The notes beneath the pieces were generated by a model that was not told the DNA's origin, searched no databases, and saw nothing but the letters and a program-made list of their open reading frames with translations. This document shows positions 1 through 64,000 of a stretch of 64,000 nucleotides of DNA, in pieces. The DNA comes from Ptychodera flava. Lineage: Eukaryota > Hemichordata > Enteropneusta > Ptychoderidae. The stretch is taken from the NCBI RefSeq assembly GCF_041260155.1, contig NC_091932.1, forward strand, positions 12,826,441 through 12,890,440, given 5' to 3'. The position numbers were made by a program, and so were the translations under genes. Numbering within the stretch: position 1 is the stretch's first letter; every line of letters starts with the position of its first letter.

Positions 1-104
1 GTTTTAATGTGAAACGCGTGAGAGGGGTGAACGCGATGAGTGGGGCCCGGTGAAAGCTATACAGGGGAGTTTCTCCCGGAATCACACGGCGGAAACTAAC
101 TCAC

Positions 105-262
105 GACTGCGCAGACTCAAAGGTAACACGTTCAATCGTTAGGAAAACCTGGCCTGGGCTGCCAAATTCCAAATAGGTTTGTATAAAAAAAGGAGAGACA
201 CATGAGAAACTACTGCAAATGGTTTTATTTTAGAAATTCACTGACTTGAACCAAGTCTTGCC
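105..262. repeat. Dispersed element, partial copy
   Basis: About 155 bp matching the element at 54108-54297, ending in the terminal sequence GACTTGAACCAAGTCT; the left end is missing. The rest of 1-1029 is intron of gene E and resembles 15.5-16.6 kb of gene D. Confidence 0.55.
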
Positions 263-1029
263 TACGCCCTGCCCTCATACCTTTGAGTAATGTTTTTGTT
301 TATTTGTCTATTGTCTAGCATTTTGTCTTTGTCTGTCTTTACGTCTGTTCAAAGTTATCTTGCAACGGTATAATTTCATAGATCCGATGGGTTCGGGGAA
401 AGAATAGCTGAGAGGGTATGAATATTGATATAACTTTAGAAAGCCTTTTCAAGCGCAACATTACAAATCGGAAGCTTGTGTGTCCTGTTCTAAATCAGCA
501 TATTCTGTAAGTCTATATCACCATTTAAAGGAAATAAAGTCAGTGCATCAACACAAACTCCCAACTTTGAAAACCTCGTAGTTTTTATTCAAGTGATGAC
601 TCTGTCACGGCCCCTCGATGGCCACTCTGGCCGTGACAGAGTCAAGTTTAAAAATGATGAGCCTAAATGCCAGACCACTATCGTAGTATACGCCCTCTAT
701 AGACCATATATGGAGCGGCACATGCTGAGGCTATATATCTTGACCTCCGGCGATCGATCGAGATCTGTCGAAATTGAAACGGTATTTATATCACATATAT
801 TTCACATTTCATGGCAGTTCATAACTGGCATAGATTGAACATAACTAATCGATACTAAATCTCAGAGCTGAGGTCTAAATCTGAGTCTGAGATCTGAGAT
901 TTAAAAAATCTGAGTCTGAGAATCTGAAAAGTCGACTCTATCAGGCCACAGGCCAGAATTAACCCTTTGCTGTGCCCGGTGCTATCTCCTACAAAGACAT
1001 TTATTCATAACATAGACCAAGTGTCCTAC

Positions 1030-1350
1030 CTGTCTTGGTTGAGGATTTGTTAGCACCTGAATATCCGGGCCCGCCAGTGGAGAATTTATTATCGGGATCA
1101 GATGAACTCGATGCATTAGAGGTTTGCTCTGTATTAGGCCTGAGTAAATGTGATGTTGTAGTGGCCACAGTGTTGAGGGACGGTGCAGTGGCCAAGCTGG
1201 AGCGGAAACCCTCAGTGGTACTCATCAATGTGCTTGTGTCGCTAAATGTATCTCTCTCAGATGAGGCATCACTCTGGCGTCCATCATTGTCCACAGTTGA
1301 AGTTCTACGATGGTCAGATTGATTGAGTGTCGTAGTAGACGCAACGGTTG
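1030..1350 (-). CDS. Gene E exon, Ser/Thr-rich stalk
   Basis: Phase 1-1 exon of 107 codons, open throughout: TVASTTTLNQSDHRRTSTV, then SLNTVATTTSHLL and GANKSSTKT at the end. Acceptor GTGCAG, donor GTAGGA. Differs from gene D mainly by an in-frame loss of about 34 codons. Confidence 0.7.
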
Positions 1351-2141
1351 CTGCACGAAAAGATGATCAAATCATTATATTATGTATTTACGTGCGTAAA
1401 TTCGATGTTCTAAGAATTTGATAGAGGTACTGTGGAGTTAGACAGCCTCACACTATTTTTAAAATAACTTTTTCACATTTCTTACGCCACTGGCAGAAGA
1501 TCTATGGACATTCCGGCGTGTGCCCTCTTTTGACAAACCGGACAATTAAAGGAAACCAATAATTTGCACCAGGCCTTCATTATATCATTATGCCATCAAT
1601 GCCGACTCAATAACTTTCGCACTTTAACGATTGAAAGCTTAAGAATACATTCATTTATTGTCCATGTCATGGTTGTGATAGGAATGCCTTTCTACTTTGC
1701 TCTTTTATCACACTGAAATTTCGAGTAAATTGCATATTGGTGAAGTGACGCCTTCGGGCGAAACCGAAGGATAAATTTGATGAAAAAGGTCTTATCTTTT
1801 GTATGTGCCCCTCTTAAGCCAATACACGCATAACGTTTCAGATTAATATTGAAAATAATACGTCATATGTGCATTCATCTTTGTCACATGTTTGACTCTG
1901 ATAATACGTTGAAATGTTAACGTTTTGTGATTACATTTGATTTAATTCTTTAAAATGTCGGTTAATGCGAACAAAGCAAGCCAAATGACGTTGATTCAAA
2001 TCTGTAACATAGTACGCTGCGGTTTTGAAAAGTCACCTTTCATTAATTGAACTAAACGTGGGGTGTATCTTAGTTTTTTTCTCTTTCTCTCTCTTTACTC
2101 TTACATTGAAAGTACGAAAATCATAAAAAAACAATACTCAC
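1351..2141 (-). other. Intron of gene E
   Basis: Sequence between stalk and EGF relic. No coding signal. It matches the flanks of the corresponding intron in gene D (about 17.05-17.3 and 21.7-22.18 kb), but lacks the 4.4-kb element found there. Confidence 0.55.
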
Positions 2142-2956
2142 TGGTATGTTCGCAATTATCCCCGTCGTTATCACCCGCACAATCACAACGGAAATTTCCA
2201 TCACCACTAGATGTACACGTTCCTCCGTTTCCACATTCTTCAAAATAACAGATTATTTTTTCCTCGCAAAATGTCCTTTGCAAAACTACTGCACATGCGC
2301 AACGGAAAGCATCTGTAGCAGTTCATCTGTACAGCTACCGTCATTTGCTCATGGATTGCTACAAATTTGTTCATTGGAGTCAGGAGCACAGACTCATTTC
2401 ACGTCATCTGCCTCCTGGCAGGTACCTCCTTTTTCACGGGCTTCATATCATTCACAGCTATGGAAATAGCTGTGATACTAAATAGCGATGTACTGCTAGA
2501 GATGGTTTTCCATTAGGCATGTGCAGCAGATTGGCAATTACCAAATAATCTGTCATCTTGACTAGGGAAAAGCTATTTTTGGACTCCAAAATTGTCATTT
2601 CAGTGTCGTGCTGCAAACTTCAGATAGTTATAAGTATAGTTATATAGTTATATGTATATTTTTGTGCTGCAATTACAATAAACATGAAATAGTCATCATT
2701 GTAGTCATGGAAACTATTATTTATTTCTTCGTCGGAGGAACTATCCTGGCAATTTTGACCACTTCATCCAGCTGTACATTAACACTGGTACGACTTTGGA
2801 TCGTTGGTTGTGCAAGTTCTATCATTTTGACACGGGTTACTTTCACAGACGGAAGCCACATCGCAATACATACCTGTCCAATCTTGTGAGCATGTGGCTC
2901 CTTTCGTGCAGGGGTAGCTGTTGCAGTTACCCTTGCTCATTTGTGCCGTTGTTAGT

Positions 2957-2957
<1 letters not shown>
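2142..2957 (-). pseudogene. Gene E decayed EGF exon
   Basis: Aligns along its length with gene D exon 2. Both splice sites look intact (CAG after the (CT)n tract; GTGAGT). Broken by TAA at the first C-x-C of module 2 (TTA Leu in gene D), TGA for Trp nearby, TGA for the first Cys of KCVC in module 3, a 1-base loss in module 4, deletions in modules 1 and 4, and roughly 230 bp of unrelated sequence near 2470-2700. The last module is open and keeps the Cys that gene D has lost. Confidence 0.8.

Positions 2958-2959
<2 letters not shown>

Positions 2960-3037
<78 letters not shown>
2960..3037. repeat. (GA)n microsatellite at gene E EGF acceptor
   Basis: About 39 GA units on the plus strand, (CT)n on the coding strand, touching the CAG acceptor of the EGF relic. 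Confidence 0.9.
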
Positions 3038-3039
<2 letters not shown>

Positions 3040-6000
3040 TTGGATTTTATTGTTTTTAAATCAACATGTAAATGTCAAGTACCCCTGACGCACCAGTACA
3101 CTGTGATCAAGGTGAGGGCATTTAGTAAGTTCTCATGTTCGAATTTGCCACTCACACTATGATCTGATCTGCAAACACCATTCCGTGCATTGATGAGTGG
3201 AACAGCACTACCTGATCTTACTTTGCCGTATGTTTGATTTAGAGACAGGGGGGTGTAGGGCCAGTGTTTTTTAGGAGTTTGTCGCCGTTTTTCGCTCAAG
3301 CATTTTTGAAGGGTCATGAAATTTCACGCATGCCTTTGAGGAAGGTCATCATTTCTTTTTGCAACTATCGCAACTATAAGAAGGAAATGGGTGGTCGATA
3401 TAGTGCTTCATCCAAAAATATCAAATCACAATACATTTGAGTCTATTAGCTATTAAATATTTCCCCCTACAAAACAAGCTATATCCGTATGTTTGATAAT
3501 TTCTATGTACCACCGTTTTACAAGTGGTATAGACACAAACTGATGACGTCAAAGATGTGTGTGTGTACTAATGGATATGAATTTAATATCTACCCTTGCA
3601 TTACTTTCTTTCTATATTTTAATTTTGCTCCTTTTTTTCATTACCGTTTCTGTTATGCAGGTTTATCATTTAATTTATTTATTTTATTTCTGTTCATTAT
3701 TTTGTTTGCATTTCCCTGTTTGTTCTACAGTTTTATTATTGGTTTAATATGCATGTACTTTCATATCATCTGTCGCATTTGCACAGATATTTACAAGTGT
3801 GTTTTTTGAGGATGCTATGTATGTTGAATACTTCGTGTTTGATATTTGATGTTTACTTTTTGTCGTTTGCCGCTTTTTTTACAATACCAAAGTTATGTGT
3901 TCACTTGTCATAATCCAGGTTATATGAAAGTTGTCCATCACTGAATTCTTATGAAATGCAATATTACATTGCCACTGTAAATGAAAATGTTAACAACAAT
4001 AGTGGAAGATGTCACAAAAATTACATTATGAAAATTCCATCAATTTATGCATTGCACCTCGAAAGTGAAAGACTTAAACTTTCGCTCTAACTTTCCTCAA
4101 GGAATCTTTCAATCATTCTCTTTCAAAATCAAGAATAAAAATAGGGGGTCACCGTGCAAATTTTGGTACTAGAGAAAGAAATTACCCAAGATTTACCGAT
4201 ATTTGAAATTCAAAATGGCCGCCATCCCTGTGTTAACTCTATGGAGAAAAATAAAAATTTTCGAATTTCGAAAAACTAAGCCAGTGAAAAGTTTTCTTTC
4301 ACCAAGAGCTTTAAAATGAACCCCCACATGTGGTATATCAGAAGAGAATTGTAAAAGTTTGAGAGTCCGAATGTCTGTCCCCGAGGTGCGTTCTACCTTA
4401 AGTATAGAAGCGCACAAAATCGGCGGCCAATGTATTACATGTAGGTCACTGGCACGGAATCATTTCTTCGCCTGGTTTGTACATTCTAAATCACATCAGC
4501 GGCGGCCTCCTGAGCAGAAAACTTTGGCATGTCATTAGTTGTCAGACCGTACCAAAAATTTGGCAAGGTATGCTATTATGCTGGCGTTGGGGTGATGAAA
4601 GGGGCTGTTCACTCGAAATATAGAGAGCTGAAACAATGATGAACACGTGACATCGACGCCTCGACTTTATCGCCAAAATGCTTCCGCCGCGTGAAGTAAT
4701 AAAGATATATGAAGTGTTAAAGATATAATAAATCTGAAGATTCATCGAACATGCTTCCAAATACCTTCTATATGGTGTTGGTGTGGGCGAAGTTTTTAGG
4801 ATCAACAAATAAAGAGAATGATTGACGGTCAAATGGGAGAACTAATGAGATTTTGACAACCAAGAATAAGCAGCCCATTTATTAGAAATAATAGTGGAAT
4901 CTGGATGAAATAAATCGATTATTCAAAAGAATTAAAGCATTGGCATCACGCTGGTCAACAGATATTAAAAAGCGAGCATAAATATCGCGACCGGTGACTC
5001 CAAACACCAAATGGCTATCACGGTGTCGACAGCGGCTGCATTTGGACTTTCCGAAGTTGGATTCATCATGGATGCTTTTTTACATCAATGGACTCGTCAA
5101 TTTCCGCAATACTGCTGGGCCACCAATCTATTGGGAGGCATGATCGCGAAGATAAAGGAAAGAAATGTCTGGACAAAGATTAAACCAATCAATAATAGAG
5201 TTTGAACAAATGTACAGGTGTGATATTTGGTCTAGGTAGAAGTAATGCAAATGAAGCAGACTAAGTTTTTTGACTGTCATATCTCTTGCTCTACGCATTT
5301 CAATGTACGCTGACATCTGTTACGTAACAGTATGCCGCCTTTGGCAACTGCAGGGGTGAATATGGCCATTGCTGTCGAGGTCAGTTTAATTGTACATGAG
5401 AACAAATTTGATGGATAAAATGTGAGCTATGTATTAATGTACCCGGAATGAGATTGAATTATTGCCGCGATCGCATGAACTTTTCGGAATAGGGTGGTTA
5501 CAAGTGCATGCATATGCAAGAAATTTGATTTTGGAAGTTGATCACTGAAAACGTTGTATACAGTGAAGTGTACGAGGAAACTATGAATAATGTTTTTGCA
5601 ATACAAAACTAGCTAAATCTTTACTTGTATAAATGTTTGACAATTGATATAAATATACGTGATAAGGAATAGGGTGTTTAAAAGGGCAGATGAGAACAAC
5701 AAATATGACGATATTGGAATTTCACCCAAAAAATATTAATACACTTCTCATTGTAGTCTAGGGAGTGATTATTAAATATTTTCCCACTACCAAACGTGCT
5801 ATACATGTGAATTTACATGTGTTGTTAAATATTGACGTTTAGGCTGTAATAAGTTTCTTGACAAACAGTAATAGTGTTGTCTGTACAATTATAGGCCAAA
5901 GTATAACTGAAGTCATTCTAGTCATTGTCCATTTTGATTTGTACTTAAACTAGTTGACAGAATTATTTATTGTGATTTGTGATCTCTTTTTCATTAAATT

Positions 6001-6942
6001 ATTTGAACCTCGCATAAAAGTGATTATTTGTAAACGTTAAATAGTATTCTCTGAAAGTTCAAAGATTAAATGAGAAATTATTGATGCCGACTGTGACACG
6101 GAGGGGAGGGTCACTGTTTTTTCTGCGCATGAAAATTTGGGACGGTCACTCTTTTTCTTGCAGCGTCATTTTGAAAAACACCGCCCCTTGTAATTTCTAT
6201 ATAGTTCCTTATTTTATAGTATATGGGACTACATCGTATTTAGTTATTTTCAGAAATGACTTCCTAAGTCAATCATGTCATGCCCCCACCCGTGTTTGCT
6301 AAGTGCTGTCTGTTTATAGTCCAAAGTTGTAAGCTTCAGAGGGCGTATCTATCTATCAGCACAGCGTATACAACTTACTAGTAGCAGGTATACTCCAAAA
6401 CACCCCAGAACTTTATACATATCCAGTACTGTTTATGGAATACAACTTGAATTGTGATGAGCATGCAGTTTTCTGACATTTGATCACACAGTTACCTTTT
6501 TGACGAGGATTAAATTTGTGATACATTATCTTGTCAATAATATCAATGCGTTAGAATTTTTTGAGATTGTCCATACCGGCCGACCACAATAGAATTTACA
6601 GTGTGCTTACTGTACCAGAATGGGAGCCGACACATCGTACAGAGAACGAGAACACTGCAAACAAAGCCAAGAGTTAAACGTTTTGTCCTTCCAAACAATG
6701 GTACTTCTCCTAATCAAAATGGCGGCGCGTCACGGTGATGGAACATTGCTTTGCATTATGAAAAGCGCCTAAAGGACAATATTCGCGATTGTAACCTGCC
6801 ATTGTTGGCTCACTTTGACTTGATACAGGATGTGTGAAACATGAAATCGATCTGAACAGCTCCTAACAAACGGCGAGTCGAGTTGAGTTATTGATGGTAC
6901 CGGTCAGGTTATGGCTCACACAACAAAACTGTACAAACTCAC
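3040..6942 (-). other. Intron 1 of gene E, no coding signal
   Basis: AT-rich sequence with short scattered frames only. A stretch near 4.15-4.40 kb is alike in opposite orientation to 31.3-31.5 kb (a repeat with CAAAATGGCCGCCAT). Nothing else recognised. Confidence 0.4.
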
Positions 6943-6990
6943 CTGCATTGAAGAATTGACGAGGCAATGTATGTACACACTGTTGAATAT
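6943..6990 (-). pseudogene. Relic of a gene D-type first exon
   Basis: The minus strand matches the gene D signal exon and keeps its GTGAGT donor, but the ATG has become GTG and the hydrophobic core is altered. It lies 0.8 kb downstream of the MERH-type exon of gene E, so this locus holds both first-exon types. Confidence 0.5.
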
Positions 6991-7751
6991 ACCCCTTTCG
7001 TGTCCCTTGGAGGGAGTGTATTCATACATAACCTAGATTCATCTGCAACTGACCGCCCCAAACGTGGAGCAAAGCCCATATGGGACAAAGACTCCAAAAC
7101 AAGTCTCACACTTTCGACGACATTGAACGTCGTGGCACCTTAAAACCAATCAGTCGGGTGTAAATAAACTCAATGCCAATGACTACGTTTGAAATAAGTG
7201 TATATGATCATGAAGTGTGACCACTTACTTTTCTAAGAACACTGAAATTCACCATAGATCGTTTTATATCACAGGTTACCTTCATATGATCGCAACTTTT
7301 TAAGCAACTCAAGACACCACATTTTCGTTCCACTAAAGCAGTATTCAGTTTCCCAAAAGAACCTCCAAACTAGTCATTTTACGACCCCTGCTGGGAAGAC
7401 GGTCGGCTTCAACAGCCAGCTCGGTTCTCTCTACATGTCTGTTAAAACCCGTAACTTTCTTTTTCTCGCCGTGTCTCCACCGTAGGCATTATGTTTGATA
7501 TACAATGCATATGGTTGTAAGATGTTCTTTTTTTTACTCTTCTTGAATGCCGCCCTTTGAAGCGTTTACCCTGGAAATGCAGAGTAACTTCTTAGAATTC
7601 GGTTCTCGCGTGCACGGTGGTTGTTCATGAGAATATCAGGGAATGTCAGTTAACAGCCTCCTAATCGACGCGAGATTTATACCATTTTGAGACTCATAGT
7701 TGTACAATTCGTATCGCGTCATGACGCACACACTAAATTGAACACACTCAC

Positions 7752-7815
7752 CTGCAAGTATTATCAATAGCGATAAGTGGTCCGCGTTGTTCAGCAGCCG
7801 AATGTGTCTCTCCAT
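7752..7815 (-). CDS. Gene E exon 1, signal peptide
   Basis: ATG at 7815; encodes MERHIRLLNNADHLSLLIIL then A, in phase 1 before GTGAGT. Three codons shorter than in genes B and C (FLQ missing), still in frame, and Asp replaces Tyr in the early part. Confidence 0.7.
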
Positions 7816-8305
7816 GTCGACTGAACGGCGTACGTTTCTCCTTGGTACCGTATTAAGGTTTGCAGTTGTTATTTGAACGAGAAACCTCTAATTGCAGAAT
7901 TCACGTGACGAGTACCCGCACCCAGTGTCAGCAGACGCGGCGAGATGACCCGTAAATGTATTGTATTTGTACCTTGGGTCGTGACTATTTTGCTGCTTCC
8001 TTCTATTTAGTTTGTGCATATTTTAAACGCTTTATAATGTCATAACCTGGATTCACCTGCACCGGAATACCCAAAACATGGGGACATAACCCATATGAGG
8101 GACGAATTCTCCAAAATGAGTCTCAAACTGTCGATGACATTGAACGTCATGACACCTTAAAACCAAACAGTCAGTTAGAAAAATAAACTCCGTCTCCGAC
8201 AATAACCACGTACGCTTGAAATAAATTTGTGTTTATCATAAAAGTATGTGCAAGTGTGAGCAAAAATGAATTTTAAAGTTGATTTTAAAATTAGGTTTAG
8301 GCATG

Positions 8306-8334
8306 CATGGAGCTACTCATTTGGTAGCTCCATG
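8306..8334. repeat. Short hairpin (11-bp arms)
   Basis: CATGGAGCTAC, a 7-base loop, then its exact reverse complement. Perhaps the core of a small mobile hairpin. Confidence 0.6.
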
Positions 8335-9786
8335 GTTTAGGTAAAGGCTTTATAGCGTCAACGTATTTGAGAAGAGCTCATAAATCTAAGAAAATAGGAA
8401 GTTGTTCACAATTTTATGGTTTACTGAGTCGTACCACAGATTCTACGAAGTCCAGTCACTGAGGTCGCGTACTACAATGAGCCGCTACAGAAAACTGTCA
8501 AGTCGATTTTGAATGTTTTTTAAAAAGTAGGAAAATGAACTCCTTTAGGTGTTAAATTCAGTGGACCTCGGTAAAACTGAACTCAAATTCAGCGTGCGGT
8601 TGCCTGTATGGAATGCCTGTCTACGTCTGTCTGTCTGTCTGCTAAATAAAACTGTTTGATATCTTTTGAAAGACGTTGAACGCCTAAAACATGGGGGAGG
8701 CGGTGGATTCATGGGGTCACCCTGTTTTTGACTTTGGTGATAGGGGGGGGGGGGGTCACATGTTTTTGAAATGCCCAATGTGGGGTGTCAGTGTGTTTTT
8801 GAAGTTTGGCTCGGGCTCATACTTCCCTAAAATTCATCTTGTCAGCCACAAATTTCATCATTCAGTTGCATTTTTCGGCGCCCCCTTCTGGCGCGTAACT
8901 TTAATAATCAGACATATTTTTCAGCACGCCCGACTTTAATATATCAGACATACATATATCAGAGATATCTGTATGTTCAATATTTTTAAGCGCGCTGTTC
9001 GAGAGCATTACTTTAACATATCAGACATTTTTCAGCACGCGCTTCCGGCTTATGACTTAAATATATCAGACATATGTATCAGAGAGATCACGATGTTCAT
9101 ATTTTTCGGAACGCTCTTCGGGCGCCAGACTTTAATAAATCAGAGATATATGTCAGAGATATCTTGATGTTTGCTACGTGAAAGTGTACCGTTATGAAAT
9201 CTGCAGTTGTGACAAATTCCTGATACTTTTCTGTTTTCTCTATGAGAATTCAGTAATATAGAAAGCAACATGCAAAAATATTTCACAACATATATTTGAT
9301 ACAGTGACATATTTTGAAATAGAAGAATGACAAGATATTTTTCGTTCATAATGATGCAACTATTTTCCTTTGTGTCACGGGTTTTCTGTAAAAAGTTGAC
9401 TAAAATAACAGTGCAGAAAACGGACTTATCGTCATTATGGTTTCAATGTTAAAAGAAAGGTCCTCTCAGACACTGTACACATCAGATTTGTCTAAAATAG
9501 CTGTCTATGGCTTCTCAGGAGATTTACAATGTAATTTGATGGCTTGCAAGTCTTAACACCCATCAAAGTTTTTGATTTACTGCTTTTTCCTCTTTTATAT
9601 TAATGATTAACATCCATTTCTCTACAACAGTTCAGGGCATCTGATTAAGCATAGAAAGTGTGAAATACATTCACTACTCATTCAAAATACTGTATTCAAA
9701 CTTTAAAATTGACACTTTGAAATGCCTATCTGAAAGCTGATATGTCAACAATTTCATTAAATCACAGAATGACTGTTTAAAATATA

Positions 9787-9791
<5 letters not shown>

Positions 9792-9871
<80 letters not shown>
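9792..9871. repeat. (TA)n microsatellite
   Basis: About 39 uninterrupted TA units. Confidence 0.95.
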
Positions 9872-9872
<1 letters not shown>

Positions 9873-11454
9873 TGGAAATGCTGAAAAAAAAATCTTAAGA
9901 TTCGGTTCTCGTGTGCGTGGCCGTTGTTCAAGGAATATTCGCGAATGCCTATGAGTGTAAAGTTCAAATACTTTCCGCTGCCGTTAGCTGATTAACATAA
10001 ATCATGTAAGCTAGCATCCTAGTCATAGAGCAGTCGGGTAGAAAGGAAGCTAAACTCTGATGTAATAAAAAATCGGTTTCGATAATATTAATATTTCATA
10101 TTTTATAATAATTATATTAGTAGTTCCCCTATATGTCAACATCAAACTCTAGCCAGCTCACAAAGTGAACTCTTTTCACCCACAAGGCGGCGGGCTTTAG
10201 GTCGCTGGAGGGATATTTATCTCAAGGGTAGCGTGACCGTCTAATGGAAATAACAGAGTTTGGGCTAGACTCTCCACAGTCGCTGTGCCTTGTTTTGTGC
10301 GCGCCCACGATGGGCCTGCATTCGAAGGCTACGCTGTGCGGCTGTGAGCACGCGCTGCCAGACACAGCGACTGTCAGTTTTTGCAAGGGTATGAATATTC
10401 ATAAGGGTAGTGACCTCAAAAGAAACACCTATCTAACTGAGCGGAGAGAATATATACAAGTAGCTGGTAGACCTATATACGCGGTATGTTTTTATTTTTC
10501 ATTTTTAATTTTATTTGGCTATGGTACTTGTCATTTTTTTTTGATTAACGGATGTGTGGAGTTCTATAAAGTACCCGGATCAGGCAGAAATCCGACCGGT
10601 CGCTTGCAAGAACGTCCAGACCCTGGGATTCGCGTCGCGTCTCTGAAGGGCGCGCGCGTGTTCCAACAGGGAAGAACGCGAATCGCAGGGTCTCTGCCAG
10701 ACTAAGTTTGGGCCTGTCTTATGATCTACTTTCACACCGCTGTGTCTAATTTTAGGTTTTATTTTTGCCTTTTGCTTCGAGTTTGTGCATACTTCTTTTG
10801 TTTTTAGTACAAATATTGCTGTATTAACAGTTATTGAAGTAGGTATCAATACAACATGCAAAAAGTCTTAAGTATGAAGTGTCAACTACTGACGAAAATC
10901 ACATATCAGCAGAAATACCAAAAGTTTTATGTAAATAAATCATTTTCTTGCTTTTTCAACAGTTTTAGTTTTTGTATCCATATACAGGTTTTTTCCACTT
11001 TTCTTTAGCTTTAATCTTATTTTTATAACTTTCACACAGAATACAAAGTTTGAGGTCTGTTTGAAATAAATAGTGTACATTTAACTTATTTAGACACCAT
11101 GATTTAAAGATATCGATCGCATACATGGCAATTGATAATATGTGATTGACAGCTGTATTATCTGATGCTACTATAACTGATGCCATGTTTAGAATGGGAT
11201 CTATACCAAAGTATTTTCTAATCATGAATCTTATTTTGTCCCAAAATGGGTTGTTTTTGAATTTGTGTATACTTCTGATACTTTATCATGTTTCATTCAT
11301 GAACATAATGGGGCGGTAATCATTTGACTTGTACAGCAAATAACTGCTTCAAAATATATATGGTTTTTCAGTTTGTTAAAATGATGAGAATTCATCGCCA
11401 AAATTCAGAGATATCCAGGAAAATGAGTAGAATACTCGACCGCCCATCTTTATT

Positions 11455-11458
<4 letters not shown>

Positions 11459-11551
<93 letters not shown>
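11459..11551. repeat. (GA)n microsatellite
   Basis: Nearly pure GA repeat on the downstream side (coding-strand sense) of the orphan EGF relic. Same flank as at 26.68 and 39.33 kb. Confidence 0.95.
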
Positions 11552-11553
<2 letters not shown>

Positions 11554-11559
11554 TCCCGT

Positions 11560-11950
<391 letters not shown>

Positions 11951-12031
11951 GAGAATATGACGACAAGAGAGCGAGAATGCCGACAATCGATATGAATTTA
12001 GTATCGACAAAAACTCTTCTCTGAGTCACTG

Positions 12032-12100
12032 ATTTATATATATATATGTATATGTATATGTATATATATATACATATATATAGATATATATACATATAGT
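12032..12100. repeat. TA-rich simple repeat
   Basis: Imperfect TATATGTATA array followed by 3' flank sequence of gene D (12.1-13.1 kb) that matches 26.8-27.8 and 39.5-40.3 kb. Confidence 0.8.
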
Positions 12101-13133
12101 TAGACATACACTCAAAATCTGAACTCTTTTTTCTAAATAGACAGAATATTACTTATATAGATAAATTCTCAAATTTCAATTTTTGATATTAAATGTCGCC
12201 TGGTGAAAATCATCTGATACATCTGAATATTGTGAAATCGAGTACACATGTAATGGTAGTCTGAAGTTATATTTAAAAAAAAATATTTATAATCGACCTA
12301 CTCCTCCTTTAAATCTCTGACTATCGAGTTAATAGAGTTGTAACAATTGTTCGAGACTGAATACTTAACAATTATTTCATACAAAAGGAGCTATAGTCAT
12401 GACTTAAACATAAAATTGAGTATAGTTTACACGAAAGTTGGTTCCTTTCTTAAACTTTCCTCTCTCGTTGATCCCTGATTATAGAATGGAATCTAAAGTG
12501 GATTCAATTTCTACAAAATACAGTTGAAATAAAATCAACCATAATTTTATACTCACTAACCCCGCCGCAAGTACTGCAATAAACTTGACATTAATTGATA
12601 TCTATCAACCGAAAGTTTAATTTTGAAGAGTACTACCAATATTTTGCGCTGGCTAAAGCGTTGAATTAGAAACTATCTGCTCTAGCAACGTTGAGAGATA
12701 TAATTGAATTTTTTTAAAGATTCATTGGACTGGGCCAAAGAGTTGATAGTCGGTATTCAGTACTGTTAGATGTAGTTTTGTCCTAGAGAATTTAAAGTCA
12801 TCTTTTCTTACAATAATATCATGTGACGAAGACGTCGTCTCGGTAAAATGTTGTAGCCTGAGACACATGTCACTTTGTAAATAAAAGACCCTTATTCAAT
12901 GATTTAAGGTTATCGCCGAGAAAACTTGGAAGTCGGGATGAGCCGACACCTTATTGATTTCACCTTATCTTTTATCATTCTGTTTACGAGTAACTACTCC
13001 CAAATGAGAAGGAGACTAAGATAAAATGTGAGTGAATCTAGTAGAGGAACGTTGAGGGTACGAGGTGGTTCCTCGTGCAAAATGCAAATTGGTGGGAATC
13101 CCTTTAGATCGCCACGATTGTAGTGATTTTCAG

Positions 13134-13722
13134 TTAATCAACAGTTTCGTAATCAGCGTTTTCTGTAATCCTGTCATTTTCGATGTCGTTTCCACCATTG
13201 CTTCGAAGTGGCTCCCCTCCTTCATATGCAATATTTTCGACGAAACCTTCATCTTTCGCATTTCCCTCTCCGGAAATTCCATCCCGTGGCGAGCTATTAT
13301 TTTCAGCTTGATCAAAACTTTCGTAGGCGATATTTTCTTTAAAGCCGTGATCTTCGGCCTGGATCATATTTTTGTTCTGACGTGGTTCCCCACTTTCGTA
13401 AGCTATATTCTCGACGAATCCGCTCACAGACTGCTGTTGAAGAGCGCCCTCACTCAGTTCTCTGTCTCCCGGTTGGTTCGGGATTGTCTTCGACGTGGTG
13501 GTCGTTAAGGGTTGGTATTCACTCTTAGGTACCTTTTCAAGTTCAGTGTAGGAAGATTCTCCAGTGTCTGGCTCTAAGGTATAATAGAACGCTCCTCCCG
13601 AAGCACGGCCGTCGTTGTTATAGCTGGGGGGCATCTGCGCTGGCGTCTCGACAGAAGGCAAAGTTGTGTCGTATGCCAAATTTTGTAGTGTCACTCCAGA
13701 GTTCATTGCCGAACTTTTCAAT
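13134..13722 (-). CDS. Gene D exon 5, cytoplasmic tail with ITAM-like and NxxY motifs
   Basis: Starts LKSSAMNSGVTLQNLAYDTT. Three YxxL motifs, YYTL, YTEL and YQPL, lie at codons 13506-13586 with spacers of 8 and 7 residues; the centre reads YTELEKVPKSEYQPL and has Glu at -3 from its first Tyr, as ITAMs often do. Then FVENIAYESGEP, FKENIAYESFDQA, FVENIAYEGGEP and ITENADYETVD before TAA at 13134. Tyr-rich, acidic, probably unstructured, suited to kinase and adaptor binding. YESF and YETV are also possible endocytic YxxPhi signals. Confidence 0.9.
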
Positions 13723-16075
13723 CTACGAATAAAATAATAGTGATGTAGGCACATCAAATGTTTGCTCACATAAGGACTTCAAGCGTGAATCGTTACATTG
13801 CTTTTACGTATTTGCTTGTTATTCAGTTTTTGAATGATAGTGTTATATTTGAAGAGCACCTCATGGTATTTCCTTAAAAGATGTTGCTAGTGAAGTTCAA
13901 CATAAATAAGAAAAATACTGGAAGAAAAGTACTCGCGCAGGCGGCCGCATGCTGCTTACTGATACTAGGGATATACCTGACAGGTATGCTAGTCCAAGCT
14001 GACACACATATGTCACTGCACCTACCACGCGGTCGCTGCAATTGCGATCCCACAATGCTTGTGAGTCAAACATCCCTGATCAAGCTTCAATATTGTTTAC
14101 TTTGATTAAGATTTGCACGCGAAGACAATTTTAACATTTAAAAATAAATTGAATGGCAGCAGTATATTCGTTTGGATGAAAAATGTAACATCTTTCGATA
14201 GCTATAGAGCCGTCACGATTTGTGAAAGAGTCACCGTTCTAGCGCAAAGTATGCCGGTAGACGGGCCCTGGGCGAACTGCCGCGGCCGCCCGTTCGCCTA
14301 GCCAGGGTGGCCATCAACATGTGTGCCGAAGAAGAATTAAGTATCGTAAAAAGGTATTGTTTTCTATTGTGGGAAAAAAATATCCATAGTGAACAGTGAA
14401 CTCTCAATTTCAATTGAAATTACAATGCAAATTCCATTCTGCGAGAGCTTACAGGCTCGGCCCTATCGTGCACGATAAACAGGCCGGCGAAAGTAATAGC
14501 TACCACAATTACACGTAATACTACAAATTACCCCAGCTGTTTGTTGATAACCGTGTTTTATGAACCCTTCATAGTGTAAAGAAAATGAAAAGAATTACAT
14601 GTTCTTGATTATTGCTAACAATGCTTAGATATTTCTCCTGATGTTATGTGATTTGATGTAATTGAACAAGACCGGTACATGTAGCCACTGATAATGTTAC
14701 AGTAATTGATCAAACATATTCGTGTATTGCACTACGTCAGTATATCACATTTTGTTGTCTGATTGCTGGCGGGCTAAACTTGTATGATTGTGAATGTTAA
14801 ACGACAAATTTTGCAAGTACATACTCGACGGTAGCAACAATTGTATCAACCACAGTCACAAAAAACGGTGGTGCGATAAACACACATAAACACATAGAGA
14901 AACAGACAAACAAAGGAAAAAAACCCAGATAAAGAGAACGCCTACGATGCTAAAGGTCACTAATCATGGCCGTGAAAATCTAGTAAAAATAGTCAGATAT
15001 TAAGGGCTATCGGGATTTTTGTTGAAGAATTCAATTTCCATGCATTCGTGCCCCAATCGCACTTGGCATTTAACTTGCAGCATTTATAATTTGCTAATAG
15101 GTTTTCTTTTCCTAGTACCTTCCGCCCGATCTGTGAATCGTCCGATTCATGTGCGCTGCATCAAAATGTGCCCGAAAAAGTCACTCTAAGATAGGCTAGA
15201 ATTTGTAATTTCTTGATTCGTGATACTCACCGTCTTTTCCTGATTAAAGAATATGCAATGACGAGCAGGGCAAACACAACAAGTACGGCTATGACGGCTC
15301 CAATTATAGCTCCTGAATGTGAAGAATAATAGGGAAGAACTTTTCAATTGACTTTCGCAGGCATAAATTATGTCTTAACTCTTTGGTATCAACCAACAGT
15401 TACCTCTATTCAGAGTAATAAATCTAGTACCGGGCCTTCATATCATTCAGTCTACCAAATCATCTCGTAATGTCGTCTTTCCTCCCCAGTTCATCAATGC
15501 TATTGCCCACTCAACCGTAGACTGGCCTTTAGCCTACGCCCTGCCCTCGTCCTTTTGAGCAATTTTTTTTGTTTATTTGTCTGGCTCTTTGTCTTTGTCT
15601 GTCTTTACTTCTGTCCAAAGTTATCTTACAACCGTATCATTTCATAGATCCGATGGCTTCGGAGAAAGAATAGCTGAGAGGGCATGAACTTTGAGAATAA
15701 TTTTAAAAGGCCCTTTCACTGGCAATATCAAAATAAATTCGGGAATTTGTGTGACGTCCTATGCTGAGTAAGTCATCACATTCTGTAAGTCTATATCACA
15801 ATTGGAAGGCAAGAAGTCAGTGCATCAACACGAACTCCCTACTTTGAAAATCTTATAGTTTCTATTTTAAGTGGCGACAGGGGTAGAGCGGCCAGCGAGG
15901 GGTTGTGAGAGTCTAGTTTAAAATGAGTCAATGCCAGACGACTATCGTAGTATACGCCCTCTATAGACCATACATAATGATAATGATAATGATAACTTTA
16001 TCGACGTTATTCCCTCAAAGGTGAACATAGTCAAGAACTAATACTACAAAAAAAGAAAATAATACTTATCAAAAA

Positions 16076-16120
<45 letters not shown>

Positions 16121-19100
16121 TAAGATATAACTTTATGCAGAATATGAAATGTGGGGTAATCTTAAAAAATATCTGTTTCTTGGAAAATGTTGTGAGGTAT
16201 ATCATGCTATCTGTATTGCTCATTATGTAGTAAAATTTGGCTTGCAAATCCCAGTTGTTGAAGTTTTCATTGTTGACTGCTACATGAAGCTGTACATTCT
16301 AGGGATATCTTGACCTCTGGCGATCGATAGATATCGCGACCATTCTAACGAGTAAATCTGCCGAAATTGAAACGGTATTTATATCACATATATTTAACAT
16401 TTCACTGCAGTTCATAACTGGCATAGATTGAATATAACTAATCGATGCTAAATCTAAGATCTTAGGTTTAAATTTAAGTCTGAGATCTGGAATTTAAAGT
16501 CTTGCATGAGTCTGAGAATCTGAAAAGTCGACTCTACTAGGCTACAGGCCAGAATCAACCCTTCGCCATGCCCGGTACTCTCCTACAAAGACATTATTCC
16601 TAGCAAAGACCAAGTGTCCTACCTGTCTTGATTGAGGATTTGTTAGCTCCCGAATATCCGGGCCCGCCAGTGGAGAATTGATTATCGGGATCGGGTGAAC
16701 TCGGTGCATCAAAGGTTTGCTCCGTTTCAGGCCTGAGTAAATGTGATGTTGTAGTGGCAACAGTGTTGAGGGATGTTGCAGTGGCCAAACTGGAGCGGAA
16801 TCCCTCTGTGGTACTCATTAATGTGCTTGTTTCAATAAATTTATCTCTCTCCGATGAGGCATTACTCTGGAGTCCATCATTGTCCACAGTTGAAGTTCTA
16901 CGATGGTCAGATTCGCGTGTTACCATCGTAGGACGTTCCGTGAAGTCCTTGCGCTGGGTCGATACCTTGCTTGTTCCGATGGTGGTTTGGTTGGTTGATT
17001 CAGAATGAAAGAGTGGCGTCTCTACGCTGGCAGACGCAACGGTTGCTGCAAGAAAACACGACCAAATCATCATGTATTTACATGCGAAAATTTAATGTTC
17101 TAAGAATTTGAAGAAGGCACTGTCGAGTTAGACACTTTCTTTAAAATGAATTTTCCACATTTCTTAGGCCACTGACAGAAGGTCTTTGGACACTCCGGCA
17201 CGTATTCCCTTTGGCTTTCCGAATAATCAAACGAAACCAATGATCGGCACGAAGAACAATATCATGATATGATCAAGCTAATATCAACAATTGCGAAACA
17301 CTAACTTCCACACTTCACCGGTTGAAAACCATATATAGTCCAGTCAATCTACGAGATTTTGGCACCTAACCCACCACAAATTGCAACAGAATTTTTTTCT
17401 TCAGAATGCATTTTAGAGAGGTACCCAGAACAACATATTAAAAGTTTACTCGAATCCGCCTTGGGGAAATATGCCTAATTTGCATAAATCAAATATGGCG
17501 GCCAACCATCCAACAAAATAACATAATTGGCCATATATCATATGTTGAACAAGCTATTTCAGTGATTTCAAAGTCTGAAACTAGTTATTTGGCTCGGGGA
17601 CTCATTTTGGACGTATAATGTTTTATATAGGCACTTCATTAATTTGCATAATTCCAATATGGCTGCCAACATTCCTACAAAAGACATTTTCGGTCATAAA
17701 CAACGTATTAAACCAGCTATTTCAGTGATTTTTAAGTCAAAAGTATATTTCTTTGGCATGGACAAACGATTTTCGAGATGCAATGATTTGCATTGTTACT
17801 TCGTTAATTTGCATAAATCCAATATGGTTTCCAATATACCTGCAAAAGACATTTTCTGTCATATACTACGTATTAACCCTTTGAGCGCCAAAGTCTATAT
17901 TTTATCAACTTTATAAAATGTAGCAGAGTCAATTTTTGTGCTATTTGCCAAATTTTTGAAAAAAAACTGTAGCTGATGAAAAATGTATCCATTTTGTCCA
18001 AAATTATGAAAACAAAGTACAGAAAAGTTGACAGAAATTGGTAAAATATTGCATTATAATTTGGTGTAAAAATTACAGCAATCAAAGGGTTAAATCAGCT
18101 ATTTCTCTGATTTCAAAACTTAAAGTATAATTCTTGGGCATGAACAAACGATTTTCGAGATGCAATGATTTGCATTGTTACTTCGTTAATTTGCATAAAT
18201 CCAATCTGGTGGCCAATATACCTACAAAGGACATTTTCTGTCATATACCACGCATTAATCGTTTGAGCGCCGAAGTCTATTTTTATCAACTTTGTAAAAT
18301 GTCCACTGTCAGTTTTTCTGCTCTTTGCCAAAATTTTTATAAAAAACTGTTGCTGATGGAATATGATATCAATTTTGTCAAAATTATGAAAAAAACGTAC
18401 AGAAAAGTTCACAGAATTGGTAAAATATTGCATTAAAATTTTGGTGTAAAAATTACAGCAGTCGAAGGGTTAAGCAAGCTATTTCTGTGATTTTAAAGTT
18501 AAAAGTATATTACTTATGCATGGACATACGATTTTTAGGTGCAATGATTTGCGTTGGCACTTTGTTAATTTGCATAAATCCAATAGGTTGGCAATTTTGA
18601 AGTTTAAATATATTTCTTGAGCATGAAGAAACACCTTTGGCGGTTCAGATTTTTTAAAACACACTTTGATAATTTTCATAAATTAAATATGGCTGCCATA
18701 TAATGTCCGAATAGCTTCTAATATAAATAAGGTTCTGGTAGAGTTTTAAGCACTAGGTTTATCAAGAAGAAACTGTTAAGAGGGCACTGCACCCAACACA
18801 CCGTATTTTGACCAAAATAATTTTTTTGCAAATATTTATCCAATTGTGGTTAATTTGTTAAGCCAAGATTAAAAATTGGTTAAGTTCACTTTTTAGCTTG
18901 GCAAGCAGTCGTAAGTTGCATGATATAGTGTTAATGTATGCAAATGTATGCAAATCACCCGATTTCCTGCTTCCTTTTTTCCAATTTTAAGATTTCCAAA
19001 GAATTTAACTCCAGTCCTGCTGGGTCAAATATTCTGAAATTTTCACATTATGTTCTTTAAATGCGATATAACAAAACAATTATTTTGTTTTGCAATAAAA

Positions 19101-22100
19101 TGCCTACGTTTTGAATAAGATTTTATTTTGCTTATCATGATTTTAAGCACTGTTTCGATTGTCATTCTTTAAGCCCATGCCATTTTAGAATGAAGATAGA
19201 TAATGAAAAATAAACTTGTCGTTTTTTTCTACATATACTCTGAAATATTACACTTCACAAAATAGTTTCTATGGGTTTCCTTGTCATCTTAGATAGGAAA
19301 TATTCCTTTGAAAAAAACTGTATTGGCAATGTGCAGCCTCACCTTAAGTCCTTGAACTTTTTGAAATTCATTTTCTTTTAAATGTCGAAAATATACTAAC
19401 AATAACGATCCATTTAAGAATACAAGTTTATTTTAATATGTGTCTGTGATACCTGAATTCGTTAAAATACTCCATAAATATATTGTATTTTGAAAATAGT
19501 GTTAAAGTGAATATGGAGGACTTACATATGACTTCCGAACGGATTAAAATACATATATGTTTATGTGCGTTTACTAATGTGATGTAAGAAAGCCATGCAA
19601 TTTTAATTATTTTGTGATTTTTGTACATATGACAACTGTTAATGATTGTTAGTTGTATAATAATAATCTCTTTCTGAATATAACATTGGATTCATATGTT
19701 TACGGCATTACTTATTTAAAATTAAATAAATCTGTTTCATTTCTGGCAAGGGGGCGCTCGGAATTTACAAGAGGGCGCCACGCCCCTGTTACCTTATTCA
19801 GGGAGAACACTGCGATAAGAACTCATTTGGGATAATTGGATTATCATATCTTTCAATTTCTCAAAAATGTTAGGTGCCGTATAGCTGAATGTTGCAATAT
19901 TGCAAATTACTCATAAAAACAAGTGTGTAACGTAAAACAAAAGCAGATGAGATAAAATTTGTAGATGAAATTGCCATTACTTCGCCATCCAATTATCCCA
20001 AATTAGTTCCAATCGTCTTTATATGTGTTTTATACTGTACAGTGTCAAAACATGTAATCATTAATGTTTACCTTTTTTAAAAAAGGGGCTTACAAAATAT
20101 TTAGTTTTTGCTTTAGACTGAATCCCCTTCTTAGTGACGAGTGCATCTTAGAATTTGGTACATCCCCCTATTTGATAGGCAAAAAGTCATCACATATAAC
20201 AGCAAAAATACAATAAACACAACAAAGATAATAACAACGCAGAAACAAAAAATAATGCGACCAAAATAACAAATGCCACAATACAGATAAATTTTGTCAG
20301 ACTCTTAAAACTTGATCAACACACAAACTCTCAAAAATTGAAATCTGCACGCTTAGCGAAGGTTTAACATTAATTCAAACAACTCATCAGCCCAACAGAA
20401 TCCAAATATTACACGATGCAAACATGTACATCTGGAAAAATGACACTAGAAAAACGACTCCTGGTGTACTTGCTTGTATTGTGTAATAGTTGGATTCTGT
20501 GTAAGACTTTGTTAAAGCATGCAGTATTCAGTTTTTGTAAGTTTGTGTGTCCTTAAAGTTTTTATGAATCTGACATTGTTTGCAATAGATCAAAATTTTA
20601 ACTTGTGTGTATTATGGCATTTTTTTATTTGGTCATATCATTTTTCTGGTTTTTTGCTTTGTTGTATTTATTGTATTTTGCTGATATGTGTAATGACTTC
20701 TTGCCTATCATCTAGGGGATCTTATAAAGATGCACCCATCAATAAGAAGGAGGTTCAGCCTAAATTAAAAACTGAAGATTTTGAACACGTCTTTTTTCGA
20801 CATTAAACATTACAGATTACATATTTTGACACTGTACAGTGTTAAACACCCACACAAATTACAAAAATGCCGTACACAGATGAATCTGATGTTATGTTCA
20901 GAAAGAGAATATATTATTCATAAGACTAACAATCATTAACAGTCATCATATATAGAAAAATCAAAATTAATGAATGTCAAAGGACTTAACACTTTCTTCT
21001 TGATAGATTCCTAAAAACTATACCAAACCCGTATTTATATCAGAAGCTATTAAGCAACGGGCGATTTATATGGCACCCATATTTAATTTATGCAAATTAT
21101 CAAAGGGCCTTTGTAGAAATTGACCACTAAAAGTGTTTCTTTATACCCAAGAAAAATATTAAATCTTTAAAATCACTGAAATTGCTTGTTCCATGCCTGG
21201 TATATGACCGAAAATGTCCTTTATAGAAATGTTGGCCACCATATTGGATTTATGCAAATTAACAAAGTGTCAATGCAAATCATTGCATCTCGACAAATAT
21301 TTGTCCATGCCAAAGAAATATACCTTTAACTTTAAAATCACTGAAATAGCTGGTTTAATACGTGGTATATGACCGAAAATGTCTTTGATAGAAATGTTGG
21401 CAGCCATATTGGAATTATGCAAATTAATGAAGTGCCTACATAAAACATTATACCTCCAAAATAATTTCCCGAGCCAAATAACTAGTTTCAGACTTTGAAA
21501 TCACTGAAATAGCTTGTTCAACATATGATATATGGCCAATTATGTTATTTTGTTGGATGGTTGGCCGCCATATTTGATTTATGCAAATTAGGCATATTTC
21601 CCCAAGGCGGATTCGAGTAAACTTTTAATATGTTGTTCTGGGTACCTCTCAAAAATGCATTCTGAAGAAAAAATTCTGTTGCAATTTGTGGTGGGTCCAA
21701 CCCTATTTTGACTGGACTAATATTATTTTGTCATGAATTTGACATGAATTTTTATTTCATAAATGCCATTCTACTTCGGTGTTTTAATAGTGAAAAGGCA
21801 CTTTCGAGCGATTTTGATGCAAACGACCTCATGTTTTGTATATGCTCATTTTCAGCCAAAGCACGCATCATTTTTCGGAATAATGTTGAAAATATTATGC
21901 CACATGTGTATTTTTATCTTTGCCACGTGTCTAAATGTCTTTGACTGTAATGATGCGTTGAAGTGATTTGAGATTACATTTATTTAATTCTTTTACATGT
22001 CAGCAAATGAATATAGCAGGAATATGGATTGAAATCTGTAACCATAGTATACTACGTCTCTGAAAGTCACTTGCAATTAAGTTAACTTTACGTCCGGGGT

Positions 22101-22832
22101 ATAGTTCTTTTCGTTCTCTCGCATTAATCTTACACTTTTATCAAAGTACGAAAACAATAAAGAAAAAAATACTCACTAGTATTAGTATGTTGGCATCTAT
22201 GCCCGTAGTAACCATTCGCACAATCACAATGGAAACCTTCTTCATCATCATTAGGTGTACAAGTTCCTCCGTTTTCACATTGTTCAAAGTGACTGATTGT
22301 TTTTTCCTCGCAGTATGTCCCTTGCCAACCTGCTGCACATGTGCAACGGAAAGCCATCGGTAGCAGTACATCGGTACAGCTACCGTCATTTGCACATGGA
22401 TTGCTACTGCAATTGTCTTGGGCACAAATTTGTCCAGTGAAGCCAGGAGCACAGACACATTTCATGTCCTCTGCTTCCTGGCAGGTAGCTCCATTTTCAC
22501 AGGGGTTATATGATTCACAGCTATGGAAATAGCCACTGCTGTAGTCATGGAAACTGTCGCTTACTTCTTCGTCGGATGAACTATACTGACAACTTTCACC
22601 ACTCCATCCAGCTGTACATAAACACTGGTACGAGTTTTGGTCGTTGGCTGTGCAAGTACCTTCATGTTGACACGGGTTACTTTCACAGACGATAGCCACA
22701 TCGCATAGTTTACCTGTCCAACCTTGTGAGCAAGTGCACCGGACACCGCGACCGTGTGGGTTGTCACATGTGGCTCCGTTCATGCACGGGTTGCTGCCGC
22801 AGTTACGTGCATTCATCTGTGCCGTTGTCAAT

Positions 22833-22907
<75 letters not shown>

Positions 22908-24770
22908 TTTTACCGTTTTTTAACTACGAACATAGTGTATGAACGGTTCTATATTTTTTTGAGATAACCTAACGACAGACATAAAAAAGTGAATTAAGCA
23001 CCATCTCAATAAATACAGCGACGCACCAGTACACTGTGATCTTGACGAGGACAGTCAGTAAGTCATTTGAAGTCCCTATGTTTTACTTTGCCACTCACGT
23101 GATCTGATCTGCATACACCGTTCCTTGCATTGATGAGTGGAACAGCACTATACCTGATCTTACTTTGCCTCATGTTTGATTTGTTCCATGGTACTATTCA
23201 GTCGTTGTTAGAAACGACTTCCCAAGGCTGCCAATCAGGTTATGGGCCCTCCGAGTTTGTCCAGTGCTGCCTGTTTGTAGTCCAAATGTATAAGATTAAG
23301 GTGGTATATCTATCTGTAATACATCTAAGCAGGTATACACAAAAACACTTCTGAACTTTGTACATAAACGGGACAGTTTTATGGAATGTAACTAATTTCA
23401 CGTCGAAATGAGACAAACTCCCGTAATTAAAGGGTCAGTAATGCTAACGTTTATGATGATTTTTTTCAGTATTTTTATTTTTTATGTCAATTGCAAGTTC
23501 TTATTTTTACTTCCAAAAGAACAGTTGAAACATCCGCCTTTTAGTTTGTCAACATTATTGTGAAAAGAATTGTTATTGTTTATATCTAAATTCTATTCTG
23601 GACTAGAATTTAATTGCCAACAATAAATGCAGTTTACACATGGTTAGGAAGTATTGACAAGATTAATACTGCGTATATCAACATAGTTGGGAGTACAACA
23701 AGAAATTTTGGTTGATATTAAAACTAAATTTTGAAATAGTAAAAAACTTAAAAGTTGGCAGCACTGGTTATTCAAAGTCATTATAGGAGTACATGTATAG
23801 TTTTACAATATAGGTGCATAAGCTATCATTAAGGTCAGTAGTTCATCCGTAGTTTGAATTATGTCTCCGAGTCGTTATGGTGACAAAGTTTACAATTGTT
23901 CCATTGTATGCACTGAGAATCACACTTCATATCATGACGAAAATGTGGCTTGCCATCGTATTCCGTATATTTTCCTGTAGCTTATTGATCACAGTCAAAG
24001 GTCCACGCTGACGTGTCAGTTAATATGCTGTTAATATATCTTCACGCACATCACAACTTTGTGCGAATGACTATGTGTGTTTACTGTGGTTACATACTCA
24101 AGCTAGATACATGGAAATGAGAGTGAATTACTTCCACACTATGTTAACGTGTTTTATTTTATCCATGGTTCTTGTGAAATGCATTTATTACACTTCAATA
24201 TTGTGGTACAACTTGTTTGAACTGTGAGGAACGTACAGTTTTCTGGCAATTGAAACACGGTTACCTTATGAAGGGAATTTGAATTATATATACATTATCC
24301 GGTCAACAATATCAGTGCGTGTGAAGTTTTTGAGATTGTTCAGACCGGCATACAACCAGATTTAAAATATGTGTACAGAAAGGATACTAGAATGGGAGCC
24401 TAAATCTCGTACAGACAAGGAGAACACTGCAAACAAAGGCAAGAGTTGAGAGTTTTGTCCTCTCAAACAATGGTACTTTCTCCTAATCAAAATGGCGGCG
24501 CGTGATGGAACATTACTTTGCATTACCCACTTGAAAAGAGCCTGAAGGGCAATATTTGCGATTGTAACATGCCATTCTTGACAAACTCTGGCATGATAAA
24601 GTATGTGCGAAACTAGAAATTGGTCTGAACGGCTCCTAACAGACTCAAAACATTGTTTTGAGAGTAACGGGCGGTACCTGGTCGGGTTATGACTCACTCT
24701 ACAAAACTTGCACACACTCACCTGCATGTGTTGTTAGCCGGAAGAATAGTATGAGGCAATATATGTACAT
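13134..24770 (-). CDS. Gene D: intact multi-EGF, ITAM-tailed type I receptor
   Basis: Five exons, 24722-24770, 22177-22833, 16623-17045, 15231-15312 and 13134-13722, join with matching phases to exactly 1800 nt, 599 residues. Layout: 16-residue signal peptide, about 219 residues with five EGF-like modules, 141-residue Ser/Thr-rich stalk, TM helix, 196-residue tail with three YxxL motifs and five NxxY motifs. EGF modules plus YxxL and NxxY tail motifs are the hallmark set of the engulfment receptors CED-1, Draper and MEGF10, but the EGF modules here are of the ordinary six-cysteine kind and no EMI domain is seen. A role in phagocytosis or immune recognition through Src/Syk-type kinases and PTB adaptors is inferred. 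The 5.1-kb intron 2 holds a large fold-back element. Confidence 0.85.
13506..13586 (-). other. ITAM-like triple YxxL in gene D tail
   Basis: YYTL, 8 residues, YTEL, 7 residues, YQPL. Both pairs satisfy YxxL/I-x6-8-YxxL/I. The same arrangement is kept in gene C (28200-28280) and gene B (40682-40762) despite changes between and inside the motifs. Confidence 0.75.
13723..15230 (-). other. Gene D intron between TM and tail exons
   Basis: No coding signal. Matches in part the same intron of genes C (28.4-30.7 kb) and B (40.9-41.9 kb). Confidence 0.6.
15231..15312 (-). CDS. Gene D exon 4, transmembrane helix
   Basis: Phase 1-2 exon of 82 nt encoding AIIGAVIAVLVVFALLVIAY then SLIRKRR. Acceptor ATTCAG, donor GTGAGT. 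Single pass; the basic RKRR places the following exon in the cytoplasm. Confidence 0.9.
15313..16622 (-). other. Gene D intron between stalk and TM exons
   Basis: Non-coding; resembles positions 270-1029 of gene E. Contains an (AT)n run at 16079-16117. Confidence 0.6.
16623..17045 (-). CDS. Gene D exon 3, Ser/Thr-rich stalk
   Basis: Phase 1-1 exon of 141 codons; acceptor TTGCAG, donor GTAGGA. Starts TVASASVETPLFHSESTNQT and contains SLNTVATTTSHLL; ends GANKSSIKT. High Ser and Thr content and no cysteines: a mucin-like stalk. The gene E exon is the same type but lacks about 34 codons near the start. Confidence 0.8.
17336..21719. mobile_element. 4.4-kb fold-back (long inverted repeat) element in gene D intron
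   Basis: Ends TAGTCCAGTCA at 17336 and TGACTGGACTA at 21719. The outer 560 bp or so of each side are inverted copies (for example 17.45-17.60 kb against 21.47-21.62 kb), and further in there are more inverted stretches (18.7 against 21.0 kb; 19.63 against 20.93 kb). Inside are three direct copies, about 380 bp apart, of a unit with TTGCATAAATCCAATA (near 17.76, 18.14 and 18.52 kb). No transposase frame is present. A 2-3 base AT target duplication is possible. Best read as a non-autonomous DNA transposon. Confidence 0.75.
22177..22833 (-). CDS. Gene D exon 2, five EGF-like modules
   Basis: Phase 1-1 exon of 219 codons. Modules begin CGSNPCMNGATC, CESNPCQHEGTC, CESYNPCENGATC, CSSNPCANDGSC and FEQCENGGTC. 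The first four have all six cysteines; the fifth has five, because the first is replaced (TISHFEQC here, IICYFEEC in the gene E relic). A 23-residue acidic, serine-rich linker (SSSDEEVSDSF) separates modules 2 and 3. The splice acceptor CAG is immediately preceded by the (CT)n microsatellite, which serves as the polypyrimidine tract. Donor GTGAGT. EGF modules mediate extracellular protein contacts. Confidence 0.9.
22836..22905. repeat. (GA)n microsatellite at gene D EGF acceptor
   Basis: About 35 GA units, (CT)n on the coding strand, ending directly in the CAG of the EGF exon acceptor. Confidence 0.95.
22906..24721 (-). other. Gene D intron 1
   Basis: No coding signal. 23.0-23.35 kb matches 3.07-3.3 and 6.3-6.4 kb; 24.2-24.7 kb matches 6.4-6.95 kb, as expected for duplicated units. 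Confidence 0.55.
24722..24770 (-). CDS. Gene D exon 1, signal peptide
   Basis: ATG at 24770; encodes MYIYCLILFFRLTTHA and ends in phase 1 before GTGAGT. It differs from the MERH-type first exons of B, C and E, but LLNN lies just upstream in the same frame and matches the MERH exons, so the start has moved downstream in this copy. Short but hydrophobic enough for a signal peptide. A relic of the same exon type is at 6943-6990 in gene E. Confidence 0.7.
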
Positions 24771-26689
24771 GTTGTTTAGCAGTTGAATATACCCCTTTCG
24801 TGTCCGTTGGATGGCGTGTATTCTCCTCAGTGTCCAGATAAGTGTATTTCTTAAATACTCACGCAGCATCCGATACGTTGCTGCTACTTCAACGTGAAAA
24901 CTGACCTGACACTGTCAACAGACCTGAATGTACGTTGTGCCCGAATCTTGAGTCGTGACTTTTTCCTGCTTGCTCCTTATTGAGTTCGCGCATACATAAA
25001 GCGACCCTTAATGTCATGACCTAGATTTATGTGCAACGGACCGCCCCAAACGTGGAACAAAGCCCATATGGGGACAAAAACTCCACAAGAAGTATCAAAC
25101 TTTAGAGGACATTAAAGGTCGCGGCACCTTATAACCAATCACTCAGGCACAAAAATAAACTGTCTACGACAATTACTCTGTGTGTTTGAAATAAGTGTAT
25201 ATGATCATGACAGTATATGCAAGTGTAAGTAAAAAAGAATAATCATACATTCATTTTTTGTTTCAGGTAAAGGCTGATAAAGTGTCAACATGTTTAAGAA
25301 GAGCTCATAAATATGGGGAACTAGGAAGTTTTTATGGTTTCCTGAGTCGTACCCCAGGATATGCATTTGAGTCACTGAGGTTGCGTACTACCACGTACGT
25401 GTGCACGTGCCGATACAGAAAACTAACAATTCGATTTTGAATTTTTAACAGAAAGTAGAAAAGTAAACTTTTATAAGTGCTATAATTCAGTGGAACTCGG
25501 TAAAAGTGAATCTAAAATAAGTGTGCTGTTGTCTGCATGGAATGTTTGTCGTCTGATAAATAAAACTGTTTGATATATTTTGAATGACGTTGATTTCTAA
25601 AACATCGATGCTATATTTCCATTGAGTCACGTGATAGGCTCTGATGGCATGAAGGGTACATGTGGATAGTTGGAGACCTGACAAAGAATGGCACGGCCGC
25701 AAAAAAAATGACTCGTAGTGCCGAGAAAAGTGTGTTCACTTACTTTTCTGAGAACACTAAATATCACCATAGATCGTTTAATATCACAGATTACCTTCAT
25801 CATGAGATCGCCACTTTTTGAGCAATCCAAGACACCACAATTTACCCCACTAAAGCAGTATTAGTTTGTCAAAACAGCCCCAAACTGACCATTTTCTGAC
25901 CCCTGCTGGGAAGACGACAATCTTCAACAGGTTGTTCAACAGATGGTTGTCAAATTTACCTTTTTGACCCTTCTTGAAGGTAGCCCTCTGAAATTATCGC
26001 GCTTGAAATGTTGAGAAAGGTCTTCAAATTCGGTTTCTCGCGTGCATGGCAGTTGTTCAAGGGAATATCAACGAATGTCTATGTCAGTAAAAGTTTTTTC
26101 CCTCTGCCGTTGGCTGACTAGCATAAATCGTGTAAGCTAGCACCCTAGTCATAAAGCATTCGAGTAGAAAGGAAGTTGAACCCTGATGCAATAACAAGCA
26201 TTTCATGATATTTCATAATTATAATAGTTATAACTATTAATTTCATAACTATTAATAGTTCGCCTATGTGCCAACATTAAAATCTAGCCAGCACACAAAG
26301 TGAACTTGTTCACTCATAAGCCTGCCGACTTTAGGTCGCTGGAGGGATATTTATCTCAACACTACCATGGCCGTCGATGGGAAAGTAAATAACAAAGCCT
26401 GAACCTTCATTTGATCTGCTTTCACCCCGTTGTGTCTGATTTTCACCGCAAGGTTTCATTTTAGCGTTGCACTTCGAGTTTGTGCATACTTTTACGATGT
26501 TTCATTTCATGAACATTAGGGCAGAGGGGGTCATCAGTTGACCTATACGGCAAATAACTGCTTCAAAACAGATATGGTCATTTCGTTTTGTTAAAATGAT
26601 GAGGGTTCATGGCCAAAGTTCACAGATTTCCAGGAAAATGAGTGACATACTTGAACGCCCATCTTTATCTTATTGATAGAGAGACAGAC

Positions 26690-26766
<77 letters not shown>

Positions 26767-27824
26767 TGAATTTAGTATCGACAAAAACTTCTCTGAGTAA
26801 CTGATTTCTATATGTAGTTAGTCAAACACTCAAAATCTGAACATTGTTTCTAGATAGACAGAGCATTACTTAGATAAATTCTCGTCTAGATATTTCAATT
26901 TCTTATACTAAACTTAGCCCGATGAAAGTCATCTGTGTAAATCTGAATATTGTGAAATCCAGTACATATAAGTTGTAGGTATTCTGGAGATAATAAAAAC
27001 TATATTAATTTTATAATCGACCTTCTCCTCCTTTAAATCTCTGACTATCGAGTTAATAGAGTTGTAACAATTGTTCGAGAGTGAATACTTATTATTTCAT
27101 ACAAAATGTATAGTTTACACGAAAGTTGGTTCCTTTCTTAAACTTTCCTCTCTCGTTGATCCCTGATTGTGGAATGGAATCTAAAGTGCGTTCAATTTCT
27201 ACAAAATACAGTTGACTTAAAATCAACCATTATTATATACTCATTAACCCGAGAGCAAGTTCTGAAATAAATTTGATATTGATTAATACTCATTAATCGA
27301 AAGTTTTGAAGAGTACTACTAATATTTTGCATTGGCTAAAGACGTTGAATTAGAAAGTATCTGCTCAAGCAATGTTGAGAGATATAAAGAGATATATAAA
27401 GATTCATTGGATTAGTCCCAAGAGTTGATAGTCTATATTCAGTACTGTAAGATGTAGTTTTGTACTCGATAATTTAAAGTAATCTTTTCTTACAATAATA
27501 TCATGTGACGAAGACGTCGTCTCGGTAAAATGTTGTCTGAGACACATGTCACTTTATAAATAAAAAGACCCTTTTTCGATGATTTAAGTTGTCGCCGAGA
27601 AAACTCAGAAGTAGGGATAAGCCGTCATCTTGTCGATTTCTCAGACTAATATCTTATCATTCTGTTTACGAATAACTATTATACTCCAGAATGAGAACGA
27701 GACTGATAAAATGTGAGTGAATCATGAAGAGGAACACTGAGGGTACGATGTAGTTTCTCGTTCAACATCCCAATTGGTAGAATCCCTTTAGATCGCCACA
27801 ATTGTAGTCGTCTTCAGTGGACAA
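24771..27824. other. Intergenic between genes C and D; gene D promoter region
   Basis: Holds the 5' flank of gene D (24.8-25.6 kb, repeated at the other genes) and the 3' flank of gene C. No promoter element is identified. Simple (GATA)n plus (GA)n at 26680-26766. Confidence 0.5.
26680..26766. repeat. (GATA)n/(GA)n microsatellite
   Basis: About twelve GATA units followed by a GA run, at the place where the duplicated flanks carry pure (GA)n. Confidence 0.9.
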
Positions 27825-28416
27825 TTAATCAAAAGTTTCGTAATCAGCGTTTTCTGTAATCTTGTCATCTTCGATGTTGGTTCCACCATTGCTTCGAAGT
27901 GGCTCCCCTCCTTCGTATGCAATATTTTCGACGAAACCTTCTCCTTCTTTCGCAACTTCCCCGCTAGAGATTCCATCTCGTGGCGGGCTGTTATCAGCAG
28001 CCTGGTCAAAACTTTCATAGGCGATATTTGTTTTGAAACCATGATCCTCAGCCTGGGTAGTATTTTGGGCCAGACTCGGTTCTCCTCCTTCGTAAGCTAT
28101 ATTCTCGACGAATCCGCTCACTGACTGCTGTTGAAGAGCGCCCTCACTCTTGTTTCTGTCTTCCAGTTGGTTAGGGGTTTTCTTCGACGTGGTGGTCGTT
28201 AGGGATTGGTATTCACTCTTAGGTACCTTTTCAAGTTCAGTGTAGGAAGATTCTCCAGTGTCTGGCTCTAAGGTATGATAGAACGCTTCTCCCGAGACAC
28301 GGCCGTCGTTGTTATAGCTGGGGGACACCAGAGCTGGCACCTCGACAGAAGACAGAGTTGTGTCGTAAGCCAAATTCTGTAGTGCTACACCAGAGTTCGT
28401 CGCCGAACTTTTCAAT
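27825..28416 (-). CDS. Gene C cytoplasmic tail, ITAM-like with NxxY modules
   Basis: About 197 residues, complete to TAA at 27825-27827. Near the membrane is LQNLAYDTT. Then YHTL, YTEL and YQSL with spacers of 8 and 7 residues (codons at 28200-28280). Then three modules, FVENIAYEGGEP, FKTNIAYESFDQA and FVENIAYEGGEP, and a last ITENADYETFD. The YxxL spacing fits the ITAM rule YxxL/I-x6-8-YxxL/I; NxxY motifs are possible PTB-domain sites. The rest is acidic and probably disordered. Confidence 0.85.
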
Positions 28417-31400
28417 CTAAGAATAAAATAACAGCGATGTAGGCACATCAAACACTTGCCCATATAGGACTTCAGGCGTGAATCGTGAAATTCAACGGCG
28501 TACACTATGTGCTTGTCGATCATTTTGAATAATAGTGTTATGTTTCAAATGCACTTCAAGGTCGGTGATGTTGCTAAGTAGCATGAACTAGAATAGTATA
28601 GGATACATGGAATAGCATTGAGCAGTTTTAAAACTTCTTACCTGAAAGCTTATTAGGTATAATTTTTGTGTTTGTGACTTTTAGTTTTCTTGTCAAATTT
28701 GTTTTTGTTATCTTGTGTGATTGCGCATTTTTTTCTCCTATGTGCAGGTTCACTCCTGGCCACTTTTTTTGCGCATGTATTGTTCTAGCTTTGTCTGTCA
28801 TGTATCATGTTGTTCTGCTTTGTATCAGTTTGTATGTTCATCTGAGGGCCCTGGGGAAGATAAGCATCTTTACTGAAGCTTACCAGGCTACCCTCGTTAA
28901 ACAAGGTTTTAATTAAATAATAAAAATAGAATAGTATACGATAACTAGGCAAGCGAAATTAACAACTTCTGCTATCAGGTATTCCTAGAACGTCATCATA
29001 AACATTACTTTAATTAGTTTTTACCAACAATTGCACCAGCTATAGCTTTGAGAGCTGTGCTAAATGAACCCTTCAAGTGTAAAGAAAAGAATAAAAAAAC
29101 TGCCGACAATACTTTCCGTGTTTTAATCACGGTAAACAAGACTCACACATGCTTGCTACTAACAATGTTGATTGTCGTGGATCATACATAGCTTTCCTTG
29201 ACAATACAACGTCAGTACATGTGTTGTATGTTTCTCTGTGGGCAAAATTTGTACGAATCTGAGGGTTCAATGTCGTTTTGCGAGTACACGACAGTGGCAA
29301 CAACAGTATCCGTACGTTTATAGAAGAGCTCGTCCAATAAACGAACACACGACATACACAGAAGCAACAAACCAACCAAACAAACGCACAGATAGAACAC
29401 CAAAGATCGCTAAAAAGCACTTATTATGGCGTCAAAATGTGTAAAATGCACAAAGGTGCCATCGGACCATTTGTTCAGGAAGTCATATTCTATGAGACTA
29501 ACAGTGCACTTTTCATGCAAGGGTGTACCACATTCTTGCGTCGCAGATTTACAACTACCAACAGGTTCTTTTACCTACCATCAGATTTGGAACCCTCTTT
29601 GAATATCTCAATTAAATAGGTATTTACAGTCATTTAGACCAGGCTTACAAATTTATCGATACCCTAAAAAATCTTTCAAATTCCTCAATTATGTGATCAA
29701 AATTTTCAAGTCCCCCAACTATCATATAGCCGCATATTTATTAGGGATATACGTGCAGATAAAATAAACATGTATTGCACAGTTCTGCTCGCAGATGTTC
29801 GACACAAAATGTCTTTTACGCACACATAAACATTCTGTTATGATTATGGAAATGTTGTCAGCTGTATATAGAGCCACATTCCTACGACAACTTTTAAAAG
29901 GGGTTCATTGTAAATTCATCAGTGGACTTTTTAGATTTATCAGTCTAAGCCGGCTTGGGTTGATCCAAATATGGTTGGGCAGTGGAACCCGCTGAAGAGC
30001 CCCAGTGGACGTCCATGACAGTATGCAAGTTGTTATTTCCTTGCTACACGTTGCCAAATAATGAAAAAACTTAACATGGTGGCCATAAAAGTACAAGACA
30101 TATATGACGTAGACAGACTTTGTTGACAAAATGAATATTGTGTTTCAACATGCTGTGGGGAGACAGCAAGAAACTGTATTTGATACATCGCATAGAAATA
30201 TTGGGAATGTTATCAACAGTTGCAGCTTCCGCCCAATTACAATGCCAACACGTTGTTTTTCTCATGAAAATTCAATGGCTTTTCGAGGTAAAAGTCATGA
30301 AAAGCGACAAAGTGGTTCTAGATTTTGTGTAACTTTTGTGTAATTTTTGTGGAGGGACCGTGTTTTTAATAACATTAGGGAACCACTGGATGACGTAAAC
30401 ATGTTATTCATTTTTCATTGAATTACCTACCAGACAATGGAATCTGAAAATGTAAAAAATATAGGGAACCAAAATATTTTGAGGCCCCACCAAAAACTTA
30501 TGTCCCCCTTACTACCCCCTGAATTTGAAAATCCACCCCGAGTTCCTCCAGTTTCCCCAGCTACCATGGCAGTATTTGTGAATGCAGCCTTGTTGTACAT
30601 ATATTGTTTAATATACTTGCTACATCAAAGCTCTTTGTTACATTAATATTAATAATGATTTCTTGATTTGTATTCATACTCACCGTCTTTTCCTGATGAG
30701 AAAATATAAAATGACGAGTAGGACCAACAAGACAATCACTGCCATGACAGCTCCAATAATAGCTCCTAGTCGTTACAGAATAATAGAAAACTTTTCACTA
30801 CATTCACAATCATAAATTACGTCACGACTCTTTAGCATCAACCGCCAGTTCCCCCTAATCAGTGCAATAAGTCACTTCACCGAGTCTACCAAATCATGCC
30901 GTAAAGTCGCCAACCCTGGCCAATTCATCACTCCTCATATATCGCCTACTCAAGCGTATGCCCTGGCCCCTGCCTTTATGCCAGCTAGTTTTTTGCAATC
31001 CCGCTTCTGTCACAGTGTGTCTATCTGCCTATCCCATGTTGACATACAACTTAATTAAACTTTACTGTAATCATAGACTCTTTTTTACGAGGGTCTATGC
31101 TGTACTATAGAAATCTGAGGGAGTAGAGCAAGACAACATATGAGTAGTAATATACATGAATGGAGATGGCTAATGAACCTTCTTGCGACAAACAACACCA
31201 TAAATCGGAAATTAGTTTTCTTTGCAAACTAAGTCACAAACATTTTCAAATGATTTAAGGTATAATCCGCTTCGTTGAGAGATATATGGCGTCTTAAGCT
31301 TTTATAATACTCTTGCGGTCTAACACTTGGGGCTTATTTTGAAGCTTATGGAGTAAATAGAACGTTCACAAGCTTAGTTTTGTGAAAATTGAAATTTTAA

Positions 31401-34400
31401 TTTTTCCCCATAGAGTTAACATAGGGATGGCGGCCATTTTGAATGTCAAGTGTCAGTAAATATTAGGAAATTTGTACCGTTTTTTGCACGGCGACCCCTG
31501 ACTTTTATTCTTGGTTTCGAAAGGGAATTGTTTAAAGTAGGTTCCGCGTTAAATGTCAACAGACCATAGTCCACTCAACGAAATTCTTTTCTGTTTTTAT
31601 TCGGGGCATATAGGAAATGTTAGGTATTGATACTGCAGATAAGGAGGCTTACCTGTCTGGCTTCTTTGTTTTCTACCGTTTCCATGTCCCGGTACAGGAG
31701 TTGAAATCGTCTGTCCTGGATAATGAGGTGAAGTCCAAGCATCGGTAGGAAGCATAGAGCTACCTGAACGTGATGTCATGTCAACACTTGGATGCAGGGA
31801 ACTGGAGGGTGTCGTTGATGTGCCATCTTCAGGAAATGGGTCAGTTCCCGTTTCTTCGCTCTGGCTCTCACTGTCTGTACTTGAACTTCTTGGATAGACT
31901 GACTCGATCGTTGTTGTCGCCGGACGCGTTGTGATGTATCTTCGCTGAGTCGTTACCTTGTTTGTACTTTTAGGTAAATCCTCTGTACCAGCAGGTGTAG
32001 CGGATGCTACAATACAACACGTCGTAGGAATTATATCTATCATATATTCTAGAATTTTTGAGGGAGTTCCGTCGGCGAAGAGATCGCCTCAGTGAAATTA
32101 CATCAGGAGCACCCATTTTTAATACAACATCCTCTCTAAGTTAGTAAGCAAAGTTGCTGAAGTGCGAAGAATTGTTACTTCGCATGCGTTTTTGTCTATG
32201 TTAAATGGCATTTGTCAGAGGTCGTGATAAAACTTTAAGATTCCTTTAAATCCGAGCTAACTGTTATTATATTAGCGGATAAAAAAACGAGAAAAAACAG
32301 TTCGTGTTGTTTATGAAGAGTAATTGTTTAACATATTTTATAACTTACAAAATCACCACACAAAGACAAAACATGTAATGAAATAATTATAAATAATACA
32401 CTCACATAACAGTTCACATCTATCACCATGGTAACCAGGCTCACATTAACATCGAAAGTCACCATGTTCGTTGGGTGAACAGTATCCTCCATTTTCACAT
32501 CCTTCACCACATTCGCACTGAGTGGGCGACGGTGTGCTGGCACACATGCCATTATTTTCACAAGGATTGCAAACGCAAAAATCTTCAGCACTGACTTTTC
32601 CTGCGAAGCAGAGAGTACAGACACATTTCAAATCATCAGCCTCCATCCAGATAGGTGTCTCCGTTTTCGCCAAGGAAATATACTTCAAAACGGCGAAAGT
32701 TTTCGCAAGTTTTTTACTTTACTGCTCTGACACACAAGATTATGTGAGTTTTCATGCAAGCAGTTACTCCGTTACACTGTCTGCCTGTTCTTCTATGGGT
32801 AGACCACTTTTTAAGCTCATGACTACAAAACTTTCGACAAAACGTGACCAGAACTTAATAGAATCTTCTGTACTTGTATGATTAGAAGACATGACATTAT
32901 GATGTAACTCAACAAAGGAAATATTCCTGTTGTGATGAAGTATTTGCTTAATACTTGATAAATGTGTTTGTAAAATTGACCTAACTTCTATATTTCAAAT
33001 TTAGCATAAATGAGCATTATTGATATACAGAACAGCTGTTCAAGTTGTATCGTAGTATTAGATGACTTTCCGGTACTACATCATGGCTTCGTTTAATTCA
33101 ATGTTGCACCTCATCCCAAATGTTGTTTTAACAGTTTAAACTGAGGGTGGTTGTAATACATTTTGCACTTACTAGAGTCACCCTTAATTATTACTGGTTT
33201 CTCGTTCAAATGATCTGATCACTTTTTTCCTTCTTGATCCACGACACTTACGTATATATTTGTAACAACTTACTGATGAATTCATTTCGTATATTTACAA
33301 TTATTGTTGGAACCGTGGTGAACGCAAAACAAGCATAACATAATCTTTGAAATTTGGCCTTGCTTTAGGAAATATAAATTTTAAACCTTCATCCCAAAGT
33401 TTCTCAAGAATTATATCCTAAAGCTCCGACGTTTCCAAATCCTTTTTATTATGGACATTTTCTTGTCAGCAAATGAATTTCAAAACGAAGCTATATCGAA
33501 AAATAATATCATTTATGCTGTCTGACTTTTAGGTAAGAAGGATAAAGGAAAACTTCTGCATAAAACCGGAACTGCTTACTCATCTTTTACAGCAATTGTT
33601 GAAGAATATCTGAGTTTGTATATTTACTTCTTGATCTACGTGTCAAATTAAATCCTTCTGAAATATTGTCCATTTTCTGTAATGGCGATTGTGGAAATGC
33701 CCTTCATTCTCATTTCTTAAATCGGCAAAAAATCCACTGAACACAAATATTTTCACTCTGCGATATTCGATAAAAGTTGCCAGAGTCGAATAATTAGCAT
33801 CACTCATAAATGATTACTACCCTTTTCAGTAATAGAGCGCGAAGCCACTGCGCGCAGTGAACTGCAATAAAACTGCTCACACTAATTAGTTTCAGCTGTA
33901 GCCAGCTGGCAAAGTCGACGACATTGTATGTCCCATGCAGACAGTTTGTCTGGGGAAGTTGAAATAAAAAAGATTTGTACATGGACCAGTGCATGGTAAT
34001 GTTACATTGTATCTTAATCTTGAACACAGGGTGCCAATCGTAAACTCTCATTTACAACTCGAGCCTCAGACAGAGCTAGTTTTGCCTTTGTACAAACAGA
34101 CTTTTTGGTCTTTATCAAGTAGCCTTGTTCAACACCAAAGTGGCCACGGCTACAGCTGAAACTAATTAGTGTACGCAGTTTTATTGCAGTTCACTGCAGT
34201 GGCTTCGTGCTCTATTACTGCAAATGGTTGTAGAACGTAACTATTGAATTAATCACATTAAATACAGACAGAACTTAAAATATCACTTCGCTGTCCTTTT
34301 TCTTCTATAAATCAAACGAACGTTTGTGCTTCATACCTCACGCTAAAAGTACTATCTTGACGGTTATTATAATGAAGGGCACGTCTACCGAACAATTTAG

Positions 34401-35001
34401 TTTCTTCCAATCAGACGCAACACAATTTTTTTAATTTTCTCAGTCTGGCAAGACATTCTGGAGTGATTGTAAGCGAGGATTGGCGAAGTTTCAGACTCGA
34501 TGACAGCATTTTGTGTCGACGGAGAAATGTAAAAATGAAAATTACCACAACCTATGAGCCTTTTCCATTCTCTCAATTATTGGGTTGTGGTAACGTATAG
34601 CTTTTCAATAACTGCTGAAGAATCACATTTGTAGCGTGAGATCTATACATTTCTACTGGATCAAAATGGCGGCGGTCAATGAAGCATTGCAAGGAGAATA
34701 AGATACCTACATGGCGTTTCGTTAAACTCCATTAAAGTCTTCAGGGTTGTAGTGTGTTGTTGCTCAGAATTTTTGTATCATCTGTGATACAAATTTTTCG
34801 TCACTTTTTTAGTTGTTTAAAGCTTGAATAGGATAAAACAGCTTGTTCTTATCGACGCTACATTTACACCATTCGTGACTCATAACCGTTAGCATTATGA
34901 CTCGCACACTAAACTTGCCCATACTCACCTGCATGTATTATCAACTGTAAGAATAGCGATAAGTGGTACGCGTTGTTCAGCAGCCGAATGTGTCTCTCCA
35001 T
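27825..35001 (-). CDS. Gene C: ITAM-tailed type I receptor, EGF exon decayed
   Basis: Exons 34929-35001 (signal), 31653-32006 (stalk), 30684-30765 (TM) and 27825-28416 (tail) have matching phases and join to 1101 nt, 366 residues with a complete tail. The EGF exon in the first intron carries a stop and frame breaks and is left out of this model. Since signal exon and stalk exon both meet at phase 1, skipping the EGF exon leaves an open reading frame: signal peptide, mucin-like stalk, TM, ITAM/NxxY tail. The tail is close to that of gene D. Transcript evidence would be needed to know whether the short form is made. Confidence 0.7.
28200..28280 (-). other. ITAM-like triple YxxL in gene C tail
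   Basis: YHTL, 8 residues, YTEL, 7 residues, YQSL. Spacing identical to gene D. Confidence 0.75.
28417..30683 (-). other. Gene C intron between TM and tail exons
   Basis: Non-coding. Partly matches the same introns of genes B and D; nothing else recognised. Confidence 0.5.
30684..30765 (-). CDS. Gene C exon, transmembrane helix
   Basis: Phase 1-2 exon of 82 nt encoding AIIGAVMAVIVLLVLLVIL then YFLIRKRR, one helix and a basic stop-transfer end. Acceptor GACTAG, donor GTGAGT. Confidence 0.85.
30766..31652 (-). other. Gene C intron between stalk and TM exons
   Basis: Non-coding; includes at 31.3-31.5 kb a repeat with ATGGCGGCCATTTTGAA also seen inverted at 4.15-4.4 kb. Confidence 0.5.
31653..32006 (-). 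CDS. Gene C exon, Ser/Thr-rich stalk
   Basis: Phase 1-1 exon of 118 codons, with TTRPATTTIES, RSSSTDSESQSEETGT and TSTTPSSSLHPS. Acceptor ATTGTAG, donor GTAAGC. Mucin-like stalk, shared with gene B. Confidence 0.75.
32405..32690 (-). pseudogene. Gene C decayed EGF exon
   Basis: Minus-strand remnant of the third to fifth EGF modules: DDLKCVCTLCFAG, CNPCENNGMCAS, then GCENGGYCSPNEHGDFRC. A TAA at 32446-32448 falls inside the C-x-C of the last module, and the first Cys-rich part is out of frame. The GTGAGT donor is still there. Read as an EGF exon that has lost coding ability. Confidence 0.7.
33827..34220. mobile_element. Hairpin element (about 80-bp inverted arms) in gene C intron 1
   Basis: Left arm 33827-33907 with CTAATTAGTTTCAGCTGTAG, right arm 34141-34220 its reverse complement with few mismatches; about 230 bp between. 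No frame inside. Looks like a miniature inverted-repeat element. Confidence 0.7.
34929..35001 (-). CDS. Gene C exon 1, signal peptide
   Basis: ATG at 35001; encodes MERHIRLLNNAYHLSLFLQL then IIHA and ends in phase 1 before GTGAGT. One residue (Ser for Leu) differs from the gene B exon. Confidence 0.8.
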
Positions 35002-36449
35002 GCCGACCGAACAGCGTACGTTTCCCCTGGTGTAATCAGATTTGTATCCCTAACCTGAACTATCACCAGTCGATACCCTCTGTTGCTACTTGAACGTGAA
35101 AACTCTAATCGCAGAATTCACTTGATGAGTACCCGCACAAACTGCCAGTAGCGGTGAAATGATCCGTAAATGTATCGAATCAGTACCCTGAGTCGTGACC
35201 TGCTTGCTTTCTATGGAGTTCTTGCATACTTAGAAACACTTTATATTGTCATGACCCGGATTCACCTGCATCGGTCGATTTGAATATTAATTTTTATTGG
35301 CAAATATTCAGTTCAGTGGGCCTCGGTAAGACCGAATATACTTCAGGGGTGCTGTTGTCTGTATGGAAAGTCTGTCTGTCTGTCTGACAAAAAGACCAAA
35401 AAAAACCCCAAAAATAAAACAAACTGTTTGAGATCTTGTGAATGACGTTGAATTCCTCAAACATCGATCATGCTACATTTCTGTTGAGTCACGTGATAGG
35501 CTCTGATTGCATGAACGGTACATGTGGATAGTTGGAGACCCGACCAAGAATGGCACAACCGTAGAGTACCACTGGTAAAGCCAGGAAGCGTGTTCAATTA
35601 CTTTTCTGAGAACACTCAATGTCACCCACCATTCATGGCGTTATATCAAAGGTTAACTTCATAAGATCTCCACTTTTTAGCAACTCAAAACACCACATTT
35701 TACATCCCACTAAAGCAGTATTCAGTTTGTCAAAAGAGTCTCCAACTGGCTACTTTACGGCCCCGCTGGGAAGACGGTAAGCTTCAACAGTCCGCCCGGC
35801 TCTCTCTACATGTCTGTTTAAACCTGTTTCTTTTACTGGCTATCGTGAACTTAGTGTCTCCATCGTAGGACTTTTGGTTAAAGTACATAATCGTAACTGT
35901 TTCAAACAGACATGGTTATTCCGTTTTTGCTCACGTGTGTGAACACGTGTGAACACGTGGTTTACCGCTGTCTGTGTGTGTGTCTGTGTGTGTGTATGTG
36001 TGTACATCCATGGTGTGTATGTGTGTGTGTGTGTCTGTCTGTCTGTATACCCGATATCTCAAGAACTGCTGAAGGGATGTCAACCACATTTGGTGCACAG
36101 CTTCAGAATCTAAATGGCAAAAACTGACAAGCTTTTGGTGGGCGTGGCTTGGATATTAATGAAGTTATGAAAGTTTTAATTTTTCTGTTACATGGTTGTC
36201 TATGAGAGAGCTTTCGCTAACGCCACGTGTGACAAGTGAAAACGATCGATTGACGAGATCGACTGTTTGACGGCGCTGTGTAAATGAGATAGTCCGCAAG
36301 GAGGCAAACGTTATTAAGTTGCTTCATAGAACGTAGATTGTTAATCTGCAGGACCGTCAGAGGAATTCAGGTAGGGGTTTAACTCTTTTAAGATGAAGTT
36401 CGAAACTACTTGCGAGTGAGTGGAAACAATATGGCAGATGGTTGGCGTG

Positions 36450-37095
36450 CAGCCGATCGACTCACAGGCGGCCCAAAAATAATTACTGAGTTTTTCTCAC
36501 AGTTTTCTCTATCATTTTCTCTCCTTTTCTTCATGCTCTGACAATGGATATAAAAGTAGACTGATCGGAGTAAATAAAATAATTGGTTATATAACCTAAC
36601 CTAGCCTCTGTGACTCTTTTTTATTTTACACCCCATTACAAGGACATATATCTCTAATACACACATGTTGTAATTAATTAGTCAACACAACTAATTATGC
36701 TAATCCGTGGACTTATCAGGGATTTTATGGGTTGGTCAACATCGCGAAAGATAGGAAAGATTACTAAATTTAATTTACATCTCTATCTTTCCAATGTTGA
36801 CCAATTCTTGATAAGTCCACGAATTAGCATTATTAGTTGTGTTGACTAATGAATTACAAGATGTGTATATGAGAGTTATTAAACGTCCTTGTAATGGGTT
36901 AGTTAAGAGGCTAGGTTAGATTATATAACCGTTTATTTTATTTACTCCGATCAGTCAAAGCATGAAGACACAGTCCCCATGCTATATCCATAGAGGGACT
37001 GTGATGAAGAAAAGGAGAGTAAATGATAGAGAAAACAGTGAGAAAACTCAATAATAAGCTCATTAATACTGTCTGGGTGGCCTGTGATCGACTCA
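36450..37095. mobile_element. Large hairpin element (about 300-bp arms)
   Basis: Two inverted arms around a centre near 36.76 kb: for example CTCACAGTTTTCTCTATCAT on the left against its reverse complement at 37.02-37.05 kb, and ATCCGTGGACTTATCA against TTGATAAGTCCACGAAT. No frame inside; a non-autonomous fold-back element or recent inverted duplication. Confidence 0.75.
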
Positions 37096-38469
37096 GAGCC
37101 GGCGTGACGTGACGTATTCATCAAGACAAACCGTAAATGATCGACGCGCATTGTGGTCCTCACGCAGACAATCTAAACAACGTCACCAGTCTGTCTATTC
37201 TGTTATTCAGAGAAAAAGATTATGGCGCGGTTGATCACACGCAACAGTAAAATCCTTTGTGAGTGTAGATAGTCTGTCCATGGAGGTATAACCACGGTCC
37301 CTCCACAAAATAACCTAGCGAGAAGGAACATGCACTGAAAATAAGCCGATTAACTAGCATTGTATTTTGGGACAGATAATCCCTTTACCTCCTTTCTTTT
37401 TCGTGCCTTGAACTGTTGCTTCCGAGCCGTAAGTTGACATAAATGTGTACACCGTTAGAGTTCGATAAAATATGAAATAAATGTTATCACTATCGTTAAT
37501 CGAACGCCCGCGCACAGATCAAAAATATGCTAATTACTCGTGCACAGTGTTTGTGTTTGCAAACAGTGGGTCAATCAATACAACGCAAGACCGGACTCGA
37601 GAGATGGGTAGTCGCGTTGTTGCCCTTTATTAAAACTCGTTTGTCAGTCAGATTGATCATAAATTTTATAGGGGTTCCACAACTTCGCGCAGAATGCATC
37701 AACTTTCTTGAGTAATTATCAATGTGACTATCAATTTCACGATGAGTTTTAGGCGACGGACTACACGAGACGCCTTAACTCTACGTCATCAAGCTAGACT
37801 CCCAAGGTTACCATTTTGTGCGTATGGAATCTTACCACAGAGACTACTATACCTACTTTTGAGAATATGCGGTGCTGTATCAATGACACCTCACAAAATG
37901 ACTCATAAAACTTGAATTTACCTCCTCATGGTGGTGCGACATATTTAATGTCTTTTTTGAGATTGATTTGATTTTTGAAATTTGCAAAGGTGGAAATAGG
38001 TGGAATGCTAAATCTAAAACTGAAGACAGAAAATTCAATAACATTTTTATTGCCCGTTGTTGGGCAAAATTTCTTCCTTATTGAAACTTGTTATAGAGGT
38101 TCTAAGTGGTGAACATAAATCAGATTTGTTAAAATTTGGTTAATTATTCATATTTTTGGTATATTTCTTCCCTTTTTGGGCTAAGAATTTTAGAATCTCA
38201 TAGCCTGATATTTTTATGCAGTTCACGATGGGCTACATCATGACTCAAATTTGTTGCAGTTATTGGAAAATAGTTCTGATCAAATGGGCGCAATACTGTC
38301 TTATTGGCGGTATTTTTGATACAGTGACATTTTGTTAGCATGTACTTTCTACTGGAACTTTTTTTAACTGTAACTTTTGTGCCACTCAAATTATATTTTT
38401 ATTTTCTTATTTATTTTACAGATTACATCTACAAGACGAAGTCCTGCTACACTACCCAAGAGATTCGTT

Positions 38470-38660
38470 TGGCCGTAAAAAGGCTCACTTTTTGCCGTTT
38501 GAAGGCTAATATTTGGCCGTTTGAAGGCTCACATTTGCACATTTGGGCGTTAGAAAGCTCATATTTGGCTGTTGGAAGGCTCTTATGTGAACATTTGCTG
38601 ATTACAAGGCTCACAGAACGCTCAGACATTTGGCCATTAGAAGGCTCACATTTCGCTATC
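38470..38660. repeat. Degenerate minisatellite
   Basis: Six to seven imperfect units of 22-34 bp around AAGGCTCACATTTGGCCGTT. Open on both strands for about 100 codons only because of the repeat; not a gene. Confidence 0.65.
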
Positions 38661-39328
38661 GTAACAATCACACAAGCTATCATAAGAATCAAATAAATAC
38701 TTAAAAATTGCAAGATTTGAGTACTTGCTTTAATCTTACTGTGACTGCTACAAGACAACATACAGAGATATAATTATTTATTCTTGGTGTTTTATCAAAT
38801 AATCCATCTTAGAGAAATACAAGGACAACTTGTACAGGAAATCTCGAGTGAAACAGATTGTATCTTTTTGAAAACTACTTCAATAATATGAAGGAATCGT
38901 ATCACATCTGTAACAAGTTGAATACATCAATACAATGAGGGTAAAGAAATTAAGCACAAAGGCTAAAGGCAGGCGCACCTGCTACATCAGAACCCATTCA
39001 ATTTCCAGTATTATTAAGTACCCACTACCGCCCCTCCCCCGAAAAAAATTACGGCAATAAGTCCACAAACATGTTTCACAAACATGTTTACATTTAACCA
39101 CGGTGCAACACTCCCAAACCTGACACCATATACACTAAAACCAACACTCGTTTCTCTTGTCATTCGGTCAACCAATCACAGTAACAACTCGACCATGTTT
39201 ACAATACTGCACGTGAGCATATTCAGTTCATGTCTGGTATTAAAATGCTGAGGATACATGGCAAAAATCACAGATTTTCATGAAAATGAGCAATACTTGT
39301 CCGCCCATTTTTAGTATGTTTATCAATT

Positions 39329-39475
<147 letters not shown>

Positions 39476-40329
39476 GAGGATAATATAACGACAATCGATA
39501 CGGGTTTGGTATCGAGAACAACTCTTTAGAATTAGACGAACATTTAAAATCTGAACGTTTCTCAACAGAAAAATGATACATAAATTTCCTTCCATATAAT
39601 TCAGTTTCTGATATAAAACTTCGGTTAAAAAGTCATCTTTGTAAATCTAATTACACTGTATTGATAAAAATATATTTTGTCAATCTTCTCCTCCTGAAAT
39701 CTTTCAGTATCAAGCTACAGCGTTGTGAACATTGTTAGAGACTGAATACTTAAGAATTACTTCATGAAAGGATCTGCAGACTTAAACGTCTTATTGAGTG
39801 TCATATATATTAATCATCAACAGTTTACTGGAAGGTTGGTTCGTATGTCAGTCTTTCTAATCTCGTTATCTATCCCTATCTATGGTAATAAATGTAGGGC
39901 GGATTCGATTTCTACAAAAAGCGGTTGACATAAAGTCAACCATCATTATACACTCATTAACTCGGCAAGTACAAAAATAAACTTGATATTGATTGATATC
40001 ACTAACCACCGCAAGTTTTGAAGAGCACTACCAATATTTTGCACGGGCTAAGACGTTGAATTAGAAATGGTCGATTATCTGCTCTAGTAATGTTGAGAGA
40101 TGTAAAGAAAATTTTAAAACATTCATTTGATTTGGCCAGAGGGTTGGTATCTGCTATCAGTATTGTTAGATGTAGTTTTTTCTCAGACAATTTAAAGTCA
40201 TCTTAACTTCAATAATGTTTTCTAAAATAAACAAGCTCTGTTTGAAAACAAAACCCATTTAACTCGTTCAAATGCTAATTGAGAGAATCTCTTTTGGACG
40301 CCACCATTGTAGCGGTTTTCAGTGAATAA

Positions 40330-40898
40330 TTAATCAAAACTTTCATAATCAGCCTTTTCTGTAAATCTGTAGGCATCTTCGATGTCGTTTCCACTATTGC
40401 TTTGAAGTGGCTCCCCTCCTTCATATTGCAATATTTTCGACGAAACCTTCTCCTTCTTTCTCAGTGTCCTCTCTGGAAATTTCATCTTGTGACGGGCTTT
40501 TATCAGAAGCCTGGTCAGAACTTTCATTGGCGATATTTGTTTTGTGATCCTCAGCCTGGATAGTATTTTGGTCCACACTCGGTTCTCCTCCTTCGTAAGC
40601 TATATTCTCGACGAATCCGCTTTCAGATTGATGTTGGGGAGCGCCCTCACTCTTTTCTATGTCTCCCGGTTGGTTGGTCGTTAAGGGTTGGTATTCACTC
40701 TCGGGTACCTTTTCAAGTGCAGTGTAGGCTGAATTTCCAGTGTCTGGCTCTAAGGTATGATAAGTCGCTTCTCCCGAGGCAGGACCATCGCTGTTATAGC
40801 TGGGGGGCACCAGAGCCGGCACCTCGACAGAAGACAGAGTTGTGTCGTATGCCACATTCTGTAGTGTCACTCCAGAGTCCATTGCCGAACTTTTCAAT
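40330..40898 (-). CDS. Gene B cytoplasmic tail, ITAM-like, frameshifted
   Basis: Starts LKSSAMDSGVTLQNVAYDTT. Carries YHTL, YTAL and YQPL in ITAM spacing (codons at 40682-40762). The first FVENIAYE module is intact; the second has Tyr replaced by Asn (TNIANESS); the third is cut by a 1-base insertion near 40425 that gives ENIAI and a stop at 40421. Without the extra base the frame would continue to 40330 with FTEKADYESFD, as in genes C and D. Confidence 0.75.
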
Positions 40899-43800
40899 CT
40901 AGGAATAAAATAGCAGTGATGTTGGCACATCAAACACTTTCCCAAATAGGACTTCAAGTGTCAATCGTGAATTCCAACGGCGTGTGTGCTGGCCAATCAT
41001 TTTGAATAATAGTGTAACAGTTATCTTTAAAGAGCACCTCTGGGTCTGTTCTCAGGTGATGAGAAATAATACTCTTATATAAAAACAGCCCTTGTAGTTA
41101 CTGATTGACATGGCAGTAGGTCATAAGTCATTGATTTGGCCTGTTGATTCTGATGAATATTTTTAATATTATTTTATTGTTATTGTACATTTTTGTAAAC
41201 GGCAATATGGCTGCCAAAGTGCACCGATTTAAACGCCTTTCGCAAACTTGCTGGCACTCCCATTGATAATTATCTGAGCAGAAAATTATGTTCAAGTTCT
41301 GGACGCCAAGGTCATATGATCAATTAAAACCTAAGTATACCATGCACTAGTATACTTTCTAGCCCCGATCAGGGTGTGAAGTTTCGTAGTGACACGGGCA
41401 GTAGTCTGTGAGATTACGACCGACAAAAAAATTACGGAAGAAGAATTACGGAAGAAGAAGTCACAGAATTCGGAGCAAAACCAACATGGACCCACGCCAA
41501 GTAGGCTTGGGCCATAACAAACACATAAACGAACAGACAAATAGAACACTTACGATGCTAAATGGCACTAATCATGGCCATGAAAATCTATAAAATGCAC
41601 CAAAACACCATCAGATATCGCTTTTTTGTTCAAAAAACATACTCTATGAGACTACAGATTTCAAGCATGCATATGCCACATTCTTGCATCGTAGATTTTT
41701 AATGGCAAGCAGGTTGTATTTACCTACCATCAGATTTGGTACTCTCTCTCTCTCTCTCTCTCTCTCTCGAAAAACGCTGTTGAAAAGTCATTTATTGTAC
41801 ATATATTGTGTGGTATGTTTGGTACATCACAGATCTTTGTGATATTAACATTAACAAACAACCTTACTTTGAACTGAGAAACACACCCAGCAGTTGAGTA
41901 ATCGACTTTTCGATAAAAAAGAGTTCCGGTTTCGTGATTTGTGTTTAATACTCACCGTCTGTTCCTGATGAGAATATATAATAGGAAGAAGACGACCAAC
42001 AAGACAAGCACTGCTATGATAATTCCAATTATAGCTCCTGGTCATTAAAGAATAGGGGAAAACTTTTCATCACATTCACAATTATAAATTATGTCTCCAG
42101 CCTTTGGCATCAACCACCAGTTTTCTCCATAGTCAATGCAATAAATCATTTCACTAAGTCTATCAAATCATGTCGTACAGTCGCCAACCCTCGCCAATTC
42201 ATCACTGCTATCGGCTACTCAAACGTAAGTTGACCCACGCCCTGGCCTCTGTCTTTATTCCAACTTGTCTTTTTTTGCGAATCTTTCGCTTTGTCCGCCT
42301 ATGTATCTCTCTGCCTATCCCTACTTGACTTGCAGCTTTATTCAACTGAGAGAAAACTGACCTAGAAATCTGAGGGAGTAGGGCGAGAGAACATCTGAGT
42401 AGCACTGGGACATGAATAAATATGACTGAACGAAGTATTCTGCTACAAACAACGCTATGTAAAACTATTTTTGTTCGCAAACTAAATTACAATAAATCGC
42501 CTAGGTTCCATGTTTCAACTAACCCGCCCACAGTTCCAGCTGCTCAATGCTTTTCTGTTTTTTTACCTCTCATACAGGAAATTGTATATACAGGAAATAC
42601 TGCAGATAAGGAGGCTTACCTGTCTCGATTCTTTGTTTTCTACCGTTTCCATCTTCCGGTGCAGGAGTTGAAATCGTCTGTCCTGGATAATGAGGTGAAG
42701 TCCGAGCATCGGTCGGAAGCACAGGGCTACTTGAACGTGACGTCATATCCATACTTGAATGCAGGGAACTGGAGGGTCTCGTTGATGTGCCATTTTCAGG
42801 TAATGAGCTAGTTTCCGTTTCTTCACTCTGGCTCTCAGTCTCCGTACTTGAACTTGTTGGATGACTTGATTCGATAGTTGTTGTCGCTGGACGCGTTGTG
42901 ACGTCTGTCAACTGCGTCGTTTCCTCAGTTGTGCTTCTTTCAGTTTGGTAGGTCGATTCATTAGATACAGGGTACGTTGTTGGTGAGTTCTCTGTACCGG
43001 TAGTTGTACCAGTTGCTGCAATACAGCATATGCATATCGTAGGAATTATAACTAACTTATATATACTTGAAGTTTTAAGTCTGCGAAGAGATCGCCTTTG
43101 AGTGAAATTGCATCAGGACAGGGGTGTATGCAGTGGCGTATTTTCAATACTCTACAAACCCTTTCTGAATAAGTGAGCCAAGTTACTGAAGTGTGAAGAC
43201 TTCTTACTTTGCATGCGTCTTTGTGTATGTTAAAGTGTCATGATTTAACATTCTTTTAAATCCAAGTTAATTGTTACTTTATCTTCATAGCAGAAAAAAA
43301 GGAAAGATCTGCATCAATCGTTAATGAAGGGTAAATTGTAAATTGTTTCACATACTTGATTAATTACAAAATTAATACACAAAAACAAAACATGTCATGA
43401 AAATAATCCACTTATATGTCAGTTTACGTCTACCGCCATCGTAACCACGTTCACAATAACATCGAAAGTCACCATGTTCGTTGGGTGAACAGTATCCTCC
43501 ATTTCACATCGTTCGCCAGATTCGCACTGAGAGGGCGACGGTATGCCAGCACGCATACCATTATTTTCACACGGATTGCATACGCAAAATCTTCAGCACT
43601 AGTTTTTTCCCTGCGAAGCAGAGAGTACATACACCTTTTGAATCACCAGCCTCCAGAAAAGGTTCTCCATTTTCGCCAGAGATCGTAGTAGTACGTAGGT
43701 CGAGCAAGCTTTTTTGACTCTACTGTGCCTGCAAACTAGGGTGCAAACTGCCGCACGCCCGCCATTCGAACTTGAATTGCATCAACGGTTTCGAACCCTT

Positions 43801-44941
43801 GGCTCTCGCTGCAATTCGTCAACTTTCGCAGTCGCTCAAAATAAGAGTGAATCACGGTCACTGAATGAATATATTTCACGTTGAAGTTCATTTTAGCGTC
43901 GCCAACTTGGATATTTATCTGCTGGATTTCAAACCACGGCCCAACCAGCTGCAATACTGGCAAACTGAACTCGAGTTGAGTGTTTTTTACATTGAAAAAA
44001 AACCTAGGTCGTTTTCCTCAGGAATTTGTTCGAAAGTCCGTTTCCGATTTATAGCAGACAACACCGATCTTTCCTTGCCGTGATCGCATTTACTAAACGT
44101 AAGTTATACAGTACACGTTGTGCGTATCCCCGGGTGCGTATCGCTGGCCGCCATATTGTTAGTAACCTATTGGCAACGATGAATGACATATAGGTTTCGC
44201 GCTAGTTCTCGCGTGATTTTCTCTTTTTTTTCTTGCGTGCGTGATTATACGGAATTTTTCTTTCCTTCTTTCACTTCCGCGTCTACATAGCTCTAAAAAG
44301 TCTGCTCGGAACAGCGCATTTTTTTCTGTTTGGCCTAATGAAACGTCTACTGAACTAGTTAGTTTCTTTCAATTGGATGCACCACTTTTTAAATACTTTT
44401 CTCAGTCTGGCAAGACATTCCGTCTGGAGTGATTGTAGGCTAGGCTTAGCGTGGTTTAAGATTGATGGCAGGCTATTTGTCGACGGACAAAAGTACAAGT
44501 GGAAATTTCCACAACCTATAATCCCTTTTAATTCTCTCAATTATTGTAGTAGCGTGGAGCTTTTCAATAATTGCTAAATGATCAAATTTGTAGCTCCAGA
44601 TCTATACATTTCTACCGGATGAATTGGCGGCGGTTAATGAAGCATTGTGTGGCGTTTAACTCCATTGGAGCCTACAGGGGCGTAGTGTACCGTTGCTCTG
44701 CATTTTTGACAAAATAGCATCCGTGAACCAAATTTTTCGTCGCTGTTTTGGCTGTGTGAAGCTTTGATAGGATAAATATAAAACAGCTTATATTCCACGC
44801 TAGACTTTTTTTACTCATAGTGGTACAGGTCGCGTTATGACGCGAACACGAAACTTGCCAACACTCACCTGCATGTATTATCAACTGTAAGAATAGCAAT
44901 AAGTGGTACGCGTTGTTCAGCAGCCGAATGTGTCTCTCCAT
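40330..44941 (-). CDS. Gene B: ITAM-tailed type I receptor, EGF exon decayed
   Basis: Exons 44869-44941 (signal), 42620-43015 (stalk), 41956-42037 (TM) and 40421-40898 (tail) join in phase to 1029 nt, 342 residues, ending early at a frameshift; the ancestral stop is at 40330. The EGF exon at 43.4-43.7 kb is broken, so the product as read would have no EGF module. The tail keeps the three YxxL motifs in ITAM spacing. The stalk is closest to that of gene C, so B and C look like a recent pair. Either a decaying gene or a functional EGF-less receptor; the sequence alone cannot decide. Confidence 0.65.
40682..40762 (-). other. ITAM-like triple YxxL in gene B tail
   Basis: YHTL, 8 residues, YTAL, 7 residues, YQPL. 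It lies ahead of the frameshift, so the motif would still be translated. Confidence 0.7.
40899..42619 (-). other. Gene B introns around the TM exon
   Basis: Non-coding apart from the TM exon at 41956-42037. Contains a (CT)n run at 41742-41768. Confidence 0.5.
41956..42037 (-). CDS. Gene B exon, transmembrane helix
   Basis: Phase 1-2 exon of 82 nt encoding AIIGIIIAVLVLLVVFFLLY then ILIRNRR. Acceptor GACCAG, donor GTGAGT. One hydrophobic helix with basic stop-transfer residues. Confidence 0.85.
42620..43015 (-). CDS. Gene B exon, Ser/Thr-rich stalk
   Basis: Phase 1-1 exon of 132 codons, acceptor TTGCAG and donor GTAAGC. Rich in Thr, Ser and Glu (TRPATTTIESSHPTSSSTET, SEETETSSLPENGTS). Reads as a mucin-like stalk between ectodomain and membrane. 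About 70-80 percent alike by eye to the gene C stalk exon. Confidence 0.75.
43407..43690 (-). pseudogene. Gene B decayed EGF exon
   Basis: Minus-strand remnant aligning with the third to fifth EGF modules of gene D and with the gene C relic. Against gene C it has a 2-base gain, a 1-base loss and another 1-base loss, so the frame breaks repeatedly. The sixth cysteine of the last module is Arg (GGRRKL), and the GT donor has become AT. It could not be spliced or translated as an EGF exon. Confidence 0.7.
44869..44941 (-). CDS. Gene B exon 1, signal peptide
   Basis: ATG at 44941; encodes MERHIRLLNNAYHLLLFLQL then IIHA, a clear signal peptide with basic start and leucine-rich core. Ends in phase 1 at a GTGAGT donor. 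Nearly identical exons start genes C and E, which supports the choice of start. Confidence 0.8.
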
Positions 44942-45786
44942 GTCGACTGAACAGCGTACGTTTCCCCTGGTGTAATCAGATTTGTATCCCTGTCCTAAGC
45001 AGCCTAACCTATCACCTGTCGATATCCTCTGTTAATACTTTAACGTGAAAACTCTTATCGCAGAATTCACTTGACGAGTACCCGCACCGTGTGTCCGCAG
45101 ACGCGGCGAGATTACCTGCATGAATGCCTCTCCCTTGAGTCGTGACGTTTTTTTCTGCTTACTTTTTATTGAGTTCGTGCACACTTCAAACACTTTATAA
45201 TGTCATAACCTGAATAACTCTGCAACGGACCGCCCTAAACATGGAAAAAATTCGGAAGGGGGAACCAAGACTCCAAAACAAGTCTCAAACCTTCCATCAT
45301 GAAATCGAAATCAATCATTCTGACATTTTACAGAATACGCTTGAAATAAATTTTTATGACGATGAAGTAATTTTTGTTTAAAGTACAGGCTCAAATTGCT
45401 AACATGTTTGACGAGCGCTCATAAAAATGGAAAAATAGGAAGTTGTTTAAAGAGGCTTATCCGGTATGTCGATTACAAACTGTCAAGTCGATTTTGAATA
45501 CAGCAAAAAATAGAACAGATGACGTGTAAGTTTTCAATTCAATGTAATGTACCTCGATAAGACTTAATCTAAATGAAGTACGTAATCATCTGTATGGAAT
45601 GCTTTGCTGTTTTATTCACTGAAGGACCTGTTGAAAAAAGGGAAGCGAGAATTGTATTAATGGGTCATGGAGATAGGTATTTTTATAATTTATGTCATTT
45701 GATAAACACATTGTAATTTATAATGAATCTGTAACATATACAGCAGCTTTAAATCATTTTGATTCGATGCGGTACTCTGAGTAATC

Positions 45787-45876
<90 letters not shown>

Positions 45877-47222
45877 GAGAGGGGAGGAAGGAGGGACAGA
45901 GATTATTGATATAGAGGACGGACGGAGAGGATATTATTAATGTTTAGAGATATATCAATCCAACTGAAAATTACCATGTTGCCTTGTTCTCCCATAGGCT
46001 ACCATGTATAGTCGATCAACCAGGTATGTTTTTCGGTAAAATTCAAAAATCAAATTTCTTGTTCACATATGCACTCGTAACCATCCTTTTCTGATCAAGT
46101 ACATTTATGTCAATTATTTAATGTCTATGCACAGATATTGCTAGTTCTATAACGGACAAAATGTATTCATAGTTTTCCCATAGACTCCCATGTATAGTGA
46201 ATCAACATTTCCGAAGAAATCCAAAAACGTAATTTCTTGCTCAGATATGCACTTTTTTACTTCCCACTTCAATGTACATTAACACAAATTATCAAACATA
46301 TATAAAAGTACAGATATAGCTAAGTTTGTAAGGGGAAAATTGTTAAGAGTTTACCCGATACACTCCCATGTATTAAGATTTGATTTTTGACGAAGCACTA
46401 CATCAGCCACATCTTGGCTTCTGATAGTTGCCCCCCCCCGCCCAAACGGTGACCCTACGCTAAAGGCATACCTTAAATTTCAAAAATGACCTTTCAAAAA
46501 TGCTTGCATGAAAAATTGCGATCCATCCCTCCAAAAAACACCTGCCTTCCCCCTGTAATGTCTGTCCAGTCCCTTAGCTTATTAACACATTATATATTTA
46601 TATTACAGTCAGCATTGTTACTGTTGAAAATTGAATTCGAGTCCAGACAAGAATTTAATTGTCAACAATGACAATAGTCATTACACGTGTATGGGCTTTA
46701 TTGAATACATGGCATACTAACATGCAATAGGGAGGGACAGGAAACAGCATTTGATACACAGAACAAGAAAATGAAAAGTATGACCAAAAGTTACAGCTAA
46801 TGTCCCTTTAATATTTTTGCTTGCAATATAAAAAGTAGTTCATATTTCTATTCATGGTTCTATTCAGATTATACAATGGAGGCAATAGACGGACCTCCAT
46901 GGTTATAAACACAATTCAAACTTTTGACTTTGGAGGGAGGAGAGAGGGGGTCACATTTTACATCATGGACCACCCTCAATTTCCTCCGGCCTACCCCCTC
47001 ATCATAATTGCAGGCTCCCTAGGTAATATGAAAATACTGAGAGAGAGAGAGAGAGAGAGAGAAGAGAGAAGAGAGAGAGAGAGAGAGAGATGAGATCCTG
47101 AGAGATGAGGAGAGAGAGAGATGATGAGATGATGAGAGAGAGAGAGAGGAGACGATGAGAGGTCATTAAATTCTACAGGCTGCGTACATTTCACACATCT
47201 ATCATTAACTCATCGGTACATG
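44942..47222. other. Intergenic between genes A and B
   Basis: 5' flank of gene B (to about 45.6 kb), a long (GA)n at 45790-45872, then unremarkable sequence and an irregular GA-rich tract at 47038-47160. No gene seen. Confidence 0.5.
45790..45872. repeat. (GA)n microsatellite
   Basis: About 41 GA units upstream of gene B. Confidence 0.95.
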
Positions 47223-47228
47223 TTTATT
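47223..47228 (-). promoter_or_regulatory. Possible poly(A) signal of gene A
   Basis: AATAAA on the minus strand, about 70 nt past the downstream tail stop at 47297. Position fits, but the hexamer is common in AT-rich DNA. Confidence 0.4.
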
Positions 47229-50200
47229 TGACAGATATTTAAATTACAGGGAAGAAACAGAAAATTTCGAGTTGGAAAAGATGTGTTTTAAAATACTTAG
47301 ATTGCTTCATGGGTCGGAATGTTTTCTAGTGTATCAATACTTTCGTATGCAACGTTTTCGACGAATGCCACTCCACTTTCATCAACGCACGCCTCACTTA
47401 AATTATTTCTAATGTTATTCACAGAGGTACTGTCTTGTATTACTGCAGATTCGTATGCGATGTTATCGACGAAGCCTGCTTGATCCGATTTTCGCCCGTG
47501 TTCGGCGCCATCAGACATCTCGCATGTTACGTGTTCATATATGTAACCTTCGCTTCGTCAGTGAGAACTGTTGCGCCCTCACAAGGTTTACTGCAACTCC
47601 AAGATGTCGACGAGTTTTCGTCTGCGATTTTGATATCACTTGGATCGTCGTATTCAGCGATATCGAAGTTGTCATTCGAAGATTTTTGAAGGTCAGTCCT
47701 GCTTGTATCTATAGCGTTTCCGTATGACAATTTTCCAAGTTGAAATGATGGTCTTGAGTCATTTTGTGTTTGTCGCTTGGCGCGCCGTGAATTGAACCTG
47801 TTGCAAAAAAACATTGTCATTCAGTTATACGTCCATATTGTTAATGTATTTTCTGTGCATACCATACAGCCCATGAAAATGGTTTGGTAATCGCACCAAA
47901 AGTTATCAATAGTGTGAGAATACACTTTTACTGATTCGGAACACAGCAACTTTGGAAGGAGCGCCGATGAGAAATTTTGTTGTAAATCTGCAACTAAAGT
48001 CTCTCTTTTGCACACTCTAGGGAAAGGCTATAATACATTCGTCTCTCTGTTTGATGGCTGTAGACTGTACAATTCTTGGTAAACTTTCAAAATTCGTTTT
48101 CAAGCACATTACCTTCATGACTTTAAACCGCGAAACCGTTTCAAGTTGATAAAGATATACGTATAAATGACACACATCTAGTCTCACTGTAACTGATTTG
48201 ATTTCACCTTACGCCTGGAATTAAATTCGCAGGTGTTGAATGCTTTATGGTATGCAAAGATAGCCGAGTTCAGCCCGACTACACGATTCATCCCACCCAC
48301 TGGCTGGCTATCGTGCAAATTTTCACATGATTTACTCAAAATTACTGACTGTCTCCAAATACTGATATTTACGTTTGCATATTCCCCACATTTACATTGA
48401 CCTCACACTCTCGCACATTAATTTTTTTTTCTTTTGAAAATTTACTGAATGTTCATCGACTAGAGTTCTTTCAATAAACGAAGATAAAGTTACGTCCTCA
48501 CACACCTTTATAGCGGAAATTGCTGAGTGATATGAAAAGGGACAAAGTCGCTCTTTTTTGGCCATTTTTGTGACATTAACAAAACATAGAATATTTGCAT
48601 TAAGTTACTCAGTGTAAAGAATGATGACGGCATATAACCGTCATAACTGTCAGTGCAAACAGACGATTTTGTTTGTGACCTCCCACACAAAATGAATTTC
48701 TACCCACTCCAACATGCTCTCCTATGACAAGTAAACATTGCCACAATTAAAGGAAAAGCTGCTATCATTATCTATATAAAAGGCACCATTACAAAAACTT
48801 GTATGTGATCCATCTTGATTTTTACCATGATTTTTTGACCATTATTTAGGCATGTTTCAAGAAGTCAAACAACACAAACTTCGTTTCCATATAACAAAGT
48901 TTATGCAGAAAAGCTCAAAAAGGAGAGACTTTGTCCAATTAAAGTAATATCATGGATAAAATCACAGTGAGGTGACTATTTTAAATATAGGGGATGGTCA
49001 AATAATAAAAGGGCTTGCTCCACAAAAGCACTATTCGAATGATTAAAAGCTGTTTAAATACCTTCGTCCATACCACATGAACATCCATACAAGGATAACG
49101 ATAACGACAATGAAAGCAATGGCACCGAGGACGCCCCCAACGATGATACCTGTGTGGAAGGACCAACAAATACTTTCGATTTGTTTGCAAGTTCATTGTG
49201 GACTGCATAATGAACGACACTTTAGATTGCGCTGTTAATGGGTAATATGCTCCCTGGGACAAAGTTTCTGAAAAAGAATCTTTACGATGTTTTTACGGTG
49301 TACAGTATACCTAGCTGTGAATCGAGAAAAAACTACTCTCATTCATATAGCGTTAATTAGGGAAAGGTCACCATTAATGTGAATGTGAAACTCAGTTAAA
49401 CTTTACCTAGTAGTATAGCACTACACAAAAAATATCACAAAATTTCTCTTGATTTGGCTTTTCGTTAGGCGGTAGTAAGCAGATATAGAAATCAGCAAAC
49501 GTTTAATGTCTTAAAGTTACATTGGTCAGTATCGTGAACAGAGGTTGCTGGCTTCGAAATATCTTGTGCATATGGCTGCCTATCTATGAGATAATATCCA
49601 TTATGATAACACAAAAGTCGAGGATAAAAAACAACGGGACTCATTAATTTTCGAGAAACGAATCCATGTCGCAAAATGAACAGTAAGAAAAACCATGCTA
49701 CCTGTTTGGACTGATTTGACCCGACCTCTCCCTTCCTGAGCTTTGGAATGGACTGACGCCTTTTCCATTGGCACTTGCTCGGTGACGAGGCTCAGCGGCG
49801 GAGTTATTCGCTCGTCAGGTGTCTTCAAAAGCCGATGAACTGGCGAAGTATTTGTTCGTGGATTGGTCAGTTTCGTCAAAATGCTCGTCGCGTTTTCCGT
49901 AAAGTCGTTGAAGCTTACTGATGATCGTGATGGTGTCAAAGGTGTCGTTCGTATTTTCGTTGTGCCAGATCTCGTTGTTTCGATTCGTGTGGTGGCTGGC
50001 GGCTCAGAAGTTATCCCTGTCGTGCTTGTACGACGAGTACGTGTTTCATAGATCGCAATGGCTGTAAATAATGATACAATATTTAGGAAGAGACTATTTG
50101 ATGCAGAGATCTGATCGTGTGTGTGGATGCACCCACGTAAGCATGTATTATGCAAGTATCATATATTTATCTATGTAAAAACTAAACCACTTACCTGCGA

Positions 50201-52855
50201 GCTAGCATATCTTAGTAATCCCCACCTATCTCTTTGTCAGCCAGTTGCCTACCTCATGTCTACTTATCTATCTACCGATCTATATCTTTATTGTCATATT
50301 TATGTCTGTCTGTCTGCTTGTTTGTCCGTGTGGCTTAGTATCAATTTACTATTCCATCAAAACACATTAATAAACCCACACATATATACCTGAACTAAAC
50401 TTTCTAAACACTTACCTTCGTAAAATATGGCAAATCCGAGTGCCTTTGAAGTGTGACCGGATACGAACCGAACAGTCAAATTATTGTGGAGAGTCACTCC
50501 GATATGAAAGGGCACAGCGCCCTCATCGGGTAATGCGGAATTGGAGAGCATAAAGATCCCACTTGCAGATCGGCCTTCGATGTCTTTGAAAGTAATTGCA
50601 TCGCCATCCCAGAGATCAAGCATCCTCAGCGTTACATTGATAACACAGTGGTCTTCTAACATCACAGTCCACAGACAGTTGACTCCGGTGCTGTAATTTC
50701 CAGGAAACCCGGGAGACAGTATCCAGCCTGTCGGCTCGTGGAAAGTAACGCCACATGCTCCCAACATTGCTGATGTGGATCGTGGCAGTGTCGTTGAGAT
50801 ATGTTGGTGAGAAAATAAATAATAATAACAACGAGATGGTGAAAAGTATCGTGTTAACTGCAACGACGTAATAATAACGATAAGAATTGACACATTAAAT
50901 GCAAAATGACGAGGGAGCAAGATTGCTAAACATAAACTGCAGCCCATTGATCACTAGTGTCGATAAAATTACACTCAGATTGAGAAACGAAATCTGAAGC
51001 ATTTTTGCAACACATTTGCAGTTTTATCATGGTATACTGGGCGCCTTTTTATGAAAACTGGTCTCTGCAGTTGAATCAGCCGATAAACCCGATAAACCGA
51101 TAATTAATCGATGTAATACACTGTACGTAGCCATATAATCGTTAAAACACTAATATAAAGTCGATTCTGTGTTTCACTTGATTTTATTTTTTCGATATTT
51201 ACTGATTCGACAAGACATTGCTACCTACTTGAGTAAATGGCGTGAAACCTTTTGTTATCAGCCTTTCCACATATCTGGTCTTGTCTTGCTCCGCACAACA
51301 GGTCACATTTATCGTCTTCAACCTTGATATAATTAGTGTAGATCGACGGGTGATCATCTCCACAGCGGCACTTTCCATTGAACAAGGACGCGAAATGTTG
51401 GTTGCCACACTGCCGTATGCACTTTTCAACAGACATATCGGCGATATTACCGTCATTGTGTGTGTACATAAAGCCAGAACCCATGATCCTTTTGTAACAT
51501 CCGATGTAGTACGGATCTTCGAAAGAGAATAAGAATAAAATTGAAATTTGAAAATTTTAACACAATAAACCACATCATTCATATCCAAGGACATAGATAC
51601 ATGTAAAATAGCTTGGAAACTACCCTATAGGGCTCTCATATGGTTTTCCTTGCCTATGACCACAGTAACAGTTCGTCTATTTTTACAATACCAAGGGAAG
51701 CCGAGTAAATGAATTGACGTTCGAACATCATCAGTGACGGATTGAGACATTTCATTTGAGAATGAACGCTTTTGCGGGAACAAGCCTTCCCAAATACTGA
51801 ACGCATGAACTTCGCTATCTTTTATACAAAGTCATGGGATCTTGATTCAGAAAGCCCAGCAGAATTCCTTGACGCTGTCTGTACAAAATTATTAGGTGCG
51901 CCCGATTCCAGGCTACGACGGGCATGATGAAGATTATTTTAACGAGCTCTCAGAAAATATGTTATATTTTCATGATTCTCATTATTCCATTAATCTTGTT
52001 AGTTGTGACTTGTTTGTTCTGTAACTGCTTTATTGCGATTTGTACGAATTTAATTTGAAAGTATACGCATGGCTTCAGTGACAATTTAGTAATTAGTATA
52101 ATTAGCTGTTTCAGTGAATGCAATCGATGACTGAAACAAGCACATTAAAATTAATTAATCTCGATGGCGATGATTTCAAGCAAAAAAGTGGAAACTCTTT
52201 CAGATTCTTTTGCACAGATTCTTTTGACTCAAACTATTTTTTTACGATCTTGAAAAATTCCTGCAAAGAAACACTAAACTATATTTATTAAAATTTCGCG
52301 AGGCAATTTTCTATGTTGATAAAGTTAAAGAGGTGTGAGCAACACAACACTATGGAAAAGTAAAGCGGAAGTTAAACAACCGACAAACAACGACTTTGCA
52401 CTAGGCATTCTTGCGAACGTTAAGGTTTTAATTTCGATGCAGTATGGGTGTAAAAAGCAGACTTTTTGAGCGACCACTATGCTGGGGAGAGGCTGTACTT
52501 GCTATGTCTGTGAAGTCTGATGACATCTGTTTTGTGCCAGTGTCCACGACAATTAGTATTAATTAGAACTCACTGAATGATCATAAACCAGAGGTAGTGT
52601 TCTAGTTATCTTCCGAGTCCCCAAACTCGCATAGTTATCCTGCTAAGGTCATCGAAAATATGCAAAATTACAAGAAAACTCACAATTACAACGTATTCCA
52701 AGTGTGTATCCACCATCACATAATGAATCAGAACTCAAAGAGCTTTCATCAAGGTCATCGACCATCATCACGCCAGGAAGTCCTACAACAAATACAATGA
52801 AAGACACAATTGGATGTGAGAAATATTTGGGTTCCGTAAGCGGTAGAAGTTTATA

Positions 52856-52917
<62 letters not shown>

Positions 52918-53886
52918 AAGACTTTCGTCTTGCTCCACCTTCAACGCCGATGTGTGGCGCTCTGATGAGAAATTATACATCGCTGTCACATTACTGAGCA
53001 TAACAAATGTTCATAAATAATTCCACTTCATATCAGACATAGATGCTTTGCTTTCCTGTAGGAAAATGTATGTCCACAATTATTTGACATAATCTCTGAT
53101 GTGCATACTTGGATTTTAGATACATGCATAAATTTTAGTGCATGTTAAATATATATATATGGTACCCTCTCATTCTTTGTTTACGCAAATGAGATGAATC
53201 ACGACAGTTTGCCGAAGTGTGGCTCAAGATGTAATCTCGCTGAGAGCACTAAAGTATAGCTGCTCTTTATCATGATCTTACCGAGATCGTTACATATGTC
53301 GTCAACTTGAAAGTCGAATTCATTGTCACATACAGGCTCCCAATCTCCATCGCTATATACTTCCACGATGCCTTCAAAGGGTGTTTCCCCATAGAGTAGT
53401 CTGAACTTCAGATCTTGACCTGTGTGTTAAAAACACAAGAAACATTTCCCTGGAGTAATATGATTGCTGTAGTTATCTGATGCTGTATGATTCACCTGCC
53501 TTTTCAGATAATTTTGACATCTTTTAGCGTAGTATTCAATTGCAGAAAACAGCTGCTTACGATTAATTCATATGCTTCTTTCGTTTAGCATATGGTAATT
53601 TTCAGTTCGACTCGTAAACAGAGGCCTTTGCATTTAAGTTTACAATGTAATTGATTTCCGTGGTTTACACAGCTTTTTTTACCTACGTGAATTTGGACCA
53701 ACAGATTAGGATATTTACCATTTGAGTTCAAATAGGTGCTACGTTCAACGAAGGCAATCACAAGAGACTGAATGAACAAGTACATGAACATGCGACTGAC
53801 GGTAGTAGCTTACCGATGACAATCGTCGGGTCGCTCGTGAAAGTCAGGAAGGTAACGATGTGTACGTAGTAGCTCGGGATTTTCAT
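47223..53886 (-). CDS. Gene A: SRCR-WSC-CUB type I membrane receptor
   Basis: Eight exons can be joined on the minus strand: 53814-53886, 53282-53419, 52684-52782, 51229-51516, 50416-50769, 49702-50061, 49062-49149 and 47527-47797. All junctions have GT and AG ends and matching phases (1-1 except the TM exon, 1-2). The joined frame is 1671 nt, 556 residues. Order: signal peptide, short SRCR-like domain, WSC domain with eight cysteines, CUB domain, Ser/Thr/Pro-rich stalk, one TM helix, cytoplasmic tail. WSC plus CUB followed by a TM helix is known from Kremen, but Kremen starts with a kringle and here an SRCR-like module takes that place. The tail ends early by a frameshift; two NxxY modules of the type seen in genes B-D follow in another frame down to 47297. 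A possible AATAAA lies at 47223-47228. Function is not known; cell-surface recognition is inferred. Confidence 0.8.
47297..47797 (-). CDS. Gene A exon 8, cytoplasmic tail (frame interrupted)
   Basis: The tail starts FNSRRAKRQTQND and runs in one frame to a TAA at 47527-47529. The adjoining frame is open from about 47557 to a stop at 47297 and encodes YIYEHVTCEMSDG, then FVDNIAYESA and FVENVAYESIDT. These are the NxxY modules repeated in the tails of genes B-D, so the second frame is almost certainly the original end. A one-base indel between 47530 and 47557 explains it: a true frameshift, an allele, or an assembly error. As written the protein loses both modules. VAYESI also fits an ITIM-like V-x-Y-x-x-I. 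Confidence 0.7.
47798..49061 (-). other. Gene A intron between TM and tail exons
   Basis: No coding signal and no clear match to the other genes' introns. Confidence 0.5.
49062..49149 (-). CDS. Gene A exon 7, transmembrane helix
   Basis: Phase 1-2 exon of 88 nt. It encodes IIVGGVLGAIAFIVVIVIL and then VWMFMWYGRR, a glycine-led hydrophobic helix followed by a stop-transfer basic pair. The same exon layout (about 82-88 nt, phase 1-2) is used in genes B, C and D, which supports common descent of the membrane-proximal part. Confidence 0.85.
49702..50061 (-). CDS. Gene A exon 6, Ser/Thr/Pro-rich stalk
   Basis: Phase 1-1 exon of 120 codons, rich in Thr, Ser, Arg and Pro (for example TRIETTRSGTTKIRTTPLTP). 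Low complexity and position before the TM helix suggest an O-glycosylated, mucin-like stalk. Acceptor TTTACAG, donor GTAGCA. Confidence 0.75.
50416..50769 (-). CDS. Gene A exon 5, CUB domain
   Basis: Phase 1-1 exon of 118 codons covering a whole CUB domain: ACGVTF, then SPGFPGNYSTGVNCLW, a central DLWDGDAITF strand, and LTVRFVSG...ALGFAIFYE at the end. The first disulfide pair (C in CGV and C in NCLW) is present. The usual second pair is not; a single extra cysteine sits in EDHCVI. CUB domains mediate extracellular protein binding. Confidence 0.85.
51229..51516 (-). CDS. Gene A exon 4, WSC domain
   Basis: Phase 1-1 exon of 96 codons that holds one complete WSC domain. It opens YYIGCYKRIMGSGF, has VEKCIRQC, GKCRCGDD, DKCDLLCG and DQICGK, and so shows the eight cysteines typical of WSC modules. 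WSC domains are thought to bind carbohydrate; in Kremen the domain sits between kringle and CUB. The donor used here is GTAGGT after TACTCAA, which keeps phase 1 for the CUB exon. Confidence 0.8.
51517..52683 (-). other. Gene A intron between SRCR and WSC exons
   Basis: AT-rich, no coding signal. The flanking exons join in phase, so no missing exon is required here. Confidence 0.5.
52684..52782 (-). CDS. Gene A exon 3, SRCR domain second half (short)
   Basis: Phase 1-1 exon of 33 codons with two cysteines, SLCDGG and LGIRCN, fitting the end of an SRCR fold. The whole SRCR is only about 79 residues with four cysteines, against about 100 residues with six or eight in typical members, so the middle loop and one disulfide appear to be missing. 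Donor is GTGAGT. A (CT)n tract lies about 75 nt upstream of the acceptor. Confidence 0.65.
52858..52915. repeat. (GA)n microsatellite in gene A intron
   Basis: About 29 GA units upstream (coding sense) of the second SRCR exon. Confidence 0.95.
53282..53419 (-). CDS. Gene A exon 2, SRCR domain first half
   Basis: Phase 1-1 exon of 46 codons. The translation contains GIVEVYSDGDWEPVCDN and DDICNDLG, matching the SRCR signature (G-x-V-E-V, W-x-x-V-C-D, x-x-C-x-x-L-G). It is flanked by an acceptor ending in ACACAG and a GTAAGA donor. SRCR domains are extracellular ligand-binding modules, common in scavenger receptors. Confidence 0.75.
53814..53886 (-). CDS. Gene A exon 1, signal peptide
   Basis: The exon opens with ATG at 53886 and encodes MKIPSYYVHIVTFLTFTS and a few more residues, a short basic start followed by a hydrophobic stretch, as in a signal peptide. 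It ends in phase 1 before a GTAAGC donor. I chose this ATG because it is the first codon of a frame that joins in phase to the SRCR exon. Further untranslated exons upstream are possible but not shown. Confidence 0.65.
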
Positions 53887-56800
53887 CTCGGTCCGTATCG
53901 ACAGTGAGTCCCACAGTGATATCTGTTTGCAGTTCAGAGCAACGACAACACCACTTTCAAGGTTATTTCCGCGTTACTTCCTCATCTAATTTTAGACACT
54001 AAGCTTCATATGCATGTCAATTGAAAACAAGTCAATTCTGCTTATAGGTAAGACTCGGTTATATTGATACGGTAATGTGCTTTTACTAAAATGCTCACTC
54101 GGTATGTAGACTTGGTTCAAGTCTGTGATTTGTGAATGTTTGAGTAGGGTGGACGCGCAGACTCAAATGTTACGTGTTCAATCGCTAGGAAAACCTGGCC
54201 TGGGCTACCAAATTCCAAAGATTTGTATGAAACAGGAGAGACACAAGAGAAACTATTCCAAATGATTTGTAACAATTCACCGACTTGAACCTAGTCTAAC
54301 TCCTATGGGATACCGGCAGGTCTTTGATATGTAACATACCTTGACACGAAAATTGACTTGAGAAAAAAATACAGATACAAACAGCATTGTTGAAATTCAT
54401 TGACGTCACATTGGACTTTGGCATGATATTTTTCCATGAGCAGATGATGACTCGGCGAAGTGTTTTTCAATATCTCTCATCACGGTGGGTCTTCGCTACA
54501 CTGTAATCACCTACCTGCAGGTATGCAAGTGGTTTGAACACGACATAACCTTGTGAGTGATATTGAATCTGAAAACACACAAACACAAAGTTCTCTCCAC
54601 GATGGTCGACGAAATGCAGAAATTGTAGGGAGAAGGATGTTATATAATGTAAGCCCTCTAAAGGACACAAGATAAGACTTTTTTCAAGTCGATGAATAAA
54701 AAGAGAAGTCGCTAAAAAGCCTATGGTATATCTTTTATCGACAAGCCTGTTCATCAGAAGATGTCGGCGAACGCGCAGGAGTGCAGTCTGCGCAGTAGGG
54801 CTTAACGTGATCCTGAGTTACTCCAAAATTCATTACGACCCCCTTGTCTCGTTTACACCTCACTCACGTATTTCCACGTTAACGATCATCGATACAAGAG
54901 ATAGGATCTAAACGATGACTGACGTCACGTGGAAGGAATGTGCCAACATTATACATAATTAATTCCAGGTGCGTTTAACCTTGGTGAAACAATCCTGGAA
55001 AAATTCATTTTAGTCGTTAAACCCTGTTAGCTATACATTACAATTGCTTGTTGTAATTGTTTCCTTGTATTACTGATACCTACGTAAATGTTTTGACTTA
55101 GGTATAAAAAAACAACACTTTGTACATATTCGCAGTAACTTGTTTGAAGACGAAATCTGTCTATGCTGGCTATTTTGAAAAGCAATTGCCTCTTAAAAAT
55201 CTACCGTACAGGGACTCATCAAGTCATCCATTCAACAGCGCCCCCATACATCAGATCTGGGTACCCAAGGTTGTAATAAAATTCGGTGAGGATAGAAGTA
55301 CTTGTTTGTAAATCAGCACAATTTCTCTTGATGCAAGATAACCGCGGATAGTGAAGTTGCTTCACTATTGACGAGTCGTGACATAATCAAAGTGATATTA
55401 ACGTTCATTTAGATATTGAAGCGACTGCCCCGCCCCATTCCTCATTCCGCGGCTTATTTCGGAGGAACATGACTACCTTCGACCCCCGTAGAACTTTCTG
55501 GAGGAACTAATTAGACATGATAGAATCTTATTGAATGGTTTCATAGAATATAGACACCTACCTCTATTGTGCTTGCTCAGGGATATCCGCATACGCAGTG
55601 AATACAAACTACAATTCGGTTACGCAACTGTTTCACTTCATCGGGCTCCAGTCTAGATAAGCTGCGCAATGACCCCGGTGTCGTGTCAGAGAAGTGAGAA
55701 GAAGCTCGTTGTCGCATTATTCGAATGAAGTTTATGAGGGGGAAGGACAGTTGGTCATAGACGACATATCCGTTGACGAAATGATTTCATATTAACATAA
55801 AAAGGACAGAGGAAAAGCTGCGAGTTTAGTCGCCAAAATATCATTCCTATCATTCGAGTAAATTCGAATGTCTATGGTGCATGCTGCCCCCAAACTTCAG
55901 TGGATAGTGTATACCGAAACTTCGGAGAGACTGTAGACTAAATAATTGCAAACGTTTAACATTCGCGCTATTTTTCTTTTTAAGTTCCCCGAGACGGCTA
56001 AACCAGCAGTATTGTTGCACGGGTGGAGTTGAAGAACTCGATACAAACTTGAAATCGTTCAATAATCGAATGGCTTCTCTTCGTGTGTACGTCACCGATG
56101 AGATGAAATGGCAGCGTAAGACATAATTTATAGTATCAAAAATATTTCATCCAGCATTCCACGGGGTTCAGTCCAAGCCACTTATGGTGTGTGTTTCAGT
56201 GTCGTGTTGTCAACACAAGCCAGCTTTTCAAGCGTTACCATTGAATCATGATGGCGATCGTCCAAATTCAAATCTATGCCGTATGCGTAGTTTTCATGCT
56301 TTTCTGGAAGAAACTACAAACAGCGATTGAATCCCCTTGATGTTGTCATGGCAAAGGAAAAGGGTCATTTTAACGCCTTGTTTTTCTTTCACTCGGCGAC
56401 CTTTCCGAACGTTGAAGATTTGATATATGTATCATCGAACAAACAATATATCATCTTGTATGGTTGAAATATGTGCACAAGATCGTGAACATAGGAAAAT
56501 AGTACACTTCACTTCATCGTGATATTTTAGAGCGCATGTAGCCTTTCATCTTTTGATGATAATGAGCGTTTTTGTCTTGTATTTAAAGAGCAAGTTCTTT
56601 TTCCACCCCAAGGCATGTTGTAACACCCACTATTCACATTGTCAACATAGCGTGTGTACGCGTAATGGGCGCTGTTATTGTTGACATTTGAATTGTACAA
56701 TTGTCAACCATAACACTCATTCTCTTATCAAAGTTCAGCAGGAACGTTCAGGCTTATTAAACTTGAACAAGATCAGATACGTCACACAACTTTAAAACGC

Positions 56801-57458
56801 CCTCAGCCGTCAACGTCGTGAAAGGTTTCAAAGTTTGCTAGTAGTGTTCGCACATTATTACTATATTTGTTTTATTTTTTTCGCACAATGATATGGCAAC
56901 GAAATGCAGCTGCCACAAACTGACAATAAAAATGACAAAGTTGTCTCTAACTTGACAGCTTGCCGTAACTCTAGCTCTCTGCCTAGATTAAGCTCAGATC
57001 CTCGGAACAATGTTATAAATATTTAAATATTGTCATGTTAAAGCACAAATTCATCTCAATACTCTCAAATCAATGCATTTATGATAGAATACCATACTAC
57101 TTACAAAAACGATATGTTTCTTGCAATTCCTTTTAATGAAACAATACAAACAAGGCAGTATTGCTGAAGGCAATGAGTACTTGGGCCATGATAGAGTATT
57201 TTTGAGGACAATATATACTACTATTCAAATATGGTCTTGAATTTCCTCCTGTCAATTAGGCATTTGATTAACTGATTATTTAAACGAAGCAATGGCATGA
57301 CAACGGCAAAATATGTCTAGCAACTTTTGTGGAGTTTGAGGCAGGGGTTCTTTATTTATAGTGGAAATTGCTTAAACTCCTTAAATATTCAAATTACAGC
57401 AAATTTCTTTTGTTCTCGATGATAGATGTCTAATATTTAGATGGGCATATTTAGATTT
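53887..57458. other. 5' flank of gene A, no gene recognised
   Basis: Only short frames. A minus-strand stretch at 54.52-54.58 kb lies between a TTTTCAG and a GTAGGTGA and could be a 5' untranslated exon of gene A, but nothing confirms it. Confidence 0.4.
54108..54297. mobile_element. 190-bp element with 16-bp terminal inverted repeats
   Basis: AGACTTGGTTCAAGTC on the left and GACTTGAACCTAGTCT on the right are reverse complements at 15 of 16 bases. A partial copy is at 105-262. Size and structure fit a MITE. Confidence 0.65.
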
Positions 57459-58365
57459 CTACCCTATAGTTATCCCTATATACCAAAATCGGACATCCAG
57501 CTCTATTGGCTTGCTCAGAATTAGATATGCGCATAATTAATGAGGTACAATATGTGGTGTCATAAGGTGTCCCCATCATACCAAATATGAAGGGTGTAGC
57601 ACTTGTGGTTACTGAGTTGTGGACAAATATATATATTTGAGGTCAAAGGTCATTGAGGTCACGTGACATTTTGTCAAAATAATTGTATTGCTAAGTTATT
57701 CCTATATACCAAAAATCAGACCTCTAGCTCTATTGGCTCGCTCAAAATTAGATATGCGCATAATTAATGAGGTACAATATGTGGTGTCATAAGGTGTCTT
57801 ATCATACCAAATATGAAGGATGTAGCACTTGTGGTTACTGAGTTGTGGACAAATATATATATTTGAGGTCAAAGGTCATTGAGGTCACGTCACATTTTGT
57901 CATAATAATTGTATTGCTAAGTTATTCCTATATACCAAAAATCAGACCTCTAGCTCTATTGGCTCGCTCAAAATTAGATATGCGCATAATTAATGAGGTA
58001 CAATATGTGGTGTCATAAGGTGTCCTATCATACCAAATATGAAGGGTGTAGCACTTGTGGTTACTGAGTTGTGGACAAATATGTATATTTGAGTCAAAGG
58101 TCATTGAGGTCACGTGACGTTTTGTCAAACAAATTATATTGTTAACTTATCCCTATATACCAAAATCAGACCTCTAGCTCTATTGGCTCGCTCAAAATTA
58201 GATATGCACATAATTAATGGGGTACAATATGTGGCGTCATAAGGTGTCCCATCATACCAAATATGAAAGGTTTAGCACTTGTGGTTACTGAGTTATGGAC
58301 AATAATGTATATTTGAGGTCAAGGTCACCAAGGTCACATGATATTTGTCAAAATCATGAGGGAAA
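57459..58365. repeat. Four tandem copies of a 226-bp unit
   Basis: Units anchored at TACC near 57481, 57707, 57933 and 58158 (spacing 226, 226, 225). Each has TCTAGCTCTATTGGCT, GCGCATAATTAATGAGGTAC and GGTCATTGAGGTCACGT. Copies are very alike, so the array is young. No frame runs through it. Confidence 0.9.
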
Positions 58366-58834
58366 ATGCCGAGAGAGTTTGACCGGTTAAGAAGGGCTTG
58401 ACTACGCAGTTTCTGCGTAGTGAAGCGTCATTACGTATTCATGGTGACCTCTGGCCAGCTGTCAATATCTTTGGGGGCTTTTGTCTTTTGGCCTGCTTTG
58501 CATATGCGTCGTTGGACACGACCTGCCAATCACCCAGGTAGTCAATTAAACTATTAATTGACTGTTTACCGACCCAATTAACACTATCCAGCAGTATCAG
58601 TCATATTTTAATCGCGTGGCCCGGGTGGGCACAACGTAGGAACGCGTGTATTTCTATGTGTACGTTTCACTTATGGTGTTGTTTGTACCATGGAGGTAGG
58701 AATGTTTGTACCATCGTGCGTTTGAAGTAAGCTTACTTGTTTAACCTACAGCATTACCTTCAGGTGACAGGCTTACTATTAATGTTCAGTATCATTGCAC
58801 CGAGTTCTGCCCACGGTGAAAACCACCTGTTTTG

Positions 58835-58862
58835 CCACGGTCCCTCTGTGGAGGGACCGTGG
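58835..58862. repeat. Perfect hairpin, 12-bp arms
   Basis: CCACGGTCCCTC, loop TGTG, then the exact reverse complement. Half of it recurs near 37.29 and 30.35 kb, which suggests the end of a dispersed repeat. Confidence 0.7.
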
Positions 58863-59247
58863 TTTTGCCTACTAATTACTGCCCGTCGCTGCCCGTCCTG
58901 AATGTAGCCTATCTATAGCTACAGTAATCAGTCAATATATAATACCCCGCGCCTTATAATTTTTATATAAACCACAGTCTCTCTATCCACGAGGGACTGT
59001 GTATAAACTTATAAAATCATAGTCCGTGCCGTAAAATTGTTGACTTTCGATGCGATATACAGGTTGATCGTTGAATCGCACCGGCGCATCCATATTTACT
59101 TGCCCATAAGTTTACTACTCTGTAAAGGGTGGGTAGATGGAATTCCTGGGCCAAAAATGAACACCGGGGCGAAACTTTTTGTGAACCCATGTGAAAACAT
59201 AAATCATTTATCAGTTTTGATATATACTCCTAAATTGTAAGTTTGAT

Positions 59248-59265
59248 CATGGAGGTACCTCCATG
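59248..59265. repeat. Perfect 18-bp palindrome
   Basis: CATGGAGGTACCTCCATG, flanked by TGATCA-type sequence on both sides that extends the symmetry. Confidence 0.7.
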
Positions 59266-59280
59266 GTTTGATCAAAATCG

Positions 59281-60440
59281 AGACCACATTCAAGGGCTAT
59301 GCAGACTGTCCATGTACGCACACACAGTGACAAGAAGCGGCAAACACCTACTTACCAAGCACATCGAATCGGCGAAAAGAAGCATAAAAAAGCTATAGGC
59401 TCATCGCCAAAACAAACGCGCCAAGCGCTAACAAAAACCCATACCAAGCGGCCCTTTTCAGGGCCACCAAACACTCCAAAAAGAGAACTACCAAAAAAAA
59501 CCCCCCATAAAATGACATAGAACACACAAACACTTAAAAGAAATAACAAAAATCGTACATATAAAAATAACGTGACAGAAAAAATGGCCGTGGAAATAAA
59601 TCAGCTATTTCCAAAGAAAAGCCGACAACAACATGAAATTCAACAACAACCTATCATCGCTCAAACTATGAAACTCCGAAAAATAGTACTAGGCAAAGGC
59701 CTTAAAATTAATTCGGACGCCAACAAAAAACCAAACAGAATAAAACCACCTCAGGATTTCAACAAATAAAGTCGTAAAATGTGACTACGCTACATCGTGA
59801 GACACAAACAATCGCAACAACACAAATTCAAAGAAAAGTCAAATTGGGCTCCACAAACAACAAACACCAAAAACTTGAAAGCTATCTGAAGCTGCTAAAC
59901 TCGCACTTCTAGAGATACCCTTTCAAACAAGGAAACAAAACATGTCGCGTGCTAAAGAATCGCGATAAACCAGCTTGCAAACAATAGACAAATTTCGGGA
60001 AAAAAACCCTCGACAAGGTCGGGTTTTCGTCATTGTCAACACAAACGATTACGTACTCGAATGCGAAAGGCAATTACGCAACACTCAGTATTATACACAA
60101 CAAGCCAGAACAAACAGTAAACAAAGTAAACGAACTATGAATCAAAATGTACGAGAACAAGCACATCAACCAGGATACTTGTGAGTATCTTGATCCAATA
60201 AACATAAAATCCGTACCCCCAGTGGTACTTATTGCCTAAAAATTCACAAACCTCCGCAAAAATCTAAAAGACACACCAGTCAAAACAAATTTACCGAAGT
60301 AAAGAAACATAGAACAAACAAACCGAACCACCAAACGGACTCACAACGTGACCAAAAATTAATATACTTGCCTCGCTAATCGAAAAGCAAGACCACTAAA
60401 ATGCATTAAAATAAATTTTCACAAACACAAACTAAGGAAA
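59281..60440. other. T-poor, A/C-rich block without recognised gene
   Basis: For more than 1 kb the plus strand is strongly short of T and rich in A and C, in contrast to both sides. Frames are short and give low-complexity Lys/Gln/Asn/Thr peptides; none is recognised. The histone-type stem-loop lies inside. Confidence 0.5.
59450..59469 (+). promoter_or_regulatory. Histone-type mRNA 3' stem-loop, orphan
   Basis: GGCCCTTTTCAGGGCC forms a 6-bp stem with a TTTC loop and is followed by ACCA. This is the form of the conserved replication-dependent histone mRNA 3' end bound by SLBP. A purine run AAAAAGAGAA about 10 nt downstream resembles the histone downstream element that pairs with U7 snRNA. 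I find no histone coding sequence upstream on the plus strand, so it is a relic, belongs to an unrecognised small gene, or is chance. Confidence 0.5.
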
Positions 60441-61277
60441 GAATCTACACCGCGACTGATGAGAAACCACACCCGGGTTTCGAAACGCAAGCGTCAAAGG
60501 GCGACTCTATCAACTTTTGTAACAACATAGGTCCGGCTGCGTCTCGCCATAAGCTTTCCCCACACAAACAAACATTACCGTACACACTAATCCAAACTTC
60601 TCTACAAATATCCAAAGCGAAACAAACATTTTTATTAACACACACAATCGGATAAGAATGTAGGAACACATTTTCGAAACGAATCAAACACAAACTCGAC
60701 ACAAAAACATTTAGGATAGTTAGATGGGGAGCCTCTTTCACATTTTTTACATCTCGCTATACTGTCTATGATTCTAAAAATAAAGTCATCTGCCACTTTT
60801 TCTGTATACGCGGTTTGGCAAAACTCATCTCTTCAATCGAAAGTCGGGCGATTTCATGGTTCTTTGGGGTACGTCGAGCTTAAGGAATGTGGTTATATTC
60901 GCGATGTTTTATTCGAAATTATTTATTTCTTCTAGGGCAAATGCACGTAATTCATGCTGTTGGAAATACTGGCCGCTCATAAACAAGACAATAAACTCGA
61001 TATCTGTGCATCTTTACTTTTATTGTCAAAGTACCATCGACACCCAAAAAAACCCAAATGGTTCAGTCCACGCGTGGGTTCAGTCCAGGTATTTGCAACG
61101 CCAGTCACCTAGGCGACGGTAATCCGCACCACTTATCACCACCGGGAAGGTACTCCTCCCCTATACCACTGGCGATCCCACCCTCAAGGCACTGCGTCAT
61201 TCGACCAAGCATTGTTATTGTAATTTCCTGCATAAATTAACAGCGAGGTCAACCGGTCAAACTCTCTCGGGATTTTC

Positions 61278-61708
61278 TGGCATGGTCTGAGATATCTGCG
61301 TGAACCGATGGACTCACTGATGGACTCACGGACGGATATGACCCAATCTATAAGCCCCCTGGACTTTATCCGTGGGGACAAAAAACTGTGTCACTGCATC
61401 CTTTTAGCAATATGAATACGATGAGAAACTAAATTTTATTTTTCTTGGCCTTATACATGGGAGTCTATGGAGAACTGCCTTATACATGGGAGTCTATGGA
61501 GGTGTAAACTAAAAAGTCCTCTAACACGGCCAAATTCGATCGCATTGTGAAACAAATCGACGTGCATCTGTATGGGGTTGGGTACTATTCTTGTGCAAAG
61601 TTTGAAAGAAATTGACCAGGGCATGTCTGAGATATCTGCGTGAACGGACGGACGGACGGACTGACATGACCAAACCTATAACTCCCCCAGGACTTCGTCC
61701 GTGGGCAC
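61278..61708. repeat. Two copies of a dispersed repeat
   Basis: TCTGAGATATCTGCGTGAAC opens both 61288-61380 and 61625-61708, each ending in a GACTT-TCCGTGGG-like block; the second has a (GGAC)n run. Between them TTATACATGGGAGTCTATGG is repeated 30 bp apart. Confidence 0.6.
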
Positions 61709-62062
61709 TTAAAACAACGCAACAGTTATTACAGCTACACTGGCGGTAGGTTCATATCCAGAGCCCCGTACGGTCTGCCGCCGTCGCTTGAAAACAATCT
61801 CATAAACCTGGCCATATGGGCAACTGTGTATGGGCAGCTGGATGCTTGACTTCCCGGAGAAGGCGAGCTGTCACGTTCAAGCTCAGGATTATTTGTCGAT
61901 CAAATTTCAGTAAATTTACCTTACCTAGATGAATTTTGTCTATAGGTTGAATTTCGCCGAAGTTTGACAAATTGCATCGATTTTTCAGGTTCATATCCGA
62001 CATTTTTGAGTTTTGAGTGCAGACAGAAATAAGTTTTGAGGCAACATGGCTGCGACCCCATG

Positions 62063-62395
62063 TTGACCCCTAGCCCTGCGTACGATGCTATGTGCTACAG
62101 CTAACACACAGCATCGTACGCAGGGCTAGCGAGAGAGTTGCCGACATCGACGGTTATTTACGAGAAGTGAATAAAAGACTGTCATTTTTGGAAGCGATCG
62201 AGTAGCTGAGGTAGGCTGGGATAGGACTTGGGCCCAAGAACGCTGAATTTCGGCAGTAATTTGGCTTTTTACGTCAAGTCCCAAATGGATTTGAAGTCAC
62301 CGACCCTACGTACGGGTCTTTGCAGGGCTGTGGTGAGCGGGGCGATTAGCTGTAGCGGAACACACAGCATCGTACGCAGGGCTAGTTGACCCCAA
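62063..62395. mobile_element. 330-bp inverted-repeat element with internal hairpin
   Basis: TAGCCCTGCGTACGATGCTA occurs at 62071, its inverse at 62109-62128 (a 24-nt-arm hairpin with one mismatch), and again as inverse at about 62364-62383. The outer arms also share TTGACCCC and the TTAGCTGTAGC block, so the whole is a small fold-back element. Confidence 0.65.
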
Positions 62396-62399
62396 GTGA

Positions 62400-64000
62400 A
62401 AATGTGTTCGCGATCAAATCTTCCTATATTTTTTTCAGAATTTTCGACAAAATCATTGCTTCTTAAATCTTTTGTAAAATATAAAATACTAAAATAAAAA
62501 TGCGATGTGCCATGTCTCCAGATTTCTAAAATATCGTTCGTTGACCGTTCGACGGAATACTCATTTCGCAAACTTGTGACGCAGTTGAAATTCAATACTG
62601 ATCGCCAAATAATCTTAATGAGACGAGATCATTCTAGACATCCTCCAAATTATCCAACCATTCGCGTTAGAGTTCAGCTCGCTTAGAGTATCATAACATT
62701 CTTCGGCCTTCGTTTAGATCGACCCTAATCTCTCCCATTTAGGAAATAAATACACAAGCTACCTTGACAAAACTTCGTGCACCATCCAGGACCAAACGCA
62801 CTACAAATCTGTCTTGACGTCATCATCTTCTTACATGGTAATCGGCATACCGTATTTTTTAGCAAAGGAGACACAGAATACGTCGGAGTATTCAGTTTCA
62901 AAACGTATTACATTGTGTGATGTTGTCAAAAAAGGTAATGTTACTGCAGTGGTATAAATTACAAAACACAAAAGTTCAAATCAGTTTATTTTGGACTGGC
63001 TTTACCCAACATTTCATATTGTTTCTTATGCCAGATTTGACCACGTGCTTACTGGCGACCCCTTTACATGCAAATTTTGTGTCAAATGGTGTGTTCTCCT
63101 GGAAAAACAAACGTACGATTTCTATATGAAGGAGGCGAAATTTGCCCTCAAAACTCGAAACCACCCCTTCATGGGGTGTACCTAGCTATTTGAACGAGCT
63201 TCTCGAATCTACAGCTCTATTTCGAAATGATGGTCTGGTTTTCTCAGCTCAAGGATAAGTGTTCTCCATCGCTGTGGGTATTACTATTCTCAACTGGGGG
63301 TACAGTTTCCAGTCGTAATGTTTTTCATTGTGTCCGGGATATAAAACCTTTCCTTTTCACACTTTTACTTTGATTAACACTAGTCCACATCTTGTCAGCG
63401 ATTAAACATGTTTCAAGTTTAAATGTTAAATTCTGGTCTCGAGCCCTCTTGTTCGACCAAACTGAAATTACCCCTCCCACTTTGGCTCGTCCAGTGGTGT
63501 AGCAAGGGTCGTGCCATCGTCTAGGAAACGAAGGGTGCATTAATTGTTGCATTTCGATGCACAGTTTGATTATATTCAGAAGATTTTGTGGCAAAAACTC
63601 AGATAGAGAAGCATTAATATTCACATCTCACTTATTCAAGACTGGCTGAGAGCAGCACTTCCATCAGTTAACATCATTACGCCATTTATTATGCCAGAAA
63701 GATGAAGCCAAGACATTTTGCCCTCCCTGGTCTCAGCCAGAAATGGTTATACCTTACAGAGTTTTTTCCCACGGAATGAAAACAAATGTACTTGGGCTGA
63801 GGCCCAAGTACAATAATGACCGCAGTTTACACAAAGCATCATGGGAACTATTCCAGTTCATTTTTTTCCGAAGTGTACCCTTCGTGTCGCTTTGGAGTCG
63901 CTATTTATGCCTTTCAGTCTCCACCTCTTTCCCTCAGCTCTCTCTATTCTGTACATTTCATGGATCACTCCATAAAAATCGTATAATATATTTCATATAT
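62400..64000. other. No feature recognised
   Basis: Short frames only, no repeat or motif that I can name. Confidence 0.4.

Follow-up and report, generated by a model that had tools for sequence, protein, structure and literature searches.

Receptors with Tyrosine-Based Tails

Draper and MEGF10 both have an ITAM alongside NPxY motifs, and Draper-II has an ITIM, as described in an excerpt of PMC8092387. The sequence rules for the two motif types are printed in an extract of PMC10008955 as YxxL/I-x6-8-YxxL/I for the ITAM and (I/V/L/S)xYxx(L/V) for the ITIM. The use of such tails by invertebrate receptors is an established principle, with ITAM or ITIM tails reported in immunoglobulin-type receptors of cnidarians, tunicates and oysters. 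The allorecognition genes (Alr) of Hydractinia have ITAM and ITIM motifs, and the FcoR tails of Botryllus are given ITIM, hemITAM and single core motifs, with no full ITAM, in the portion of PMC12065747 that covers them. The motif of oyster CgIgIT2 is termed an ITAM in the review text excerpted from PMC11999971, yet the title cited there names an inhibitory receptor. In the snail Biomphalaria sudanica, the SudRes1 cluster has MEGF domains in 10 of its 23 genes, and one haplotype shows EGF-domain loss (PMC12297450, in part).

The locus described here lies in a window of 64,000 nucleotides from the hemichordate Ptychodera flava. Genes designated A to E and an EGF fragment at 11.6 kb lie on its minus strand, and gene D is predicted to encode a receptor with three YxxL motifs in its tail (Table 1). 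Like Draper, MEGF10 and CED-1 as characterized in the PMC8092387 excerpt, gene D appears to be single-pass, with EGF-type repeats and a tail holding both YxxL-type and NxxY-type motifs. It differs from these receptors in having three YxxL motifs rather than one ITAM and five NxxY motifs that lack proline; its model is also without an EMI domain and its EGF exon is nearest to Delta-like and Notch proteins in the PDB. With Alr, FcoR and CgIgIT2 it shares the character of an invertebrate single-pass receptor with a YxxL-type tail, and with Alr and FcoR the setting in a gene cluster (excerpts of PMC12065747 and PMC11999971). The ectodomains of those receptors are described there as immunoglobulin-type, with a sushi domain added in FcoR, in contrast to the EGF domains and stalk of gene D. 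The SudRes1 cluster is similar by description: the available part of PMC12297450 reports clustered paralogous MEGF genes, some of them single-pass, with EGF domains lost in some copies. Unlike gene D, the three single-pass MEGF genes detailed there (of ten) have intracellular tyrosine phosphatase domains in place of a tail with tyrosine motifs.

Table 1. Positions of gene D, its tail motifs and related genes within the 64,000-nucleotide window.
Feature	Position	Strand	Remarks
Gene D exon 1	24722..24770	minus	probable short signal peptide MYIYCLILFFRLTTHA, by eye; GT donor, phase 1
Gene D exon 2	22177..22833	minus	five EGF-like domains; phase 1-1; splice sites
Gene D exon 3	16623..17045	minus	Ser/Thr-rich (mucin-like) stalk; phase 1-1; open frame, splice sites
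Gene D exon 4	15231..15312	minus	hydrophobic segment AIIGAVIAVLVVFALLVIAYSLIRKRR, transmembrane by eye; counterparts in C and B
Gene D exon 5	13134..13722	minus	whole 195-residue cytoplasmic tail and stop codon; acceptor GTAG, in frame of exon 4
YYTL	13575..13586	minus	tail residue 46
YTEL	13539..13550	minus	tail residue 58; also fits ITIM rule (SSYTEL)
YQPL	13506..13517	minus	tail residue 69; also fits ITIM rule (SEYQPL)
NxxY motif 1, NLAY	13671..13682	minus
NxxY motif 2, NIAY	13398..13409	minus	in GFVENIAYE
NxxY motif 3, NIAY	13323..13334	minus	in GFKENIAYE
NxxY motif 4, NIAY	13224..13235	minus	in GFVENIAYE
NxxY motif 5, NADY	13149..13160	minus
Gene C exon 1	34929..35001	minus	probable signal peptide
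Gene C EGF exon	32413..32646	minus	decayed, in-frame TAA
Gene C stalk exon	31653..32006	minus
Gene C transmembrane exon	30684..30765	minus
Gene C tail exon	27825..28416	minus	intact; motif layout as in D
Gene B exon 1	44869..44941	minus	probable signal peptide
Gene B EGF remnants	43417..43630 (approximate)	minus	split over frames
Gene B stalk exon	42620..43015	minus
Gene B transmembrane exon	41956..42037	minus
Gene B tail, present reading	40421..40898	minus	triple kept; frameshift in last NIAY repeat, then stop
Gene A tail region	47300..47820	minus	two NIAYE-type repeats, one YxxI (YESI), no YxxL triple, two frames

Exon Model and Domains of Gene D

The gene D model comprises five exons, with GT-AG at all four introns and agreeing phases of 1, 1, 1 and 2, and the joined frame is open over 599 residues. 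The predicted protein starts with a probable signal peptide, followed by five EGF domains and a stalk rich in Ser and Thr; after these come a hydrophobic segment, the basic sequence RKRR and a tail of 195 residues. The Pfam EGF family matches the joined protein in five stretches (E 2.6e-30), and the best PDB match of the EGF exon is Delta-like protein 1, followed by Notch chains. The hydrophobic segment of exon 4 and the RKRR after it are in frame with the tail (by eye), which points to a cytoplasmic position of the motifs; across D, C and B the basic stretch reads RKRR/RNRR.

At E up to 1, Pfam lists 13 families for the 599-residue model, and no kinase domain is among them. The original prediction had placed the motifs in an "EGF receptor" tail. 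In the sense of a receptor tyrosine kinase this term is ruled out and, since the model has no kinase domain, "EGF-domain receptor" is the appropriate name. EMI is likewise missing from those 13 families (E up to 1), and an unseen exon could account for this. Because no EMI domain was found, the analogy to Draper that had been proposed is limited to the tail and does not extend to the ectodomain. Membership of the Draper/MEGF10 group was considered and is ruled out on the present model, in which neither EMI nor NPxY was found.

The tail gave no PDB match up to E = 10. Its AlphaFold prediction, weak in that the alignment holds three rows of close sequences, has a mean pLDDT of 49.2; residues 41-70, which cover most of the motif block, reach 69-80 when averaged by tens and form two short strands in the same weak three-row prediction. 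Pattern searches for relatives of the tail returned 215 matches in viral contigs and 31 in genome contigs, and none was confirmed, which is in line with the gene being eukaryotic. Among the literature matches listed, from a collection searchable by text and not by sequence similarity, no paper was recognisably on this gene family.

Two features of the upstream exons were observed in addition. The opening ATG of exon 1 in genes B, C and E aligns by eye with ACG in gene D (24722-24830, minus), where the start would be the next in-frame ATG, giving a short signal peptide. A long (CT)n microsatellite at 22834-22906 forms the polypyrimidine tract directly before the EGF exon of gene D, and a change in its length could alter splicing of that exon.

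The YxxL Triple

Retranslation of 13506-13586 reproduced exactly the coordinates, motifs and spacing that had been predicted for gene D. The 27-codon block, read on the minus strand from 13586 down to 13506, translates as YYTLEPDTGESSYTELEKVPKSEYQPL, with the arrangement YYTL-x8-YTEL-x7-YQPL. The triple is also present at the same spacing in the translated tails of gene C (YHTL/YTEL/YQSL, from 28280) and gene B (YHTL/YTAL/YQPL, from 40762), and in all three tails both neighbouring pairs fit YxxL/I-x6-8-YxxL/I, confirming the two overlapping ITAM pairs that had been described. By sequence, the triple conforms to the ITAM rule, and an ITAM function is putative. An extension of this rule adds an acidic residue one to three positions before the first tyrosine. 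With this residue required, one of the two pairs passes in D, both pass in C and one of two passes in B.

The triple is rare given the composition of the tail. At x6-8 spacing it arose in 5 of 20,000 shuffles of tail D, 2 of 20,000 of tail C and 1 of 20,000 of tail B, a test that preserves composition alone. Across 269 six-frame open segments of at least 60 residues (22,460 residues), there were six matches to the triple: the tails of D, C and B and three overlapping matches, in two frames, within one YIYIYI repeat array. Relaxing the spacing to x6-12 added a single match, on the plus strand at 59010. Pairs matched 30 times in the six-frame open segments, six of these in the three tails. The best explanation of the tail is that it acts as an ITAM-like docking site, a tentative reading with a probability of roughly 0.42.

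The same residues may be read with the opposite sign. The ITIM rule is matched twice in each of D, C and B, by SSYTEL/SAYTAL and SEYQPL/SEYQSL, with a serine at -2 that is constant across the three genes. In an inhibitory tail, the second and third motifs would form tandem ITIMs that recruit a phosphatase of the SHP2/Corkscrew type through its tandem SH2 domains, with the first YxxL as an accessory; Draper-II binds Corkscrew through its ITIM, according to the excerpt of PMC8092387. A looser ITIM pattern, with Thr at -2 and Ile at +3 allowed, occurs at least twice in 952 (D), 1287 (C) and 644 (B) of 20,000 shuffles. Shuffling therefore yields such matches more readily than it yields the triple, and the ITIM fit carries less weight as evidence. 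This reading also offers no account of the first motif or of the regular spacing, and it is considered rather improbable.

NxxY and YxxPhi Motifs

NxxY sequences can bind PTB domains, and YxxPhi is a sorting signal recognized by AP-2. The tails of D and C each contain five NxxY motifs (NLAY, three NIAY and NADY), which the original prediction did not include. At least four NxxY motifs occurred in 120 of 20,000 shuffles of tail D and 34 of 20,000 of tail C. The gene D motifs are without the proline of canonical NPxY.

A unit of the form GFxENIAYE was seen three times in tail D (13134-13409, minus) and three times in C, with two related units in gene A (47321-47476, minus). This unit may be a PTB-type docking repeat. 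A motif scan of the gene A tail region found no YxxL triple, despite the NIAYE-type repeats there. As gene A shares these repeats and lacks the triple, NxxY is the more widely shared signal at this locus.

All three YxxL motifs also fit YxxPhi, and further matches are YESF and YETV/YETF in D and C, and YEHV and YESI in gene A. The tail could be a sorting tail, in which unphosphorylated YxxPhi motifs are read by AP-2 and, together with NxxY, direct a scavenger-type receptor into clathrin-mediated uptake and on to lysosomes. The additional YxxPhi matches in D and C speak for this, as do the five NxxY motifs of each and the related NxxY repeats of gene A. Sorting predicts no regular x8/x7 spacing of three motifs, and this role is deemed distinctly unlikely.

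Copies of the Gene in the Array

Genes B and C are close copies (dS 0.19-0.26), partly decayed, and are not orthologues. Comparison of the EGF exons of D, C, B, E and the 11.6-kb fragment showed that of D alone to be intact. The gene E exon (2140-2940, minus) has several stops and the 11.6-kb fragment (11561-11773, minus) at least one; the two copies have one stop in common, at an equal Cys-stop-Cys position. No tail of gene E was found within the window by tblastn with tails D, C and B as queries.

In gene B, the second NIAY reads NIAN. The last NIAY repeat (40421-40435, minus) has one base more than in D and C, and the resulting frameshift leads to an early stop; the out-of-frame remainder at 40333-40431 is still similar to the end of tail D.

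With the EGF exon left out, C and B each read as signal peptide, stalk, transmembrane segment and tail in a single frame. The EGF exon has phase 1-1, and its skipping is therefore permitted. C and B could accordingly be read as stalk-only proteins produced by EGF exon skipping, a prediction at the level of the transcript.

Selection on the Tail and Its Motifs

It had been proposed that the motifs are kept while nearby residues differ. As a description this is correct: 6 of the 27 block columns vary among D, C and B, and none of the six Tyr/Leu columns does. Such invariance is no more than expected by chance, with P = 0.18 within the block and 0.085 over the tail, where 52 of the 157 ungapped columns vary. 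The comparison of synonymous and non-synonymous change that had been suggested for the three tails gave a weak answer. Over the whole tail, Nei-Gojobori omega is 0.45 (D-C), 0.61 (D-B) and 0.67 (C-B). The same pairs give 0.63, 0.96 and 0.61 in the 27-codon block, where synonymous changes number 1 to 3 and non-synonymous ones 2 to 6. The non-synonymous rate of the block is the 12th lowest among 156 windows of 27 codons, but synonymous changes are few there as well. The columns common to D, C and B together contain 30 synonymous and 66 non-synonymous changes, with a pooled omega of 0.63, 0.75 and 0.83 at kappa 1, 2 and 3 (one-sided P = 0.028, 0.12 and 0.23).

Between D and C, dS is 0.053 in the block versus 0.242 over the whole tail. 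An identical run of 71 bases, synonymous sites included, extends over the block in this pair, a length reached in 26 of 10,000 shuffles. In the other two pairs, the longest identical stretches measure 46 and 45 bases and coincide with the NIAYE repeats; they are less unusual, being reached in 385 and 1606 of 10,000 shuffles. Because synonymous changes in the block are few and the 71-base run is present, gene conversion may have homogenised this part of D and C. Conservation in B and C was dropped as independent evidence, on account of their status as close copies, the broken EGF exons, the non-significant columns and the D-C run. The paralogue comparison shows no significant selection on the tyrosines or on their spacing.

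These results bear on the possibility that the tail has no dedicated role. It would then be rich in tyrosine, change fast and belong to a tandem array in decay, where YxxL motifs that lay close by chance were copied by recent duplication or gene conversion. In favour of this reading are the disrupted EGF exons of C, B, E and the 11.6-kb fragment, the frameshift and lost second NIAY of tail B, the non-significant invariance of the motifs and the D-C identity. Against it stand the rarity of the triple by composition and the indels of the tail, which are fewer and more often in frame than those of the flanks. The absence of a dedicated role is regarded as unlikely.

The indel contrast was found in each pair. 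Between D and C there is one indel (3 bases) in 588 tail positions versus 10 in 300 flanking positions (P = 0.00013), counts that vary with the aligner: under other penalties the D-C tail had 7 gap positions, versus 10 and 14 in 135 and 120 flanking bases. The contrast has P = 0.00035 for D-B and P = 0.0008 for C-B. Indels in multiples of three make up 10 of 12 in the tail and 6 of 40 in the flanks when pairs are pooled, a count across non-independent pairs in which the events of B enter twice. The D-C alignment of the stalk exon (69% identity) has 22 gaps, many of them not multiples of three though the exon is open, and that of the transmembrane exon between D and B has two 2-base gaps, though this exon is open as well. 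The pattern is specific to the tail among the gene D exons compared. Since its indels are rare and mostly in frame, the tail seems to be preserved as a reading frame, and among the measures applied the indels give the clearest indication of constraint. This preservation says nothing particular about the YxxL triple.

Proposed Function of the Tail

In the ITAM-like reading, the product of gene D would be a single-pass receptor with EGF domains and a stalk rich in Ser and Thr; its long tail, for the most part without fixed structure, would act as a platform for tyrosine phosphorylation. A Src-type kinase would phosphorylate two or three of the YxxL motifs, and a tandem-SH2 protein, most likely a kinase of the Syk/Shark family, would dock on a pair of them. 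The five flanking NxxY motifs could bind PTB-domain adaptors and so couple the receptor to endocytosis or uptake, the part played by NPxY in Draper and MEGF10. The motifs, their spacing and rarity, the coherent exon model and the signs of a kept tail frame are observed; expression, membrane topology, phosphorylation, partners and output of the receptor are deduced from them. The ITAM interpretation originally put forward is partly supported.

Syk-family kinases have a reported range from sponges to primates (PMC9601881, in part). An excerpt of PMC2820527 reports that Syk is absent from C. elegans, that Drosophila has Shark only and that the schistosome Syk SmTK4 is without the conserved ITAM-binding sequence. 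Given the cases of C. elegans and Drosophila, Syk is not universal, which counts against the ITAM-like reading. The fit of two motifs to the ITIM rule, the non-significant invariance of the Tyr/Leu columns, the possible homogenisation of D and C, the missing proline of the NxxY motifs and the gene A tail without a triple count against it as well.

A tail with two registers is a further proposal. A tandem-SH2 protein would bind either motifs 1 and 2, with one ITIM fit and an activating outcome, or motifs 2 and 3, both ITIMs, with an inhibitory outcome. The NxxY motifs would flank this switch, and C and B would supply stalk-only forms by EGF exon skipping. As part of the same proposal, the signalling tail would stay in frame across the array as the EGF ectodomain decays. 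The combined scheme is thought highly improbable.

Should the tail bind a Syk-family kinase, as the ITAM-like reading predicts, signalling of the ITAM type would extend to another class of invertebrate receptor, with EGF domains and a mucin-like stalk. It would also be situated in a tandem array with decaying ectodomains and retained tails, and would support the ITAM logic as an old and portable module.

Other Features of the Window

The gene A region contains CUB, WSC and SRCR open frames, taken separately and not as one joined model, and its ectodomain seems unlike that of D and C. In its tail (47290-47830, minus), a stop follows VTYMNT and the NIAYE part lies in another frame, which would reflect a frameshift or an unseen intron. 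No tRNA was found in the window. An Rfam match to the histone 3' UTR stem-loop is located at 59445-59490 on the plus strand, with 37.4 bits against a gathering score of 34.
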